From Siphonodentalium dalli (lineage: Eukaryota > Mollusca > Scaphopoda > Gadilida > Siphonodentaliidae): a stretch of DNA of 64,000 nt. Position 1 is the first letter of the stretch. Every line of letters begins with the position of its first letter. The stretch spans positions 211,809,982 through 211,873,981 of the forward strand of contig CP136063.1 in assembly GCA_032622095.1 (NCBI GenBank), written 5' to 3'. The notes below the pieces were generated by a model. The model made no database searches, was not told the DNA's origin, and was given only the letters and a program-made list of their open reading frames with translations. The translations under genes and the position numbers were made by a program. Positions 1 through 64,000 of this stretch are shown here, piece by piece.

Positions 1-521
1 ACGCGAACCGGGTTCGTAAAAGGTTGGGTGGCTTATTTTGTACTGACCAAGAATATTGCATAATTATGCTTATTAATCTATGTCTTAAACAGTTGAACTA
101 GTTGTTTACATATATGATATATGACATCTGTTTATAAAGTGTTCGGTTGCGATTCTGTTTGCCAGATAGACAGAAAACATCCACGTACATATTCCATACA
201 ATTTTACTTTGTTTTCTTTGAACCAAAACAAGGCCAGAAAGTCGAAAATGGTATCACTCATGAAACAAATTATTGGACCAAACTCAGATTAAATTTTGAC
301 ATATAGACCACGCACATGTCACCTTTAATTCCGAACTTACGAGCCAAAAAGTGCAAATATAATTTGACTAAAACATATTCGAACTTAATTGACATGTATT
401 TTTACTGAGAAACACACATACCGACTTCAGCTACGATAAAATAATTCAAAACGTTATGCCGCGATCGGTCGGAACCCAAAATGTTTGGTACCTTTTGTTA
501 CACCGCGCCATGGTGTTGTAT
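1..521 (+). repeat. Partial, diverged copy of the 2.8-kb array unit (post-gene spacer)
   Basis: The sequence matches the spacer that follows each gene copy in the right-hand array, for example from 27451. It begins at the palindromic 'cgaaccgggttcg' motif and stops at 'ggtgttgtat', just before the GT/poly-G tract of other units. It has more substitutions than the right-hand copies and an internal deletion of about 215 bp joining 'cccaaaatgtt' to 'tggtacc' near 480-490. No gene body is visible, but one may lie left of the window. The small ORF at 121-306 recurs only because the DNA is conserved and is not called a gene. Confidence 0.85.
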
Positions 522-990
522 CACCTAATGCGCACGAGTGTAGACTATAAACGATATCTGATCCTACGGAGGATGACATAGTTTTTGATATGCGATCTTT
601 ATCTGTTTTTAGTGATCATTTAACAGTATCAGAGGATCAATATCAGATCGTGCATATTCACTGATCCTTAAAAGACGCCATTTTTATTTCTAGATGTGTG
701 AGCTCCCGCTTCGAAATTTGTTGGTCACATTAAATCGAATTTTCTAATCCCCCAATACCACAGAGACGTCAGATTTATCTTGTTTTTAATAAATCGACCA
801 AATTTAATTCTCAACTATTTCTCTTTTTTTCCAAAAAACCGTCAGTTTAGCAACAATATTATGATCATATATTTGATCCGCTTCCTGGTCCGATAGATTT
901 AACATAACAACGCAAGTTGGTATGGACGCCATATTCGATGAAAACAATTCATTTAAAAGTAAATACAATAAATATAAATAAATCACAAAT
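522..990. other. Unassigned AT-rich sequence
   Basis: No ORF, repeat or RNA gene that I can support. It begins exactly where homology to the array unit stops. Confidence 0.5.
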
Positions 991-1580
991 TTAAAGGGGT
1001 ACTGTACGCCATTTTCATTAAATTTCCGGTGACAACAACGATCTAATATCGATAATATATAGAAACATAAGTAATTTGAGTCGAAGATGTATTCTGTAAA
1101 CGCTCAGGTTAATAGGCTATCCTAAAATTTAATAATTTAAAAGTTAATAATTTGATATAAATTGAATTTATGACTGGAGCTATAAAATGGCGTCAATTAA
1201 ATTACGAATTACCGTAATCAAAAACAGTAATTGAGGGATACTGGATTTTAAACCGATCGCACACACGATCGCTTAAAATATTATGATGATACGGGGAGAA
1301 CACTCAAGCCACTCACTGACTAGCGATGATACAATAACTTAAATGATTATATGGGACTAGTATGCATATAATAAAACTTTTATTTGATTCATTTGGTTGA
1401 AAACTTTACAAAAATTACTCGACAACGACAATTTGTATTTTTGCATTCCGGTAAATTTGTCATCCGTAACATGACTTCGTACTCAACATACTTTCAAATA
1501 ATGGAAAAATTGTTACCTTATTCTCCGACTCGGAGACTATAGAAACCAACAACAACATTTGGCGTACAGTACCCCTTTAA
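991..1580. mobile_element. MITE with 21-bp terminal inverted repeats and TTAA flanks
   Basis: The left end (991-1011) and right end (1560-1580) are perfect inverted repeats. Each contains TTAA followed inward by AGGGGTACTGTACGCCA. No transposase ORF lies between them, so the element is non-autonomous. A TTAA target duplication is the hallmark of piggyBac-type elements, but the terminal bases here are AGGGG, so the superfamily is an inference. Confidence 0.75.
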
Positions 1581-3480
1581 CACTGAAACACAGAGGAGTT
1601 AGTATGAATTTATACTAATTGCACAAGCTTATGATACATTGTCATCGATATACAAACATGTTCCATTGTCAAAGTCTTTATAAATTATATTATAATATAA
1701 ACTTTTAACTGCAATTTGCAAATCTGAGAGTGAGATTCTGATGATTACTTATTTACTAGGACTATAACAAAACCTATAGGACTAATAAATAAGTAATAAA
1801 ATAGTTACTCCTATGAATCTGAGTCAATGTTCAACATAATGTCCTTTTATGGCATTTCTGCATTGGGAATATCTCTAACATTAGCCTAACAGCCAGTGAT
1901 TGAGTGAATATCATTGAAATTTGAACTCTAGTTATTAATAATTAATATTCTAGATCTCATGCATTGTAACGGTTTAGGTGTTTATTAATAACCCTTTATA
2001 TACTAAAGCATCATTGATGAGTAGTTAACCCACAGGAAATATTCAGATAATAGTTCACCAAAAGACCATACATTTTCCTCAATAAATCAATAGGGTTCTT
2101 TGCAGCTCCTTGTGAACTTCTATTTATCTGTTATCTGCTTTTATCACATTAATACTCCTCCAAATCAATAATAGACAATTCCTATGTCATTTGATATATT
2201 AAGGGTTAAACAACTGAATGGTGATCGTGAAAGTTTCCTACATAGTCATGGGTCCTGAAAAAAATAATCTATAAAGACTATCCACTCAGTGTAAAATTCT
2301 GTCATTTTGCCAGACTAGCAGCCCACTATATAGGCCCTCACCGCCCCCCCAATTGTTTCTAAAAAAAAAAATTAGGATGGACCCATTTCCCCCCACTACT
2401 GTATTATTATTAAATAATGGTTCAGGTAATTATAAGCTCTTCAATTATATTTAAATAAAATATTGCCTATATAAGATAGCATTATCAATTACAATATGGT
2501 ACCTCAGACTTTGCTTCAGAATAAGGTAAATTAAAGCACATATAACATTATGTACCGGTAGGCCTACTCATCCTCCATTGTTGAATGGACAGAACAGTTT
2601 TTATGTTTGTAAATAATGTGAAAACAGGTAAATATTTGCAAGAATCAGAAAGGGGGGGGCATGGCTCTGAAGGTGGTACTAGTAGGCCTACATGTATATA
2701 TTGACAAACACTTGATCTGTTTCTATTTTAAATGTCAATATCTCAGATTTTGAGAACATTTGAACAGGAGCTGTTCATCTTATTGAAAACAATAGGCATA
2801 CACAGTCCGAGCATGATTTCATAAATTATATTGGTTCAAATAGTTATGAATTGGCGAAAAAAAAATTCTAATAATTTTTGGTTTTTAATTCTCCCTACCG
2901 AACTGGGAACAAATGGCAGTTTGCATGGCAAACCAACATACTTCTGGAAAAGTGTTCATTTGATACTAAATATGCAGTCTCTGAACCATCCAGCCATCTT
3001 GACCCTTTGTGATAATTTTTATAAAATTTTGTTTTGGGGTTTGGCAGACACCACCTGACAGAGTGATCATCATCATGAATGTATGACTATTATTAATAAG
3101 ATTTAAATTTGTGTGATAATATAAATTTGGTAATAAATTAGTTTTGTTCAATCTCATAATTTTGTGGATCATCTATGTTTAGATTTGGTGTACCCAAGTG
3201 AACATTGGTCAGAACACAGTACCCAGGGCAATATGCAGAGCTGGTAAAAGTGTTCAACAGTAACTGTTGACAATATATCACCTGACAGCATAAGAGCAAC
3301 AATTAGATATTTTAGACAGCAATTGGCCAGGTTAAAATTGACCTATCAGATGTTCTCATAGGTTAATTTTCGAACTATTAAATTTTTTTTCACACCAAAA
3401 GTTGAATATTTCCCTATTTTTGGACTGAAATGGTCATCAGATGAAAAGTTAGGTTGGAAATGTTCAAGTTTAATTAGAGG
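1581..3480. other. Non-coding AT-rich sequence
   Basis: No coding potential. A short inverted repeat (ATTACTTATTTA against TAAATAAGTAAT) lies at about 1743-1798, and poly-A and poly-C/G runs occur at 2343-2380 and 2651-2658. ORFs here are short and overlap on opposite strands. Confidence 0.5.
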
Positions 3481-3625
3481 GGGGCGGGTCCAATCCCAGA
3501 TTGCCAGGAAATAAATCAACAAATCCCAGTTCCCAGGAAAAAAATATGCCATTTCCCAGTTCCCAGGAATTAAAAGCAAATCCCAGTTCCCAGTTAAAAA
3601 AAAAGCCAGTTCCCAGGAATTAAAA
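3481..3625. repeat. Degenerate minisatellite, 'tcccagttcccaggaa' motif
   Basis: At least four spaced repetitions of 'cccagttcccagga' alternate with A-rich linkers. The short ORF crossing it on the minus strand (3346-3579) is a repeat artefact. Confidence 0.65.
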
Positions 3626-4255
3626 TATTATATAGAGTATCGACAAAAATTACAATATTCATAAGTAATGTAGATCAATGTACATATCTTGTATTTTTAT
3701 GCTATCTTATGATTTACTGGCTACTGTCTGGTCAATTACATCATTTTACATGACATAAAATGCGAACCTATATGCAAATCCATTGAACAGAATCAACAGA
3801 TCACTCTTTACACTGATCGACACCACTGCAAATCAGGTATTCCCTAAATGTCCAGGTGATGTATGCAAATTCATGTGGTCTCAATATATCTAAGACGGTT
3901 TGTGATTTGAGATTGTGCCCGATAACTGGAATGTTAGTATGAAAAACCAAGTCACAAACCAACTGAGAAATAGGAGACAACAAGGATGTACACAAGTCAC
4001 CAGATACAACAGCTTAGATTGACCAAGTGGTAAAACTCGTATAAATAAATGACTTTAAAATTTACTGGATACCAGCAGACTTTGTTGGTAGTTGTGACAG
4101 ATGCACGGTATCGACAACAGCTGAATACTCCCTACAGAGAACGTACATTAAAAAGAAAAGGAACAAAACATGCCTGACTCATCTTTCATCGCTGGAATAC
4201 ACGTCGGCTGTGTGCATTTTTGGGGAAATCAGTTCATAATTAGGTAAATAAAAAT
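3626..4255. other. Unassigned sequence between two related minisatellites
   Basis: Nothing recognisable. The minus-strand ORF at 3801-3995 has no domain signature. Confidence 0.4.
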
Positions 4256-4430
4256 GGAAATCCCGATTAATTGGGGATAATTTCCCGGGTCCCGGAAAAT
4301 AATTTCAACCTTTCCCGGGTCCAGGTGGAATTCTGTTCCCGATTCCCGGAAAATTAAATCTTGACGATCCCAATTCCCGAAAAATAAAAAGGGTCGATCC
4401 CGGTGTCCCGAAAATACCCGTTCCCCATCT
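4256..4430. repeat. Degenerate minisatellite, 'ttcccgggtcccggaaaat' motif
   Basis: Repeated 'cccgattcccggaaaat' variants occur about five times with A-rich linkers. The pattern of C-block, G-pair and A-run resembles the block at 3481-3625, so the two are probably divergent ends of one element, with about 630 bp of unrelated-looking sequence between them. Confidence 0.6.
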
Positions 4431-4690
4431 AATTACATTTTCACATTTCCCACTGACTGCGTGTGAAGGCCATGCATCTTACTGAAGCTTTAACCCAGTA
4501 ACCATGTGTTAGCTAATGGAATCTATCAACCCAGCCCAAAGTGAGTCTAGTGGTTGCAGGAATAATTAAGTGACCTGACCAGTAAAATTGGTACAGTACA
4601 TGACTTTATTCAAACAATGACAGCAAGCATCTAAAATACAGCAACAATGGTACATTGAGATTGGAAAGTATGTGAAGTTTACAGCTACAT

Positions 4691-4935
4691 TAACCCTTCC
4701 ATGACAGGAGCTTCCTGAAATTTGGCGAAAACCTTGTGCTAATGCATTCTCTTATTTGTGCAAGTCTCCCATAGGGAGCCTCGCATATATAAGAGCATAC
4801 ATTGGCCTAACAATATTTTCCTTGACCTTGTAAGTTAGTGCATTCTCTTATATATGGGAGATTCGCATATATAAGAGAATTCACTCACACAGGATCTTTG
4901 ATGCTGCACCAGCACAGCTCCCGTCATGAAATGAT
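4691..4935. mobile_element. MITE, TAACCC-type termini, copy 1
   Basis: The left end reads 'taacccttccatgacaggag'. The right end, read on the opposite strand, gives 'atttcatgacgggagc', an imperfect terminal inverted repeat. The interior carries several 'gcatatataagag' or 'attctcttatatat' segments in both orientations. A second copy lies at 20802-21031 with the same ends and interior, which fixes the boundaries. Confidence 0.7.
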
Positions 4936-6165
4936 AGCGATTGAATGGTGAAAATCCAGGTTCACTCCAAAGAGCAACTCCCTCATCATCCAATCTCTTG
5001 ATCCCTATATATCTCAATCGCTGTGTGTCTAAAAGTCAAAAGGGTTTTGAATTATTAAAGATTCAGGAATGTATCTGTGAATCTCGTTAACATATCAGAT
5101 TATGGTAGCTATTCAAATTAATTATGCTGATGCCAAATTGGGCAGGGGATGAATAATTAGTATTGTGCAAGCAGACTTTCCAGTTTCTTTGCGGCATGTG
5201 GGAAAAAAAATGTAATTTTTTTTATGTATCTGACCAAATACTTGAACAACTTCAAGATAGCGAAAAATAATGAGCCAAACAAAAACTGAAATGGAGTTAA
5301 AATAATTTATTATCTATAATAATAAACAGAATGAATTTAAAAATATGGAAATTTTTTGTTCTTATACCAATCATAAAAATATCGCATAAATAGCATGTTA
5401 TTGTCAAGATCATATGCCTTGTTTGTAAACAAAAGCCATATTATGATACAGTACATAGATAGTGTGCGTTACGCAAAACATACAAAAGCGGGGAGACCCC
5501 ACTACTTCAACTTTGGTTAAAATTGCCACCAAATTATTTACAACATACCAATATGTTTGCTAATGCTTGCCAATCAAGATTTTGGTGCTAAATGGGTCAC
5601 CATGAATCACTGTCTCAAAAAAATTGTCACTGTATTGAGTGTTTTTCTTATCACACACTCTTAATGTGTTGTATATAAACAAATGCTCGTCTCACACAAA
5701 GTGGTGTTTTGTGGATAATATAACACTGATACTATCGTTATATTATACTATTATTAATTTATTCTTGTGAAAATTCATAATTTGGTAACTTTATTTCTAA
5801 GTTATAACCCACAATGAAGGCCATCTGTGTCTTTAAACAAACATGAAGTCAGTAAATGTTTTCTGAACAAAGATCAATAGTTGATTTATGTAAAATATGT
5901 ATATATTTTACATGTAGCAATAAGTTTTATTATATTTAGCAGGGATAATGCAGACAGCAAGTTATGATATTTCACAGCCAGTTTTAGGGGCGGGGCATTG
6001 CTGTTGTAAACTATAGGTGTGATTGTCCCAATGCGACTAAGGACCCCCCCCCGGAGTTTTTAAAACACTAAGATGTTTCACATGTCAGTAAACAATTAGT
6101 TAAAATAATAAAATAACAGATTCCCATTGCAGGTGCACAACCCTAACCCCTAACCCTTATCCTAA
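4936..6165. other. Non-coding sequence
   Basis: AT-rich with poly-A/T runs and a poly-C run at 6045-6052. A short run of CCCTAA-like hexamers (6141-6165) is too brief and irregular to be called a telomeric repeat. No gene is supported. Confidence 0.4.
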
Positions 6166-6400
6166 ACCTATTGACCAAAAATTGTAGGAATAAAAGCTCG
6201 GACAAAATTATGCATGTTGCGAAAGTGTTCCAAGTCGAAAAAGGGGAATAACTCCACACAAAAAAGTCGGGCAGACTTCATAATCGCAGTGCACATGTTC
6301 CCATGGTACTAAATATATGTGCCAAGTTTAAAACATTGACCTAAAAATGTAGGAATAAAAGATCGGACAAAATTATGCATGTTGCACAAACAAATTATAT
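6166..6400. repeat. Diverged direct repeat of about 160-bp spacing
   Basis: A block from 'attgtaggaataaaagctcg' through 'gacaaaattatgcatgttgc' (about 6180-6222) recurs at about 6343-6385. Between the copies lies 'aaaaaggggaataactcc', the same kind of phrase as in the repeats at 7800-8800. This looks like part of an interspersed repeat. Confidence 0.55.
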
Positions 6401-7799
6401 GTCAAAAAAGAGGTGGGACCAGGGATGACGGAAAAGGGGGCATGCGGGGACACTTGCCACCGTTGTCCTGGGGAGACCAGTGGACATATTCATGTGCCCA
6501 CCTGATTGATTTGCCCCCTTGCCCTGGGTGGGACTAAGGTATAACCCTAGTATTCAATATGTTATTCCAATGAAGTAGCAATCAGGAGAATTATAAGTCG
6601 AAAAATGGTCAGAACACAGTCAAACATGTTTGGACCAAACTCCAAATCACAGGTACACAGGATGCCATGATGATTGACCCCTGCAGAAAATTTGATTAAA
6701 ATTGAACTATAAAATTCTGAGAAAACGTCCTGCCAAAATTGTGTCCATGGACAGGGTTGATATGATCAAAGTGGAATGGCAGAATTGATAGTATATTTAC
6801 CCCCTAGCCAGGGCTCAAGTCCTTTCAAATAAAAAAATGACAAAACACTATACTATCTCACTAAATACTAACTGCTGACTCATCGGCTGATAATTTATCA
6901 ACACATAATTATTTGGTTAGTTCAGAAAGATTCCTTCATAATTTTCAGCCTTCATTCATGACCTCATTAACATATTCAATACAATCGACTTGGATTATAA
7001 AGTTGAATGCGCTAACTGGCTTGAATATCAATAAAGCTGGGATAATTTTAACTATATGTCAATTAACCACACCACCATTAAAGTTTGTGTTTTTCTTCCG
7101 GGCCTCATTTACAACAAAAACAACATGATTTTTATAAATCCCAATTTCAAGAATACAAATTGTTATTGCCAATACAGACAAAACTGATGGTTGGATATAT
7201 TTCTTGTCTATAAAGACATAATAAAGTGGTTTCTTTCTATCATAATTTGCGTTCAATAGAAGAAATGCAACATGACTTGGTTGAGGGCGATATTAAATGA
7301 TAGCTTTTCTGGACAGATTCGCTCAATTCATATAAATTATTTTATACACCAGAATCTACATAACACTTGCTGGGATGAGATATATGTATTATGTTTAAAG
7401 TTTGCTGGTCATTGCGACAGAACCATTTTCATTGTTTCAACCCGGCCACATTAGCATTTATATACAGCACAATTAGCTTCCTCATAAAAAGTTATGGTAT
7501 TAAGACCCATTTCATGCTCTTTGGATGTTCTTGCTTGGTATCTACAGACATTCAAACACAAGTGCAATGCTAAGCATGGCATATGCCCCCAACGCTCAGT
7601 TTAGAGAGTGGGCAATACTAAATATTTGTGGATTGAAAGTTTTTTATTTTCTAAATCCAAGAAGGTCCGTCACTCTGAGGAAATCATTGTATAAATCCCA
7701 GTGTATCATTTTGCTCATATATACACCAATCACTATTCCAAAGATATTCAAATCCACCTGTTGGTACTTGAGTAACAATGCTAGATGTGAAGCAAAGAT
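6401..7799. other. Non-coding sequence
   Basis: Short overlapping ORFs on both strands (for example 6913-7128 and 7525-7872) have no recognisable domains. No splice-linked structure could be supported. Confidence 0.35.
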
Positions 7800-8800
7800 T
7801 GAGAATCTTGCTAGTTCCAAAAAGGGCAATAACTCAGACAAAAATATTAGCATTCCAAACCAGTGCCCCTGACGCTCATCCGATGATCCATGCCCAAGGT
7901 ACAAGCTGAAATTTCATACAGAGACAAAATTCAGAAATTCCCAAGTCAAACAAGGGCTGTAACTCTGGAAAAAATGAATGGACGAAACCTGTAGTAACAA
8001 CTGAATCAGAAGATCCTTGCCCAATTAAGTTACAAGCTGAAATGTTCTTTCGGACACAAATTTCCAAGTCAAACAAGGGCCGTAACTCTTGTAAAAAAAT
8101 TATTGACAAAACCCAAAGAATTTGGATATCTTTTCCCCCAACCTGTGCTATTACCATGCCAAAGGACAACGGAATCCAATAATAAAGACATCCACATCGT
8201 AATGTTTGTTATGGACGCGTTGACAGGTTTTACACTAAATCCAGCAAAGGGCCATAACTCTGGGAAAAAAGTGCAGACAAAAACGTGCACTATGTGGAGA
8301 TCCTTTCCACAATGCTGGTCTACCATACTAAAGGACATCCAAAATCGACCATCGATATTTGAGCTGTGTTGTGAAATCTTAGTTACAGACAGGCGGATGG
8401 AAGGAAGGACGGCCAGACGAAGGTCTCCTCTATATTCCCCCAAATCCTCCTTTGGATGTTGGGGGCATAATAAAATTCAAGTCTGACCGTTATTATTATT
8501 GGAAATACAATGTAAAATGACTCCAGAATGAAAATTCAATATAATTCTGAGTCTAAAAATGGCCATAACTCTGGTAGCAGTGAAGGGGACAAATAGTCAG
8601 TGGGTATCCTCCCTCTAAACTGGGCTATCAACACACCAAAGCACAACCATATCTGATGATCATTGCCGAATAACAAGCTGATATGTTCGTAGAGACAAAA
8701 TATACAAATTTCCAAGTCTTAAACAAGGACCGTACTTAACTCTGGTAAAAATTAATTGACGAAACCCGAAATATGTTAGTATTATTCCCCCCCCCCAACC
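7800..8800. repeat. Array of diverged ~125-bp repeats with 'gggccataactctgg' core
   Basis: Variants of 'caagtcaaacaagggccgtaactctgg' (split here as caagtcaaac + aagggccgtaactctgg) recur at about 7814, 7941, 8062, 8247, 8553 and 8709. Each is followed by an A-rich run and 'gac(g/a)aaacc'. Purine-rich 'cagacaggcggatggaagg' (8388-8406) resembles an element terminus. The ORFs crossing it on both strands (8069-8443, 8103-8486) are repeat-derived. I associate this repeat type with bivalves, which is recognition rather than a database match. Confidence 0.65.
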
Positions 8801-9721
8801 TGTGCTATCTCCATGCCAAATGACAACAACATACAATTATTAATACCCAAGGTGATGTATTCTGAAGAATGGACAGACGTACAGATGGACGGAAGTACAT
8901 AATGGAATATCAACAACGGCATTGGGCACTCTTTTGAAAGCACACCCGACGGCGAACTTTATATTAAATATTACGTCAATATCAGGCAAAGGTATTGGGG
9001 GTGAAGTGTAAAAGTATCTTACTGATACCTCCTCTCCCAATCACCAATACACAGATTTATTACATTGAGTATGACAAACATGAAATACATTGAGATCAAA
9101 TGACCCAATTTAATGCTGATATATCTAAAGATAAACAAAGAAGGATAACTTTAGAGAAGTAAAAATCCTCTTCTGAAAGCAGTCATGATGTTGAACCTCC
9201 GTAACAAATTCCATTCAGATCTGATGACCTTTGAATGAGATTATACAGTACCCCCAAGACGAATCAGCCCCATTCAGCTCATTGCGGCGATTGGTCCACT
9301 CAAAATTGAGGTGGATCTCGGCAGCAATCCCCGACATCTAAAAGCGCCATTTTTGAGTGGAAAGGATTATAATCTAATGCCCATTGAAACTTTTGTCGCC
9401 GCGAGTTGCCGCAAATGCTACCAACACCACAAATAGATGATCTTATATATGTTGGACTGATATGTTGTACGGCATACATGTACATGTACTTACATGTACA
9501 TGTATATATCGCAGATCTACAGTGAAGTTCTGTGATGGTAAAGGTGAGAAGTATCAGCCCTCTTAATTGGCTATGGCAATCAGCAATGCCGAAGCCATTT
9601 GCTGAAGTAAACTTGGCCATGGCAAAGGATTTCCGTAACAGCTGACTGCCGAAGCCAAAAAATCTGAATTAAAAGGGCTGGAAGTATAGACATAATCATA
9701 GTCTATGAAGCTTAGAAATAT
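8801..9721. other. Non-coding sequence with ACATGT palindromes
   Basis: Overlapping palindromic 'tacatgtacatgta' runs occur at about 9476-9508. A second 'ggacagacgtacagatggac' terminus-like stretch lies at 8870-8889. The minus-strand ORF at 9300-9620 crosses the palindromes and has no domain. Confidence 0.4.
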
Positions 9722-9980
9722 ATTGTCCCAGACCCCTGCACCGATTTCAACCGAATTTGGTGTGGTGACTCTGGATACCGCTGCAGATGTTATTTTAAAG
9801 GGATCTTTTTCTTCAAAATTTCAAAAATAATTTTGATTCTACATTGTATTTGTATTATTTTTTTTCATTTTTAAATGGAGCAAGTAGTTCAATCTAAAAA
9901 AAAATGCATTTATAACATCCGTCAGGATACCCCAAGTCACCACACCAAATTTTATTGAAATCGGGTCTGGGAGAAAAATT
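9722..9980. mobile_element. Foldback/MITE element with ~70-bp inverted arms
   Basis: The left arm (about 9723-9797) and right arm (about 9908-9978) are imperfect inverted repeats sharing 'tttggtgtggtgact' and the 'cccagaccc...cgatttcaa' end. The loop is AT-rich and non-coding. Non-autonomous. Confidence 0.7.
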
Positions 9981-10651
9981 GCAGACATACAGACATATAA
10001 TGAAACCATCCTTGCGTTGTTCATAGTGTTCCGGCATATTGCGGTGAATCACTTCAATTCGTGGTGGAAAATTGGATGTTGGCAAATTGCTGTGATTTCT
10101 CACTTAAAAAAGGCCTGCCGCATTGAGCAGAATGAGGCTGCTTCATCTTGGGGGCACTGTAACTGGATAGACAGAAAACCACTACTTTCAGGTGAAATTA
10201 AGGACTAGAATGGAAAATGCTAACAATGAAATTGGGGGCTCATGATTGCTCTGGAAGCCAAACATCCATTCCAATTTTCATTCGGTATGTCATCCAATAA
10301 TTCATAGCCGAGATGAATGCCTGGTTTAGCAGACAGACAGACATACATATGGAAAAATCAATCCAGTATACATGTATCTCCCATTTCTTGTGTGGTTACT
10401 TTAGTTGTCATCTGTCTCTGTTCTGAAAGGGTAAATAGCATGATTACCTAATAATAAATTACCTATTAATATAATATTACTAGAAGTCAATTGCTTGCCA
10501 TCAGAATAAGTTGAATATTGGAATTTAAGACCTGTTGTCAATTATAAGCCATAGAAAAATGCATGAAGCTAAAAATTAGTCATTTCTAAAGGCAAAATCT
10601 TTTTTCTAACAACGCGCTCAATATGCCAGCATGTTTCATTTTATATAGAAC
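9981..10651. other. Non-coding sequence
   Basis: Phrases such as 'gcagacagacagacatacata' (10329-10349) look repeat-derived. No gene is supported. Confidence 0.4.
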
Positions 10652-12305
10652 TAGCAGGTTAGCCCGCCACTGGCGTGGTTGGTCAGAAACATGACATTTT
10701 GTAAATCATTTTGTTTTTATTGAATTTTGTTTAAATTTTGTAATATTTTAATTTTGTGTTTTTTAATTTATTTGTTTTTTTTTTTAATTTAATTGAATTT
10801 TTTTTTTAATTTAAAGGTACTCAATCCGAACAGAGGGTCCCCATCTCAACAGATTCCAACAACAACAATCCGATCAGAGGGTCCTATATTACTATTTCTT
10901 TGGCTTTGGGGGTAAAAAATATTTGATTCGAGTCGAGGAACCCAGCAAACAAAGCTCAGAGTTATTAGATATTGATTTTTGAAATTTGTTATTTACTCGA
11001 GATGAGTACTAATAATTGCCTTCAACTGCCATAATCTGCTCGGGATGTGTACACCAAAATCTATTCAAGCAGACAAGGATGGATAACTCTAAAATCAAGT
11101 GGTAATAATAACGCAATTTCTGGGCCAGAAAGTATTCCCGATAATGAAAAATAATAGATTTCTAAAATTGATATCTAACAAATCTGAGCTTTGATGGGTG
11201 ACTTCCTCGACTGGAATAAAATATTTTTGAAATAGTAATTGAGAGGAGTTTTATCGGATTGAGTACCTTTAATTGTTTTTTCAGTTTTAAATTTTTTTAA
11301 TTTTAAAATTTTTTAATTAATTTTTTGTTTTTCAATCATGTTTCAACGAGTTAATTCTGCCTTTTTCGGGCGGAAAAACTGACCCGATGAAATCCCCCCC
11401 CCTTCCTAGGAACGACAGACATAAGAATCACACAACACGCATTTTTTGTTTTTCAATGAGTTAATTCTGCCTTTTTAATCGAGATAAATGCATTTCGCGT
11501 TTTGCATCCGTAGTTTCGTACGCATGGGTAACCGTTTAGCAATGTCGATGGCAATAAAGAGCGTCAGTCGGTTAACAACTACAATATGGTCAATATAAAG
11601 AATGTTGATGCCTTAACCCCCGAAGTGCCGTTTGCGGTGATTTTGATGATTGGGAGTGGAGAATGGGTGCTCAGAGCTTGTCCAAAATGCGACGTTGATG
11701 ATCCCCGTGGGTTTTTACCCTTATATACGAAATTGAGCTCGATCCGCGCAGCCGTTTTCGATTCTATAAAGTACCCACATACACACATATATACACACAC
11801 ATATATATACGGAGTTCTCAAAATATATAGTAGACTAGCAGGTTAGCCCGCCACTGGCGGCGTTCATCAGAAACATGACAATTTTAATTTTTTTAATTAA
11901 TTTTTTAGTTTGAGCTCAATCAGTTCGAGTCTATAAAGGATACACACATATATATCATTTGTGGGTACCCGTTTCAAGGTGAAGATCACCTAGGGCGGAA
12001 AAACTGACCCGCTCCGCGTTCCTAGGAAGCCCTAAGTACGTAAGAATCACACGCTCATGTCTGTATACTAACGCACACGCCCAGACCCAGACGTAAGAAT
12101 CACATTACGCACATACGCTCTTTATCAACTACACTGCGGATAGGAACGCTCTTTAACTATCAACCCGATTAACCCCCACAGTGCTGTTTGCGGTGATTTT
12201 GATGATTGGGAGTGGAGAATGAGTGCTCAGAGCTTGTCCAAAATGTGACGTCGATGATCCCTGTGGGTTTTTACCCTTATATATGAAATTTGAGCTCGAT
12301 CCATA
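10652..12305 (+). repeat. Two direct copies of one interspersed repeat, the first interrupted by a MITE
   Basis: Both copies begin with 'ctagcaggttagcccgccac' (10653 and 11834) and continue with 'cagaaacatgaca' and a T/A-rich stretch. Both contain 'tttgcggtgattttgatgat' (11629 and 12188), 'ctcagagcttgtccaaaatg' and 'gggtttttacccttatat'. Copy A is 10652-11832 including a nested MITE, and copy B is 11833-12305. No transposase is seen. The ORFs at 11579-11846 are overlapping frames within the repeat. Confidence 0.75.
10815..11273. mobile_element. MITE with TTAA-type flanks nested in repeat copy A
   Basis: The ends 'TTAAAGGTACTCAATCCGA' and its reverse complement (right end 11255-11273) are inverted. 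Homology of the arms continues inward for well over 100 bp with mismatches, for example 'gtcgaggaa' and 'caaagctcaga'. The TTAA-AGG(GG)TACT design matches the MITE at 991-1580, suggesting related families. Copy B of the host repeat lacks it, so the MITE inserted after the host repeat duplicated. Confidence 0.75.
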
Positions 12306-12404
12306 TCACATAGATAAGATCTATGTTGCGATAGAAATTATCATTTTGTTATAATTTGTCCAAGATTATGTCATTTCTTCACACATATGATAAAAACGTG
12401 AAAC

Positions 12405-12513
12405 AATTTTAGATCAACCTTGACACCAACACCCTCATAATTTAAATATATAGTTTCATTGAAACTATATATTTAAAATATGAGGGTGTTGGTGGCAAGG
12501 TTGATATAAAATT
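12405..12513. repeat. Near-perfect 53-bp-arm hairpin
   Basis: Arms 12405-12457 and 12461-12513 are almost fully complementary around the 3-nt loop 'att', with only a few mismatches or bulges. Each arm carries 'accaacaccctcat' or its complement, then AT-rich sequence towards the loop. It could be a small foldback element or the template of a long-hairpin RNA. Transcription cannot be judged. Confidence 0.85.
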
Positions 12514-13130
12514 AGGTATGTTTGCTTGTTCGGTAAAAATCTAAATTCTTATTAGTTTCATTGTGAATATCAGATATTTTAATCATAAGCCTTCATTTGT
12601 CCAACACCATCCAATGTCGGTTTTGTCAAAGAACCTCAATAAACCATATTTTTTATTTTCAGTTGTTAGTATGCTATTTTTAAATTATGCCGGTCACCAA
12701 AAATCATTCCATTTATTTTGTCCTGGCCTGCCCAGGGTAATTTGCCCATACCAGCCAAGCATAATGAATGTAATGGAATCAGACTCTAGAGGTTCAGTGT
12801 CCGAGTACTGTCTAATAAATTTCACTCAAAGAAATGACTATATCCTATATATTAGTTATATATTATGAGAATCCTTTTTAGATTCCAATGGATTTGTCTA
12901 TTAACACTTCCACTCTGACTACATCAATATTTTTAGGTTTAGCCGTTTATTGAAATTTGAGTTAAAACAAAATATCTAAATCACATATCCAGCATTTGGG
13001 CATAAAACCCTGTTAAAACGATATGACTAAAGTCTGCAGAAAAAAAAACACAGCCCCTAGTCCGGCAGCCAAACCATGATTTTTAGCTGTTGCATGTTTT
13101 TTTGCATATAATTTTTTTTCTTTGTGGATT
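12514..13130. other. Non-coding sequence
   Basis: The plus-strand ORF at 12563-12868 has no recognisable domain and ordinary AT-rich composition, so it is not called. Confidence 0.4.
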
Positions 13131-13860
13131 CCGGTGGTCTGGGGTATCCGTCTGAAGAATTCACCGGCTGACCCACTGGCAGCTTTGGGGAATTTAAGAA
13201 AATTTGGGTTAAACTAAGATAGCGGTAAATATTTCTATCCTTGCCACAAGGAGAAAGTTTCTACTGGGAAAGAGCCAGAAAAGTATACCATGATATATGC
13301 TTTTGGGATCCCATTGTCACACCGACCAATCATTTCTGCGCTGTGGTGGGTATTTGTCTGCTGACCTGGAGAGTACGGCCGCTGTGGCATCAAATAACGT
13401 TTTTTTTTCAAGCGACTGAAACTCAGACACTCACTTATATCAACATGGACAGATAATTATCATATTTATTACAAAGGTCCACAGCCATGTAGGGTGATAT
13501 TAGTGCCAACAGATGCATGCTTCCATGCCTCTCCATTAGTTTCTATGTCTGAGAAAAACGCTACACAAAATGACTGGGCAGTTTTCGCCATGAAATTTTA
13601 AGTGTTAATTCTTCGAAGTTCTATCATTTATTTGAACTCGATTGGCTCAGTAAAATTGATTCAATTCGAGATTCGATTTGATTTCAAATCGACGGAATCG
13701 TTTGCCTGATTTGATTCAAGATTTGATTCAAAATGGAAACAACTGATTCGCAGGGCCCTAATTTTGACTTCCATCTTGATTTAACCCAAAGTTCTCAAAT
13801 TCCCCAAGGCTGTCAGCTTGTCAGCCAGTGGATTCGTCAGAACAGTGCTCTAGACCACTC
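13131..13860. mobile_element. Foldback element with ~90-bp inverted arms
   Basis: The left arm (about 13133-13224) and right arm (about 13771-13860) are inverted copies sharing 'ttggggaattt', 'tttgggttaaa' and a 'gtggtct' terminus. The roughly 545-bp middle is non-coding and includes GATTCGATT-rich low-complexity sequence at 13640-13745. Confidence 0.7.
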
Positions 13861-15778
13861 AAATCCACTGAGAAAAAAACTTTATACGTGAAAACAAGCA
13901 TTTGTGACTTGGTGGCATGTTAGAATTCCACATTTTTCCACATCGTTTCCCATGCCATTGCTTATTGCCATGGCCAATTGACCTATCCGTACGTCCCGCC
14001 CACCTGTAGACTGCATGGTTACTATAACTACGCACCACAAGCCATCTCAATTCCGCTATCTCTTCAGTGCTAAATTAGCTTCCGATGAGAAAGAACTGTG
14101 TTGTTAAACGCCATGTAACACGATAATATAGCTTCGTTCTGAATATCACGATTTTCAAGATACCTTTGTGCGTGTATGCAACATGTAAAAGTGACTGTCG
14201 TTAGATATATAAACAAAAATAGAACCATTTTTAAACCAAAAACAGTTGTGATTGTTAAACAACAAAGATAGATGTTTAGGCATACGTTGAATCAAACGGT
14301 GTAAATGAAGCCATTATGAAACTTCAATATCAAATAACAAATTTAATATCGAAGCTATGCTGATGAAATAAACCAAACGGGGGTGTACATGTGGTAATTA
14401 ATCTATAATCCCTCTTTGGTCGAAATAAATATAACGAGATCAGTTTACCATACACGAGCGTCCTGAATGAACCCTGCATGGTGACATCAGACCGGATGCA
14501 AAGGATTATCAAATAATGGCCTTTTAAAATTCCACATCCTATATTTGCCATAAATAAAGTGCATTAAAGAAAACGCCGACTATCATGGAGTCAGTTACAT
14601 GTTGCCATGTCGAGGCAACAATGGCACAAAGTGAACTTGTTCGGTGAAGGTTGCGTGTATACACTGCGAAGCACGTGCAATGTGTGAAATTTCGTGTAAT
14701 TAAAAAATCTTGGAAAACATCTGTTGATTCTCATTTATATGTACATTGTCGGAGGAAGCTTTAGATTCTCAAATGGATTCAGTAAGATCGACGTTCGCAC
14801 GATATCATACAGGTTAGTGTTAATAGCAGACATTCGAACTCAATATTACAACGATGTTATAACAGCAACAAATGTATACATTTATAATGAAAAACACTTC
14901 ACATAAAACACATACTCGCGGCACAATTAATATTCATAACGCATCATCGATCGGGACTGCTATTTCCACGTGTTAGTCTGCAATCTGTTTATATATAAAT
15001 ATTGAAATTTAAATTACACTAGGATCCGAGTGTGGTCGTTGGCATTGTTCAATCCAGCGTAAAGAGATGTCATAGTTACTTTTTAATTTAGGAAACCGAA
15101 CTAAAACATGTATAAATATCGTTCGTCAACCGGACATGTTCCCCATGCACATATCAACACCATTGTAGCTTTTTAAGACATATTTTGCTCTCGTGTTCGT
15201 AAATTCCCTATAGTTTACAACTGTAGTTAGGGACCGGCTTGTGGTGCGATTCATATCACTAGGCAGGCGTATGTCACTTCCGGATTTAAGCTATCGGCTC
15301 ATTGGCTATAATTGAAATTGGGGCGGTACCTACGGATAGGTCCATTTCCAGGACTAAAAACATATACAGAGCTGAAAATAAATTTCCTTCCAAGTCTACT
15401 TCTTCTTAGGTGCAAACCTTCGGGAAGTATTATCGCACCGGCATTCTTTGAGGCGGAAGTGACAAATGTGTCAGATGTACAATAAGTAATGTCATGTAAT
15501 TTACTGGGAGAAGACCATGACACAGAAACCAGGTCCTGTGTACATAATTTTGCTGCCGTGTCCCGATGGCTGTAATGATATACTGGGTCATGATACAATA
15601 CGAATCATAATACGTCATTATCAACAATACGATACATATTGTGATACACTAAATTAATATTCCCAAACTAATATGACCTCAATTACCAGAACCAACATGT
15701 TTGTTTAATTAGGTGATGGAATTAATGTTAAATTGCAGTTTAATAGCAGAGGCACTTTGTAGAAAACATTGTTTACAT
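13861..15778. other. Non-coding sequence
   Basis: No ORF longer than about 100 codons and no domain-like peptide. 'GATACAATACGA'-type low-complexity sequence occurs around 15590-15655. A host exon here cannot be excluded by eye, but none is supported. Confidence 0.35.
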
Positions 15779-16396
15779 TATCTATTATATATTTTGGAAG
15801 ATCTGTCTGTCTGTGTGTCTGTGTGTCTGTGTGTGTGTTCGCGATGAACTCGAAAACGTCCCAACCGATTTCGATGAAACTTGGTATGTGGGGGTATTTT
15901 CGGCCGGGGACGAACATAGGCATATTAATTTGTCCGTGCGACGTCACCTTGACCTTGAAATCGGGTCATTTCAAGGTCAAACGCCCGAATATCACGGGAT
16001 TTCGATGAAACTTGGTATGTGGGGGTACTTTCTTATGGCGAGTCTCATAAGCATATTCATTTGCCCGTGCGACGTGACCTTGACCTTGAAATCGGGTAAC
16101 TTCAAGGTCAAATCGCCAATTTTGATGGGATTTCGACGAAATTTGATACGTTGGGTTACTTTTGTTCACCGATTGTTTTGGACGGGTCCAATCGTGACCC
16201 CGACCAGACCTTGACCTTCAAAATGATCAATTCAATGTCAAATCGGGTAAAACCGGATGGATTTCGACGGGCACGTTTGTCGGGTACTTTTGTCCGGGCA
16301 GTGTTTTGGACTGGTCAAATCGTTACCCCACTTGACCTTGACCTTCAAAATGGACAATTCAAGGTCAAAGCCCGGACGAAGTCGGGTCACCTTCTA
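15779..16396 (+). repeat. Interspersed repeat with paired AGGTCA half-sites, copy 1
   Basis: It starts at 'tattatatattttggaagat', runs through a GT-rich stretch and 'gttcgcgatgaactcgaaaa', and ends at 'gtcgggtcaccttctagt'. The same start recurs immediately at about 16401 and the same end at 17878-17894, which fixes the boundaries. It contains inverted pairs of 'tgaccttga' and 'tcaaggtca' at about 15945-15980, 16075-16110, 16205-16240 and 16335-16368. The ORFs across it on both strands are repeat-derived. Confidence 0.75.
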
Positions 16397-17894
16397 GTCT
16401 ATTATATATTTTGGAAGATCTGTGTGTGTGTGTGGGTGTGTGAGGGTGTGTGTGGTCTGTGTGTTCGCGATGAACTCGAAAACGACCGAGCCGATTTCGA
16501 TGAAACTTGGTATGTGGTGGTATTTTCGACCGAGAACGGGCATAGGCCTATTAATTTTCAGATCCGAGCTCAACTTTTCACGTGCCGAGGTCAAATCTGT
16601 TTTTACGCCGTTTTGCGCTAATATATTTCAGTTCGGTGCTCACAAATCGATTCGATATAGCGCGAATAATAAATTGCCAGTCATATAATTTGCACGGTTA
16701 GAATCTGTGGCGCTTCATCTTTCCAATTATGTATCACACGCCTGTGTACGTTTAAAGTTTCTACCTTAATTATCGGGAAGAACACAGGACCATGCTTCGC
16801 TCATCGAAAAACATTGCGTAAATATATTACGCCATCAACAGATCGTGACGTAATCGCGTTAACTCTTAACCGGCCGATGTCGCGTTAACTCATCACCGGC
16901 CGAGGTATCCGCAAATGACATTGTGCTATATATCTCGGTAACGGGTGGAGCTATCGACTTGAAATTTGGTATGTGTATGTATCTTGCCCCGGATACGAAT
17001 TTTATCGGGTCGCCGAGCCCGTGCGATTTCGACCAAACTTGGTACGGACACGTAATTCGACCCGGGAACGAACATGGGCCTATTTATTTTCAGATCCGAG
17101 GTCAACTTTTCACGTGCCGAGGTCAAATCTGTTTTTACGCTGTGTTACGGGACTTTCATTTGAGTTCGGTGCTTACAAATCGATTCGAAACAGCGCGAAT
17201 AATAAAATGCCAGTCATAATAATGACACTGTGAGAATCTTTCGTGTTTCCTCTTTCCAACGATATATAATGCGTATGTATCCGTTTTAGTTATCTGCCTC
17301 AATTATCAAGAAGAAGTGGTACTATCTTCCATCAGGATAAAAACAATGCGTAACTTCTATGACGTCGTTAGAGGTCATAACGATAGATCACGTTAACGCT
17401 TAACCGGCCGATGCATTTGACTGTTTCAGACGTCTTGGCGATATCTCGAACACCGATGGTAATTTATCTTTACATTGAAACTTGATAATTAATGAGCGTG
17501 TGTATATGAGGCGCGTTTATATACTTGAGTGGAAATCAAATCGGGTTAAACTGGCGGATTTTTACGGACGAAATTTGATGCATAGGGTATCTCGGTATCC
17601 GCTGGGCCGATTTCCCGGTATCCGCTGGGCCGATTTCCACCATTTTTGGGGTGTTGGTGTTTGACCCCACCTGACCTTGACCTTCAAAATGGTCAATTCA
17701 AGGTCAAAGCCCGGACGAAGTCGGGTCACCTTCTACAAGGTCAAATCGGGTAAAACCGGATGGATTTCGACGGGTACTTTTGTCGGGTACTTTTGTTCGG
17801 GCAGGACGGGTCAAATCGTGACCCCACTTGACCTTGGCCTTCAAAATAGACAATTCAAGGTCAAAGCCCGGACGAAGTCGGGTCACCTTCTAGT
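16397..17894 (+). repeat. Second, expanded copy or composite of the AGGTCA-rich repeat
   Basis: It opens with the same 'tattatatattttggaagat' start and closes with the same 'gggtcaccttctagt' end. It contains an internal duplication, with 'ttttcacgtgccgaggtcaa' at 16576-16595 and again at 17107-17126. Inverted half-site pairs recur at about 17665-17710 and 17828-17866. Two similar spacers contain 'cgttaac' and 'taaccggccgatg' phrases. No protein is supported. Confidence 0.65.
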
Positions 17895-17952
17895 ATATAT
17901 ATATATAGACAAGGCCAAACATCTTTTGGTTTCCAATACCTTAAATTTGTTC

Positions 17953-18480
17953 CATTTCTGACTCACTGAACCGATTATGGCCACGTAAATGGCATTTTCG
18001 CTTGTTTTTCATCTTCCAAAAGTGAAAGAAAATCTCCTTGCACTCTCAAATGCAGTGGAATGTCCAAAAAAAATTTGTGTATACATTGAATTGAGAAAAT
18101 TGCTTTGAATCGAACCATCGACATGAAATCTACAGCTAGTAATCAGCAGCAAATGTGACCCTCTTTGTCTGGTCTATCAGGGTCGATATTTAATATACAT
18201 AATGTTTTTTTTCTGACCCTGTTTTCGTAAACAAAGCCACGTGAGTTGATATCGACCAATCAGAAAGAGGGTTATATTTTTCCCCACATTAATGGCGATT
18301 CAGTCATGTTAATGGTTCGCGCAGAAAGATTTCTACCACTTGAAAGTATAAAACAAGTTTATATTGGCATTCCACAACATTTAACACTGTAAGGAGCGTT
18401 TCTATCACTTTTGGAAGTAGAAATTTACGCGACAATACCGTTTACCCGACCATAATCGTTGCAGCGAGTCAGAAATTCAA
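17953..18480. mobile_element. Foldback element with ~110-bp inverted arms
   Basis: The left arm (about 17953-18064) and right arm (about 18366-18478) are inverted. Shared blocks include 'atttctgactc', 'cgattatgg' and 'cttccaaaagtga'. The loop includes AT-rich sequence and no ORF. Confidence 0.65.
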
Positions 18481-19545
18481 CGGTGACGGCTGTACTGGCC
18501 ATGCTATTCCGTACCGAATATTGTCACCCCCCTGTGGTATGTATATAAGGTATATTTTGAAATATTTTTTCTACAAGCTCCCTGTGTTTAATAGCTGATA
18601 GCTAGATGAGTCAAATACACATAATAAACTAACATGTACACTTAAGAGAATAATGGAGGTGTTGCTCTTATGCACATGCCCATCTTCAGAAATGATTTGA
18701 TTTCCTTTATCAAGATGGCCCGTGTATCGTACGAAAGTGATACATTGAATTCACAATGAATTATACAGCCATAACCCACCCCAAGGTCAAAGTCAATAAA
18801 TGTTTCAAAACACTTTAAATAGTATTTACCAACTGATCCTGCATAACTTCTATGGATTCTTTGTCTTGCGAATGTTTGTACATGCTGCCATCTCTGTCAT
18901 CAGTACCCGACAGCTACATGCAGACAACAGTAACAAATGTGTCATTTTTGATACCAGGTGCTTTCCTGCTGTGCCTGGCTGCATCTGAATAAAAAGAAAT
19001 AAACTTTTAGTGAACTATTAGAACAAATACCACGTTAGAATTTGATAAGCAATTCGCAGTATTCAATAATATATATTTGTAATATGTAGCTTGGAATCTG
19101 GTGAGACAATAAACAGTTGCTGTAGTTATCAACTCCAATGAAAAAAAATCACAGAAAATTCACTGGAAAATTGATGAATGAAGGGCATATAAGTCAGGCA
19201 AAAAAATCCAGACAAACCTGGTTTGCCCACTGATTTGATATTGTGATAAGCCACTTGGTGACAAAAAAATATTAAAATTGAAATGAAGAATTACTGATTC
19301 ATGTTCTGTCCATCTCCTTAACACGTTGACTGCCACTATGAGTTATCTCATATATTTTTTTTGGCAATTGTATCCCAGATACATGATTTCGGCAGATAGT
19401 GTGTTAACATACTGGCTTAAGACTTGGAAATTCCCAAGTAATAGAGCGTATTCCACTAGTCACCAAATACATCCAAATTAATGTGCTGTGATTTAATTAT
19501 CCTACAGTAGCATCCAACTTCAAATTTGAAGGGAGACTGATGCAA
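18481..19545. other. Non-coding sequence
   Basis: No gene or repeat that I can delimit. The 62-codon ORF at 18800-18988 is unsupported. Confidence 0.4.
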
Positions 19546-19658
19546 ACTAGAAACAATACAAACAAATTTAAAATCATGAGACTGAGCCTTAAAAAGTTAT
19601 GACTAGAAACAATTCAAACAAATTTAAAATCATGAGACTGAGGCTTTAAAAGTTATGA
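19546..19658 (+). repeat. 56-bp tandem duplication
   Basis: 'actagaaacaat' to 'aaaagttatg' at about 19546-19601 is repeated at about 19602-19658 with only a few mismatches. Confidence 0.85.
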
Positions 19659-19855
19659 TCTATGAAAATGTGTGGCATCATCAAATTTACCAATTTTGGA
19701 AAATAATAAAAGAGAATTCACATGTTTGTTGTGTTGTCATCTCTTTTGTCACATCTTTAAATAGAAGCATTGCCTAATTGTTTATACACTGATATATGTG
19801 AACAATCCCGTAATGAATCAGAACTGACATTGACATTCTTTTCTATGTTCGCTGC

Positions 19856-20424
19856 AGTTGTAATTAAAATTAGACTCTCGAACCAGCTAAGTATATGTAT
19901 GCCATTACAGAGTCTAAAGGATTTCACTGTGTGTCACATTACCGCTCCTATAAATAACTCTGCATGCAATCCATACAGTGTGACATTACACCACACAAAT
20001 ATGTTTACTATTGAAATATATCTCCTTTCGATTTTGATTTTATATCCCGCTTCAAACTGGTGTTAACTGTAGTTTCTTGGGGAAAAAAATATATGTAATT
20101 ATATTCTCCCTGCTAAATATTATTGGTCAATTTTGGACTCCTCGTCGATGCATTTAGTGTTTAATTAGTTGTAATCTCTAATTTTGTGAACATTGTGTGA
20201 AATTATAAATGTGACATAAAAAATATTGCACTATTGTAGCTATTTGGCGAATCGACCGCTGTATAGAAATTCCAACAATCACCTGATTGACTGCATCGCT
20301 TTACTGATAAGTGTTGTGACTGGCCAACAGTGAAGTTATGCTTGTTGCGGTAATGATAATCCCAGATTTTTTCATTAGACTCTGTAATGCAGAGTTTTTT
20401 TGAGAGTCTAATTTTAATTAGAAC
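19856..20424. mobile_element. Foldback/MITE element with ~50-60-bp inverted arms
   Basis: The left arm (about 19856-19918) contains 'taattaaaattagactctc' and 'cattacagagtctaa'. The right arm (about 20374-20424) has both blocks in reverse complement and reverse order. The ORF 19770-20066 runs through the left arm and is not a gene. Confidence 0.7.
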
Positions 20425-20801
20425 TGTGTTAGCTGATAAAAGTGTTTATAATGTTCCTAGTTCTCAAAGATTACAACTTACCCACTCTATCATTATTTCC
20501 TTTTGCTTGTTGGGGTTTTTAGGCCCAGTCTTATGCCAATCTGCCTGAAATAATAAAATCCATTATATTTATATGAGTGTGTGTCATGTTCAAGGGAAAT
20601 GTACAAGTATCAATGTACTATCTGTAGCCACATATTTAAATACAATGGTGTTGCTCACTCAGCTTTAGGCTAAATAATATAATACCTGTGTTAAAATTTA
20701 CGTGAGTAAACGCTCAACATTATTTCTGCCATTCTGTTCTATGGGGGGGGGGGAATTCTTCTGCCTAAATTGTCAAAATAATGACTGTTGTTTACTATCT
20801 T
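20425..20801. other. Non-coding sequence
   Basis: AT-rich, with a poly-G run at 20742-20752. Nothing is called. Confidence 0.4.
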
Positions 20802-21031
20802 TAACCCATCCATGAGTGTAGCTGCCTGAAATTTTATGAAAACCCTGTGCCAGTACATTCTTTTATATATGCCTGTTTCCCATATAATATGTGCATTTTC
20901 TAATATATGTGAGGCTACCTAAGGGAGACTGGCATATATAACAGAATGCACTGGACTCGCATATATAAGAGAATGCACTAACCCAGGATATTTGATGCTG
21001 CAACAGCTCAACTCCTGTCATGAAAGGGTTA
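20802..21031. mobile_element. MITE, TAACCC-type termini, copy 2
   Basis: It starts 'taacccatccatgag' and ends 'tcctgtcatgaaagggtta', so the termini are inverted repeats. It shares the 'gcatatataagagaatgcact' type core (split: gcatatataagag + aatgcact) and 'tttgatgctgcaacagc' with the copy at 4691-4935. Confidence 0.75.
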
Positions 21032-21089
21032 CATCAATGTCTTATTCCAGCCAATACCCTCTAGGTGTCTTATTGGGTGAAAGTGTGAA

Positions 21090-21250
21090 AATGGTAGCCC
21101 AGTGGTTAGAGTGTCAGACTTGTAATGGTGCTAACGCGCCAGCGTGAGTTTGCACCTGCCGGTGGAATATCGTCTCTGTAACAGTGGCTTGGTCAGATTA
21201 AGCGGTGTGTGTACTATATAGAGCCACACCCTTGGGCAAGTCACTCCAAC
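21090..21250 (+). mobile_element. tRNA-derived SINE
   Basis: A pol III A-box-like 'TAGCCCAGTGG' (21095-21105) is followed about 40 bp later by a degenerate B-box-like 'GAGTTTGCACC' (21146-21156), with tRNA-like spacing. The tRNA-unrelated body ends 'cccttgggcaagtcact', a phrase common in invertebrate SINEs. It abuts LINE sequence at about 21250. Confidence 0.7.
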
Positions 21251-22600
21251 ATGTAATCCGGACAATTAGTCAAAAATAAGTCAAGAATTGTCGAAGACGT
21301 CTCTGTAAAATGAGTGGGAGAATGCACTAACTGGGAGAGACCACAGCGCGCACAAATACCATTAATTTTACCATTAGATCCATCTACATAATTCTCATTA
21401 AAGTCGCCTCCAATTATTATGTCATTGGTATCATCAATCGCTTTTTTTATATTCAATTCGATAGCGTCCCAGTAAGATGACGGCGAAGTTGGGGGTCTAT
21501 ATATACATCCAAGTAGAATTTTTGTGTGGCATATGGTGACTTCAGCCCATACTGATTCCAGATCAGGTACTATTAAGTCTTCGCGAAGTTTATACGGAAT
21601 ACTATTTCGAATGTAGATGCTGACACCCCCCTCCTGTTGTTTCGGTCTTTCTATCATTCCTTATCGGTTCATGAAATCCGTGGAACATTATGTCCGAATT
21701 ACTAACTGAGTTATCAAGCCATGTTTCTGTGAAGATGCATATATCAAAATGTGTGGCTTCGGCATCTATTTGCGATATCTTGTGTTTCATACTTTGAGTG
21801 TTAAGTTGCATCATTGAATTTTTTTTACCGATAGTGACTTCGCCAACAGGACCCGGATTCTCATGTATGTCTCCACTTAAAAGCAGTAATAATGATATGA
21901 CAAAAGCTATAGCTAAGGTGGCTGTCAACTTCGAACGGGGCAATAATGGACATGGTTCATGAAAGTCAAGTTCCCGCGACTGGCCCAGATCTGGGATGTT
22001 TAGTTTAACAAGATTTATTAAGAGTGAATGCACGAACTGCGGCAAACATAACGCCATAAGCAGTACCACCGATAAAGCTTTATCATCAGAAAAACTCGAA
22101 CGAAGAATCAAATAAACGAGGGCTTCAGAATCATCGCGGTTGAATCTCATCCTCTTGGGGAGCCGATACGCATTTGGTTGAAAGCTGCCAATGCGAGCAC
22201 GGTGCTGGTCTATGTCAACCATAGTCCTTTTGTATACTTTACATAAATATGACGTGTTCGGCATGTGGCAGTTGTAACTCTTATATTGGACTATGAGTAA
22301 GCTTACGTTTTGGAGATGGATAATAGCATTGCGATGTGACGGGCGAGAAGCATGGTGTATGGTAGAAGTATAAGTTGAGAAGAAAAGAAGTAATAGTGTA
22401 TAAGAAAGGATAGGAGGACACATGATATGTTATTAAAGAACCTGCACTCGTGTTCAATGGGTTTTCGATTCAAGATCCGACACCTCGTCAGTATCGATTG
22501 TTTGTGGGACGGGTTAATTGCCAAATAATCATTGATTGCTACCATAAGAGGGGACAGGGGTCTGGTTAGTCATGTATTAATTTGTAGCCAAGCGTCCAGC
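21244..22600 (-). pseudogene. Broken CR1/L2-like LINE: 5' part with hydrophobic leader, 2A-like motif and endonuclease
   Basis: Two minus-strand frames (22423-21602 and 21657-21241) together read as the 5' part of a non-LTR retrotransposon, joined by a frameshift near 21650. The first frame (273 codons) has a hydrophobic stretch directly before GDIHENPGP (21848-21874), then 'MQLNTQS' and 'FTETWLD', typical of an APE endonuclease start. The second frame has 'GCIYRPP', 'GGDFNENY' and 'LDLFLTN' endonuclease motifs. The reverse transcriptase is missing: sequence switches to the SINE at about 21250. CR1/L2-type LINEs commonly carry this leader plus 2A-like arrangement, so the clade call rests on that. 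Confidence 0.8.
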
Positions 22601-22645
22601 TGAAACTATTCTCGGTCAAGTTAATTCAAGGACCAATGGACATAA

Positions 22646-22740
22646 AATTCCTATTACATATATACACGCATACATACATATACATAACATACATATACAT
22701 ACGCACACGTGTGCATACATATATACATGCATACATACGG
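22646..22740. repeat. Degenerate ATAC/ACAT-rich sequence
   Basis: Imperfect 'catacatatacata' runs with a 'gcacacgtgtgc' palindrome (22702-22713). Probably mutated microsatellite. Confidence 0.6.
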
Positions 22741-22951
22741 TATACCAGTTCATGTAGGGCTGACTTCAGAAATAAATAGACGGGTATTAATCGGAGACAT
22801 ATACAATCGTATATGTCATTCAAGGACGGAATACTGTAATATTTTCTAATATACTATGGGGATCAAATCGTTGTATGTATGGCTTACTGGCTTCGGAATG
22901 CATTAAACAGATAGACTTATATACACAAAAATATAGACGACATTCAGACGG

Positions 22952-23651
22952 ACATACATACATACATAAATACATACATACATACATACATACATACATA
23001 CATACATACATACATACATACATACATACATACATACATACATACATACATACATACATACATACATACATACATACATACATACATACATACATACATA
23101 CATACATACATACATACATACATACATACATACATACATACATACATACATACATACATACATACATACATACATACATACATACATACATACATACATA
23201 CATACATACATACATACATACATACATACATACATACATACATACATACATACATACATACATACATACATACATACATACATACATACATACATACATA
23301 CATACATACATACATACATACATACATACATACATACATACATACATACATACATACATACATACATACATACATACATACATACATACATACATACATA
23401 CATACATACATACATACATACATACATACATACATACATACATACATACATACATACATACATACATACATACATACATACATACATACATACATACATA
23501 CATACATACATACATACATACATACATACATACATACATACATACATACATACATACATACATACATACATACATACATACATACATACATACATACATA
23601 CATACATACATACATACATACATACATGCACACTGCACACATACATACATA
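22952..23651. repeat. (ATAC)n microsatellite, about 660 bp pure
   Basis: After 'cataaatacat' at 22966-22976 the tract is an uninterrupted tetranucleotide repeat to about 23627, roughly 164 units, then a degenerate tail with 'gcacactgcacac'. A 4-bp period contains no stop in any frame, so ORFs of 263-284 codons on both strands (MYVC or THIHTYI repeats) are artefacts. Confidence 0.98.
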
Positions 23652-24085
23652 CCAACATGCAAGTACATGTATAATAATTACTGAAATTGAGAAAATATGC
23701 ATAAGTGACATACAGGAGCACACTCGATAGAACATCCAATTGAAAGGTCTTTGTCATTCAGAATCAATAGTGTATGGTAAACAGATATTGATCATATACG
23801 CATATAATGATAGACACGCCAGTGTATTCGATCTGGTACTTGCCATTGATGTAAATATACAGACAGTCACTTCATGACAGACATACAGACGGACAGACAC
23901 AACTGCACCCATGTATGCGTGTCGCGCAATGAGAGTCCATGCGAGAAAGGAAAAGAAATGTACGTTATTGAAGGATAGAGAGTAAATGGTCGGTATCTGC
24001 TAAATAAATCGTGCCATAAATATACATGTACACATAAATGCAGACGGAATTCCCATTAATAGTTTAGTAGTAATTCAACGATACT
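23652..24085. other. Non-coding sequence
   Basis: Includes 'gacagacatacagacggac' (23876-23894), a possible element terminus. No gene. Confidence 0.4.
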
Positions 24086-25833
24086 TACACGATACGATAC
24101 GATTTTATTAGCTAAAGTTATCATGAATATTATGATGTTGAAGCTCAAAGAATAATACAGAATATGGTAATACATAAAATACGTGACGCATGCGCGAGTT
24201 GTGGGGGGGGGGGTGGGAGTAGCTATGTAATTTCAGTGGGAATTGTGGCGTGGTGTTATGGTGGTTCTAATGAGGTTTCCTTTAGCAGAATTGGCGAAAT
24301 CTAGAGTAAAGCCGCATGAAAATTACTAGGGGTGGGTGTTGTATCATAGGGTGGGGTGAGGGATTGTGGTTCCAATGAAGTTTCATTTTGAAATCAGGGG
24401 CAAAATATAGAGTGGTACCACCTGAGGAGTGGTGTATCCATAGGGAGGGGTTGGGGATATATAGTATGTCCATATTGTAGGGTTGTTCAGCTTGGCCCAT
24501 AGTTAAGCCCCAGGGTGTTCCTGGCAAAATTTGAGGGCTTTTTGGATAAAGAGAGTCAAATGGGCCAATATTCTACCTTTCTTAGTGTTGAAAAGTGCGT
24601 TCAGTTTCATCGTGTTTGGCCTGATATAGTAGTATGGTTCGATGTGTCTCTTCCTGATATCATTCAATTTTTGACATTTAAGGATAATGTGGAATTCGTC
24701 TCCTATTTCCAGGTTACATAGCTTGCATTTACGGTCGGTATACTCTGTGTTTGTCCAGGAACCCGTTTCAATTGGTAAATGATGATTTCTCGTTCTAAAT
24801 TTCACTAATCGTGAGACGGTGCATTGATTCCTGGATAGGATGTACGGTTCTTTGCCAAAGTTAGTTTTTACTATTCTGTAGAATCCGTATTTGCTGGACG
24901 ATGATATAGAACCCCTCCATTCTTGAATAAATATGTCGTGTAGTCTTTCTGTTATTGCTCTATTGAATTTCTTTGTTTCGGGGGCCCACTGGTTGATCCA
25001 AAATGACGACCGTCCCAATTCGTTCAAAGTATTACGTACGTATTTCAACCATGCATTATTGTTTGATGATGTAAGGGCGGAGTAATATAATTTTAGTGGT
25101 AACCTGTTTGTGGGCATATTCATAAGTTTTCCCCAATATGAGAGTAGTCTTGTTTTTATTTTGAGCTCTATCGGGTATATTCCTGTTTCACCGTAAATAA
25201 AGGTAGTGGCAGTTGATTTTTTTAAGCCGAACATGAATTTAAGGAACCATATCTCTAGCTTTCCGAACGCTGTTATATTTTCGTGACCCCATACTTCACA
25301 CCCGTATGTAATTATCGGTACAATGGTTTTTTCGTATATGTCAAGGGTACAATCGAATGTTAGTTTGTGCTTTCTAACTTTACTTATTAGGGTATACATT
25401 GCCTTTTTTGCGTCATTACATCTGAGGTCTCTCTCTCTTTTAAAGTTGCACGTTTTGCTGAACCAAGTACCTAGGTACTTAAAGTGATTTACACTTTCGA
25501 TGAGTTCGTCGTTTATGTGCAGTTTAAGTGGTAATTTAATCTTTTTTCGCCCACTGAAAATCATAGCTTTCGTTTTCGAATAATTTATGTTCAATTTCCA
25601 ATTGTCGCAGTACTGTGCGAAATGATTGAGCGCGGTCTGAAGATGCGATGCGGAGTTAGCCAGGATTACTGTATCATCTGCGTATATGAGTAGGAACAGC
25701 TTCTTGAAAATATCAAGATACTCGTCCGCAGATCCCACATAGTGGATACCATTACAATTTCGCGATTCGAGGAAAAGTTCAAGGTCGTTTAGGTACATTG
25801 AAAAAAGTATCGGGGATAATACACATACCTGTC
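24086..25833 (-). pseudogene. 5'-truncated LINE: C-terminal half of a reverse transcriptase ORF
   Basis: The minus-strand frame 25798-24503 (431 codons) is open and extends upstream to about 25830. It begins within the RT motif 'CVLSPILFSMYLNDLE', continues to the catalytic 'YADDT' box, then 'FKYLGT' and an 'IVPIITYGCEVWG' thumb-like region. It ends with the Cys/His motif C-K-L-C-x(8)-H-x(4)-C common at LINE C-termini. The fingers/palm start and endonuclease are absent, a classic 5' truncation from incomplete target-primed reverse transcription. An AATAAA followed by 'TCGTATCGTATCG' near 24086-24108 (minus strand) looks like the 3' tail. Clade not assigned. Confidence 0.85.
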
Positions 25834-26239
25834 AATTGTGGCATAGTAGAACAGCGTGTTGTGTCGCACAATGTCGACAAACAATTGCTGGTGAATGACC
25901 CAGATGTTAAAGCATGAACCCAGAGCACGATATACACCCAACTCATTGGTTCAGCATGGGCATGAGTCGCGCCATGGTACTTCGGGACTTGTTGATTTTC
26001 TAATTTAGGTCATAGTCGTAAATTTTACGCAGATGTGAATGACTCATGCGTGCGGGCCAAGAATAATGCGATAAAATACGTGTCTTAATTGGGTCATCGA
26101 TACCGAGGTGGCTTGTTCCAACTTAAGCATGTATATTTTGTAGATTTTGATTCAAGTTCAGATTCACTGCATCTTATCTGTCAGTTTCCGGTGGGAACTT
26201 TACTGTTCAATTTTACTGAGGTGAGCACTTTTAATATCA
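25834..26239. other. Non-coding sequence
   Basis: No gene or delimited repeat. The ORF at 26089-26280 is unsupported. Confidence 0.4.
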
Positions 26240-26517
26240 GAATACAAGCTGAATGTGCAGTTAAATTATATTTATCATGACGTACAATCTGACCTCTTTA
26301 CTATACATGATGTTCCACCACACATTGGGATGGGCATGGGGTGGGACACTTCTTTTATTATAAATACAAGCTTTTCGTGCAGTTAATATATATGTAGTAT
26401 GACGTTTATACTTTATGGTCCATTACACATGTTGGAGTGGGCCATGCATGGGGGTAGGGCACTTCTTATATTAGAGTTGAAGCTTACCGAACAGTCAAAA
26501 TATGCATATCATAATGT
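26240..26517 (+). repeat. Diverged ~115-120-bp tandem repeat next to the array edge
   Basis: Three successive segments begin 'aatacaagct' (26241), 'aatacaagct' (26363) and 'gttgaagctt' (26476). The first two complete segments share 'gcagtta', 'atgacgt', 'gggcatg' and 'gg(g)cacttctt'. The third is cut by the array boundary at 26518. Confidence 0.6.
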
Positions 26518-26775
26518 GAATAAAATATAACACATATAACTGCATATAACTGCAGAAGATCGAATCGCATGCAAACGTTCTGAGAAATGTTCAGATATAG
26601 TTCAACAAGTTCAACTAACGCCCTATCTGAGCACTCCATAACGGGCTATGGGAGTTACGAGCCAGTGAATATTTAGTATCGAAATGGTTAAGCAGCGTGT
26701 ACTGGAGTGTAAGAATTCAACGTTAACAATTTGTTCAATGTTTTCATGATTTTATTCTTAATTTCAGGCCACACA

Positions 26776-27252
26776 ATGCAGCGAGTTGGAAACACCCATG
26801 TCTACAAAACAAGGGACAGCAGTGTCGTCATCTGGAGCACGAACGGAGATGATAGTCTAGAGACACAGTATCTCCGTAACATAGGAAACAAGATACACGA
26901 CACATCGACAGAATTCGCACTAAATGCCACGTTCACGTGCAAAACACCAGGATACACCAAGACCGGTAACTCTAAACGAGCGTCTCCAAGAAAGCTGCTG
27001 TTCAGAAACCGACTTGTGACTACGGGAGTGACAAGACATATCTCCACTCCCAAGAACTGCGTGTCCATGCCCAACCTAACTGCTATAAATGACCCAAAGA
27101 CAACAAATGAACCAGAGGCGGTAGAGAAACGTGATGAACATGAGAAGTACGAACCGAAGGAGAGAAAAGCCTTCACAAAGAAACTCAAGAACTTCTACAA
27201 GAGCTGCAAACTCCAGACTAAACGAGGGCTGCGTATTCTCACCTTCCTGTGA
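26776..27252 (+). CDS. Array gene copy 1: uncharacterised 158-aa basic protein, no exon 1
   Basis: Intact frame starting at the ATG eight bases after the splice acceptor (intron end 'ttaatttcag'). It carries the 'edge' variants T22, T61, K73, N139 and T156. AATAAA is at 27396-27401. Homology to the unit begins only at 26518, inside the intron, so this copy lacks the TATA box, exon 1 and splice donor of its siblings. It is probably not expressed from the usual promoter. Its frame is open, which may simply reflect youth. Confidence 0.6.
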   Translation: MQRVGNTHVYKTRDSSVVIWSTNGDDSLETQYLRNIGNKIHDTSTEFALNATFTCKTPGYTKTGNSKRASPRKLLFRNRLVTTGVTRHISTPKNCVSMPNLTAINDPKTTNEPEAVEKRDEHEKYEPKERKAFTKKLKNFYKSCKLQTKRGLRILTFL

Positions 27253-27401
27253 GGCACCATTATCCCCTCACATTGCTGTTTTCTCATCACGTGACCATTA
27301 TTGTACAATTATTGTATATAAATAATATGAAATTGTATATACCAATCCAATTTGTACAGCATTTTATCGTTGTTGAGTTTGTTTAGTTTTGTTTCAATAA
27401 A

Positions 27402-28625
27402 TATAATTTTTGTGTTCAACCCTTTCTGAATTGTCTATCTATTGGAACATACGCGAACCGGGTTCGTAAAAGGTTGGGTGGCTTATTTTGTACTGACCAA
27501 GAATATTGCATAATTATGCTTATTAATCTATGTCTTAAACAGTTGAACTAGTTGTTTACATATATGATATATGACATCTGTTTATAAAGTGTTCGGATGC
27601 GATTCTCTTTGTCAGATAGACAGAAAACATCCACATACATATTCCATACAATTTTACTTTGTTTTCTTTGAACCAAAACAAGGCCAGAAAGTCGAAAATG
27701 GTATCACTCATAAAACAAATTATTGGACCAAACTCAGATTAAATTTGTACACTTAGACCACACACATGTCACCTTTAATTCCGAACTTCCGAGCCAAAAA
27801 GTGCAAAAATAATTTGACTAAAACATATTCGAACTTGACATGTATTTTTACAGAGAAACACACATACCGACTTCAGTTCCGATAAAATAATCCAAAACGT
27901 TATGCCGTGATCGGTCGGAACCCAAAATGTTAACGGACGAACATAAAATATATATACGACCGTTCTTTTCAAACCAGTGGATGTAATTTGGGCTATAAAA
28001 CTTTCTGACCCTTTCTTGTCGATCTCCTTACAATCTGACATTCTTCATATAGGAACTCCTATTGCGTGGCCTACTACTTGGCTTGCATCTAAATAGCTCC
28101 CCACCATACATGCTCCGCGAATTTGCCATGCTTTGTATTTTGGTACCTTTTGTTACACAGCACCATGGTGTTGTATAAACCCGTGTGTGTGTGGGGGGGG
28201 GGGGGTGGGTCCATCTGCAACTGGGGGTTGCATTATTTTATGAGTCGCTATCGCAATAATATATATTTATTTTATTACCCTGTATGTATGCATGTTCCCA
28301 GAGTAGATTCATAACATAGCATATATGCATGCTGGTAATTAAAGGACGGGACTTTTTTGTTGTTGTTGTTTTTTTTTATAATTTGTCACAATGCACGCCT
28401 TTCGGTTCTGCGCCCGATGATAGAAATATTCCTTTTTATCATTACCGCTCGATAATCTAGTAGCTAAACGCATCCTTTGTGCGATGCCGCGAAATTAACA
28501 GTGTTCACCAATCACCAGTGGTACCGTTGTGTGTAATTCGGACATAACACACCTTTAAGCGATGCCGCCATGGTTGTTTTGATTGCAAGTCGGCTTCTCT
28601 TCTCAGTCGGGTTGTTTGTCGTCAA
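27402..28625. other. Unit spacer 1 with presumptive upstream promoter region
   Basis: This is the reference layout for all spacers. In order it holds the palindrome 'cgaaccgggttcg' (27453), an AT-rich middle, a GT run with a 13-G tract (28193-28205), the hairpin 'TGCAACTGGGGGTTGCA', two 'gcgatgccgc' 10-mers about 80 bp apart (about 28481 and 28560) and a CCAAT box (28508-28512). It then reaches the copy-2 core promoter, which is split off by the LINE. The 61- and 88-codon ORFs that recur in every spacer (here 27571-27756 and 27775-28041) have no recognisable domain and follow DNA identity, so they are not called. Confidence 0.6.
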
Positions 28626-28650
28626 ACATTCTGACGATAATTCAGGTGAT
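28626..28650. repeat. Left 25-bp target-site duplication of the LINE
   Basis: Identical to 35547-35571. It runs from 'acattctgacg' to 'ttcaggtgat' and is unit sequence normally present once. Confidence 0.95.
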
Positions 28651-29163
28651 ATATATATATCTTTATTGCCTCCAGTATTGAAGATTTAACAAGACATAGT
28701 ATACATGAATGTAACATAAATACATTTAGCAATCAAGAAGTAATGAAAAGACAGACAAGAGAACAAACTACCGAGGAAAAGAATACCATTCTAATTGTAT
28801 GTACACGAACACGAGCTTACATATCACATCAACAGAAAACACACACCCTCTCGACCACACCCGTACGCATATACAATCTAACACATGGCGCAGACACAAA
28901 CACAACCGTACATACATACGTTATGATGCACTGTCACAACAGCACACCATAAGCAGGTGCATACAATTACAAAAGGAACTCTAGTTGGAGTTGGATTCGC
29001 TTAGAAGAATCTCTCTCCCCAAAGAGTCAGCAAACGCAATGCCCTTGCTCGACAATAGCTCCCCTATAAATGTATGCACCCATTAAGTGGAATAGACTAT
29101 ATGTAGGATGATGTTGCGACAGTGCAAACGCTAGCGCAAGAAAACATATACACACACGTATAC

Positions 29164-29165
29164 AC

Positions 29166-29231
<66 letters not shown>
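29164..29231. repeat. (CA)n microsatellite in the LINE 3' UTR
   Basis: About 30 uninterrupted CA units, with degenerate CA/TA-rich flanks from 29140 to 29265. Confidence 0.95.
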
Positions 29232-29232
<1 letters not shown>

Positions 29233-29409
29233 ATCACACCCTCATATACACATACCTATGCATACATATATATATAATGATTTATTAATTTATTCATGTT
29301 TATTTAATTTGTCGTCTTCGGATTTTATGGACAGGACAGAATGTGGTACATTTAAGTACGACTTATGGTGAACACCCGTAACGTTCAAACTTCAAAGATC
29401 AAAGGTTGT

Positions 29410-32400
29410 TTAACACAAACCGTCATGCGTAGTGGCTGAGAGTTCGACATAGCTCCTCCAAATTAAGTTTGTGTGAAGAACAATGAATCTCGTAAACTTT
29501 GATGTATCCTCAACTTGCTCAAGAAATGTGAATATATCACGTGGAAGATGTGTGAGATGGAGCAATACGAGGTCGCTGTTGCTGAGACTCGTGGCCCATA
29601 CGAATAGCGGTATGCCGAAACGATCAATCATCTGGTACCACATTTCGTTTCTGTGGGAATGCATAAGTGGGCTACTGCATGAGATAAGTGCGTGCTCGAT
29701 AATATCAGAGTGTGACTGACAGCATAATGTGCATGTGTTTTGTTGAGAGAATGCGCTTCCTGCGATGAGCTGACCGACTGTGATAAATGCAATCTTATGC
29801 ATAGGGTATTTACGACATGTTCTCCATAAGTGACACATAGTAGGGTTTGGTTGAATTTCTCGAAAACGCGCAAATGAAGTGTCACAATTTGTTCTCTCTG
29901 TCCATTTCTGTACGCATTTGTCGTTAATCGCGGTTTTTGTAATGCGTTTCCATTCGGATTTCAGAGGAAATGAGCAGAAATGAGCATACTGATGCATATG
30001 CTCGGATAGGTTGTATTCAACAAGAGTGTTGTTAATGTCGCTGATGAAGGAATTTGGGTTTTCCAGTTGTCCCGTGAAGTACATGTGAAGTCTTGTGACA
30101 AAAATTTCCTTGCAAGCTTTGCCAGGAGGCATACGGCATAGGCTTCCAAACAAATTGAGTTTCCTGGCATCAATCAATGACTTGATAGGATGGATGCCAA
30201 GCATCCCCAAAACGATATCAGTGCGAGCACGTACAGGAAGTCCCTGGATATGCTTGAGGCAGAAGCGATGAATTTTCTCAAGAGTTGACCAATGGGTTTC
30301 TGATAGACCACACAATAGTTCAGATCCGTATAGACCCTTTGGAATAATTATGGATCTGTAAAGAGTTTCGCAACTTTGAGGGGTGATTCCACCTGCATAC
30401 ATACCAGCATTGCTCAGCATGAAGTAGGTGGATCTTATTTTGTTGACAATACAGTCGATGAACTCACGAGCGAAGTCGCTTCTATGCAACGTTATGCCAA
30501 GATGGGTTATGTGATCAGTTTCGTCTACATACCCGTCACCAAGTTTCCATCTCCTTGGATGCACAGGCAGATTCTTCACTTTTTCATTGAATACAATGGT
30601 TTTACATTTCTGTGCGTTGTATGTAAACCGCCACAATCGGCTATACATTGTGCAAATATCACAGAGGCGTTGTAGGCCCACGTTTGTGAGCGAAAAGAGC
30701 GTCATATCATCCGCTTGAGTTGGCGACCCGCAGTTTGTGGAGACAATCCGAAGACCATAGTTCGATGCCTCGAGTTCATATAACAGATCATCTATATACA
30801 ACATGTATAAAAGAGGGGATAAAATTCCCCCTTGTCGCGTCCCTTGTAGTATTTTGATTTCCCTTGACATTGATTTACCATAATTGACGAAGCACGAAAA
30901 GCCCGACAACATCTCCCGTAGTATGAACCATATATGTCCACGGAAACCACGATTGTAAAGTTTGATCAATAGGCCGTCTAACCACACAGTATCAAAGGCT
31001 TTACGGACATCTAGGAAACATGCATACAGCTTACTATTCTGCTCTGATGTGTAATTGATGCATTCGCTAACAACATATGATGACATTAAGCAACTTATTT
31101 CTTTCTGGAACCCGTTCTGAAGGGGGTGAACTTTAACGAGATATGGTGTATTAATTTCGAAGCGATTGAGCAGAACCTTTTCCAGGAGCTTATAGAATAT
31201 GGGTAAGAGTGTAATTGCTCTGTAGCTATCGAACTTGTTCTTTGGTTTGTCTCCACCCTTATGCAAGGAAATCATTAATCCCGTCTTGGCCATTTTTGGA
31301 ACATGTCTGAGTTTCAACATCATAGACAGCATGTATGCTGTGCAGTTGAGCAATGTATCGCCACCATGTACCACATGCTCATAGCATATGCGGTCGGGAC
31401 CTGGGGCTTTCCCCTTTTTGGCATTACTAATAGCGTTATTGAGCTCTCTGTGTGATATCTCATAAATGAGAGATTGGTCTACTTTAGAAGGTGACTTATG
31501 TTCAGAAATATCTGCAATCAAAAGTTGTATCTTCTCCAGATGTTCTGAATCGAAAGTGGGCGATTGTAGAGGTGAATATAGTTGTTCATAGTAATCTGCC
31601 CATGCAGCGGTGATGTCCGACGTATTCCGGATTATTTTGCCATTTACATTGAATAATTTACTATCCGGTATTGATTTCGATCTTTTGTTGTTAAAGAGCT
31701 TGAAAAAGAGACCCTGGTCTAACTCAGCTGAATTATCAATTTGTTCATTTTGAGCAGACATGTATTGCCCATTACATTTGCGAAGTTCGCGGCGAAATTT
31801 GCGTTTAGCTTCTTTATAGTTGCCGTAGCTGATATTTACAATACCTCTCGGTCTCCCTTCTTCTAGCCATCTATTTCTAGTATTGCGCATTTCGCAGTGG
31901 AGTGATTCCAAAGAGTCGTTCCAATACGGTTTGGCGAAAGATTTGAAAGACTTTTTTGGTATGTGCTGCGTTGTAGCTTTGTTTATCGCACTAACAACAG
32001 AATCGTAGTACGAATCGAGATCATCGATGTCAGATATGGCAAAGTTCGGAAGACTGTCCTGCACGGCGGTTTGATAAGCATTGATTAAGTCTTCCGAGGC
32101 AGTGAACTTTTTCCAATTGCATGCTGAAATTTGGTTTTCTGAGCGACCCATTTTATTATTATGTGGGTAATTTATGACCATTTTAATTGGCCTATGATTA
32201 GAGACATCCAGTGAATCGTCGTCGATGATTTCGATTTTCTGTACTAGGTACGATTCTTCCTCGGGAATGAGGATGTGGTCTATCATGGTACCTGGTCCAC
32301 CATCGGTGGGTACGTATGTCGCAGAAGGCCCAATACAAGCGTCAGTATTGTTGACAGACACCAGTGATTTTTGTGAGATAAGTTTGGATAAACTTCTATT

Positions 32401-32982
32401 TCTGGCATCCGATCTCTGTACACTGCCGTTAAAGTCACCCATTACAATGACGTGCCCTATTTCTGTGTACATATCGATAAGGTCTTGCACACGATTTATA
32501 TAGTCTCTATACATTGTGACTGGGTAATTGCTGGAAGGGAGGTACACCTGAAAGATGTATACATACTGTGATTCTGATATCTGTATTTGAATGCCACAAA
32601 TGCGATCGTCGTCGTATTGGATGACTGAAACGGCACTGTCCAAACTAGCATGCCATATAATGGCAACTCCGCCTTTCGGCCTTCCCGCCCTTCTCATTTG
32701 TAACGGTATTCTTTGTGAATAGTCACAAACTATATGGTAGCGATAATTTTGGTGTAATGTGTTGAGAAAATGAGAATTGTGCTCCCAGAGCCAATGCTCA
32801 CTCACTCCAATTACACCAACATTTTCCTGTGCGAGAAGGCTCGAGAGGTAGGAACTGCTACCGAAAATCCCAGTAGCGTTCCATGTGCAAATATTCAACA
32901 ACATTATGAAAATTATCAATAAGTTGCACAAACAGTGGCAAGCGCTAGATTCACCAGCATAATTACGTAATACGTGTAACAT
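29410..32982 (-). CDS. LINE ORF2: APE endonuclease - reverse transcriptase
   Basis: About 1190 residues from the first ATG (32982-32980). The frame is open five codons further upstream, with a stop at 33001-33003. The N-terminal endonuclease starts 'LNICTWNATG' and has 'RPKGGVAIIWH', 'GDFNGS' (about residue 181), 'MIDHIL' and 'SNHRPI' (about 259), the usual catalytic blocks. The RT has 'KAPGPD' (about 523), 'FLDVRKAFDTVW', 'QGTRQGGILSPLL' and the catalytic 'QADDM' box (about 755), where Q-A replaces the commoner Y/F-A. A C-terminal C-T-L-C-x(8)-H-x(4)-C Cys/His motif lies near 1083. It would nick target DNA and copy the element's RNA. Its ORF1 partner lies 77 bp upstream. The clade is not assigned. 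Confidence 0.95.
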   Translation of the reverse strand: MLHVLRNYAGESSACHCLCNLLIIFIMLLNICTWNATGIFGSSSYLSSLLAQENVGVIGVSEHWLWEHNSHFLNTLHQNYRYHIVCDYSQRIPLQMRRAGRPKGGVAIIWHASLDSAVSVIQYDDDRICGIQIQISESQYVYIFQVYLPSSNYPVTMYRDYINRVQDLIDMYTEIGHVIVMGDFNGSVQRSDARNRSLSKLISQKSLVSVNNTDACIGPSATYVPTDGGPGTMIDHILIPEEESYLVQKIEIIDDDSLDVSNHRPIKMVINYPHNNKMGRSENQISACNWKKFTASEDLINAYQTAVQDSLPNFAISDIDDLDSYYDSVVSAINKATTQHIPKKSFKSFAKPYWNDSLESLHCEMRNTRNRWLEEGRPRGIVNISYGNYKEAKRKFRRELRKCNGQYMSAQNEQIDNSAELDQGLFFKLFNNKRSKSIPDSKLFNVNGKIIRNTSDITAAWADYYEQLYSPLQSPTFDSEHLEKIQLLIADISEHKSPSKVDQSLIYEISHRELNNAISNAKKGKAPGPDRICYEHVVHGGDTLLNCTAYMLSMMLKLRHVPKMAKTGLMISLHKGGDKPKNKFDSYRAITLLPIFYKLLEKVLLNRFEINTPYLVKVHPLQNGFQKEISCLMSSYVVSECINYTSEQNSKLYACFLDVRKAFDTVWLDGLLIKLYNRGFRGHIWFILREMLSGFSCFVNYGKSMSREIKILQGTRQGGILSPLLYMLYIDDLLYELEASNYGLRIVSTNCGSPTQADDMTLFSLTNVGLQRLCDICTMYSRLWRFTYNAQKCKTIVFNEKVKNLPVHPRRWKLGDGYVDETDHITHLGITLHRSDFAREFIDCIVNKIRSTYFMLSNAGMYAGGITPQSCETLYRSIIIPKGLYGSELLCGLSETHWSTLEKIHRFCLKHIQGLPVRARTDIVLGMLGIHPIKSLIDARKLNLFGSLCRMPPGKACKEIFVTRLHMYFTGQLENPNSFISDINNTLVEYNLSEHMHQYAHFCSFPLKSEWKRITKTAINDKCVQKWTERTNCDTSFARFREIQPNPTMCHLWRTCRKYPMHKIAFITVGQLIAGSAFSQQNTCTLCCQSHSDIIEHALISCSSPLMHSHRNEMWYQMIDRFGIPLFVWATSLSNSDLVLLHLTHLPRDIFTFLEQVEDTSKFTRFIVLHTNLIWRSYVELSATTHDGLC

Positions 32983-33058
32983 GGTTGAGCGATTCAAGGT
33001 TCAAATGCATATGCAGGCACAAGATTTGGTATTTGATTTGTTGCTATGCGAGTTGATT

Positions 33059-35071
33059 TTATTGTTGTTGTTGTTGTTGTTGTCGTTGGTATTGATGTTT
33101 CCCACGTATATCCTCAGTTGTGTTATGGTAGTTATTGTCACGTCTATCGTCAAAGGAACGTTTGGACAGCCAATGTCTACATAATACGGCAATAGGCCAG
33201 AAACCTTTCCTGAGTACTTCATCAACATCATCCACATGAATATTTATTCTGGCTGACACAGGACCGTCAGCTCTTCCACCTTGCAGGATTCGAACAACTG
33301 AGTGACGCACTTCAAATTCATCCAGATAATCAGAAAGCACATATGCATCGACTTTAACATCTAGGTTACCGAGGAACACACGCGATGTTCTAATAGGGCC
33401 GTCGTTTGACTTTTGATAGAACCTGGAAAAGGATGCGTTGTTCGATGAGTAGTTATTTCGCGAAGGGCGTCTGTTGTGGTTTGAATGATCATCGTTAGCA
33501 CCAGGCTTCTCTGATTGCAGGTGGCTCCGTTTATTGGAGTGTCGAGTGTCTTCTGTGGAATCGTGGTGGGTGTCGTCACAATCATCCACAGGAATATCAC
33601 GGAGGTCATAATTGGATTGTTGGTTGTCAACGTGCGTGTCATGATTAGCGTGACGCGCATAGTTAATAGAGTTATTCTTCTTGTCGAGTGATGTGTTTTT
33701 TGGCTCTTTATCTGTGCGTTTAACGTGAGAAGAACTTGGTGTAGACGTTTCCTGCGGGTTGAATTTTGAAGCACTAGGTATGGGTGAAGATGGGTGCTTG
33801 CTAATACCAACCAGCTGAATGTCTGCATGGCTAACTGACGGCGATTGTGGGTATCCTCTTGTATCAATTGGGTTTTGCGATCGGTTAGCGTGGATTGTGT
33901 TCCATGTCAAGTGGGCGAATTTGTTGAGTTCGCCATATATATGGCCGACGAAACTTTGCATATCAGCTTTGAGGTTCTCTGTGCAGCGATGTTCACAATC
34001 ACAATTGGCATTGTCAGATGTTTTTTGTGAGTTCGATTTGCCCTTCAAGTTGTTCTTGTTGTGTAACTCTTCGAGTGTTTTTATCCTTCCACCAATGGAT
34101 GCTATTGAGCCTTTGGTTGAGTTGACTTGAGTCAGAAACAGTTCACACTTATCCAAGATTGTTGAAATGTCTTGCTTCATTGTTTTCATGTCGGCCTTCA
34201 TTTTAGCAATGCCATTGCATTTATCGCTCTCGATGCGCTCCACCGCAAGGCTGTTTGTATACGATACACGTTCAACTGCTTCAAGTCTGCGTAAAATATC
34301 TTGTTGTGAAACTTCATTGGTGCTAACTCGAGCTGAGAGGTCGGACGAGAAGGTATCAATCTGTGTTTGCATTTTGTCCTTTGACTGCTGTAGAAGGGTT
34401 ATATTCGTTCGAACTCCGATGTCATTGTATATATCCTCTGTGGTGTTAGTTCTCTCGGAATCAGGTTCCATATCGCATGTTTCATCCGGCAGAATTTTAG
34501 GCGTGGAGTTGGCTTTAGACTGGCTCTGATGTTGGCTTCTGGTACGTGATGCACTCAACATATGCACAATATATTCTACCTTCTCTTCAAGTAGACAATA
34601 GAAAAGGTTGTAGATGTCAATTGCCAACTTTTTGGACACAGGCTCAGAGGTTTTAGTCTGAATTCGCCGTTTCAGAATTGCATCTGGAGCTATATTAACA
34701 ATTTTAAGTTTTTTAATTTCACCAAATAATGTCAGTCGCATTGCTTCTAGTTTTGATTCTACTTCCTTTGTCGAGTATAGTAGTTTGGCTACGAACGCGT
34801 CCTTAGGCGTATTGTGTACGAACTCCATCATTAGCATAATGTAGAACTTAATGTCTTTATCGACGCTGCTATCGATTTGCAAACTCGTAGTGAAACAATT
34901 GAATGCGTTCGTAAACATAGTACATGTATTTGGTTCCTGACTTTGAGCGTAGGTGTGGTCAGGTACTTTTGACTCCATATTTGGGGTATCAAGGTTCGAA
35001 GGCACAATCGTGTTGGCGCACATGGAGTCCATATTGAGGATGGCATCTGTTTCAGTCAGAATATTATCCAT
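33059..35071 (-). CDS. LINE ORF1: RNA-binding-type protein
   Basis: 670 residues from the first ATG. The N-terminal half is helical-looking, with heptad-rich and acidic-basic segments (about 200-340) that could form a coiled coil. The middle is Ser/Asn/His/Asp-rich and probably disordered. Near the C-terminus, 'RVFLGNLDVKVDAYVLSDYL' begins an RRM-like fold (about residues 555-630), followed by a basic tail ending in polyglutamine encoded by a CAA run (33062-33080). LINE ORF1 proteins generally bind element RNA. Assignment to that role rests on position, the RRM-like segment and co-orientation with ORF2. No zinc knuckle is seen. Confidence 0.85.
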   Translation of the reverse strand: MDNILTETDAILNMDSMCANTIVPSNLDTPNMESKVPDHTYAQSQEPNTCTMFTNAFNCFTTSLQIDSSVDKDIKFYIMLMMEFVHNTPKDAFVAKLLYSTKEVESKLEAMRLTLFGEIKKLKIVNIAPDAILKRRIQTKTSEPVSKKLAIDIYNLFYCLLEEKVEYIVHMLSASRTRSQHQSQSKANSTPKILPDETCDMEPDSERTNTTEDIYNDIGVRTNITLLQQSKDKMQTQIDTFSSDLSARVSTNEVSQQDILRRLEAVERVSYTNSLAVERIESDKCNGIAKMKADMKTMKQDISTILDKCELFLTQVNSTKGSIASIGGRIKTLEELHNKNNLKGKSNSQKTSDNANCDCEHRCTENLKADMQSFVGHIYGELNKFAHLTWNTIHANRSQNPIDTRGYPQSPSVSHADIQLVGISKHPSSPIPSASKFNPQETSTPSSSHVKRTDKEPKNTSLDKKNNSINYARHANHDTHVDNQQSNYDLRDIPVDDCDDTHHDSTEDTRHSNKRSHLQSEKPGANDDHSNHNRRPSRNNYSSNNASFSRFYQKSNDGPIRTSRVFLGNLDVKVDAYVLSDYLDEFEVRHSVVRILQGGRADGPVSARINIHVDDVDEVLRKGFWPIAVLCRHWLSKRSFDDRRDNNYHNTTEDIRGKHQYQRQQQQQQQ

Positions 35072-35546
35072 AGCTGAGAATTTAATGAGCAATAGGAATA
35101 CTTTCTAGGTGTTTATTGGTCGAGTGCAGACTCATCGACGTCAATTGAGTGGCAATTGACCAATTATACACTGGATACAGTTTATATTGATTGTTTATCA
35201 CACCTATCTGGACAGAGGTGTCGGGTGTGCCATTGTCCAATTTTGGCGAAACAATGACAGACAATTAACATGTACAGGTGGATAAATATGGCGACATTAC
35301 ACAGGGTAGAGGAAGGTCCCAATGACTGAGGGAAAAAAGTTCAACAGTTCAAAAACGTTATACTCAAGTACAATTCACACTGTATCATTTCGAAGATGAT
35401 CCTTATTCGTTGTAGAAATTATCCATCCAACTTTGGAAGCTGACCGCGGTCTTTATCTTGGTATTCATAGCGAAACATGAAGAGCGAGATGAGGAACGTC
35501 CATTCAGTAAATCAGCCCAATTTACTCACCTCAGCCCAATTTACTC
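35072..35546 (-). promoter_or_regulatory. LINE 5' UTR with a 19-bp terminal tandem duplication
   Basis: Starting from the 5' end (35546, minus strand), 'gtgagtaaattgggctgag' is present twice in tandem (plus-strand about 35510-35546). Such 5' reiterations can mark an internal promoter or template jumping. No TATA box was identified. Confidence 0.5.
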
Positions 35547-35571
35547 ACATTCTGACGATAATTCAGGTGAT
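35547..35571. repeat. Right 25-bp target-site duplication of the LINE
   Basis: Identical to 28626-28650. Unit sequence resumes normally after it. Confidence 0.95.
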
Positions 35572-35617
35572 GGGCGATCAACGGCAATCACTCTGTAAAA
35601 ACAGACCCCAACCGGGA

Positions 35618-35728
35618 TATATATAGGGGTAAATGTGCTGCTCGACATTCAGAACATCCCTAAGAACACATGCACTTTCATTATTCAGAAAACTTTTAGT
35701 CGAGGAACTGTACCGTTAAATATTAGGT
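35618..35728 (+). promoter_or_regulatory. Copy 2 core promoter, exon 1 and GT donor
   Basis: TATATATA is at 35618-35625. A start site about 33 bp downstream, at the A of 'attcAgaac' (35651), is predicted. Exon 1 would be 35651-35726, ending AG|GTAAGT, a consensus donor. Exon 1 has a 9-codon upstream ORF (35670-35699) and a CTCGAC/GTCGAG inverted pair (35641-35646, 35699-35704). The LINE separates this core from the CCAAT box and 10-mer repeats, now about 7 kb upstream. The predicted intron is 35727-36470. Confidence 0.65.
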
Positions 35729-36478
35729 AAGTTTCTATCTATTGAAATTGAGCTTGGTGCATCGGCATTTATGTAACTAATTTGATCTATTCCCCGAAAT
35801 ATTCTGTATAGATTCATGCCGGGATATAAATAAACTTTAATTCAGCCAGGGAGTACAGTAATCAAGAGCTTCAACCACAATGTGAGAATTTTATTTTATA
35901 TAGAACAATTCACGTTAATAGAAACACTATATACAATCCTATACTGGAGATGTTTCCAGACCTCCCGTAACAATTAACAACAACAATATAAATCAACAAT
36001 TTGTTCTCCTCATCGTGTAATCTGGACCATTAAATAACAAAGAATATAATTTTGTTATTGAAAAAAATAACAAAATAATTTGTGGTGTCCCTCTAAAATA
36101 TCCAAATTCTATGAAATAAATGCATAAATAATTCAACATCGAGTATAATAGATATATGTACTAAATGAATATCCCATTGGGTTACGAAAGTATGTATTAG
36201 ACAACTATTCACCTGGAGGCGTGTTCAGGAAAATGAGCAGATGACAGTACGACTGCAGAAGATCGAATCGCATGCAAACGTTCTGAGAAATGTTCAGATA
36301 TAGTTCAACAAGTTCAACTAACGCCCTATCTGAGCACTCCATAACGGGCTATGGGAGTTACGAGCCAGTGAATATTTAGTATCGAAATGGTTAAGCAGCG
36401 TGTACTGGAGTGTAAGAATTCAACGTTAACAATTTGTTCAATGTTTTCATGATTTTATTCTTAATTTCAGGCCACACA

Positions 36479-36955
36479 ATGCAGCGAGTTGGAAACACCC
36501 ATGTCTACAAAACAAGGGACAGCAGTGTCGTCATCTGGAGCACGAACGGAGATGATAGTCTAGAGACACAGTATCTCCGTAACATAGGAAACAAGATACA
36601 CGACACATCGACAGAATTCGCACTAAATGCCACGTTCTCGTGCAAAACACCAGGATACACCAAGACCGGTAACTCTAAACGAGCGTCTCCAAGAAAGCTG
36701 CTGTTCAGAAACCGACTTGTGACTACGGGAGTGACAAGACATATCTCCACTCCCAAGAACTGCGTGTCCATGCCCAACCTAACTGCTATAAATGACCCAA
36801 AGACAACAAATGAACCAGAGGCGGTAGAGAAACGTGATGAACATGAGAAGTACGAACCGAAGGAGAGAAAAGCCTTCACAAAGAAACTCAAGAACTTCTA
36901 CAAGAGCTGCAAACTCCAGACTAAACGAGGGCTGCGTATTCTCACCTTCCTGTGA
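36479..36955 (+). CDS. Array gene copy 2: uncharacterised 158-aa basic protein (reference copy)
   Basis: I do not recognise this protein. The start is the first ATG after the acceptor, at +9 of exon 2. An upstream in-frame ATG lies inside the intron. There is no signal peptide or membrane segment. The N-terminal part (1-60) is mixed, with Cys55. 'KRASPR' (67-72) could be nuclear-localising. Residues 90-111 are Ser/Thr/Pro-rich with Cys95. Residues 112-153 are strongly charged and likely helical, alternating acidic (EPEAVEKRDEHEKYE) and basic segments with Cys144, ending in a hydrophobic 'LRILTFL'. Copy 2 has S54 where others have T. AATAAA is at 37099-37104. The donor is intact but the promoter is split by the LINE. 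A host gene is likely because splice, TATA and poly(A) signals are consistent, yet no expression evidence is available. Confidence 0.75.
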   Translation: MQRVGNTHVYKTRDSSVVIWSTNGDDSLETQYLRNIGNKIHDTSTEFALNATFSCKTPGYTKTGNSKRASPRKLLFRNRLVTTGVTRHISTPKNCVSMPNLTAINDPKTTNEPEAVEKRDEHEKYEPKERKAFTKKLKNFYKSCKLQTKRGLRILTFL

Positions 36956-37104
36956 GGCACCATTATCCCCTCACATTGCTGTTTTCTCATCACGTGACCA
37001 TTATTGTACAATTATTGTATATAAATAATATGAAATTGTATATACCAATCCAATTTGTACAGCATTTTATCGTTGTTGAGTTTGTTTAGTTTTGTTTCAA
37101 TAAA

Positions 37105-38400
37105 TATTATTTTTGTGTTCAACCCTTTCTGAATTGTCTATCTATTGGAACATACGCGAACCGGGTTCGTAAAAGGTTGGGTGGCTTATTTTGTACTGAC
37201 CAAGAATATTGCATAATTATGCTTATTAATCTATGTCTTAAACAGTTGAACTAGTTGTTTACATATATGATATATGACATCTGTTTATAAAGTGTTCGGA
37301 TGCGATTCTCTTTGTCAGATAGACAGAAAACATCCACATACATATTCCATACAATTTTACTTTGTTTTCTTTGAACCAAAACAAGGCCAGAAAGTCGAAA
37401 ATGGTATCACTCATAAAACAAATTATTGGACCAAACTCAGATTAAATTTGTACACATAGACCACACACATGTCACCTTTAATTCCGAACTTCCGAGCCAA
37501 AAAGTGCAAAAATAATTTGACTAAAACATATTCGAACTTGACATGTATTTTTACAGAGAAACACACATACCGACTTCAGTTCCGATAAAATAATCCAAAA
37601 CGTTATGCCGTGATCGGTCGGAACCCAAAATGTTAACGGACGAACATAAAATATATATACGACCGTTCTTTTCAAACCAGTGGATGTAATTTGGGCTATA
37701 AAACTTTCTGACCCTTTCTTGTCGATCTCCTTACAATCTGACATTCTTCATATAGGAACTCCTATTGCGTGGCCTACTACTTGGCTTGCATCTAAATAGC
37801 TCCCCACCATACATGCTCCGCGAATTTGCCATGCTTTGTATTTTGGTACCTTTTGTTACACAGCACCATGGTGTTGTATAAACCCGTGTGTGTGTGGGGG
37901 GGGGGGGGGTGGGTCCATCTGCAACTGGGGGTTGCATTATTTTATGAGTCGCTATCGCAATAATATATATTTATTTTATTACCCTGTATGTATGCATGTT
38001 CCCAGAGTAGATTCATAACATAGCATATATGCATGCTGGTAATTAAAGGACGGGACTTTTTTGTTGTTGTTGTTTTTTTTAATAATTTGTCACAATGCAC
38101 GCCTTTCGGTTCTGCGCCCGATGATAGAAATATTCCTTTTTATCATTACCGCTCGATAATCTAGTAGCTAAACGCATCCTTTGTGCGATGCCGCGAAATT
38201 AACAGTGTTCACCAATCACCAGTGGTACCGTTGTGTGTAATTCGGACATAACACACCTTTAAGCGATGCCGCCATGGTTGTTTTGATTGCAAGTCGGCTT
38301 CTCTTCTCAGTCGGGTTGTTTGTCGTCAAACATTCTGACGATAATTCAGGTGATGGGCGATCAACGGCAATCACTCTGTAAAAACAGACCCCAACCGGGA
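37105..38400. other. Unit spacer 2
   Basis: Standard layout with a 14-G tract at 37896-37909 and a CCAAT box near 38212. No insertion or deletion of note. Confidence 0.6.
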
Positions 38401-38511
38401 TATATATAGGGGTAAATGTGCTGCTCGACATTCAGAACATCCCTAAGAACACATGCACTTTCATTATTCAGAAAACTTTTAGTCGAGGAACTGTACCGTT
38501 AAATATTAGGT
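38401..38511 (+). promoter_or_regulatory. Copy 3 core promoter, exon 1 and GT donor
   Basis: TATATATA is at 38401-38408. Predicted exon 1 is 38434-38509, with donor AG|GTAAGT. The intron 38510-39253 contains AATAAA at 38612-38617 and 38896-38901. The promoter is undisturbed, but the coding exon is broken. Confidence 0.65.
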
Positions 38512-39261
38512 AAGTTTCTATCTATTGAAATTGAGCTTGGTGCATCGGCATTTATGTAACTAATTTGATCTATTCCCCGAAATATTCTGTATAGATTCAT
38601 GCCGGGATATAAATAAACTTTAATTCAGCCAGGGAGTACAGTAATCAAGAGCTTCAACCACAATGTGAGAATTTTATTTTATATAGAACAATTCACGTTA
38701 ATAGAAACACTATACAATCCTATACTGGAGATGTTTCCAGACCTCCCGTAACAATTAACAACAACAATATAAATCAACAATTTGTTCTCCTCATCGTGTA
38801 ATCTGGACCATTAAATAACAAAGAATATAATTTTGTTATTGAAAAAAATAACAAAATAATTTGTGGTGTCCCTCTAAAATATCCAAATTCTATGAAATAA
38901 ATGCATAAACAATTCAACATCGAGTATAATAGATATATGTACTAAATGAATATCCCATTGGGTTACGAAAGTATGTATTAGACAACTATTCACCTGGAGG
39001 CGTGTTCAGGAAAATGAGCAGATGACAGTACGACTGCAGAAGATCGAATCGCATGCAAACGTTCTGAGAAATGTTCAGATATAGTTCAACAAGTTCAAAC
39101 TAAACGCCCTATCTGAGAATTCCATAACGGGCTATGGGAGTTACGAGCCAGTGAATATTTAGTATCGAAATGGTTAAGCAGCGTGTACTGGAGTGTAAGA
39201 ATTCAACGTTAACAATTTGTTCAAAGTTTTCATGATTTTATTCTTAATTTCAGGCCACACA

Positions 39262-39739
39262 ATGCAGCGAGTTGGAAACACCCATGTCTACAAAACAAGG
39301 GACAGCAGTGTCGTCATCTGGAGCAATGAACGGAGATGATAGTCTAGAGACACAGTATCTCCGTAACATAGGAAACAAGATACACGACACATCGACAGAA
39401 TTCGCACTAAATGCCACGTTCACGTGCAAAACACCAGGATACGCCAAGACCGGTAACTCTAAACGAGCGTCTCCAAGAGAGCTGCTGTTCAGAAACCGAC
39501 TTGTGACTACGGGAGTGACAAGACATATCTCCACTCCCAAGAACTGCGTGTCCATGCCCAACCTAACTGCTATAAATGACCCAAAGACAACAAATGAACC
39601 AGAGGCGGTAGAGAAACGCGATGAACATGAGAAGTACGAACCGAAGGAGAGAAAAGCCTTCACAAAGAAACTCAAGAAGTTCTACAAGAGCTGCAAACTC
39701 CAGACTAAACGAGGGCTGCGTATTCTCATCTTCCTGTGA
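39262..39739 (+). pseudogene. Array gene copy 3, frameshifted (+1 A)
   Basis: An extra A at 39325-39326 (agcAatgaac in place of agcatgaac) shifts the frame after residue 21 and gives a stop after 25 residues. The remaining frame is open to the usual stop and can be read from a downstream ATG in the other frame. It carries 'central' variants A61, E73, K139 and I156, but D14. AATAAA is at 39883-39888. Confidence 0.85.
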
Positions 39740-39888
39740 GGCACCATTATCCTCTCACAGTGCTGTTTTCTCGTCTCGTGACCATTATTGTACAATTATT
39801 GTATATAAATAGTATGAAATTGTATATACCAATCCAATTTGTACAGCATTTTATCGTTGTTGAGTTTGTTTAGTTTTGTTTCAATAAA

Positions 39889-41183
39889 TATTATTTTTGT
39901 GTTCAACCCTTTCTGAATTGTCTATCTATTGGAACATACGCGAACCGGGTTCGTAAAAGGTTGGGTGGCTTATTTTGTACTGACCAAGAATATTGCATAA
40001 TTATGCTTATTAATCTATGTCTTAAACAGTTGAACTAGTTGTTTACATATATGATATATGACATCTGTTTATAAAGTGTTCGGATGCGATTCTCTTTGTC
40101 AGATAGACAGAAAACATCCACATACATATTCCATACAATTTTACTTTGTTTTCTTTGAACCAAAACAAGGCCAGAAAGTCGAAAATGGTATCACTCATAA
40201 AACAAATTATTGGACCAAACTCAGATTAAATTTGTACACATAGACCACACACATGTCACCTTTAATTCCGAACTTCCGAGCCAAAAAGTGCAAAAATAAT
40301 TTGACTAAAACATATTCGAACTTGACATGTATTTTTACAGAGAAACACACATACCGACTTCAGTTCCGATAAAATAATCCAAAACGTTATGCCGTGATCG
40401 GTCGGAACCCAAAATGTTAACGGACGAACATAAAATATATATACGACCGTTCTTTTCAAACCAGTGGATGTAATTTGGGCTATAAAACTTTCTGACCCTT
40501 TCTTGTCGATCTCCTTACAATCTGACATTCTTCATATAGGAACTCCTATTGCGTGGCCTACTACTTGGCTTGCATCTAAATAGCTCCCCACCATACATGC
40601 TCCGCGAATTTGCCATGCTTTGTATTTTGGTACCTTTTGTTACACAGCACCATGGTGTTGTATAAACCCGTGTGTGTGTGGGGGGGGGGGGTGGGTCCAT
40701 CTGCAACTGGGGGTTGCATTATTTTATGAGTCGCTATCGCAATAATATATATTTATTTTATTACCCTGTATGTATGCATGTTCCCAGAGTAGATTCATAA
40801 CATAGCATATATGCATGCTGGTAATTAAAGGACGGGACTTTGTTGTTGTTGTTGTTTTTTTTAATAATTTGTCACAATGCACGCCTTTCGGTTCTGCGCC
40901 CGATGATAGAAATATTCCTTTTTATCATTACCGCTCGATAATCTAGTAGCTAAACGCATCCTTTGTGCGATGCCGCGAAATTAACAGTGTTCACCAATCA
41001 CCAGTGGTACCGTTGTGTGTAATTCGGACATAACACACCTTTAAGCGATGCCGCCATGGTTGTTTTGATTGCAAGTCGGCTTCTCTCTCAGTCGGGTTGT
41101 TTGGTCGTCAAACATTCTGACGATAATTCAGGTGATGGGCGATCAACGGCAATCACTCTGTAAAAACAGACCCCCAACCGGGA
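39889..41183. other. Unit spacer 3
   Basis: Standard layout with a 12-G tract (40680-40691). Small indels near the promoter, such as 'ttctctctcag' for 'ttctcttctcag' and an extra C before the TATA box. Confidence 0.6.
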
Positions 41184-41294
41184 TATATATAGGGGTAAAT
41201 GTGCTGCTCGACATTCAGAACATCCCTAAGAACACATGCACTTTCATTATTCAGAAAACTTTTAGTCGAGGAACTGTACCGTTAAATATTAGAT
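41184..41294 (+). promoter_or_regulatory. Copy 4 core promoter and exon 1; donor mutated to AT
   Basis: TATATATA is at 41184-41191 and predicted exon 1 is 41217-41292. The donor reads AG|ATAAGT at 41293-41294. It is not a U12-type AT-AC donor, as ATATCC is absent and the acceptor is AG. Confidence 0.65.
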
Positions 41295-42067
41295 AAGTTT
41301 CTATCTATTGAAATTGAGCTTGGTGCATCGGCATTTATGTAACTAATTTGATCTATTCCCCGAAATATTCTGTATAGATTCATGCCGGGATATAAAATAA
41401 ACTTTAAATTCAGCCAGGGAGTACAGTAATCAAGAGCTTCAACCACAATGTGAGAATTTTATTTTATATAGAACAATTCACGTTAATATGAAAACACTAT
41501 ACAATCCTATACTGGAGATGTTTCCAGACCTCCCGTAACAATTAACAACAACAATATAAATCAACAATTTGTTCTCCTCATCGTGTAATCTGGACATTAA
41601 ATAACAAAGAATATAATTTTGTTTATTGAAAAAAATAACAAAATAATTTGTGGTGTCCCTCTAAAATATCCAAATTCTATGAAATAAATGCATAAACAAT
41701 TCAACATCGAGTATAATAGATATATGTACTAAAAGAATATCCCATTGGGTTACGAAAGTATGTATTAGACAACTATTCACCTGGAGGCGTGTTCAGGAAA
41801 ATGAGCAGATGACAGTACGAATAAAATATAACACATGACGACTGCAGAAGATCGAATCGCATGCAAACGTTCTGAGAAATGTTCAGATATAGTTCAACAA
41901 GTTCAACTAACGCCCTATCTGAGAATTCCATAACGGGCTATGGGAGTTACGAGCCAGTGAATATTTAGTATCGAAATGGTTAAGCAGCGTGTACTGGAGT
42001 GTAAGAATTCAACGTTAACAATTTGTTCAAAGTTTTCATGATTTTATTCTTAATTTCAGGCCACACA

Positions 42068-42544
42068 ATGCAGCGAGTTGGAAACACCCATGTCTACAAA
42101 ACAAGGGACAGCAGTGTCGTCATCTGGAGCATGAACGGAGATGATAGTCTAGAGACACAGTATCTCCGTAACATAGGAAACAAGATACACGACACATCGA
42201 CAGAATTCGCACTAAATGCCACGTTCACGTGCAAAACACCAGGATACGCCAAGACCGGTAACTCTAAACGAGCGTCTCCAAGAGAGCTGCTGTTCAGAAA
42301 CCGACTTGTGACTACGGGAGTGACAAGACATATCTCCACTCCCAAGAACTGCGTGTCCATGCCCAACCTAACTGCTATAAATGACCCAAAGACAACAAAT
42401 GAACCAGAGGCGGTAGAGAAACGCGATGAACATGAGAAGTACGAACCGAAGGAGAGAAAAGCCTTCACAAAGAAACTCAAGAAGTTCTACAAGAGCTGCA
42501 AACTCCAGACTAAACGAGGGCTGCGTATTCTCATCTTCCTGTGA
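42068..42544 (+). CDS. Array gene copy 4: intact 158-aa frame
   Basis: Variants D14, M22, A61, E73, K139 and I156. AATAAA is at 42688-42693. Exon 2 and acceptor (42058-42059) are intact, but the exon-1 donor is AT. Normal splicing is therefore doubtful unless another donor is used. Confidence 0.65.
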   Translation: MQRVGNTHVYKTRDSSVVIWSMNGDDSLETQYLRNIGNKIHDTSTEFALNATFTCKTPGYAKTGNSKRASPRELLFRNRLVTTGVTRHISTPKNCVSMPNLTAINDPKTTNEPEAVEKRDEHEKYEPKERKAFTKKLKKFYKSCKLQTKRGLRILIFL

Positions 42545-42693
42545 GGCACCATTATCCTCTCACAGTGCTGTTTTCTCGTCTCGTGACCATTATTGTACAA
42601 TTATTGTATATAAATAGTATGAAATTGTATATACCAATCCAATTTGTACAGCATTTTATCGTTGTTGAGTTTGTTTAGTTTTGTTTCAATAAA

Positions 42694-43987
42694 TATTATT
42701 TTTGTGTTCAACCCTTTCTGAATTGTCTATCTATTGGAACATACGCGAACCGGGTTCGTAAAAGGTTGGGTGGCTTATTTTGTACTGACCAAGAATATTG
42801 CATAATTATGCTTATTAATCTATGTCTTAAACAGTTGAACTAGTTGTTTACATATATGATATATGACATCTGTTTATAAAGTGTTCGGATGCGATTCTCT
42901 TTGTCAGATAGACAGAAAACATCCACATACATATTCCATACAATTTTACTTTGTTTTCTTTGAACCAAAACAAGGCCAGAAAGTCGAAAATGGTATCACT
43001 CATAAAACAAATTATTGGACCAAACTCAGATTAAATTTGTACACATAGACCACACACATGTCACCTTTAATTCCGAACTTCCGAGCCAAAAAGTGCAAAA
43101 ATAATTTGACTAAAACATATTCGAACTTGACATGTATTTTTACAGAGAAACACACATACCGACTTCAGTTCCGATAAAATAATCCAAAACGTTATGCCGT
43201 GATCGGTCGGAACCCAAAATGTTAACGGACGAACATAAAATATATATACGACCGTTCTTTTCAAACCAGTGGATGTAATTTGGGCTATAAAACTTTCTGA
43301 CCCTTTCTTGTCGATCTCCTTACAATCTGACATTCTTCATATAGGAACTCCTATTGCGTGGCCTACTACTTGGCTTGCATCTAAATAGCTCCCCACCATA
43401 CATGCTCCGCGAATTTGCCATGCTTTGTATTTTGGTACCTTTTGTTACACAGCACCATGGTGTTGTATAAACCCGTGTGTGTGTGGGGGGGGGGGGTGGG
43501 TCCATCTGCAACTGGGGGTTGCATTATTTTATGAGTCGCTATCGCAATAATATATATTTATTTTATTACCCTGTATGTATGCATGTTCCCAGAGTAGATT
43601 CATAACATAGCATATATGCATGCTGGTAATTAAAGGACGGGACTTTTTTGTTGTTGTTGTTTTTTTTAATAATTTGTCACAATGCACGCCTTTCGGTTCT
43701 GCGCCCGATGATAGAAATATTCCTTTTTATCATTACCGCTCGATAATCTAGTAGCTAAACGCATCCTTTGTGCGATGCCGCGAAATTAACAGTGTTCACC
43801 AATCACCAGTTGTACCGTTGTGTGTAATTCGGACATAACACAACTTTAAGCGATGCCGCCATGGTTGTTTTGATTGCAAGTCGGCTTCTCTTCTCAGTCG
43901 GGTTGTTTGTCGTCAAACATTCTGACGATAATTCAGGTGATGGGCGATCAACGGCAATCACTCTGTAAAAACAGACCCCAACCGGGA
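42694..43987. other. Unit spacer 4
   Basis: Standard layout with a 12-G tract (43485-43496). Two substitutions near the CCAAT region ('ccagttgtacc', 'cacaacttt') are not seen in neighbours. Confidence 0.6.
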
Positions 43988-44098
43988 TATATATAGGGGT
44001 AAATGTGCTGCTCGACATTCAGAACATCCCTAAGAACACATGCACTTTCATTATTCAGAAAACTTTTAGTCGAGGAACTGTACCGTTAAATATTAGCT
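43988..44098 (+). promoter_or_regulatory. Copy 5 core promoter and exon 1; donor mutated to CT
   Basis: TATATATA is at 43988-43995 and predicted exon 1 is 44021-44096. The donor is AG|CTAAGT at 44097. Confidence 0.65.
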
Positions 44099-44867
44099 AA
44101 GTTTCTATCTATTGAAATTGAGCTTGGTGCATCGGCATTTATGTAACTAATTTGATCTATTCCCCGAAATATTCTGTATAGATTCATGCCGGGATATAAA
44201 TAAACTTTAATTCAGCCAGGGAGTACAGTAATCAAGAGCTTCAACCACAATGTGAGAATTTTATTTTATATAGAACAATTCACGTTAATAGAAACACTAT
44301 ACAATCCTATACTGGAGATGTTTCCAGACCTCCCGTAACAATTAACAACAACAATATAAATCAACAATTTGTTCTCCTCATCGTGTAATCTGGACCATTA
44401 AATAACAAAGAATATAATTTTGTTATTGAAAAAAATAACAAAATAATTTGTGGTGTCCCTCTAAAATATCCAAATTCTATGAAATAAATGCATAAACAAT
44501 TCAACATCGAGTATAATAGATATATGTACTAAATGAATATCCCATTGGGTTACGAAAGTATGTATTAGACAACTATTCACCTGGAGGCGTGTTCAGGAAA
44601 ATGAGCAGATGACAGTACGAATAAAATATAACACATGACGACTGCAGAAGATCGAATCGCATGCAAACGTTCTGAGAAATGTTCAGATATAGTTCAACAA
44701 GTTCAACTAACGCCCTATCTGAGAATTCCATAACGGGCTATGGGAGTTACGAGCCAGTGAATATTTAGTATCGAAATGGTTAAGCAGCGTGTACTGGAGT
44801 GTAAGAATTCAACGTTAACAATTTGTTCAAAGTTTTCATGATTTTATTCTTAATTTCAGGCCACACA

Positions 44868-45344
44868 ATGCAGCGAGTTGGAAACACCCATGTCTACAAA
44901 ACAAGGAACAGCAGTGTCGTCATCTGGAGCATGAACGGAGATGATAGTCTAGAGACACAGTATCTCCGTAACATAGGAAACAAGATACACGACACATCGA
45001 CAGAATTCGCACTAAATGCCACGTTCACGTGCAAAACACCAGGATACGCCAAGACCGGTAACTCTAAACGAGCGTCTCCAAGAGAGCTGCTGTTCAGAAA
45101 CCGACTTGTGACTACGGGAGTGACAAGACATATCTCCACTCCCAAGAACTGCGTGTCCATGCCCAACCTAACTGCTATAAATGACCCAAAGACAACAAAT
45201 GAACCAGAGGCGGTAGAGAAACGCGATGAACATGAGAAGTACGAACCGAAGGAGAGAAAAGCCTTCACAAAGAAACTCAAGAAGTTCTACAAGAGCTGCA
45301 AACTCCAGACTAAACGAGGGCTGCGTATTCTCATCTTCCTGTGA
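44868..45344 (+). CDS. Array gene copy 5: intact 158-aa frame
   Basis: First copy with N14 ('aaggaacagc'), shared by copies 5-10. The other variants are of the central type. The 3' UTR has GTCACGTGAC at 45378-45387 and AATAAA at 45488-45493. Confidence 0.65.
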   Translation: MQRVGNTHVYKTRNSSVVIWSMNGDDSLETQYLRNIGNKIHDTSTEFALNATFTCKTPGYAKTGNSKRASPRELLFRNRLVTTGVTRHISTPKNCVSMPNLTAINDPKTTNEPEAVEKRDEHEKYEPKERKAFTKKLKKFYKSCKLQTKRGLRILIFL

Positions 45345-45493
45345 GGCACCATTATACTCCCACAGTGCTGTTTTCTCGTCACGTGACCATTATTGTACAA
45401 TTATTGTATATAAATAGTATGAAATTGTATATACCAATCCAAATTGTACAGCATTATATCGTTGTTGAGTTTGTTTAGTTTTGTTTCAATAAA

Positions 45494-46787
45494 TATTATT
45501 TTTGTTTTCAACCCTTTCTGAATTGTCTATCTATTGGAACATACGCGAACCGGGTTCGTAAAAGGTTGGGTGGCTTATTTTGTACTGACCAAGAATATTG
45601 CATAATTATGCTTATTAATCTATGTCTTAAACAGTTGAACTAGTTGTTTACATATATGATATATGACATCTGTTTATAAAGTGTTCGGATGCGATTCTCT
45701 TTGCCAGATAGACAGAAAACATCCACATACATATTCCATACAATTTTACTTTGTTTTCTTTGAACCAAAACAAGGCCAGAAAGTCGAAAATGGTATCACT
45801 CATAAAACAAATTATTGGACCAAACTCAGATTAAATTTGTACACATAGACCACACACATGTCACCTTTAATTCCGAACTTCCGAGCCAAAAAGTGCAAAA
45901 ATAATTTGACTAAAACATATTCGAACTTGACATGTATTTTTACAGAGAAACACACATACCGACTTCAGTTCCGATAAAATAATCCAAAACGTTATGCCGT
46001 GATCGGTCGGAACCCAAAATGTTAACGGACGAACATAAAATATATATACGACCGTTCTTTTCAAACCAGTGGATGTAATTTGGGCTATAAAACTTTCTGA
46101 CCCTTTCTTGTCGATCTCCTTACAATCTGACATTCTTCATATAGGAACTCCTATTGCGTGGCCTACTACTTGGCTTGCATCTAAATAGCTCCCCACCATA
46201 CATGCTCCGCGAATTTGCCATGCTTTGTATTTTGGTACCTTTTGTTACACAGCACCATGGTGTTGTATAAACCCGTGTGTGTGTGGGGGGGGGGGGTGGG
46301 TCCATCTGCAACTGGGGGTTGCATTATTTTATGAGTCGCTATCGCAATAATATATATTTATTTTATTACCCTGTATGTATGCATGTTCCCAGAGTAGATT
46401 CATAACATAGCATATATGCATGCTGGTAATTAAAGGACGGGACTTTTTTGTTGTTGTTGTTTTTTTTAATAATTTGTCACAATGCACGCCTTTCGGTTCT
46501 GCGCCCGATGATAGAAATATTCCTTTTTATCATTACCGCTCGATAATCTAGTAGCTAAACGCATCCTTTGTGCGATGCCGCGAAATTAACAGTGTTCACC
46601 AATCACCAGTGGTACCGTTGTGTGTAATTCGGACATAACACACCTTTAAGCGATGCCGCCATGGTTGTTTTGATTGCAAGTCGGCTTCTCTTCTCAGTCG
46701 GGTTGTTTGTCGTCAAACATTCTGACGATAATTCAGGTGATGGGCGATCAACGGCAATCACTCTGTAAAAACAGACCCCAACCGGGA
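45494..46787. other. Unit spacer 5
   Basis: Standard layout with a 12-G tract at 46285-46296. Confidence 0.6.
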
Positions 46788-46898
46788 TATATATAGGGGT
46801 AAATGTGCTGCTCGACATTCAGAACATCCCTAAGAACACATGCACTTTCATTATTCAGAAAACTTTTAGTCGAGGAACTGTACCGTTAAATATTAGCT
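46788..46898 (+). promoter_or_regulatory. Copy 6 core promoter and exon 1; donor mutated to CT
   Basis: TATATATA is at 46788-46795 and predicted exon 1 is 46821-46896. The donor is AG|CTAAGT at 46897. Confidence 0.65.
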
Positions 46899-47667
46899 AA
46901 GTTTCTATCTATTGAAATTGAGCTTGGTGCATCGGCATTTATGTAACTAATTTGATCTATTCCTCGAAATATTCTGTATAGATTCATGCCGGGATATAAA
47001 TAAACTTTAATTCAGCCAGGGAGTACAGTAATCAAGAGCTTCAACCACAATGTGAGAATTTTATTTTATATAGAACAATTCACGTTAATAGAAACACTAT
47101 ACAATCCTATACTGGAGATGTTTCCAGACCTCCCGTAACAATTAACAACAACAATATAAATCAACAATTTGTTCTCCTCATCGTGTAATCTGGACCATTA
47201 AATAACAAAGAATATAATTTTGTTATTGAAAAAAATAACAAAATAATTTGTGGTGTCCCTCTAAAATATCCAAATTCTATGAAATAAATGCATAAACAAT
47301 TCAACATCGAGTACAATAGATATATGTACTAAATGAATATCCCATTGGGTTACGAAAGTATGTATTAGACAACTATTCACCTGGAGGCGTGTTCAGGAAA
47401 ATGAGCAGATGACAGTACGAATAAAATATAACACATGACGACTGCAGAAGATCGAATCGCATGCAAACGTTCTGAGAAATGTTCAGATATAGTTCAACAA
47501 GTTCAACTAACGCCCTATCTGAGAATTCCATAACGGGCTATGGGAGTTACGAGCCAGTGAATATTTAGTATCGAAATGGTTAAGCAGCGTGTACTGGAGT
47601 GTAAGAATTCAACGTTAACAATTTGTTCAAAGTTTTCATGATTTTATTCTTAATTTCAGGCCACACA

Positions 47668-48144
47668 ATGCAGCGAGTTGGAAACACCCATGTCTACAAA
47701 ACAAGGAACAGCAGTGTCGTCATCTGGAGCATGAACGGAGATGATAGTCTAGAGACACAGTATCTCCGTAACATAGGAAACAAGATACACGACACATCGA
47801 CAGAATTCGCACTAAATGCCACGTTCACGTGCAAAACACCAGGATACGCCAAGACCGGTAACTCTAAACGAGCGTCTCCAAGAGAGCTGCTGTTCAGAAA
47901 CCGACTTGTGACTACGGGAGTGACAAGACATATCTCCACTCCCAAGAACTGCGTGTCCATGCCCAACCTAACTGCTATAAATGACCCAAAGACAACAAAT
48001 GAACCAGAGGCGGTAGAGAAACGCGATGAACATGAGAAGTACGAACCGAAGGAGAGAAAAGCCTTCACAAAGAAACTCAAGAAGTTCTACAAGAGCTGCA
48101 AACTCCAGACTAAACGAGGGCTGCGTATTCTCATCTTCCTGTGA
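47668..48144 (+). CDS. Array gene copy 6: intact 158-aa frame
   Basis: The predicted protein is identical to copy 5. GTCACGTGAC is at 48178-48187 and AATAAA at 48288-48293. Confidence 0.65.
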   Translation: MQRVGNTHVYKTRNSSVVIWSMNGDDSLETQYLRNIGNKIHDTSTEFALNATFTCKTPGYAKTGNSKRASPRELLFRNRLVTTGVTRHISTPKNCVSMPNLTAINDPKTTNEPEAVEKRDEHEKYEPKERKAFTKKLKKFYKSCKLQTKRGLRILIFL

Positions 48145-48293
48145 GGCACCATTATCCTCCCACAGTGCTGTTTTCTCGTCACGTGACCATTATTGTACAA
48201 TTATTGTATATAAATAGTATGAAATTGTATATACCAATCCAAATTGTACAGCATTATATCGTTGTTGAGTTTGTTTAGTTTTGTTTCAATAAA

Positions 48294-49581
48294 TATTATT
48301 TTTGTTTTCAACCCTTTCTGAATTGTCTATCTATTGGAACATACGCGAACCGGGTTCGTAAAAGGTTGGGTGGCTTATTTTGTACTGACCAAGAATATTG
48401 CATAATTATGCTTATTAATCTATGTCTTAAACAGTTGAACTAGTTGTTTACATATATGATATATGACATCTGTTTATAAAGTGTTCGGATGCGATTCTCT
48501 TTGCCAGATAGACAGAAAACATCCACATACATATTCCATACAATTTTACTTTGTTTTCTTTGAACCAAAACAAGGCCAGAAAGTCGAAAATGGTATCACT
48601 CATAAAACAAATTATTGGACCAAACTCAGATTAAATTTGTACACATAGACCACACACATGTCACCTTTAATTCCGAACTTCCGAGCCAAAAAGTGCAAAA
48701 ATAATTTGACTAAAACATATTCGAACTTGACATGTATTTTTACAGAGAAACACACATACCGACTTCAGTTCCGATAAAATAATCCAAAACGTTATGCCGT
48801 GATCGGTCGGAACCCAAAATGTTAACGGACGAACATAAAATATATATACGACCGTTCTTTTCAAACCAGTGGATGTAATTTGGGCTATAAAACTTTCTGA
48901 CCCTTTCTTGTCGATCTCCTTACAATCTGACATTCTTCATATATAGGAACTCCTATTGCGTGGCCTACTACTTGGCTTGCATCTAAATAGCTCCCCACCA
49001 TACATGCTCCGCGAATTTGCCATGCTTTGTATTTTGGTACCTTTTGTTACACAGCACCATGGTGTTGTATAAACCCGTGTGTGTGTGGGGGGGGGGGGGG
49101 GGGGGTGGGTCCATCTGCAACTGGGGGTTGCATTATTTTATGAGTCGCTATCGCAATAATATATATTTATTTTATTACCCTGTATGTATGCATGTTCCCA
49201 GAGTAGATTCATAACATAGCATATATGCATGCTGGACTTTTTTGTTGTTGTTGTTTTTTTTAATAATTTGTCACAATGCACGCCTTTCGGTTCTGCGCCC
49301 GATGATAGAAATATTCCTTTTTATCATTACCGCTCGATAATCTAGTAGCTAAACGCATCCTTTGTGCGATGCCGCGAAATTAACAGTGTTCACCAATCAC
49401 CAGTGGTACCGTTGTGTGTAATTCGGACATAACACACCTTTAAGCGATGCCGCCATGGTTGTTTTGATTGCAAGTCGGCTTCTCTTCTCAGTCGGGTTGT
49501 TTGTCGTCAAACATTCTGACGATAATTCAGGTGATGGGCGATCAACGGCAATCACTCTGTAAAAACAGACCCCAACCGGGA
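48294..49581. other. Unit spacer 6
   Basis: Carries the longest G tract in the array (19 G, 49087-49105) and a 15-bp deletion at about 49235, where other units read 'taattaaaggacggg'. CCAAT and both 'gcgatgccgc' motifs are retained upstream of copy 7. Confidence 0.65.
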
Positions 49582-49692
49582 TATATATAGGGGTAAATGT
49601 GCTGCTCGACATTCAGAACATCCCTAAGAACACATGCACTTTCATTATTCAGAAAACTTTTAGTCGAGGAACTGTACCGTTAAATATTAGGT
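49582..49692 (+). promoter_or_regulatory. Copy 7 core promoter, exon 1 and GT donor
   Basis: TATATATA is at 49582-49589 and predicted exon 1 is 49615-49690. The donor is AG|GTAAGT at 49691, flanked on both sides by copies with CT donors. It is the only copy that combines a normal upstream region, GT donor and intact frame. Confidence 0.7.
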
Positions 49693-50461
49693 AAGTTTCT
49701 ATCTATTGAAATTGAGCTTGGTGCATCGGCATTTATGTAACTAATTTGATCTATTCCCCGAAATATTCTGTATAGATTCATGCCGGGATATAAATAAACT
49801 TTAATTCAGCCAGGGAGTACAGTAATCAAGAGCTTCAACCACAATGTGAGAATTTTATTTTATATAGAACAATTCACGTTAATAGAAACACTATACAATC
49901 CTATACTGGAGATGTTTCCAGACCTCCCGTAACAATTAACAACAACAATATAAATCAACAATTTGTTCTCCTCATCGTGTAATCTGGACCATTAAATAAC
50001 AAAGAATATAATTTTGTTATTGAAAAAAATAACAAAATAATTTGTGGTGTCCCTCTAAAATATCCAAATTCTATGAAATAAATGCATAAACAATTCAACA
50101 TCGAGTATAATAGATATATGTACTAAATGAATATCCCATTGGGTTACGAAAGTATGTATTAGACAACTATTCACCTGGAGGCGTGTTCAGGAAAATGAGC
50201 AGATGACAGTACGAATAAAATATAACACATGACGACTGCAGAAGATCGAATCGCATGCAAACGTTCTGAGAAATGTTCAGATATAGTTCAACAAGTTCAA
50301 CTAACGCCCTATCTGAGAATTCCATAACGGGCTATGGGAGTTACGAGCCAGTGAATATTTAGTATCGAAATGGTTAAGCAGCGTGTACTGGAGTGTAAGA
50401 ATTCAACGTTAACAATTTGTTCAAAGTTTTCATGATTTTATTCTTAATTTCAGGCCACACA

Positions 50462-50938
50462 ATGCAGCGAGTTGGAAACACCCATGTCTACAAAACAAGG
50501 AACAGCAGTGTCGTCATCTGGAGCATGAACGGAGATGATAGTCTAGAGACACAGTATCTCCGTAACATAGGAAACAAGATACACGACACATCGACAGAAT
50601 TCGCACTAAATGCCACGTTCACGTGCAAAACACCAGGATACGCCAAGACCGGTAACTCTAAACGAGCGTCTCCAAGAGAGCTGCTGTTCAGAAACCGACT
50701 TGTGACTACGGGAGTGACAAGACATATCTCCACTCCCAAGAACTGCGTGTCCATGCCCAACCTAACTGCTATAAATGACCCAAAGACAACAAATGAACCA
50801 GAGGCGGTAGAGAAACGCGATGAACATGAGAAGTACGAACCGAAGGAGAGAAAAGCCTTCACAAAGAAACTCAAGAAGTTCTACAAGAGCTGCAAACTCC
50901 AGACTAAACGAGGGCTGCGTATTCTCATCTTCCTGTGA
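50462..50938 (+). CDS. Array gene copy 7: intact 158-aa frame, best candidate for expression
   Basis: The protein is the same as copies 5 and 6 (N14, M22, A61, E73, K139, I156). The predicted intron is 49691-50453 (763 bp) with GT-AG ends. GTCACGTGAC is at 50972-50981 and AATAAA at 51082-51087. Architecture is complete apart from a 15-bp deletion far upstream. Confidence 0.75.
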   Translation: MQRVGNTHVYKTRNSSVVIWSMNGDDSLETQYLRNIGNKIHDTSTEFALNATFTCKTPGYAKTGNSKRASPRELLFRNRLVTTGVTRHISTPKNCVSMPNLTAINDPKTTNEPEAVEKRDEHEKYEPKERKAFTKKLKKFYKSCKLQTKRGLRILIFL

Positions 50939-51087
50939 GGCACCATTATCCTCCCACAGTGCTGTTTTCTCGTCACGTGACCATTATTGTACAATTATTG
51001 TATATAAATAGTATGAAATTGTATATACCAATCCAAATTGTACAGCATTATATCGTTGTTGAGTTTGTTTAGTTTTGTTTCAATAAA

Positions 51088-52386
51088 TATTATTTTTGTT
51101 TTCAACCCTTTCTGAATTGTCTATCTATTGGAACATACGCGAACCGGGTTCGTAAAAGGTTGGGTGGCTTATTTTGTACTGACCAAGAATATTGCATAAT
51201 TATGCTTATTAATCTATGTCTTAAACAGTTGAACTAGTTGTTTACATATATGATATATGACATCTGTTTATAAAGTGTTCGGATGCGATTCTCTTTGCCA
51301 GATAGACAGAAAACATCCACATACATATTCCATACAATTTTACTTTGTTTTCTTTGAACCAAAACAAGGCCAGAAAGTCGAAAATGGTATCACTCATAAA
51401 ACAAATTATTGGACCAAACTCAGATTAAATTTGTACACATAGACCACACACATGTCACCTTTAATTCCGAACTTCCGAGCCAAAAAGTGCAAAAATAATT
51501 TGACTAAAACATATTCGAACTTGACATGTATTTTTACTGAGAAACGCACATACCGACTTCAGTTCCGATAAAATAATCCAAAACGTTATGCCGTGATCGG
51601 TCGGAACCCAAAATGTTAACGGACGAACATAAAATATATATACGACCGTTCTTTTCAAACCAGTGGATGTAATTTGGGCTATAAAACTTTCTGACCCTTT
51701 CTTGTCGATCTCCTTACAATCTGACATTCTTCATATATAGGAACTCCTATTGCGTGGCCTACTACTTGGCTTGCATCTAAATAGCTCCCCACCATACATG
51801 CTCCGCGAATTTGCCATGCTTTGTATTTTGGTACCTTTTGTTACACAGCACCATGGTGTTGTATAAACCCGTGTGTGTGTGTGGGGGGGGGGGGGTGGGT
51901 CCATCTGCAACTGGGGGTTGCATTATTTTATGAGTCGCTATCGCAATAATATATATTTATTTTATTACCCTGTATGTATGCATGTTCCCAGAGTAGATTC
52001 ATAACATAGCATATATGCATGCTGGTAATTAAAGGACGGGACTTTTTTGTTGTTGTTGTTTTTTTTAATAATTTGTCACAATGCACGCCTTTCGGTTCTG
52101 CGCCCGATGATAGAAATATTCCTTTTTATCATTACCGCTCGATAATCTAGTAGCTAAACGCATCCTTTGTGCGATGCCGCGAAATTAACAGTGTTCACCA
52201 ATCACCAGTGGTACCGTTGTGTGTAATTCGGACATAACACACCTTTAAGCGATGCCGCCATGGTTGTTTTGATTGCAAGTCGGCTTCTCTTCTCAGTCGG
52301 GTTGTTTGTCGTCAAACATTCTGACGATAATTCAGGTGATGGGCTATCAACGGCAATCACTCTGTAAAAACAGACCCCAACCGGGA
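51088..52386. other. Unit spacer 7
   Basis: A 13-G tract lies at 51883-51895. From here rightwards units read 'tttttactgagaaac' instead of 'tttttacagagaaac', a variant also seen at the left window edge (about 401). Confidence 0.6.
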
Positions 52387-52497
52387 TATATATAGGGGTA
52401 AATGTGCTGCTCGACATTCAGAACATCCCTAAGAACACATGCACTTTCATTATTCAGAAAACTTTTAGTCGAGGAACTGTACCGTTAAATATTAGCT
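52387..52497 (+). promoter_or_regulatory. Copy 8 core promoter and exon 1; donor mutated to CT
   Basis: TATATATA is at 52387-52394 and predicted exon 1 is 52420-52495. The donor is AG|CTAAGT at 52496. Confidence 0.65.
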
Positions 52498-53266
52498 AAG
52501 TTTCTATCTATTGAAATTGAGCTTGGTGCATCGGCATTTATGTAACTAATTTGATCTATTCCCCGAAATATTCTGTATAGATTCATGCCGGGATATAAAT
52601 AAACTTTAATTCAGCCAGGGAGTACAGTAATCAAGAGCTTCAACCACAATGTGAGAATTTTATTTTATATAGAACAATTCACGTTAATAGAAACACTATA
52701 CAATCCTATACTGGAGATGTTTCCAGACCTCCCGTAACAATTAACAACAACAATATAAATCAACAATTTGTTCTCCTCATCGTGTAATCTGGACCATTAA
52801 ATAACAAAGAATATAATTTTGTTATTGAAAAAAATAACAAAATAATTTGTGGTGTCCCTCTAAAATATCCAAATTCTATGAAATAAATGCATAAACAATT
52901 CAACATCGAGTATAATAGATATATGTACTAAATGAATATCCCATTGGGTTACGAAAGTATGTATTAGACAACTATTCACCTGGAGGCGTGTTCAGGAAAA
53001 TGAGCAGATGACAGTACGAATAAAATATAACACATGACGACTGCAGAAGATCGAATCGCATGCAAACGTTCTGAGAAATGTTCAGATATAGTTCAACAAG
53101 TTCAACTAACGCCCTATCTGAGAATTCCATAACGGGCTATGGGAGTTACGAGCCAGTGAATATTTAGTATCGAAATGGTTAAGCAGCGTGTACTGGAGTG
53201 TAAGAATTCAACGTTAACAATTTGTTCAAAGTTTTCATGATTTTATTCTTAATTTCAGGCCACACA

Positions 53267-53742
53267 ATGCAGCGAGTTGGAAACACCCATGTCTACAAAA
53301 CAAGGAACAGCAGTGTCGTCATCTGGAGCATGAACGGAGATGATAGTCTAGAGACACAGTATCTCCGTAACATAGGAAACAAGATACACGACACATCGAC
53401 AGAATTCGCACTAAATGCCACGTTCACGTGCAAAACACCAGGATACGCCAAGACCGGTAACTCTAAACGAGCGTCTCCAAGAGAGCTGCTGTTCAGAAAC
53501 GACTTGTGACTACGGGAGTGACAAGACATATCTCCACTCCCAAGAACTGCGTGTCCATGCCCAACCTAACTGCTATAAATGACCCAAAGACAACAAATGA
53601 ACCAGAGGCGGTAGAGAAACGCGATGCACATGAGAAGTACGAACCGAAGGAGAGAAAAGCCTTCACAAAGAAACTCAAGAAGTTCTACAAGAGCTGCAAA
53701 CTCCAGACTAAACGAGGGCTGCGTATTCTCATCTTCCTGTGA
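53267..53742 (+). pseudogene. Array gene copy 8, frameshifted (-1 C)
   Basis: One C is missing at about 53500 ('agaaacgactt' for 'agaaaccgactt'), so the frame ends after 80 residues. It also has E121 changed to A. GTCACGTGAC is at 53776-53785 and AATAAA at 53886-53891. Identical lesions occur in copy 9. Confidence 0.9.
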
Positions 53743-53891
53743 GGCACCATTATCCTCCCACAGTGCTGTTTTCTCGTCACGTGACCATTATTGTACAATT
53801 ATTGTATATAAATAGTATGAAATTGTATATACCAATCCAAATTGTACAGCATTATATCGTTGTTGAGTTTGTTTAGTTTTGTTTCAATAAA

Positions 53892-55197
53892 TATTATTTT
53901 TGTTTTCAACCCTTTCTGAATTGTCTATCTATTGGAACATACGCGAACCGGGTTCGTAAAAGGTTGGGTGGCTTATTTTGTACTGACCAAGAATATTGCA
54001 TAATTATGCTTATTAATCTATGTCTTAAACAGTTGAACTAGTTGTTTACATATATGATATATGACATCTGTTTATAAAGTGTTCGGATGCGATTCTCATT
54101 GCCAGATAGACAGAAAACATCCACATACATATTCCATACAATTTTACTTTGTTTTCTTTGAACCAAAACAAGGCCAGAAAGTCGAAAATGGTATCACTCA
54201 TAAAACAAATTATTGGACCAAACTCAGATTAAATTTGTACACATAGACCACACACATGTCACCTTTAATTCCGAACTTCCGAGCCAAAAAGTGCAAAAAT
54301 AATTTGACTAAAACATATTCGAACTTGACATGTATTTTTACTGAGAAACACACATACCGACTTCAGTTCCGATAAAATAATCCAAAACGTTATGCCGTGA
54401 TCGGTCGGAACCCAAAATGTTAACGGACGAACATAAAATATATATACGACCGTTCTTTTCAAACCAGTGGATGTAATTTGGGCTATAAAACTTTCTGACC
54501 CTTTCTTGTCGATCTCCTTACAATCTGACATTCTTCATATATAGGAACTCCTATTGCGTGGCCTACTACTTGGCTTGCATCTAAATAGCTCCCCACCATA
54601 CATGCTCCGCGAATTTGCCACGCTTTGTATTTTGGTACCTTTTGTTACACAGCACCATGGTGTTGTATAAACCCGTGTGTGTGTGGGGTGGGGGGGGGGG
54701 GGGGGGTGGGTCCATCTGCAACTGGGGGTTGCATTATTTTATGAGTCGCTATCGCAATAATATATATTTATTTTATTACCCTGTATGTATGCATGTTCCC
54801 AGAGTAGATTCATAACATAGCATATATGCATGCTGGTAATTAAAGGACGGGACTTTTTTGTTGTTGTTTTTTTTTTAAATAATTTGTCACAATGCACGCC
54901 TTTCGGTTCTGCGCCCGATGATAGAAATATTCCTTTTTATCATTACCGCTCGATAATCTAGTAGCTAAACGCATCCTTTGTGCGATGCCGCGAAATTAAC
55001 AGTGTTCACCAATCACCAGTGGTACCGTTGTGTGTAATTCGGACATAACACACCTTTAAGCGATGCCGCCATGATTGTTTTGATTGCAAGTCGGCTTCTC
55101 TTCTCAGTCGGGTTGTTTGTCGTCAAACATTCTGACGATAATTCAGGTGATGGGCGATCAACGGCAATCACTCTGTAAAAACAGACCCCAACCGGGA
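53892..55197. other. Unit spacer 8
   Basis: Interrupted G tract (GGGG-T then 17 G, 54685-54706). The sequence 'tctcattgccag' near 54095 is shared only with spacer 9, marking the 8/9 duplication. Confidence 0.65.
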
Positions 55198-55308
55198 TAT
55201 ATATAGGGGTAAATGTGCTGCTCGACATTCAGAACATCCCTAAGAACACATGCACTTTCATTATTCAGAAAACTTTTAGTCGAGGAACTGTACTGTTAAA
55301 TATTAGCT
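55198..55308 (+). promoter_or_regulatory. Copy 9 core promoter and exon 1; donor mutated to CT
   Basis: TATATATA is at 55198-55205 and predicted exon 1 is 55231-55306, with a substitution ('tactgtt'). The donor is AG|CTAAGT at 55307. Confidence 0.65.
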
Positions 55309-56077
55309 AAGTTTCTATCTATTGAAATTGAGCTTGGTGCATCGGCATTTATGTAACTAATTTGATCTATTCCCCGAAATATTCTGTATAGATTCATGCC
55401 GGGATATAAATAAACTTTAATTCAGCCAGGGAGTACAGTAATCAAGAGCTTCAACCACAATGTGAGAATTTTATTTTATATAGAACAATTCACGTTAATA
55501 GAAACACTATACAATCCTATACTGGAGATGTTTCCAGACCTCCCGTAACAATTAACAACAACAATATAAATCAACAATTTGTTCTCCTCATCGTGTAATC
55601 TGGACCATTAAATAACAAAGAATATAATTTTGTTATTGAAAAAAATAACAAAATAATTTGTGGTGTCCCTCTAAAATATCCAAATTCTATGAAATAAATG
55701 CATAAACAATTCAACATCGAGTATAATAGATATATGTACTAAATGAATATCCCATTGGGTTACGAAAGTATGTATTAGACAACTATTCACCTGGAGGCGT
55801 GTTCAGGAAAATGAGCAGATGACAGTACGAATAAAATATAACACATGACGACTGCAGAAGATCGAATCGCATGCAAACGTTCTGAGAAATGTTCAGATAT
55901 AGTTCAACAAGTTCAACTAACGCCCTATCTGAGAATTCCATAACGGGCTATGGGAGTTACGAGCCAGTGAATATTTAGTATCGAAATGGTTAAGCAGCGT
56001 GTACTGGAGTGTAAGAATTCAACGTTAACAATTTGTTCAAAGTTTTCATGATTTAATTCTTAATTTCAGGCCACACA

Positions 56078-56553
56078 ATGCAGCGAGTTGGAAACACCCA
56101 TGTCTACAAAACAAGGAACAGCAGTGTCGTCATCTGGAGCATGAACGGAGATGATAGTCTAGAGACACAGTATCTCCGTAACATAGGAAACAAGATACAC
56201 GACACATCGACAGAATTCGCACTAAATGCCACGTTCACGTGCAAAACACCAGGATACGCCAAGACCGGTAACTCTAAACGAGCGTCTCCAAGAGAGCTGC
56301 TGTTCAGAAACGACTTGTGACTACGGGAGTGACAAGACATATCTCCACTCCCAAGAACTGCGTGTCCATGCCCAACCTAACTGCTATAAATGACCCAAAG
56401 ACAACAAATGAACCAGAGGCGGTAGAGAAACGCGATGCACATGAGAAGTACGAACCGAAGGAGAGAAAAGCCTTCACAAAGAAACTCAAGAAGTTCTACA
56501 AGAGCTGCAAACTCCAGACTAAACGAGGGCTGCGTATTCTCATCTTCCTGTGA
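56078..56553 (+). pseudogene. Array gene copy 9, frameshifted (-1 C)
   Basis: Same C deletion (about 56311) and E121A change as copy 8. In addition 'gatttaattc' just before the acceptor replaces 'gattttattc'. GTCACGTGAC is at 56587-56596 and AATAAA at 56697-56702. Confidence 0.9.
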
Positions 56554-56702
56554 GGCACCATTATCCTCCCACAGTGCTGTTTTCTCGTCACGTGACCATT
56601 ATTGTACAATTATTGTATATAAATAGTATGAAATTGTATATACCAATCCAAATTGTACAGCATTATATCGTTGTTGAGTTTGTTTAGTTTTGTTTCAATA
56701 AA

Positions 56703-57998
56703 TATTATTTTTGTTTTCAACCCTTTCTGAATTGTCTATCTATTGGAACATACGCGAACCGGGTTCGTAAAAGGTTGGGTGGCTTATTTTGTACTGACCA
56801 AGAATATTGCATAATTATGCTTATTAATCTATGTCTTAAACAGTTGAACTAGTTGTTTACATATATGATATATGACATCTGTTTATAAAGTGTTCGGATG
56901 CGATTCTCATTGCCAGATAGACAGAAAACATCCACATACATATTCCATACAATTTTACTTTGTTTTCTTTGAACCAAAACAAGGCCAGAAAGTCGAAAAT
57001 GGTATCACTCATAAAACAAATTATTGGACCAAACTCAGATTAAATTTGTACACATAGACCACACACATGTCACCTTTAATTCCGAACTTCCGAGCCAAAA
57101 AGTGCAAAAATAATTTGACTAAAACATATTCGAACTTGACATGTATTTTTACTGAGAAACATACATACCGACTTCAGTTCCGATAAAATAATCCAAAACG
57201 TTATGCCGTGATCGGTCGGAACCCAAAATGTTAACGGACGAACATAAAATATATATACGACCGTTCTTTTCAAACCAGTGGATGTAATTTGGGCTATAAA
57301 ACTTTCTGACCCTTTCTTGTCGATCTCCTTACAATCTGACATTCTTCATATATAGGAACTCCTATTGCGTGGCCTACTACTTGGCTTGCATCTAAATAGC
57401 TCCCCACCATACATGCTCCGCGAATTTGCCACGCTTTGTATTTTGGTACCTTTTGTTACACAGCACCATGGTGTTGTATAAACCCGTGTGTGTGTGGGGG
57501 GGGGGGGTGGGTCCATCTGCAACTGGGGGTTGCATTATTTTATGAGTCGCTATCGCAATAATATATATTTATTTTATTACCCTGTATGTATGCATGTTCC
57601 CAGAGTAGATTCATAACATAGCATATATGCATGCTGGTAATTAAAGGACGGGACTTTTTTGTTGTTGTTGTTTTTTTTAATAATTTGTCACAATGCACGC
57701 CTTTCGGTTCTGCGCCCGATGATAGAAATATTCCTTTTTATCATTACCGCTCGATAATCTAGTAGCTAAACGCATCCTTTGTGCGATGCCGCGAAATTAA
57801 CAGTGTTCACCAATCACCAGTGGTACCGTTGTGTGTAATTCGGACATAACACACCTTTAAGCGATGCCGCCATGGTTGTTTTGATTGCAAGTCGGCTTCT
57901 CTTCTCAGTCGGGTTGTTTGTCGTCAAACATTCTGACGATAATTCAGGTGATGGGCGATCAACGGCAATCACTCTGTAAAAACAGACCCCAACCGGGA
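56703..57998. other. Unit spacer 9
   Basis: A 12-G tract lies at 57496-57507. Shares 'tctcattgccag' with spacer 8. Confidence 0.6.
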
Positions 57999-58109
57999 TA
58001 TATATAGGGGTAAATGTGCTGCTCGACATTCAGAACATCCCTAAGAACACATGCACTTTCATTATTCAGAAAACTTTTAGTCGAGGAACTGTACCGTTAA
58101 ATATTAGCT
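57999..58109 (+). promoter_or_regulatory. Copy 10 core promoter and exon 1; donor mutated to CT
   Basis: TATATATA is at 57999-58006 and predicted exon 1 is 58032-58107. The donor is AG|CTAAGT at 58108. Confidence 0.65.
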
Positions 58110-58877
58110 AAGTTTCTATCTATTGAAATTGAGCTTGGTGCATCGGCATTTATGTAACTAATTTGATCTATTCCCCGAAATATTCTGTATAGATTCATGC
58201 CGGGATATAAATAAACTTTAATTCAGCCAGGGAGTACAGTAATCAAGAGCTTCAACCACAATGTGAGAATTTTATTTTATATAGAACAATTCACGTTAAT
58301 AGAAACACTATACAATCCTATACTGGAGATGTTTCCAGACCTCCCGTAACAATTAACAACAACAATATAAATCAACATTTGTTCTCCTCATCGTGTAATC
58401 TGGACCATTAAATAACAAAGAATATAATTTTGTTATTGAAAAAAATAACAAAATAATTTGTGGTGTCCCTCTAAAATATCCAAATTCTATGAAATAAATG
58501 CATAAACAATTCAACATCGAGTATAATAGATATATGTACTAAATGAATATCCCATTGGGTTACGAAAGTATGTATTAGACAACTATTCACCTGGAGGCGT
58601 GTTCAGGAAAATGAGCAGATGACAGTACGAATAAAATATAACACATGACGACTGCAGAAGATCGAATCGCATGCAAACGTTCTGAGAAATGTTCAGATAT
58701 AGTTCAACAAGTTCAACTAACGCCCTATCTGAGAATTCCATAACGGGCTATGGGAGTTACGAGCCAGTGAATATTTAGTATCGAAATGGTTAAGCAGCGT
58801 GTACTGGAGTGTAAGAATTCAACGTTAACAATTTGTTCAAAGTTTTCATGATTTTATTCTTAATTTCAGGCCACACA

Positions 58878-59354
58878 ATGCAGCGAGTTGGAAACACCCA
58901 TGTCTACAAAACAAGGAACAGCAGTGTCGTCATCTGGAGCATGAACGGAGATGATAGTCTAGAGACACAGTATCTCCGTAACATAGGAAACAAGATACAC
59001 GACACATCGACAGAATTCGCACTAAATGCCACGTTCACGTGCAAAACACCAGGATACGCCAAGACCGGTAACTCTAAACGAGCGTCTCCAAGAGAGCTGC
59101 TGTTCAGAAACCGACTTGTGACTACGGGAGTGACAAGACATATCTCCACTCCCAAGAACTGCGTGTCCATGCCCAACCTAACTGCTATAAATGACCCAAA
59201 GACAACAAATGAACCAGAGGCGGTAGAGAAACGCGATGAACATGAGAAGTACGAACCGAAGGAGAGAAAAGCCTTCACAAAGAAACTCAAGAAGTTCTAC
59301 AAGAGCTGCAAACTCCAGACTAAACGAGGGCTGCGTATTCTCATCTTCCTGTGA
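58878..59354 (+). CDS. Array gene copy 10: intact 158-aa frame
   Basis: The protein is the same as copies 5-7. GTCACGTGAC is at 59388-59397 and AATAAA at 59498-59503. The exon-1 donor is CT. Confidence 0.65.
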   Translation: MQRVGNTHVYKTRNSSVVIWSMNGDDSLETQYLRNIGNKIHDTSTEFALNATFTCKTPGYAKTGNSKRASPRELLFRNRLVTTGVTRHISTPKNCVSMPNLTAINDPKTTNEPEAVEKRDEHEKYEPKERKAFTKKLKKFYKSCKLQTKRGLRILIFL

Positions 59355-59503
59355 GGCACCATTATCCTCCCACAGTGCTGTTTTCTCGTCACGTGACCAT
59401 TATTGTACAATTATTGTATATAAATAGTATGAAATTGTATATACCAATCCAAATTGTACAGCATTATATCGTTGTTGAGTTTGTTTAGTTTTGTTTCAAT
59501 AAA

Positions 59504-60114
59504 TATTATTTTTGTTTTCAACCCTTTCTGAATTGTCTATCTATTGGAACATACGCGAACCGGGTTCGTAAAAGGTTGGGTGGCTTATTTTGTACTGACC
59601 AAGAATATTGCATAATTATGCTTATTAATCTATGTCTTAAACAGTTGAACTAGTTGTTTACATATATGATATATGACATCTGTTTATAAAGTGTTCGGAT
59701 GCGATTCTCTTTGCCAGATAGACAGAAAACATCCACATACATATTCCATACAATTTTACTTTGTTTTCTTTGAACCAAAACAAGGCCAGAAAGTCGAAAA
59801 TGGTATCACTCATAAAACAAATTATTGGACCAAACTCAGATTAAATTTGTACACATAGACCACACACATGTCACCTTTAATTCCGAACTTCCGAGCCAAA
59901 AAGTGCAAAAATAATTTGACTAAAACATATTCGAACTTGACATGTATTTTTACTGAGAAACACACATACCGACTTCAGTTCCGATAAAATAATCCAAAAC
60001 GTTATGCCGTTATTCTCTTCTCAGTCGGGTTGTTTGTCGTCAAACATTCTGACGATAATTCAGGTGATGGGCGATCAACGGCAATCACTCTGTAAAAACA
60101 GACCCCTACCAGGA
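59504..60114. other. Unit spacer 10 with ~680-bp deletion
   Basis: After 'acgttatgccgt' (about 60010) the sequence jumps to 'tctcttctcagtcggg'. This removes the G tract, the TGCAAC hairpin, both 'gcgatgccgc' motifs and the CCAAT box. About 105 bp remain upstream of the copy-11 TATA box. Confidence 0.85.
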
Positions 60115-60227
60115 TATATATATAGGGGTAAATGTGCTGCTCGACATTCAGAACATCCCTAAGAACACATGCACTTTCATTATTCAGAAAACTTTTAGTC
60201 GAGGAACTGTACCGTTAAATATTAGGT
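60115..60227 (+). promoter_or_regulatory. Copy 11 core promoter (minimal), exon 1 and GT donor
   Basis: The TATA run is extended by one TA (60115-60124). Predicted exon 1 is 60150-60225 and the donor AG|GTAAGT is at 60226. The upstream region is deleted. Confidence 0.65.
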
Positions 60228-60997
60228 AAGTTTCTATCTATTGAAATTGAGCTTGGTGCATCGGCATTTATGTAACTAATTTGATATATTCCCCGAAATA
60301 TTCTGTACAGATTCATTCCGGGATATAAATAAACTTTAATTCAGCCAGGGAGTACAGTAATCAAGAGCTTCAACCAAAATGTGAGAATTTTATTATTATA
60401 TAGAACAATTCACTTTAATAGAAACACTATACAATCCTATACTGGAGATGTTTCCAGACCTCCCGTAACAATTAACAGCAACAATATAAATCAACAATGT
60501 GTTCTCCTCATCGTGTAATCTGGACCATTAAATAACAAAGAATATAATTTTGTTATTGAAAAAAATAACAAAATAATTTGTGGTGTCCCTCTAAAATATC
60601 CAAATTCTATGAAATAAATGCATAAACAATTCAACATCGAGTATAATAGATATATGTACTAAATGAATATCCCATTGGGTTACGGAAGTATGTATCAGAC
60701 AACTATTCACCTGGAGGCGTGTTCAGGAAAATGAGCAGATGACAGTACGAATAAAATATAACACATGACGACTGCAGAAGATCGAATCGCATGCAAACGT
60801 TCTGAGAAATGTTCAGATATAGTTCAACAAGTTCAACTAACGCCCTATCTGAGAATTCCATAACGGGCTATGGGAGTTACGAGCCAGTGAATATTTAGTA
60901 TCGAAATGGTTAAGCAGTGTGTACTGGAGTGTAAGAATTCAACGTTAACAATTTGTTCAATGTTTTCATAATTTTATTCTTAATTTCAGGCCACACA

Positions 60998-61474
60998 ATG
61001 CAGCGAGTTGGAAACACCCATGTCTACAAAACAAGGGACAGCAGTGTCGTCATCTGGAGCATGAACGGAGATGATAGTCTAGAGACACAGTATCTCCGTA
61101 ACATAGGAAACAAGATACACGACACATCGACAGAATTCGCACTAAATGCCACGTTCACGTGCAAAACACCAGGATACGCCAAGACCGGTAACTCTAAACG
61201 AGCGTCCCCAAGAGAGCTGCTGTTCAGAAACCGACTTGTGACTACGGGAGTGACAAGACATATCTCCACTCCCAAGAACTGCGTGTCCATGCCCAACCTA
61301 ACTGCTATAAATGACACAAAGACAACAAATGAACCAGAGGCGGTAGAGAAACGTGATGAACATGAGAAGTACGAACCGAAGGAGAGAAAAGCCTTCACAA
61401 AGAAACTCAAGAAGTTCTACAAGAGATGCAAACTCCAGACTAAACGAGGGCTGCGTATTCTCACCTTCCTGTGA
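60998..61474 (+). CDS. Array gene copy 11: intact 158-aa frame, divergent right-edge copy
   Basis: A mixture of edge and central variants: D14, M22, A61, E73, K139 and T156, plus private T107 and R143. The 3' UTR is of the edge type ('cctcacattgctg', 'catcacgtgacc'). AATAAA is at 61618-61623. Donor and frame are intact but the upstream promoter region is lost. Confidence 0.7.
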   Translation: MQRVGNTHVYKTRDSSVVIWSMNGDDSLETQYLRNIGNKIHDTSTEFALNATFTCKTPGYAKTGNSKRASPRELLFRNRLVTTGVTRHISTPKNCVSMPNLTAINDTKTTNEPEAVEKRDEHEKYEPKERKAFTKKLKKFYKRCKLQTKRGLRILTFL

Positions 61475-61623
61475 GGCACCATTATCCCCTCACATTGCTG
61501 TTTTCTCATCACGTGACCATTATTGTACAATTATTGTATATAAATAATATGAAATTGTATATACCAATCCAATTTGTACAGCATTTTATCGTTGTTGAGT
61601 TTGTTTAGTTTTGTTTCAATAAA

Positions 61624-63372
61624 TATTATTTTTGTTTTCAACCCTTTCTGAATTGTCTATCTATTGGAACATACGCGAACCGGGTTCGTAAAAGGTTGGG
61701 TGGCTTATTTTGTACTGACCAAGAATATTGCATAATTATGCTTATTAATCTATGTCTTAAACAGTTGAACTAGTTGTTTACATATATGATATATGACATC
61801 TGTTTATAAAGTGTTCGGATGCGATTCTCTTTGCCAGATAGACAGAAAACATCCACATACATATTCCATACAATTTTACTTTGTTTTCTTTGAACCAAAA
61901 CAAGGCCAGAAAGTCGAAAATGGTATCACTCATAAAACAAATTATTGGACCAAACTCAGATTAAATTTGTACACATAGACCACACACATGTCACCTTTAA
62001 TTCCGAACTTCCGAGCCAAAAAGTGCAAAAATAATTTGACTAAAACATATTCGAACTTGACATGTATTTTTACTGAGAAACACACATATCGACTTCAGTT
62101 CCGATAAAATAATCCAAAACGTTATGCCGTGATCGGTCGGAACCCAAAATGTTAACGGACGAACATAAAATATATATACGACCGTTCTTTTCAAACCAGT
62201 GGATGTAATTTGGGCTATAAAACTTTCTGACCCTTTCTTGTCGATCTCCTTACAATCTGACATTCTTCATATAGGAACTCCTATTGCGTGGCCTACTACT
62301 TGGCTTGTATCTAAATAGCTCCCCACCATACATGCTCCGCGAATTTGCCATGCTTTGTATTTTGGTACCTTTTGTTACACAGCAGCATGGTGTTGTATAT
62401 GTGTATGTATGGAGCGTCTTTTAAAGGTCTCTGTGAGACCAGTTTAGTCTGGTTATCGCACGTGAAAGTGCGTGTTTTATGTATCTCTCCGATATGATCA
62501 AAACTATATTTGGTCGAAGGATTGTATTGAGTGCATACACGTTATTCCTATATATCTAACTTCTTGCATGGTGGCAGCTTTTACGACGGCGGACTCTTTC
62601 ACATACAACAACCATAAACAGGTCTCACAAAACGGAAACCTTTACAAGACGCTCCTGTATAAAAAATATACAATACCAAACCATGACGCAATGCCTTTCG
62701 GACCATGGCCGGATGGGGCCTGATATAATTATTCCCTACCACTATTGCCACTAGATCATACCATGAATCTCTACTCTTGATAACGCGTACATGTAAAGAT
62801 CATTCTCCACCCGTTCAAACAATAATATAGTTAACAGTAGGGGTGACCCGTGTGTGTGTGTGTGGGGGTGGGGGGGGGGGGGGTGGGTCCATCTGCAACT
62901 GGGGGTTGCATTATTTTATGAGTCGCTATCGCAATAATATATATTTATTTTATTACCCTGTATGTATGCATGTTCCCAGAGTAGATTCATAACATAGCAT
63001 ATATGCATGCTGGTAATTAAAGGACGGGACTTTTTTGTTGTTTTTTTTTTTTTATAATTTGTCACAATGCACGCCTTTCGGTTCTGCGCCCGATGATAGA
63101 AATATTCCTTTTTATCATTACCGCTCGATAATCTAGTAGCTAAACGCATCCTTTGTGCGATGCCGCGAAATTAACAGTGTTCACCAATCACCAGTGGTAC
63201 CGTTGTGTGTAATTCGGACATAACACACCTTTAAGCGATGCCGCCATGGTTGTTTTGATTGCAAGTCGGCTTCTCTTCTCAGTCGGGTTGTTTGTCGTCA
63301 AACATTCTGACGATAATTCAGGTGATGGGCGATCAACGGCAATCACTCTGTAAAAACAGACCCCAACCGGGA
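61624..63372. other. Unit spacer 11 with a 446-bp insertion
   Basis: Normal unit sequence to 62399, foreign sequence 62400-62845, then normal from 'acccgtgtg'. The G tract is interrupted (GGGGG-T then 14 G, 62864-62883). Confidence 0.75.
62400..62845. mobile_element. Insertion with inverted repeats of unknown type
   Basis: Inside it, 62411-62440 and 62621-62655 are imperfect inverted copies sharing 'ggagcgtctt', 'taaaggt' and 'gtgagacc' on the same strand sense. The left arm also folds on itself (GGTCTC-TGT-GAGACC), and CGCAC/GTGCG follows at about 62459-62474. No clear target duplication. The 83-codon ORF 62472-62723 has no recognisable domain. It may be a MITE or part of a larger element. 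Confidence 0.55.
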
Positions 63373-63483
63373 TATATATAGGGGTAAATGTGCTGCTCGA
63401 CATTCAGAACATCCCTAAGAACACAAGCACTTTCATTATTCAGAAAACTTTTAGTCGAGGAACTGTACCGTTAAATATTAGGT
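63373..63483 (+). promoter_or_regulatory. Copy 12 core promoter, exon 1 and GT donor
   Basis: TATATATA is at 63373-63380. Predicted exon 1 is 63406-63481 and the donor AG|GTAAGT is at 63482. The upstream ORF start is lost here (acaAgcac for acaTgcac). The coding exon lies beyond the window. Confidence 0.65.
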
Positions 63484-64000
63484 AAGTTTCTATCTATTGA
63501 AATTGAGCTTGGTGCATCGGCATTTATGTAACTAATTTGATCTATTCCCCGAAATATTCTGTATAGATTCATGCCGGGATATAAATAAACTTTAATTCAG
63601 CCAGGGAGTACAGTAATCAAGAGCTTCAACCACAATGTGAGAATTTTATTTTATATAGAACAATTCACTTTAATAGAAACACTATACAATCCTATACTGG
63701 AGATGTTTCCAGACCTCCCGTAACAATTAACAACAACAATATAAATCAACAATTTGTTCTCCGCATCGTGTAATCTGGACCATTAAATAACAAAGAATAT
63801 AATTTTGTTATTGAAAAAAATAACAAAATAATTTGTGGTGTCCCTCTAAAATATCCAAATTCTATGAAATAAATGCATAAACAATTCAACATCGAGTATA
63901 ATAGATATATGTACTAAATGAATATCCCATTGGGTTACGAAAGTATGTATTAGACAACAATTCACCTGGAGGCGTGTTCAGGAAAATGAGCAGATGACAG
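63484..64000 (+). other. Partial intron of copy 12
   Basis: Matches the intron of the other copies until the window ends at 'gagcagatgacag'. Whether the 21-bp intron indel is present cannot be seen. Confidence 0.8.

Follow-up and report, generated by a model that had tools for sequence, protein, structure and literature searches.

Probable splice-donor pseudogenes multiplied by duplication in a tandem gene array of the scaphopod Siphonodentalium dalli

The tandem array studied here raises the question of how a small gene can lack the invariant first base of its intron in several neighbouring copies, and what this means for the copies concerned. The window, the whole stretch of 64,000 nucleotides that was analysed, contains 12 units of a gene (Table 1) that encodes a 158-aa protein in a single coding exon, preceded by a TATA promoter, a 5′ UTR exon of about 76 nt and an intron of about 0.75 kb. 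The unit spacing is about 2.8 kb, except that the 3′ spacer of copy 10 is deleted, so that copy 11 comes 2118 bases on, and copy 11 carries an insertion. The pattern AGNTAAGT matches in register at the 11 copies for which an exon 1 had been claimed. Read copy by copy at the same place, the first intron base gives AG/GT in five, AG/CT in five and AG/AT in one (the slash marks the exon boundary), which upholds the base calls of the preliminary description (GT in copies 2, 3, 7, 11 and 12, CT in copies 5, 6, 8, 9 and 10, AT in copy 4) and its count of six copies out of 11 without GT. The alignment of the 12 units has 80 columns that vary in base, and donor position +1 is the only one of them flagged with three bases. 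In the array-wide alignment, three alleles occur at d-56 too, which is the T of an upstream ATG, and the flagged columns d-117 and d-113 near it are an artefact of a misaligned insertion in copy 4.

Table 1. Features of the window, in window coordinates.
Feature	Position	Strand	Donor (first intron base)	Coding frame and remarks
Copy 1	26549..28625	+		Without unit positions 1-775 (no array-type promoter/exon 1); CDS 26776-27249 open, 158 aa
LINE insertion	28626..35571	-		Between copy 1 and copy 2 promoter
Copy 2 exon 1, inferred	35651..35726	+	AG/GTAAGT (35727)	CDS 36479-36952 open; TATA box at donor -109; start inferred as the A 76 bases before the donor
Copy 3 exon 1	38434..38509	+	AG/GT (38510)	CDS from 39262 frameshifted
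Copy 4 exon 1	41217..41292	+	AG/AT (41293)	CDS 42068-42541 open
Copy 5 exon 1	44021..44096	+	AG/CT (44097)	CDS 44868-45341 open
Weaker cryptic donor AAT/GTGAGA, copy 5	44252	+		+155 from donor
Copy 6 exon 1	46821..46896	+	AG/CT (46897)	CDS 47668-48141 open
Copy 7 exon 1	49615..49690	+	AG/GT (49691)	CDS 50462-50935 open
Copy 8 exon 1	52420..52495	+	AG/CT (52496)	CDS from 53267 frameshifted, stop after 80 codons
Copy 9 exon 1	55231..55306	+	AG/CT (55307)	CDS from 56078, one-base deletion as in copy 8, stop after 80 codons
Copy 10 exon 1	58032..58107	+	AG/CT (58108)	CDS 58878-59351 open
Copy 11 exon 1 (5′ half diverged)	60150..60225	+	AG/GT (60226)	CDS 60998-61471 open
Copy 12 exon 1	63406..63481	+	AG/GT (63482)	Window end cuts unit; past the window end the open frame stops after 50 codons

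The structure of the gene and the ancestral state of its donor are given by a diverged paralogue that lies immediately to the left of the window (donor at C3:211,808,752, CDS at 211,809,310). Aligned with the array, the paralogue shows identities of 95.6% (promoter), 88.5% (exon 1) and 71-94% (CDS), and the intron has 307 gap columns. It retains the TATA box, exon 1, the donor AG/GTAAAT and an acceptor before the ATG, and the conservation of these parts around a poorly aligned intron indicates that exon 1, intron and coding exon were drawn correctly, exon 1 ending where it had first been placed. The paralogue frame is open over 157 codons despite indels, both frames remaining open across the in-frame indels, and dN/dS between the paralogue and copy 7 is 0.52 (p 0.015). 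The conserved parts, the open frames and this ratio show that the locus is a genuine coding gene and has the exon/intron structure assumed. Tests on the window alone are suggestive only, with a frame of at least 158 codons in 6 of 1000 random controls and codon-position asymmetry as high in 6 of 239 background windows; it is the outgroup comparison that settles the reality of the frame. As the outgroup carries AG/GTAA, GT is very probably the ancestral donor state.

Matches to the protein extend over about 250 kb (C3:211,804,284-212,054,786), with further pieces on contig C5 of the 2.23-Gb genome. In the 263 kb examined, the 35 exon-1 copies comprise 26 with GT, eight with CT and one with AT, so that the canonical donor is found in most sister copies as well as in the outgroup. 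The exact exon-1 pattern finds 34 sites genome-wide, all in the array on C3, and the 35th is copy 9 of the window, which escaped the pattern by one upstream base change; the count thus covers the 263 kb and exact matches elsewhere, and diverged exon-1 copies outside the array would escape it. All nine non-GT copies lie within C3:211,851,274-211,882,595. The earlier suggestion that most copies are silenced therefore applies to the window only, given that 26 of the 35 array copies keep GT.

The proposal that the CT form has spread through the array is borne out by a duplicated block. Over 14,253 aligned bases, copies 8 to 12 match the five exon-1 copies that follow them at 99.67% identity; this length of at least 14.2 kb is a lower bound, the left edge of the match being fixed by the query. 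Three of the eight CT copies lie in this block (copies 8, 9 and 10) and are repeated next door as three more, at C3:211,876,993, 211,879,796 and 211,882,595. In a tree built from 27 of the 35 copies with the donor base masked, and weakly supported (12 of its 23 inner branches are open), the CT label requires two changes against a mean of 7.1 for shuffled labels. All eight CT copies fall into one group, and the CT form probably had a single origin. The same group contains copy 7, which has GT and whose only difference from copy 5 within the unit's first 1.5 kb is the donor base. The presence of GT in copy 7 within the CT group came about by reversion, conversion or recombination, and these three routes look alike because no other informative site lies nearby. 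The units do recombine, as four-gamete tests fail at the donor column and at others. A single origin of CT is in conflict with the GT of copy 7 unless a reversal or a recombination event is added.

The claim that the coding exon stays intact does not hold for copy 3, in which an extra A at 39325 leads to a stop after 25 codons, nor for copies 8 and 9, which share a one-base deletion and stop after 80 codons; the counterparts of copies 8 and 9 in the neighbouring block have full frames. Among 34 array copies, the full 158-codon frame is found in 7 of 9 non-GT copies vs 15 of 25 GT copies (p 0.44); 15 of the 34, all of which have exon 1, thus have both GT and a full frame. Broken frames are not more frequent among the CT copies, a point against the pseudogene reading given below; visible decay of the frame has so far not followed donor loss, which fits a recent event. 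The eight open window copies differ at nine nonsynonymous and two synonymous sites (pN/pS 1.38), a ratio of sites that leaves constraint invisible within the array.

Taken together, the data point to a young tandem array in birth-and-death decay, in which copies that lost their donor would be pseudogenes and the CT allele was multiplied by duplication, a reading to which we give a probability of about 80% on the present sequence comparisons. According to this scheme, the array of a small two-exon gene would have been amplified recently, and a G-to-C change at intron +1 would have arisen in one copy and been multiplied by tandem duplication and by the block duplication of at least 14.2 kb, with copy 7 regaining or keeping GT through conversion, recombination or reversion. 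The CT copies would be unable to use the +1 donor and would be expected to retain the intron or to use a weaker donor at +155, and may hence be silent or poorly expressed; splicing and expression are thus probably lost in these copies. In the AT copy, the donor would reflect a second hit or else an error of the consensus. For CT copies the most plausible fallback, and a possible one, is the predicted donor AAT/GTGAGA, which scores 6.8 bits vs 10.2 bits for the main donor under a weight matrix of our own that serves only to rank sites.

Whether the non-GT bases could be errors of the assembly consensus has to be weighed separately for CT and AT. Copy 4 has nine private single-base indels within 41085-41622, with the A at 41293 among them, while the remainder of the unit has none. 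Its private columns in the array-wide 5′ alignment comprise ten substitutions and four indels, although copy 2 has six private indel columns and the most diverged copy three. Copy 3 likewise has three extra A in 230 bases, two of them at 39097 and 39102. The idea that two independent changes hit the same dinucleotide is therefore insecure, and the AT of copy 4 is slightly likelier to be a consensus error than a true second mutation. An explanation of all the non-GT bases by consensus errors is nevertheless very unlikely, as seven window copies have no private indel event or one, the G run aside. For CT in particular such an error is unlikely because the C is common to eight copies in otherwise clean sequence; the CT form is taken as real. 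A change of the splicing machinery is the least credible of the alternatives. Copy 4, read as A/GATAAGT, has the form that the available part of PMC7072748 names for Eurytemora affinis and Oikopleura dioica, and non-canonical donors might in principle be read by a variant U1. The U1 5′-end pattern, allowing any base at position 8, matches 294 places, from which more diverged U1 genes would escape, and all 294 have C at position 8 and none A, G or T. The 42 U1 genes that were read all start ATACTTACCTGG and are canonical at position 8, so that a U1 fitting CT or AT, with the changed base opposite intron +1, was found in none of the 294 matched 5′ ends and in none of the 42 genes, and it is extremely improbable that variant U1 reads these donors.

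A further alternative is that the CT copies are active with an altered 5′ leader, made either by the +155 donor or by a start at an intronic TATA-like box, so that donor loss would change the regulation of these copies and not silence them. AAT/GTGAGA is present in all 11 window copies (at +155 in ten, at +157 in copy 4), columns d+152 to d+160 show no variation in the array-wide alignment, TATAWAW at +98 and TACAGTAATC at +127 are shared by the five copies inspected, and some CT copies still have open frames. In the alignment with the outgroup, however, both the +155 donor and the TATA-like box fall into a gap, so they are not old conserved parts; the + strand of the window contains 161 TATAWAW matches, and a longer leader would contain more ATGs. 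This alternative is accordingly considered unlikely. In a more far-reaching version, donor loss would act as a switch of dosage or regulation, the CT sub-array being kept and copied as a block to supply a different mRNA, from the +155 donor or an intron promoter, beside the GT copies. Such a switch is a long shot; if it were true, the long leader rich in upstream ATGs would mean low or conditional protein output. Direct use of the CT donor also finds some precedent in the accessible portion of PMC6825843, which describes a CT-AG junction among the aberrant transcripts produced by a mutated human gene, and counts only six known EST-supported CT-AG pairs. The reported junction implies that a CT donor is not absolutely unusable.

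As decay by donor loss, the preferred reading has known parallels. Excerpts of PMC9956162 describe CSH-L (hPL-L) of the primate growth hormone cluster as carrying a splice donor mutation and being regarded as a pseudogene; as here, a member of a tandem cluster has the mutated donor while its sister copies are normal. That case concerns another gene family and one copy per locus, whereas the present array carries one donor allele in eight copies through tandem and block duplication. A presumptive human MUP pseudogene, in the part of PMC2533699 consulted, has its splice donor destroyed by a G>A change and so shares donor loss with the array, although it is a single human gene with a different change in a different gene. 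The A/GATAAGT of copy 4 resembles the GA-AG introns of E. affinis and O. dioica described in the same part of PMC7072748, and differs from them in that it occurs in one copy only, in a noisy stretch, and that variant U1 was not found. From these partial sources, a donor mutation that turns a member of a tandem cluster into a pseudogene is already known, and the difference here is that the same allele has been multiplied to eight copies. The array may thus serve as a clear case in which segmental duplication has multiplied a loss-of-function splice allele within a young tandem array and an outgroup paralogue fixes the ancestral state, and the process as read here is the ordinary decay of surplus gene copies. 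It also cautions that gene copy number does not equal the number of working genes, as seen from the 15 of 34 copies with GT and a full frame, and that noise in the consensus of near-identical repeats can look like a second, independent mutation.

The protein itself has no match in Pfam, PHROGs or NCBIfam, and no relative of it was confirmed among viral contigs. The sole PDB match, a synthetic nanobody with an E value of 1.3, is taken as chance, and the AlphaFold model of the protein has a mean pLDDT of 39.5. Neither Rfam at gathering scores nor ARAGORN reports anything in the window. A processed copy was sought with a pattern in which exon 1 runs directly into exon 2, and this pattern has no match genome-wide; the C5 copy was rejected as a candidate, having intron sequence and no exon-1 match within the 10 kb examined. 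The LINE insertion of Table 1 is bordered by a 25-bp direct duplication (28626-28650 and 35547-35571) and has two minus-strand ORFs, at 29410-32982, encoding endonuclease and reverse transcriptase, and at 33059-35071.

The exon 1 sequence of the window copies contains an upstream ATG, 57 bases before the donor, which starts a nine-codon reading frame that closes within the exon. This ATG is lost by a T to A change in window copy 12 and the three array copies that follow it, the same T is replaced by G in the two most distant array copies, and the ATG is absent from the outgroup copy, the diverged paralogue just left of the window. The outgroup copy is itself a mosaic in its identity to the array, with 97.5% identity in the spacer and 95.6% in the promoter versus only 71-76% in the middle of the coding sequence. 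This disparity suggests either exchange of the flanks or fast evolution of the mid-coding region.

In copy 1, the promoter and exon 1 are replaced by unrelated sequence. A strong donor-like GAG/GTGAGC (11.3 bits with a weight matrix that serves only to rank sites) lies upstream of the coding sequence and perhaps marks a different first exon. The LINE that follows copy 1 is flanked on both sides by a 25-bp duplication and ends about 70 bases upstream of the TATA box of copy 2. The spacers of many units repeat a predicted 88-aa frame.

A genome-wide pattern search for the 5′ ends of U1 snRNA genes returned 294 matches, including regular tandem arrays on two contigs of the source genome, C1 and C4.

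Coordinates of features in the window, at its left edge (contig C3) and in the U1 arrays
Feature	Position	Details
Outgroup copy	C3:211808422-211810710	sequence L009 plus window 1-521
ACAT microsatellite	window 22952-23652	700 bp, 98% matches
Unrelated sequence, copy 1	window 25800-26548	
Donor-like site	window 26221	
Spacer frame	window 27775-28041, 37478-37744 and equivalents	minus strand
LINE	window 28626-35571	between copies 1 and 2; two long open frames, minus strand
U1 5′ ends	C4:17138999-17158644	spacing 701 bp
U1 5′ ends	C4:20644098-20703441	spacing 701 bp
U1 5′ ends	C1:103842444-103881159	spacing ~2.15 kb
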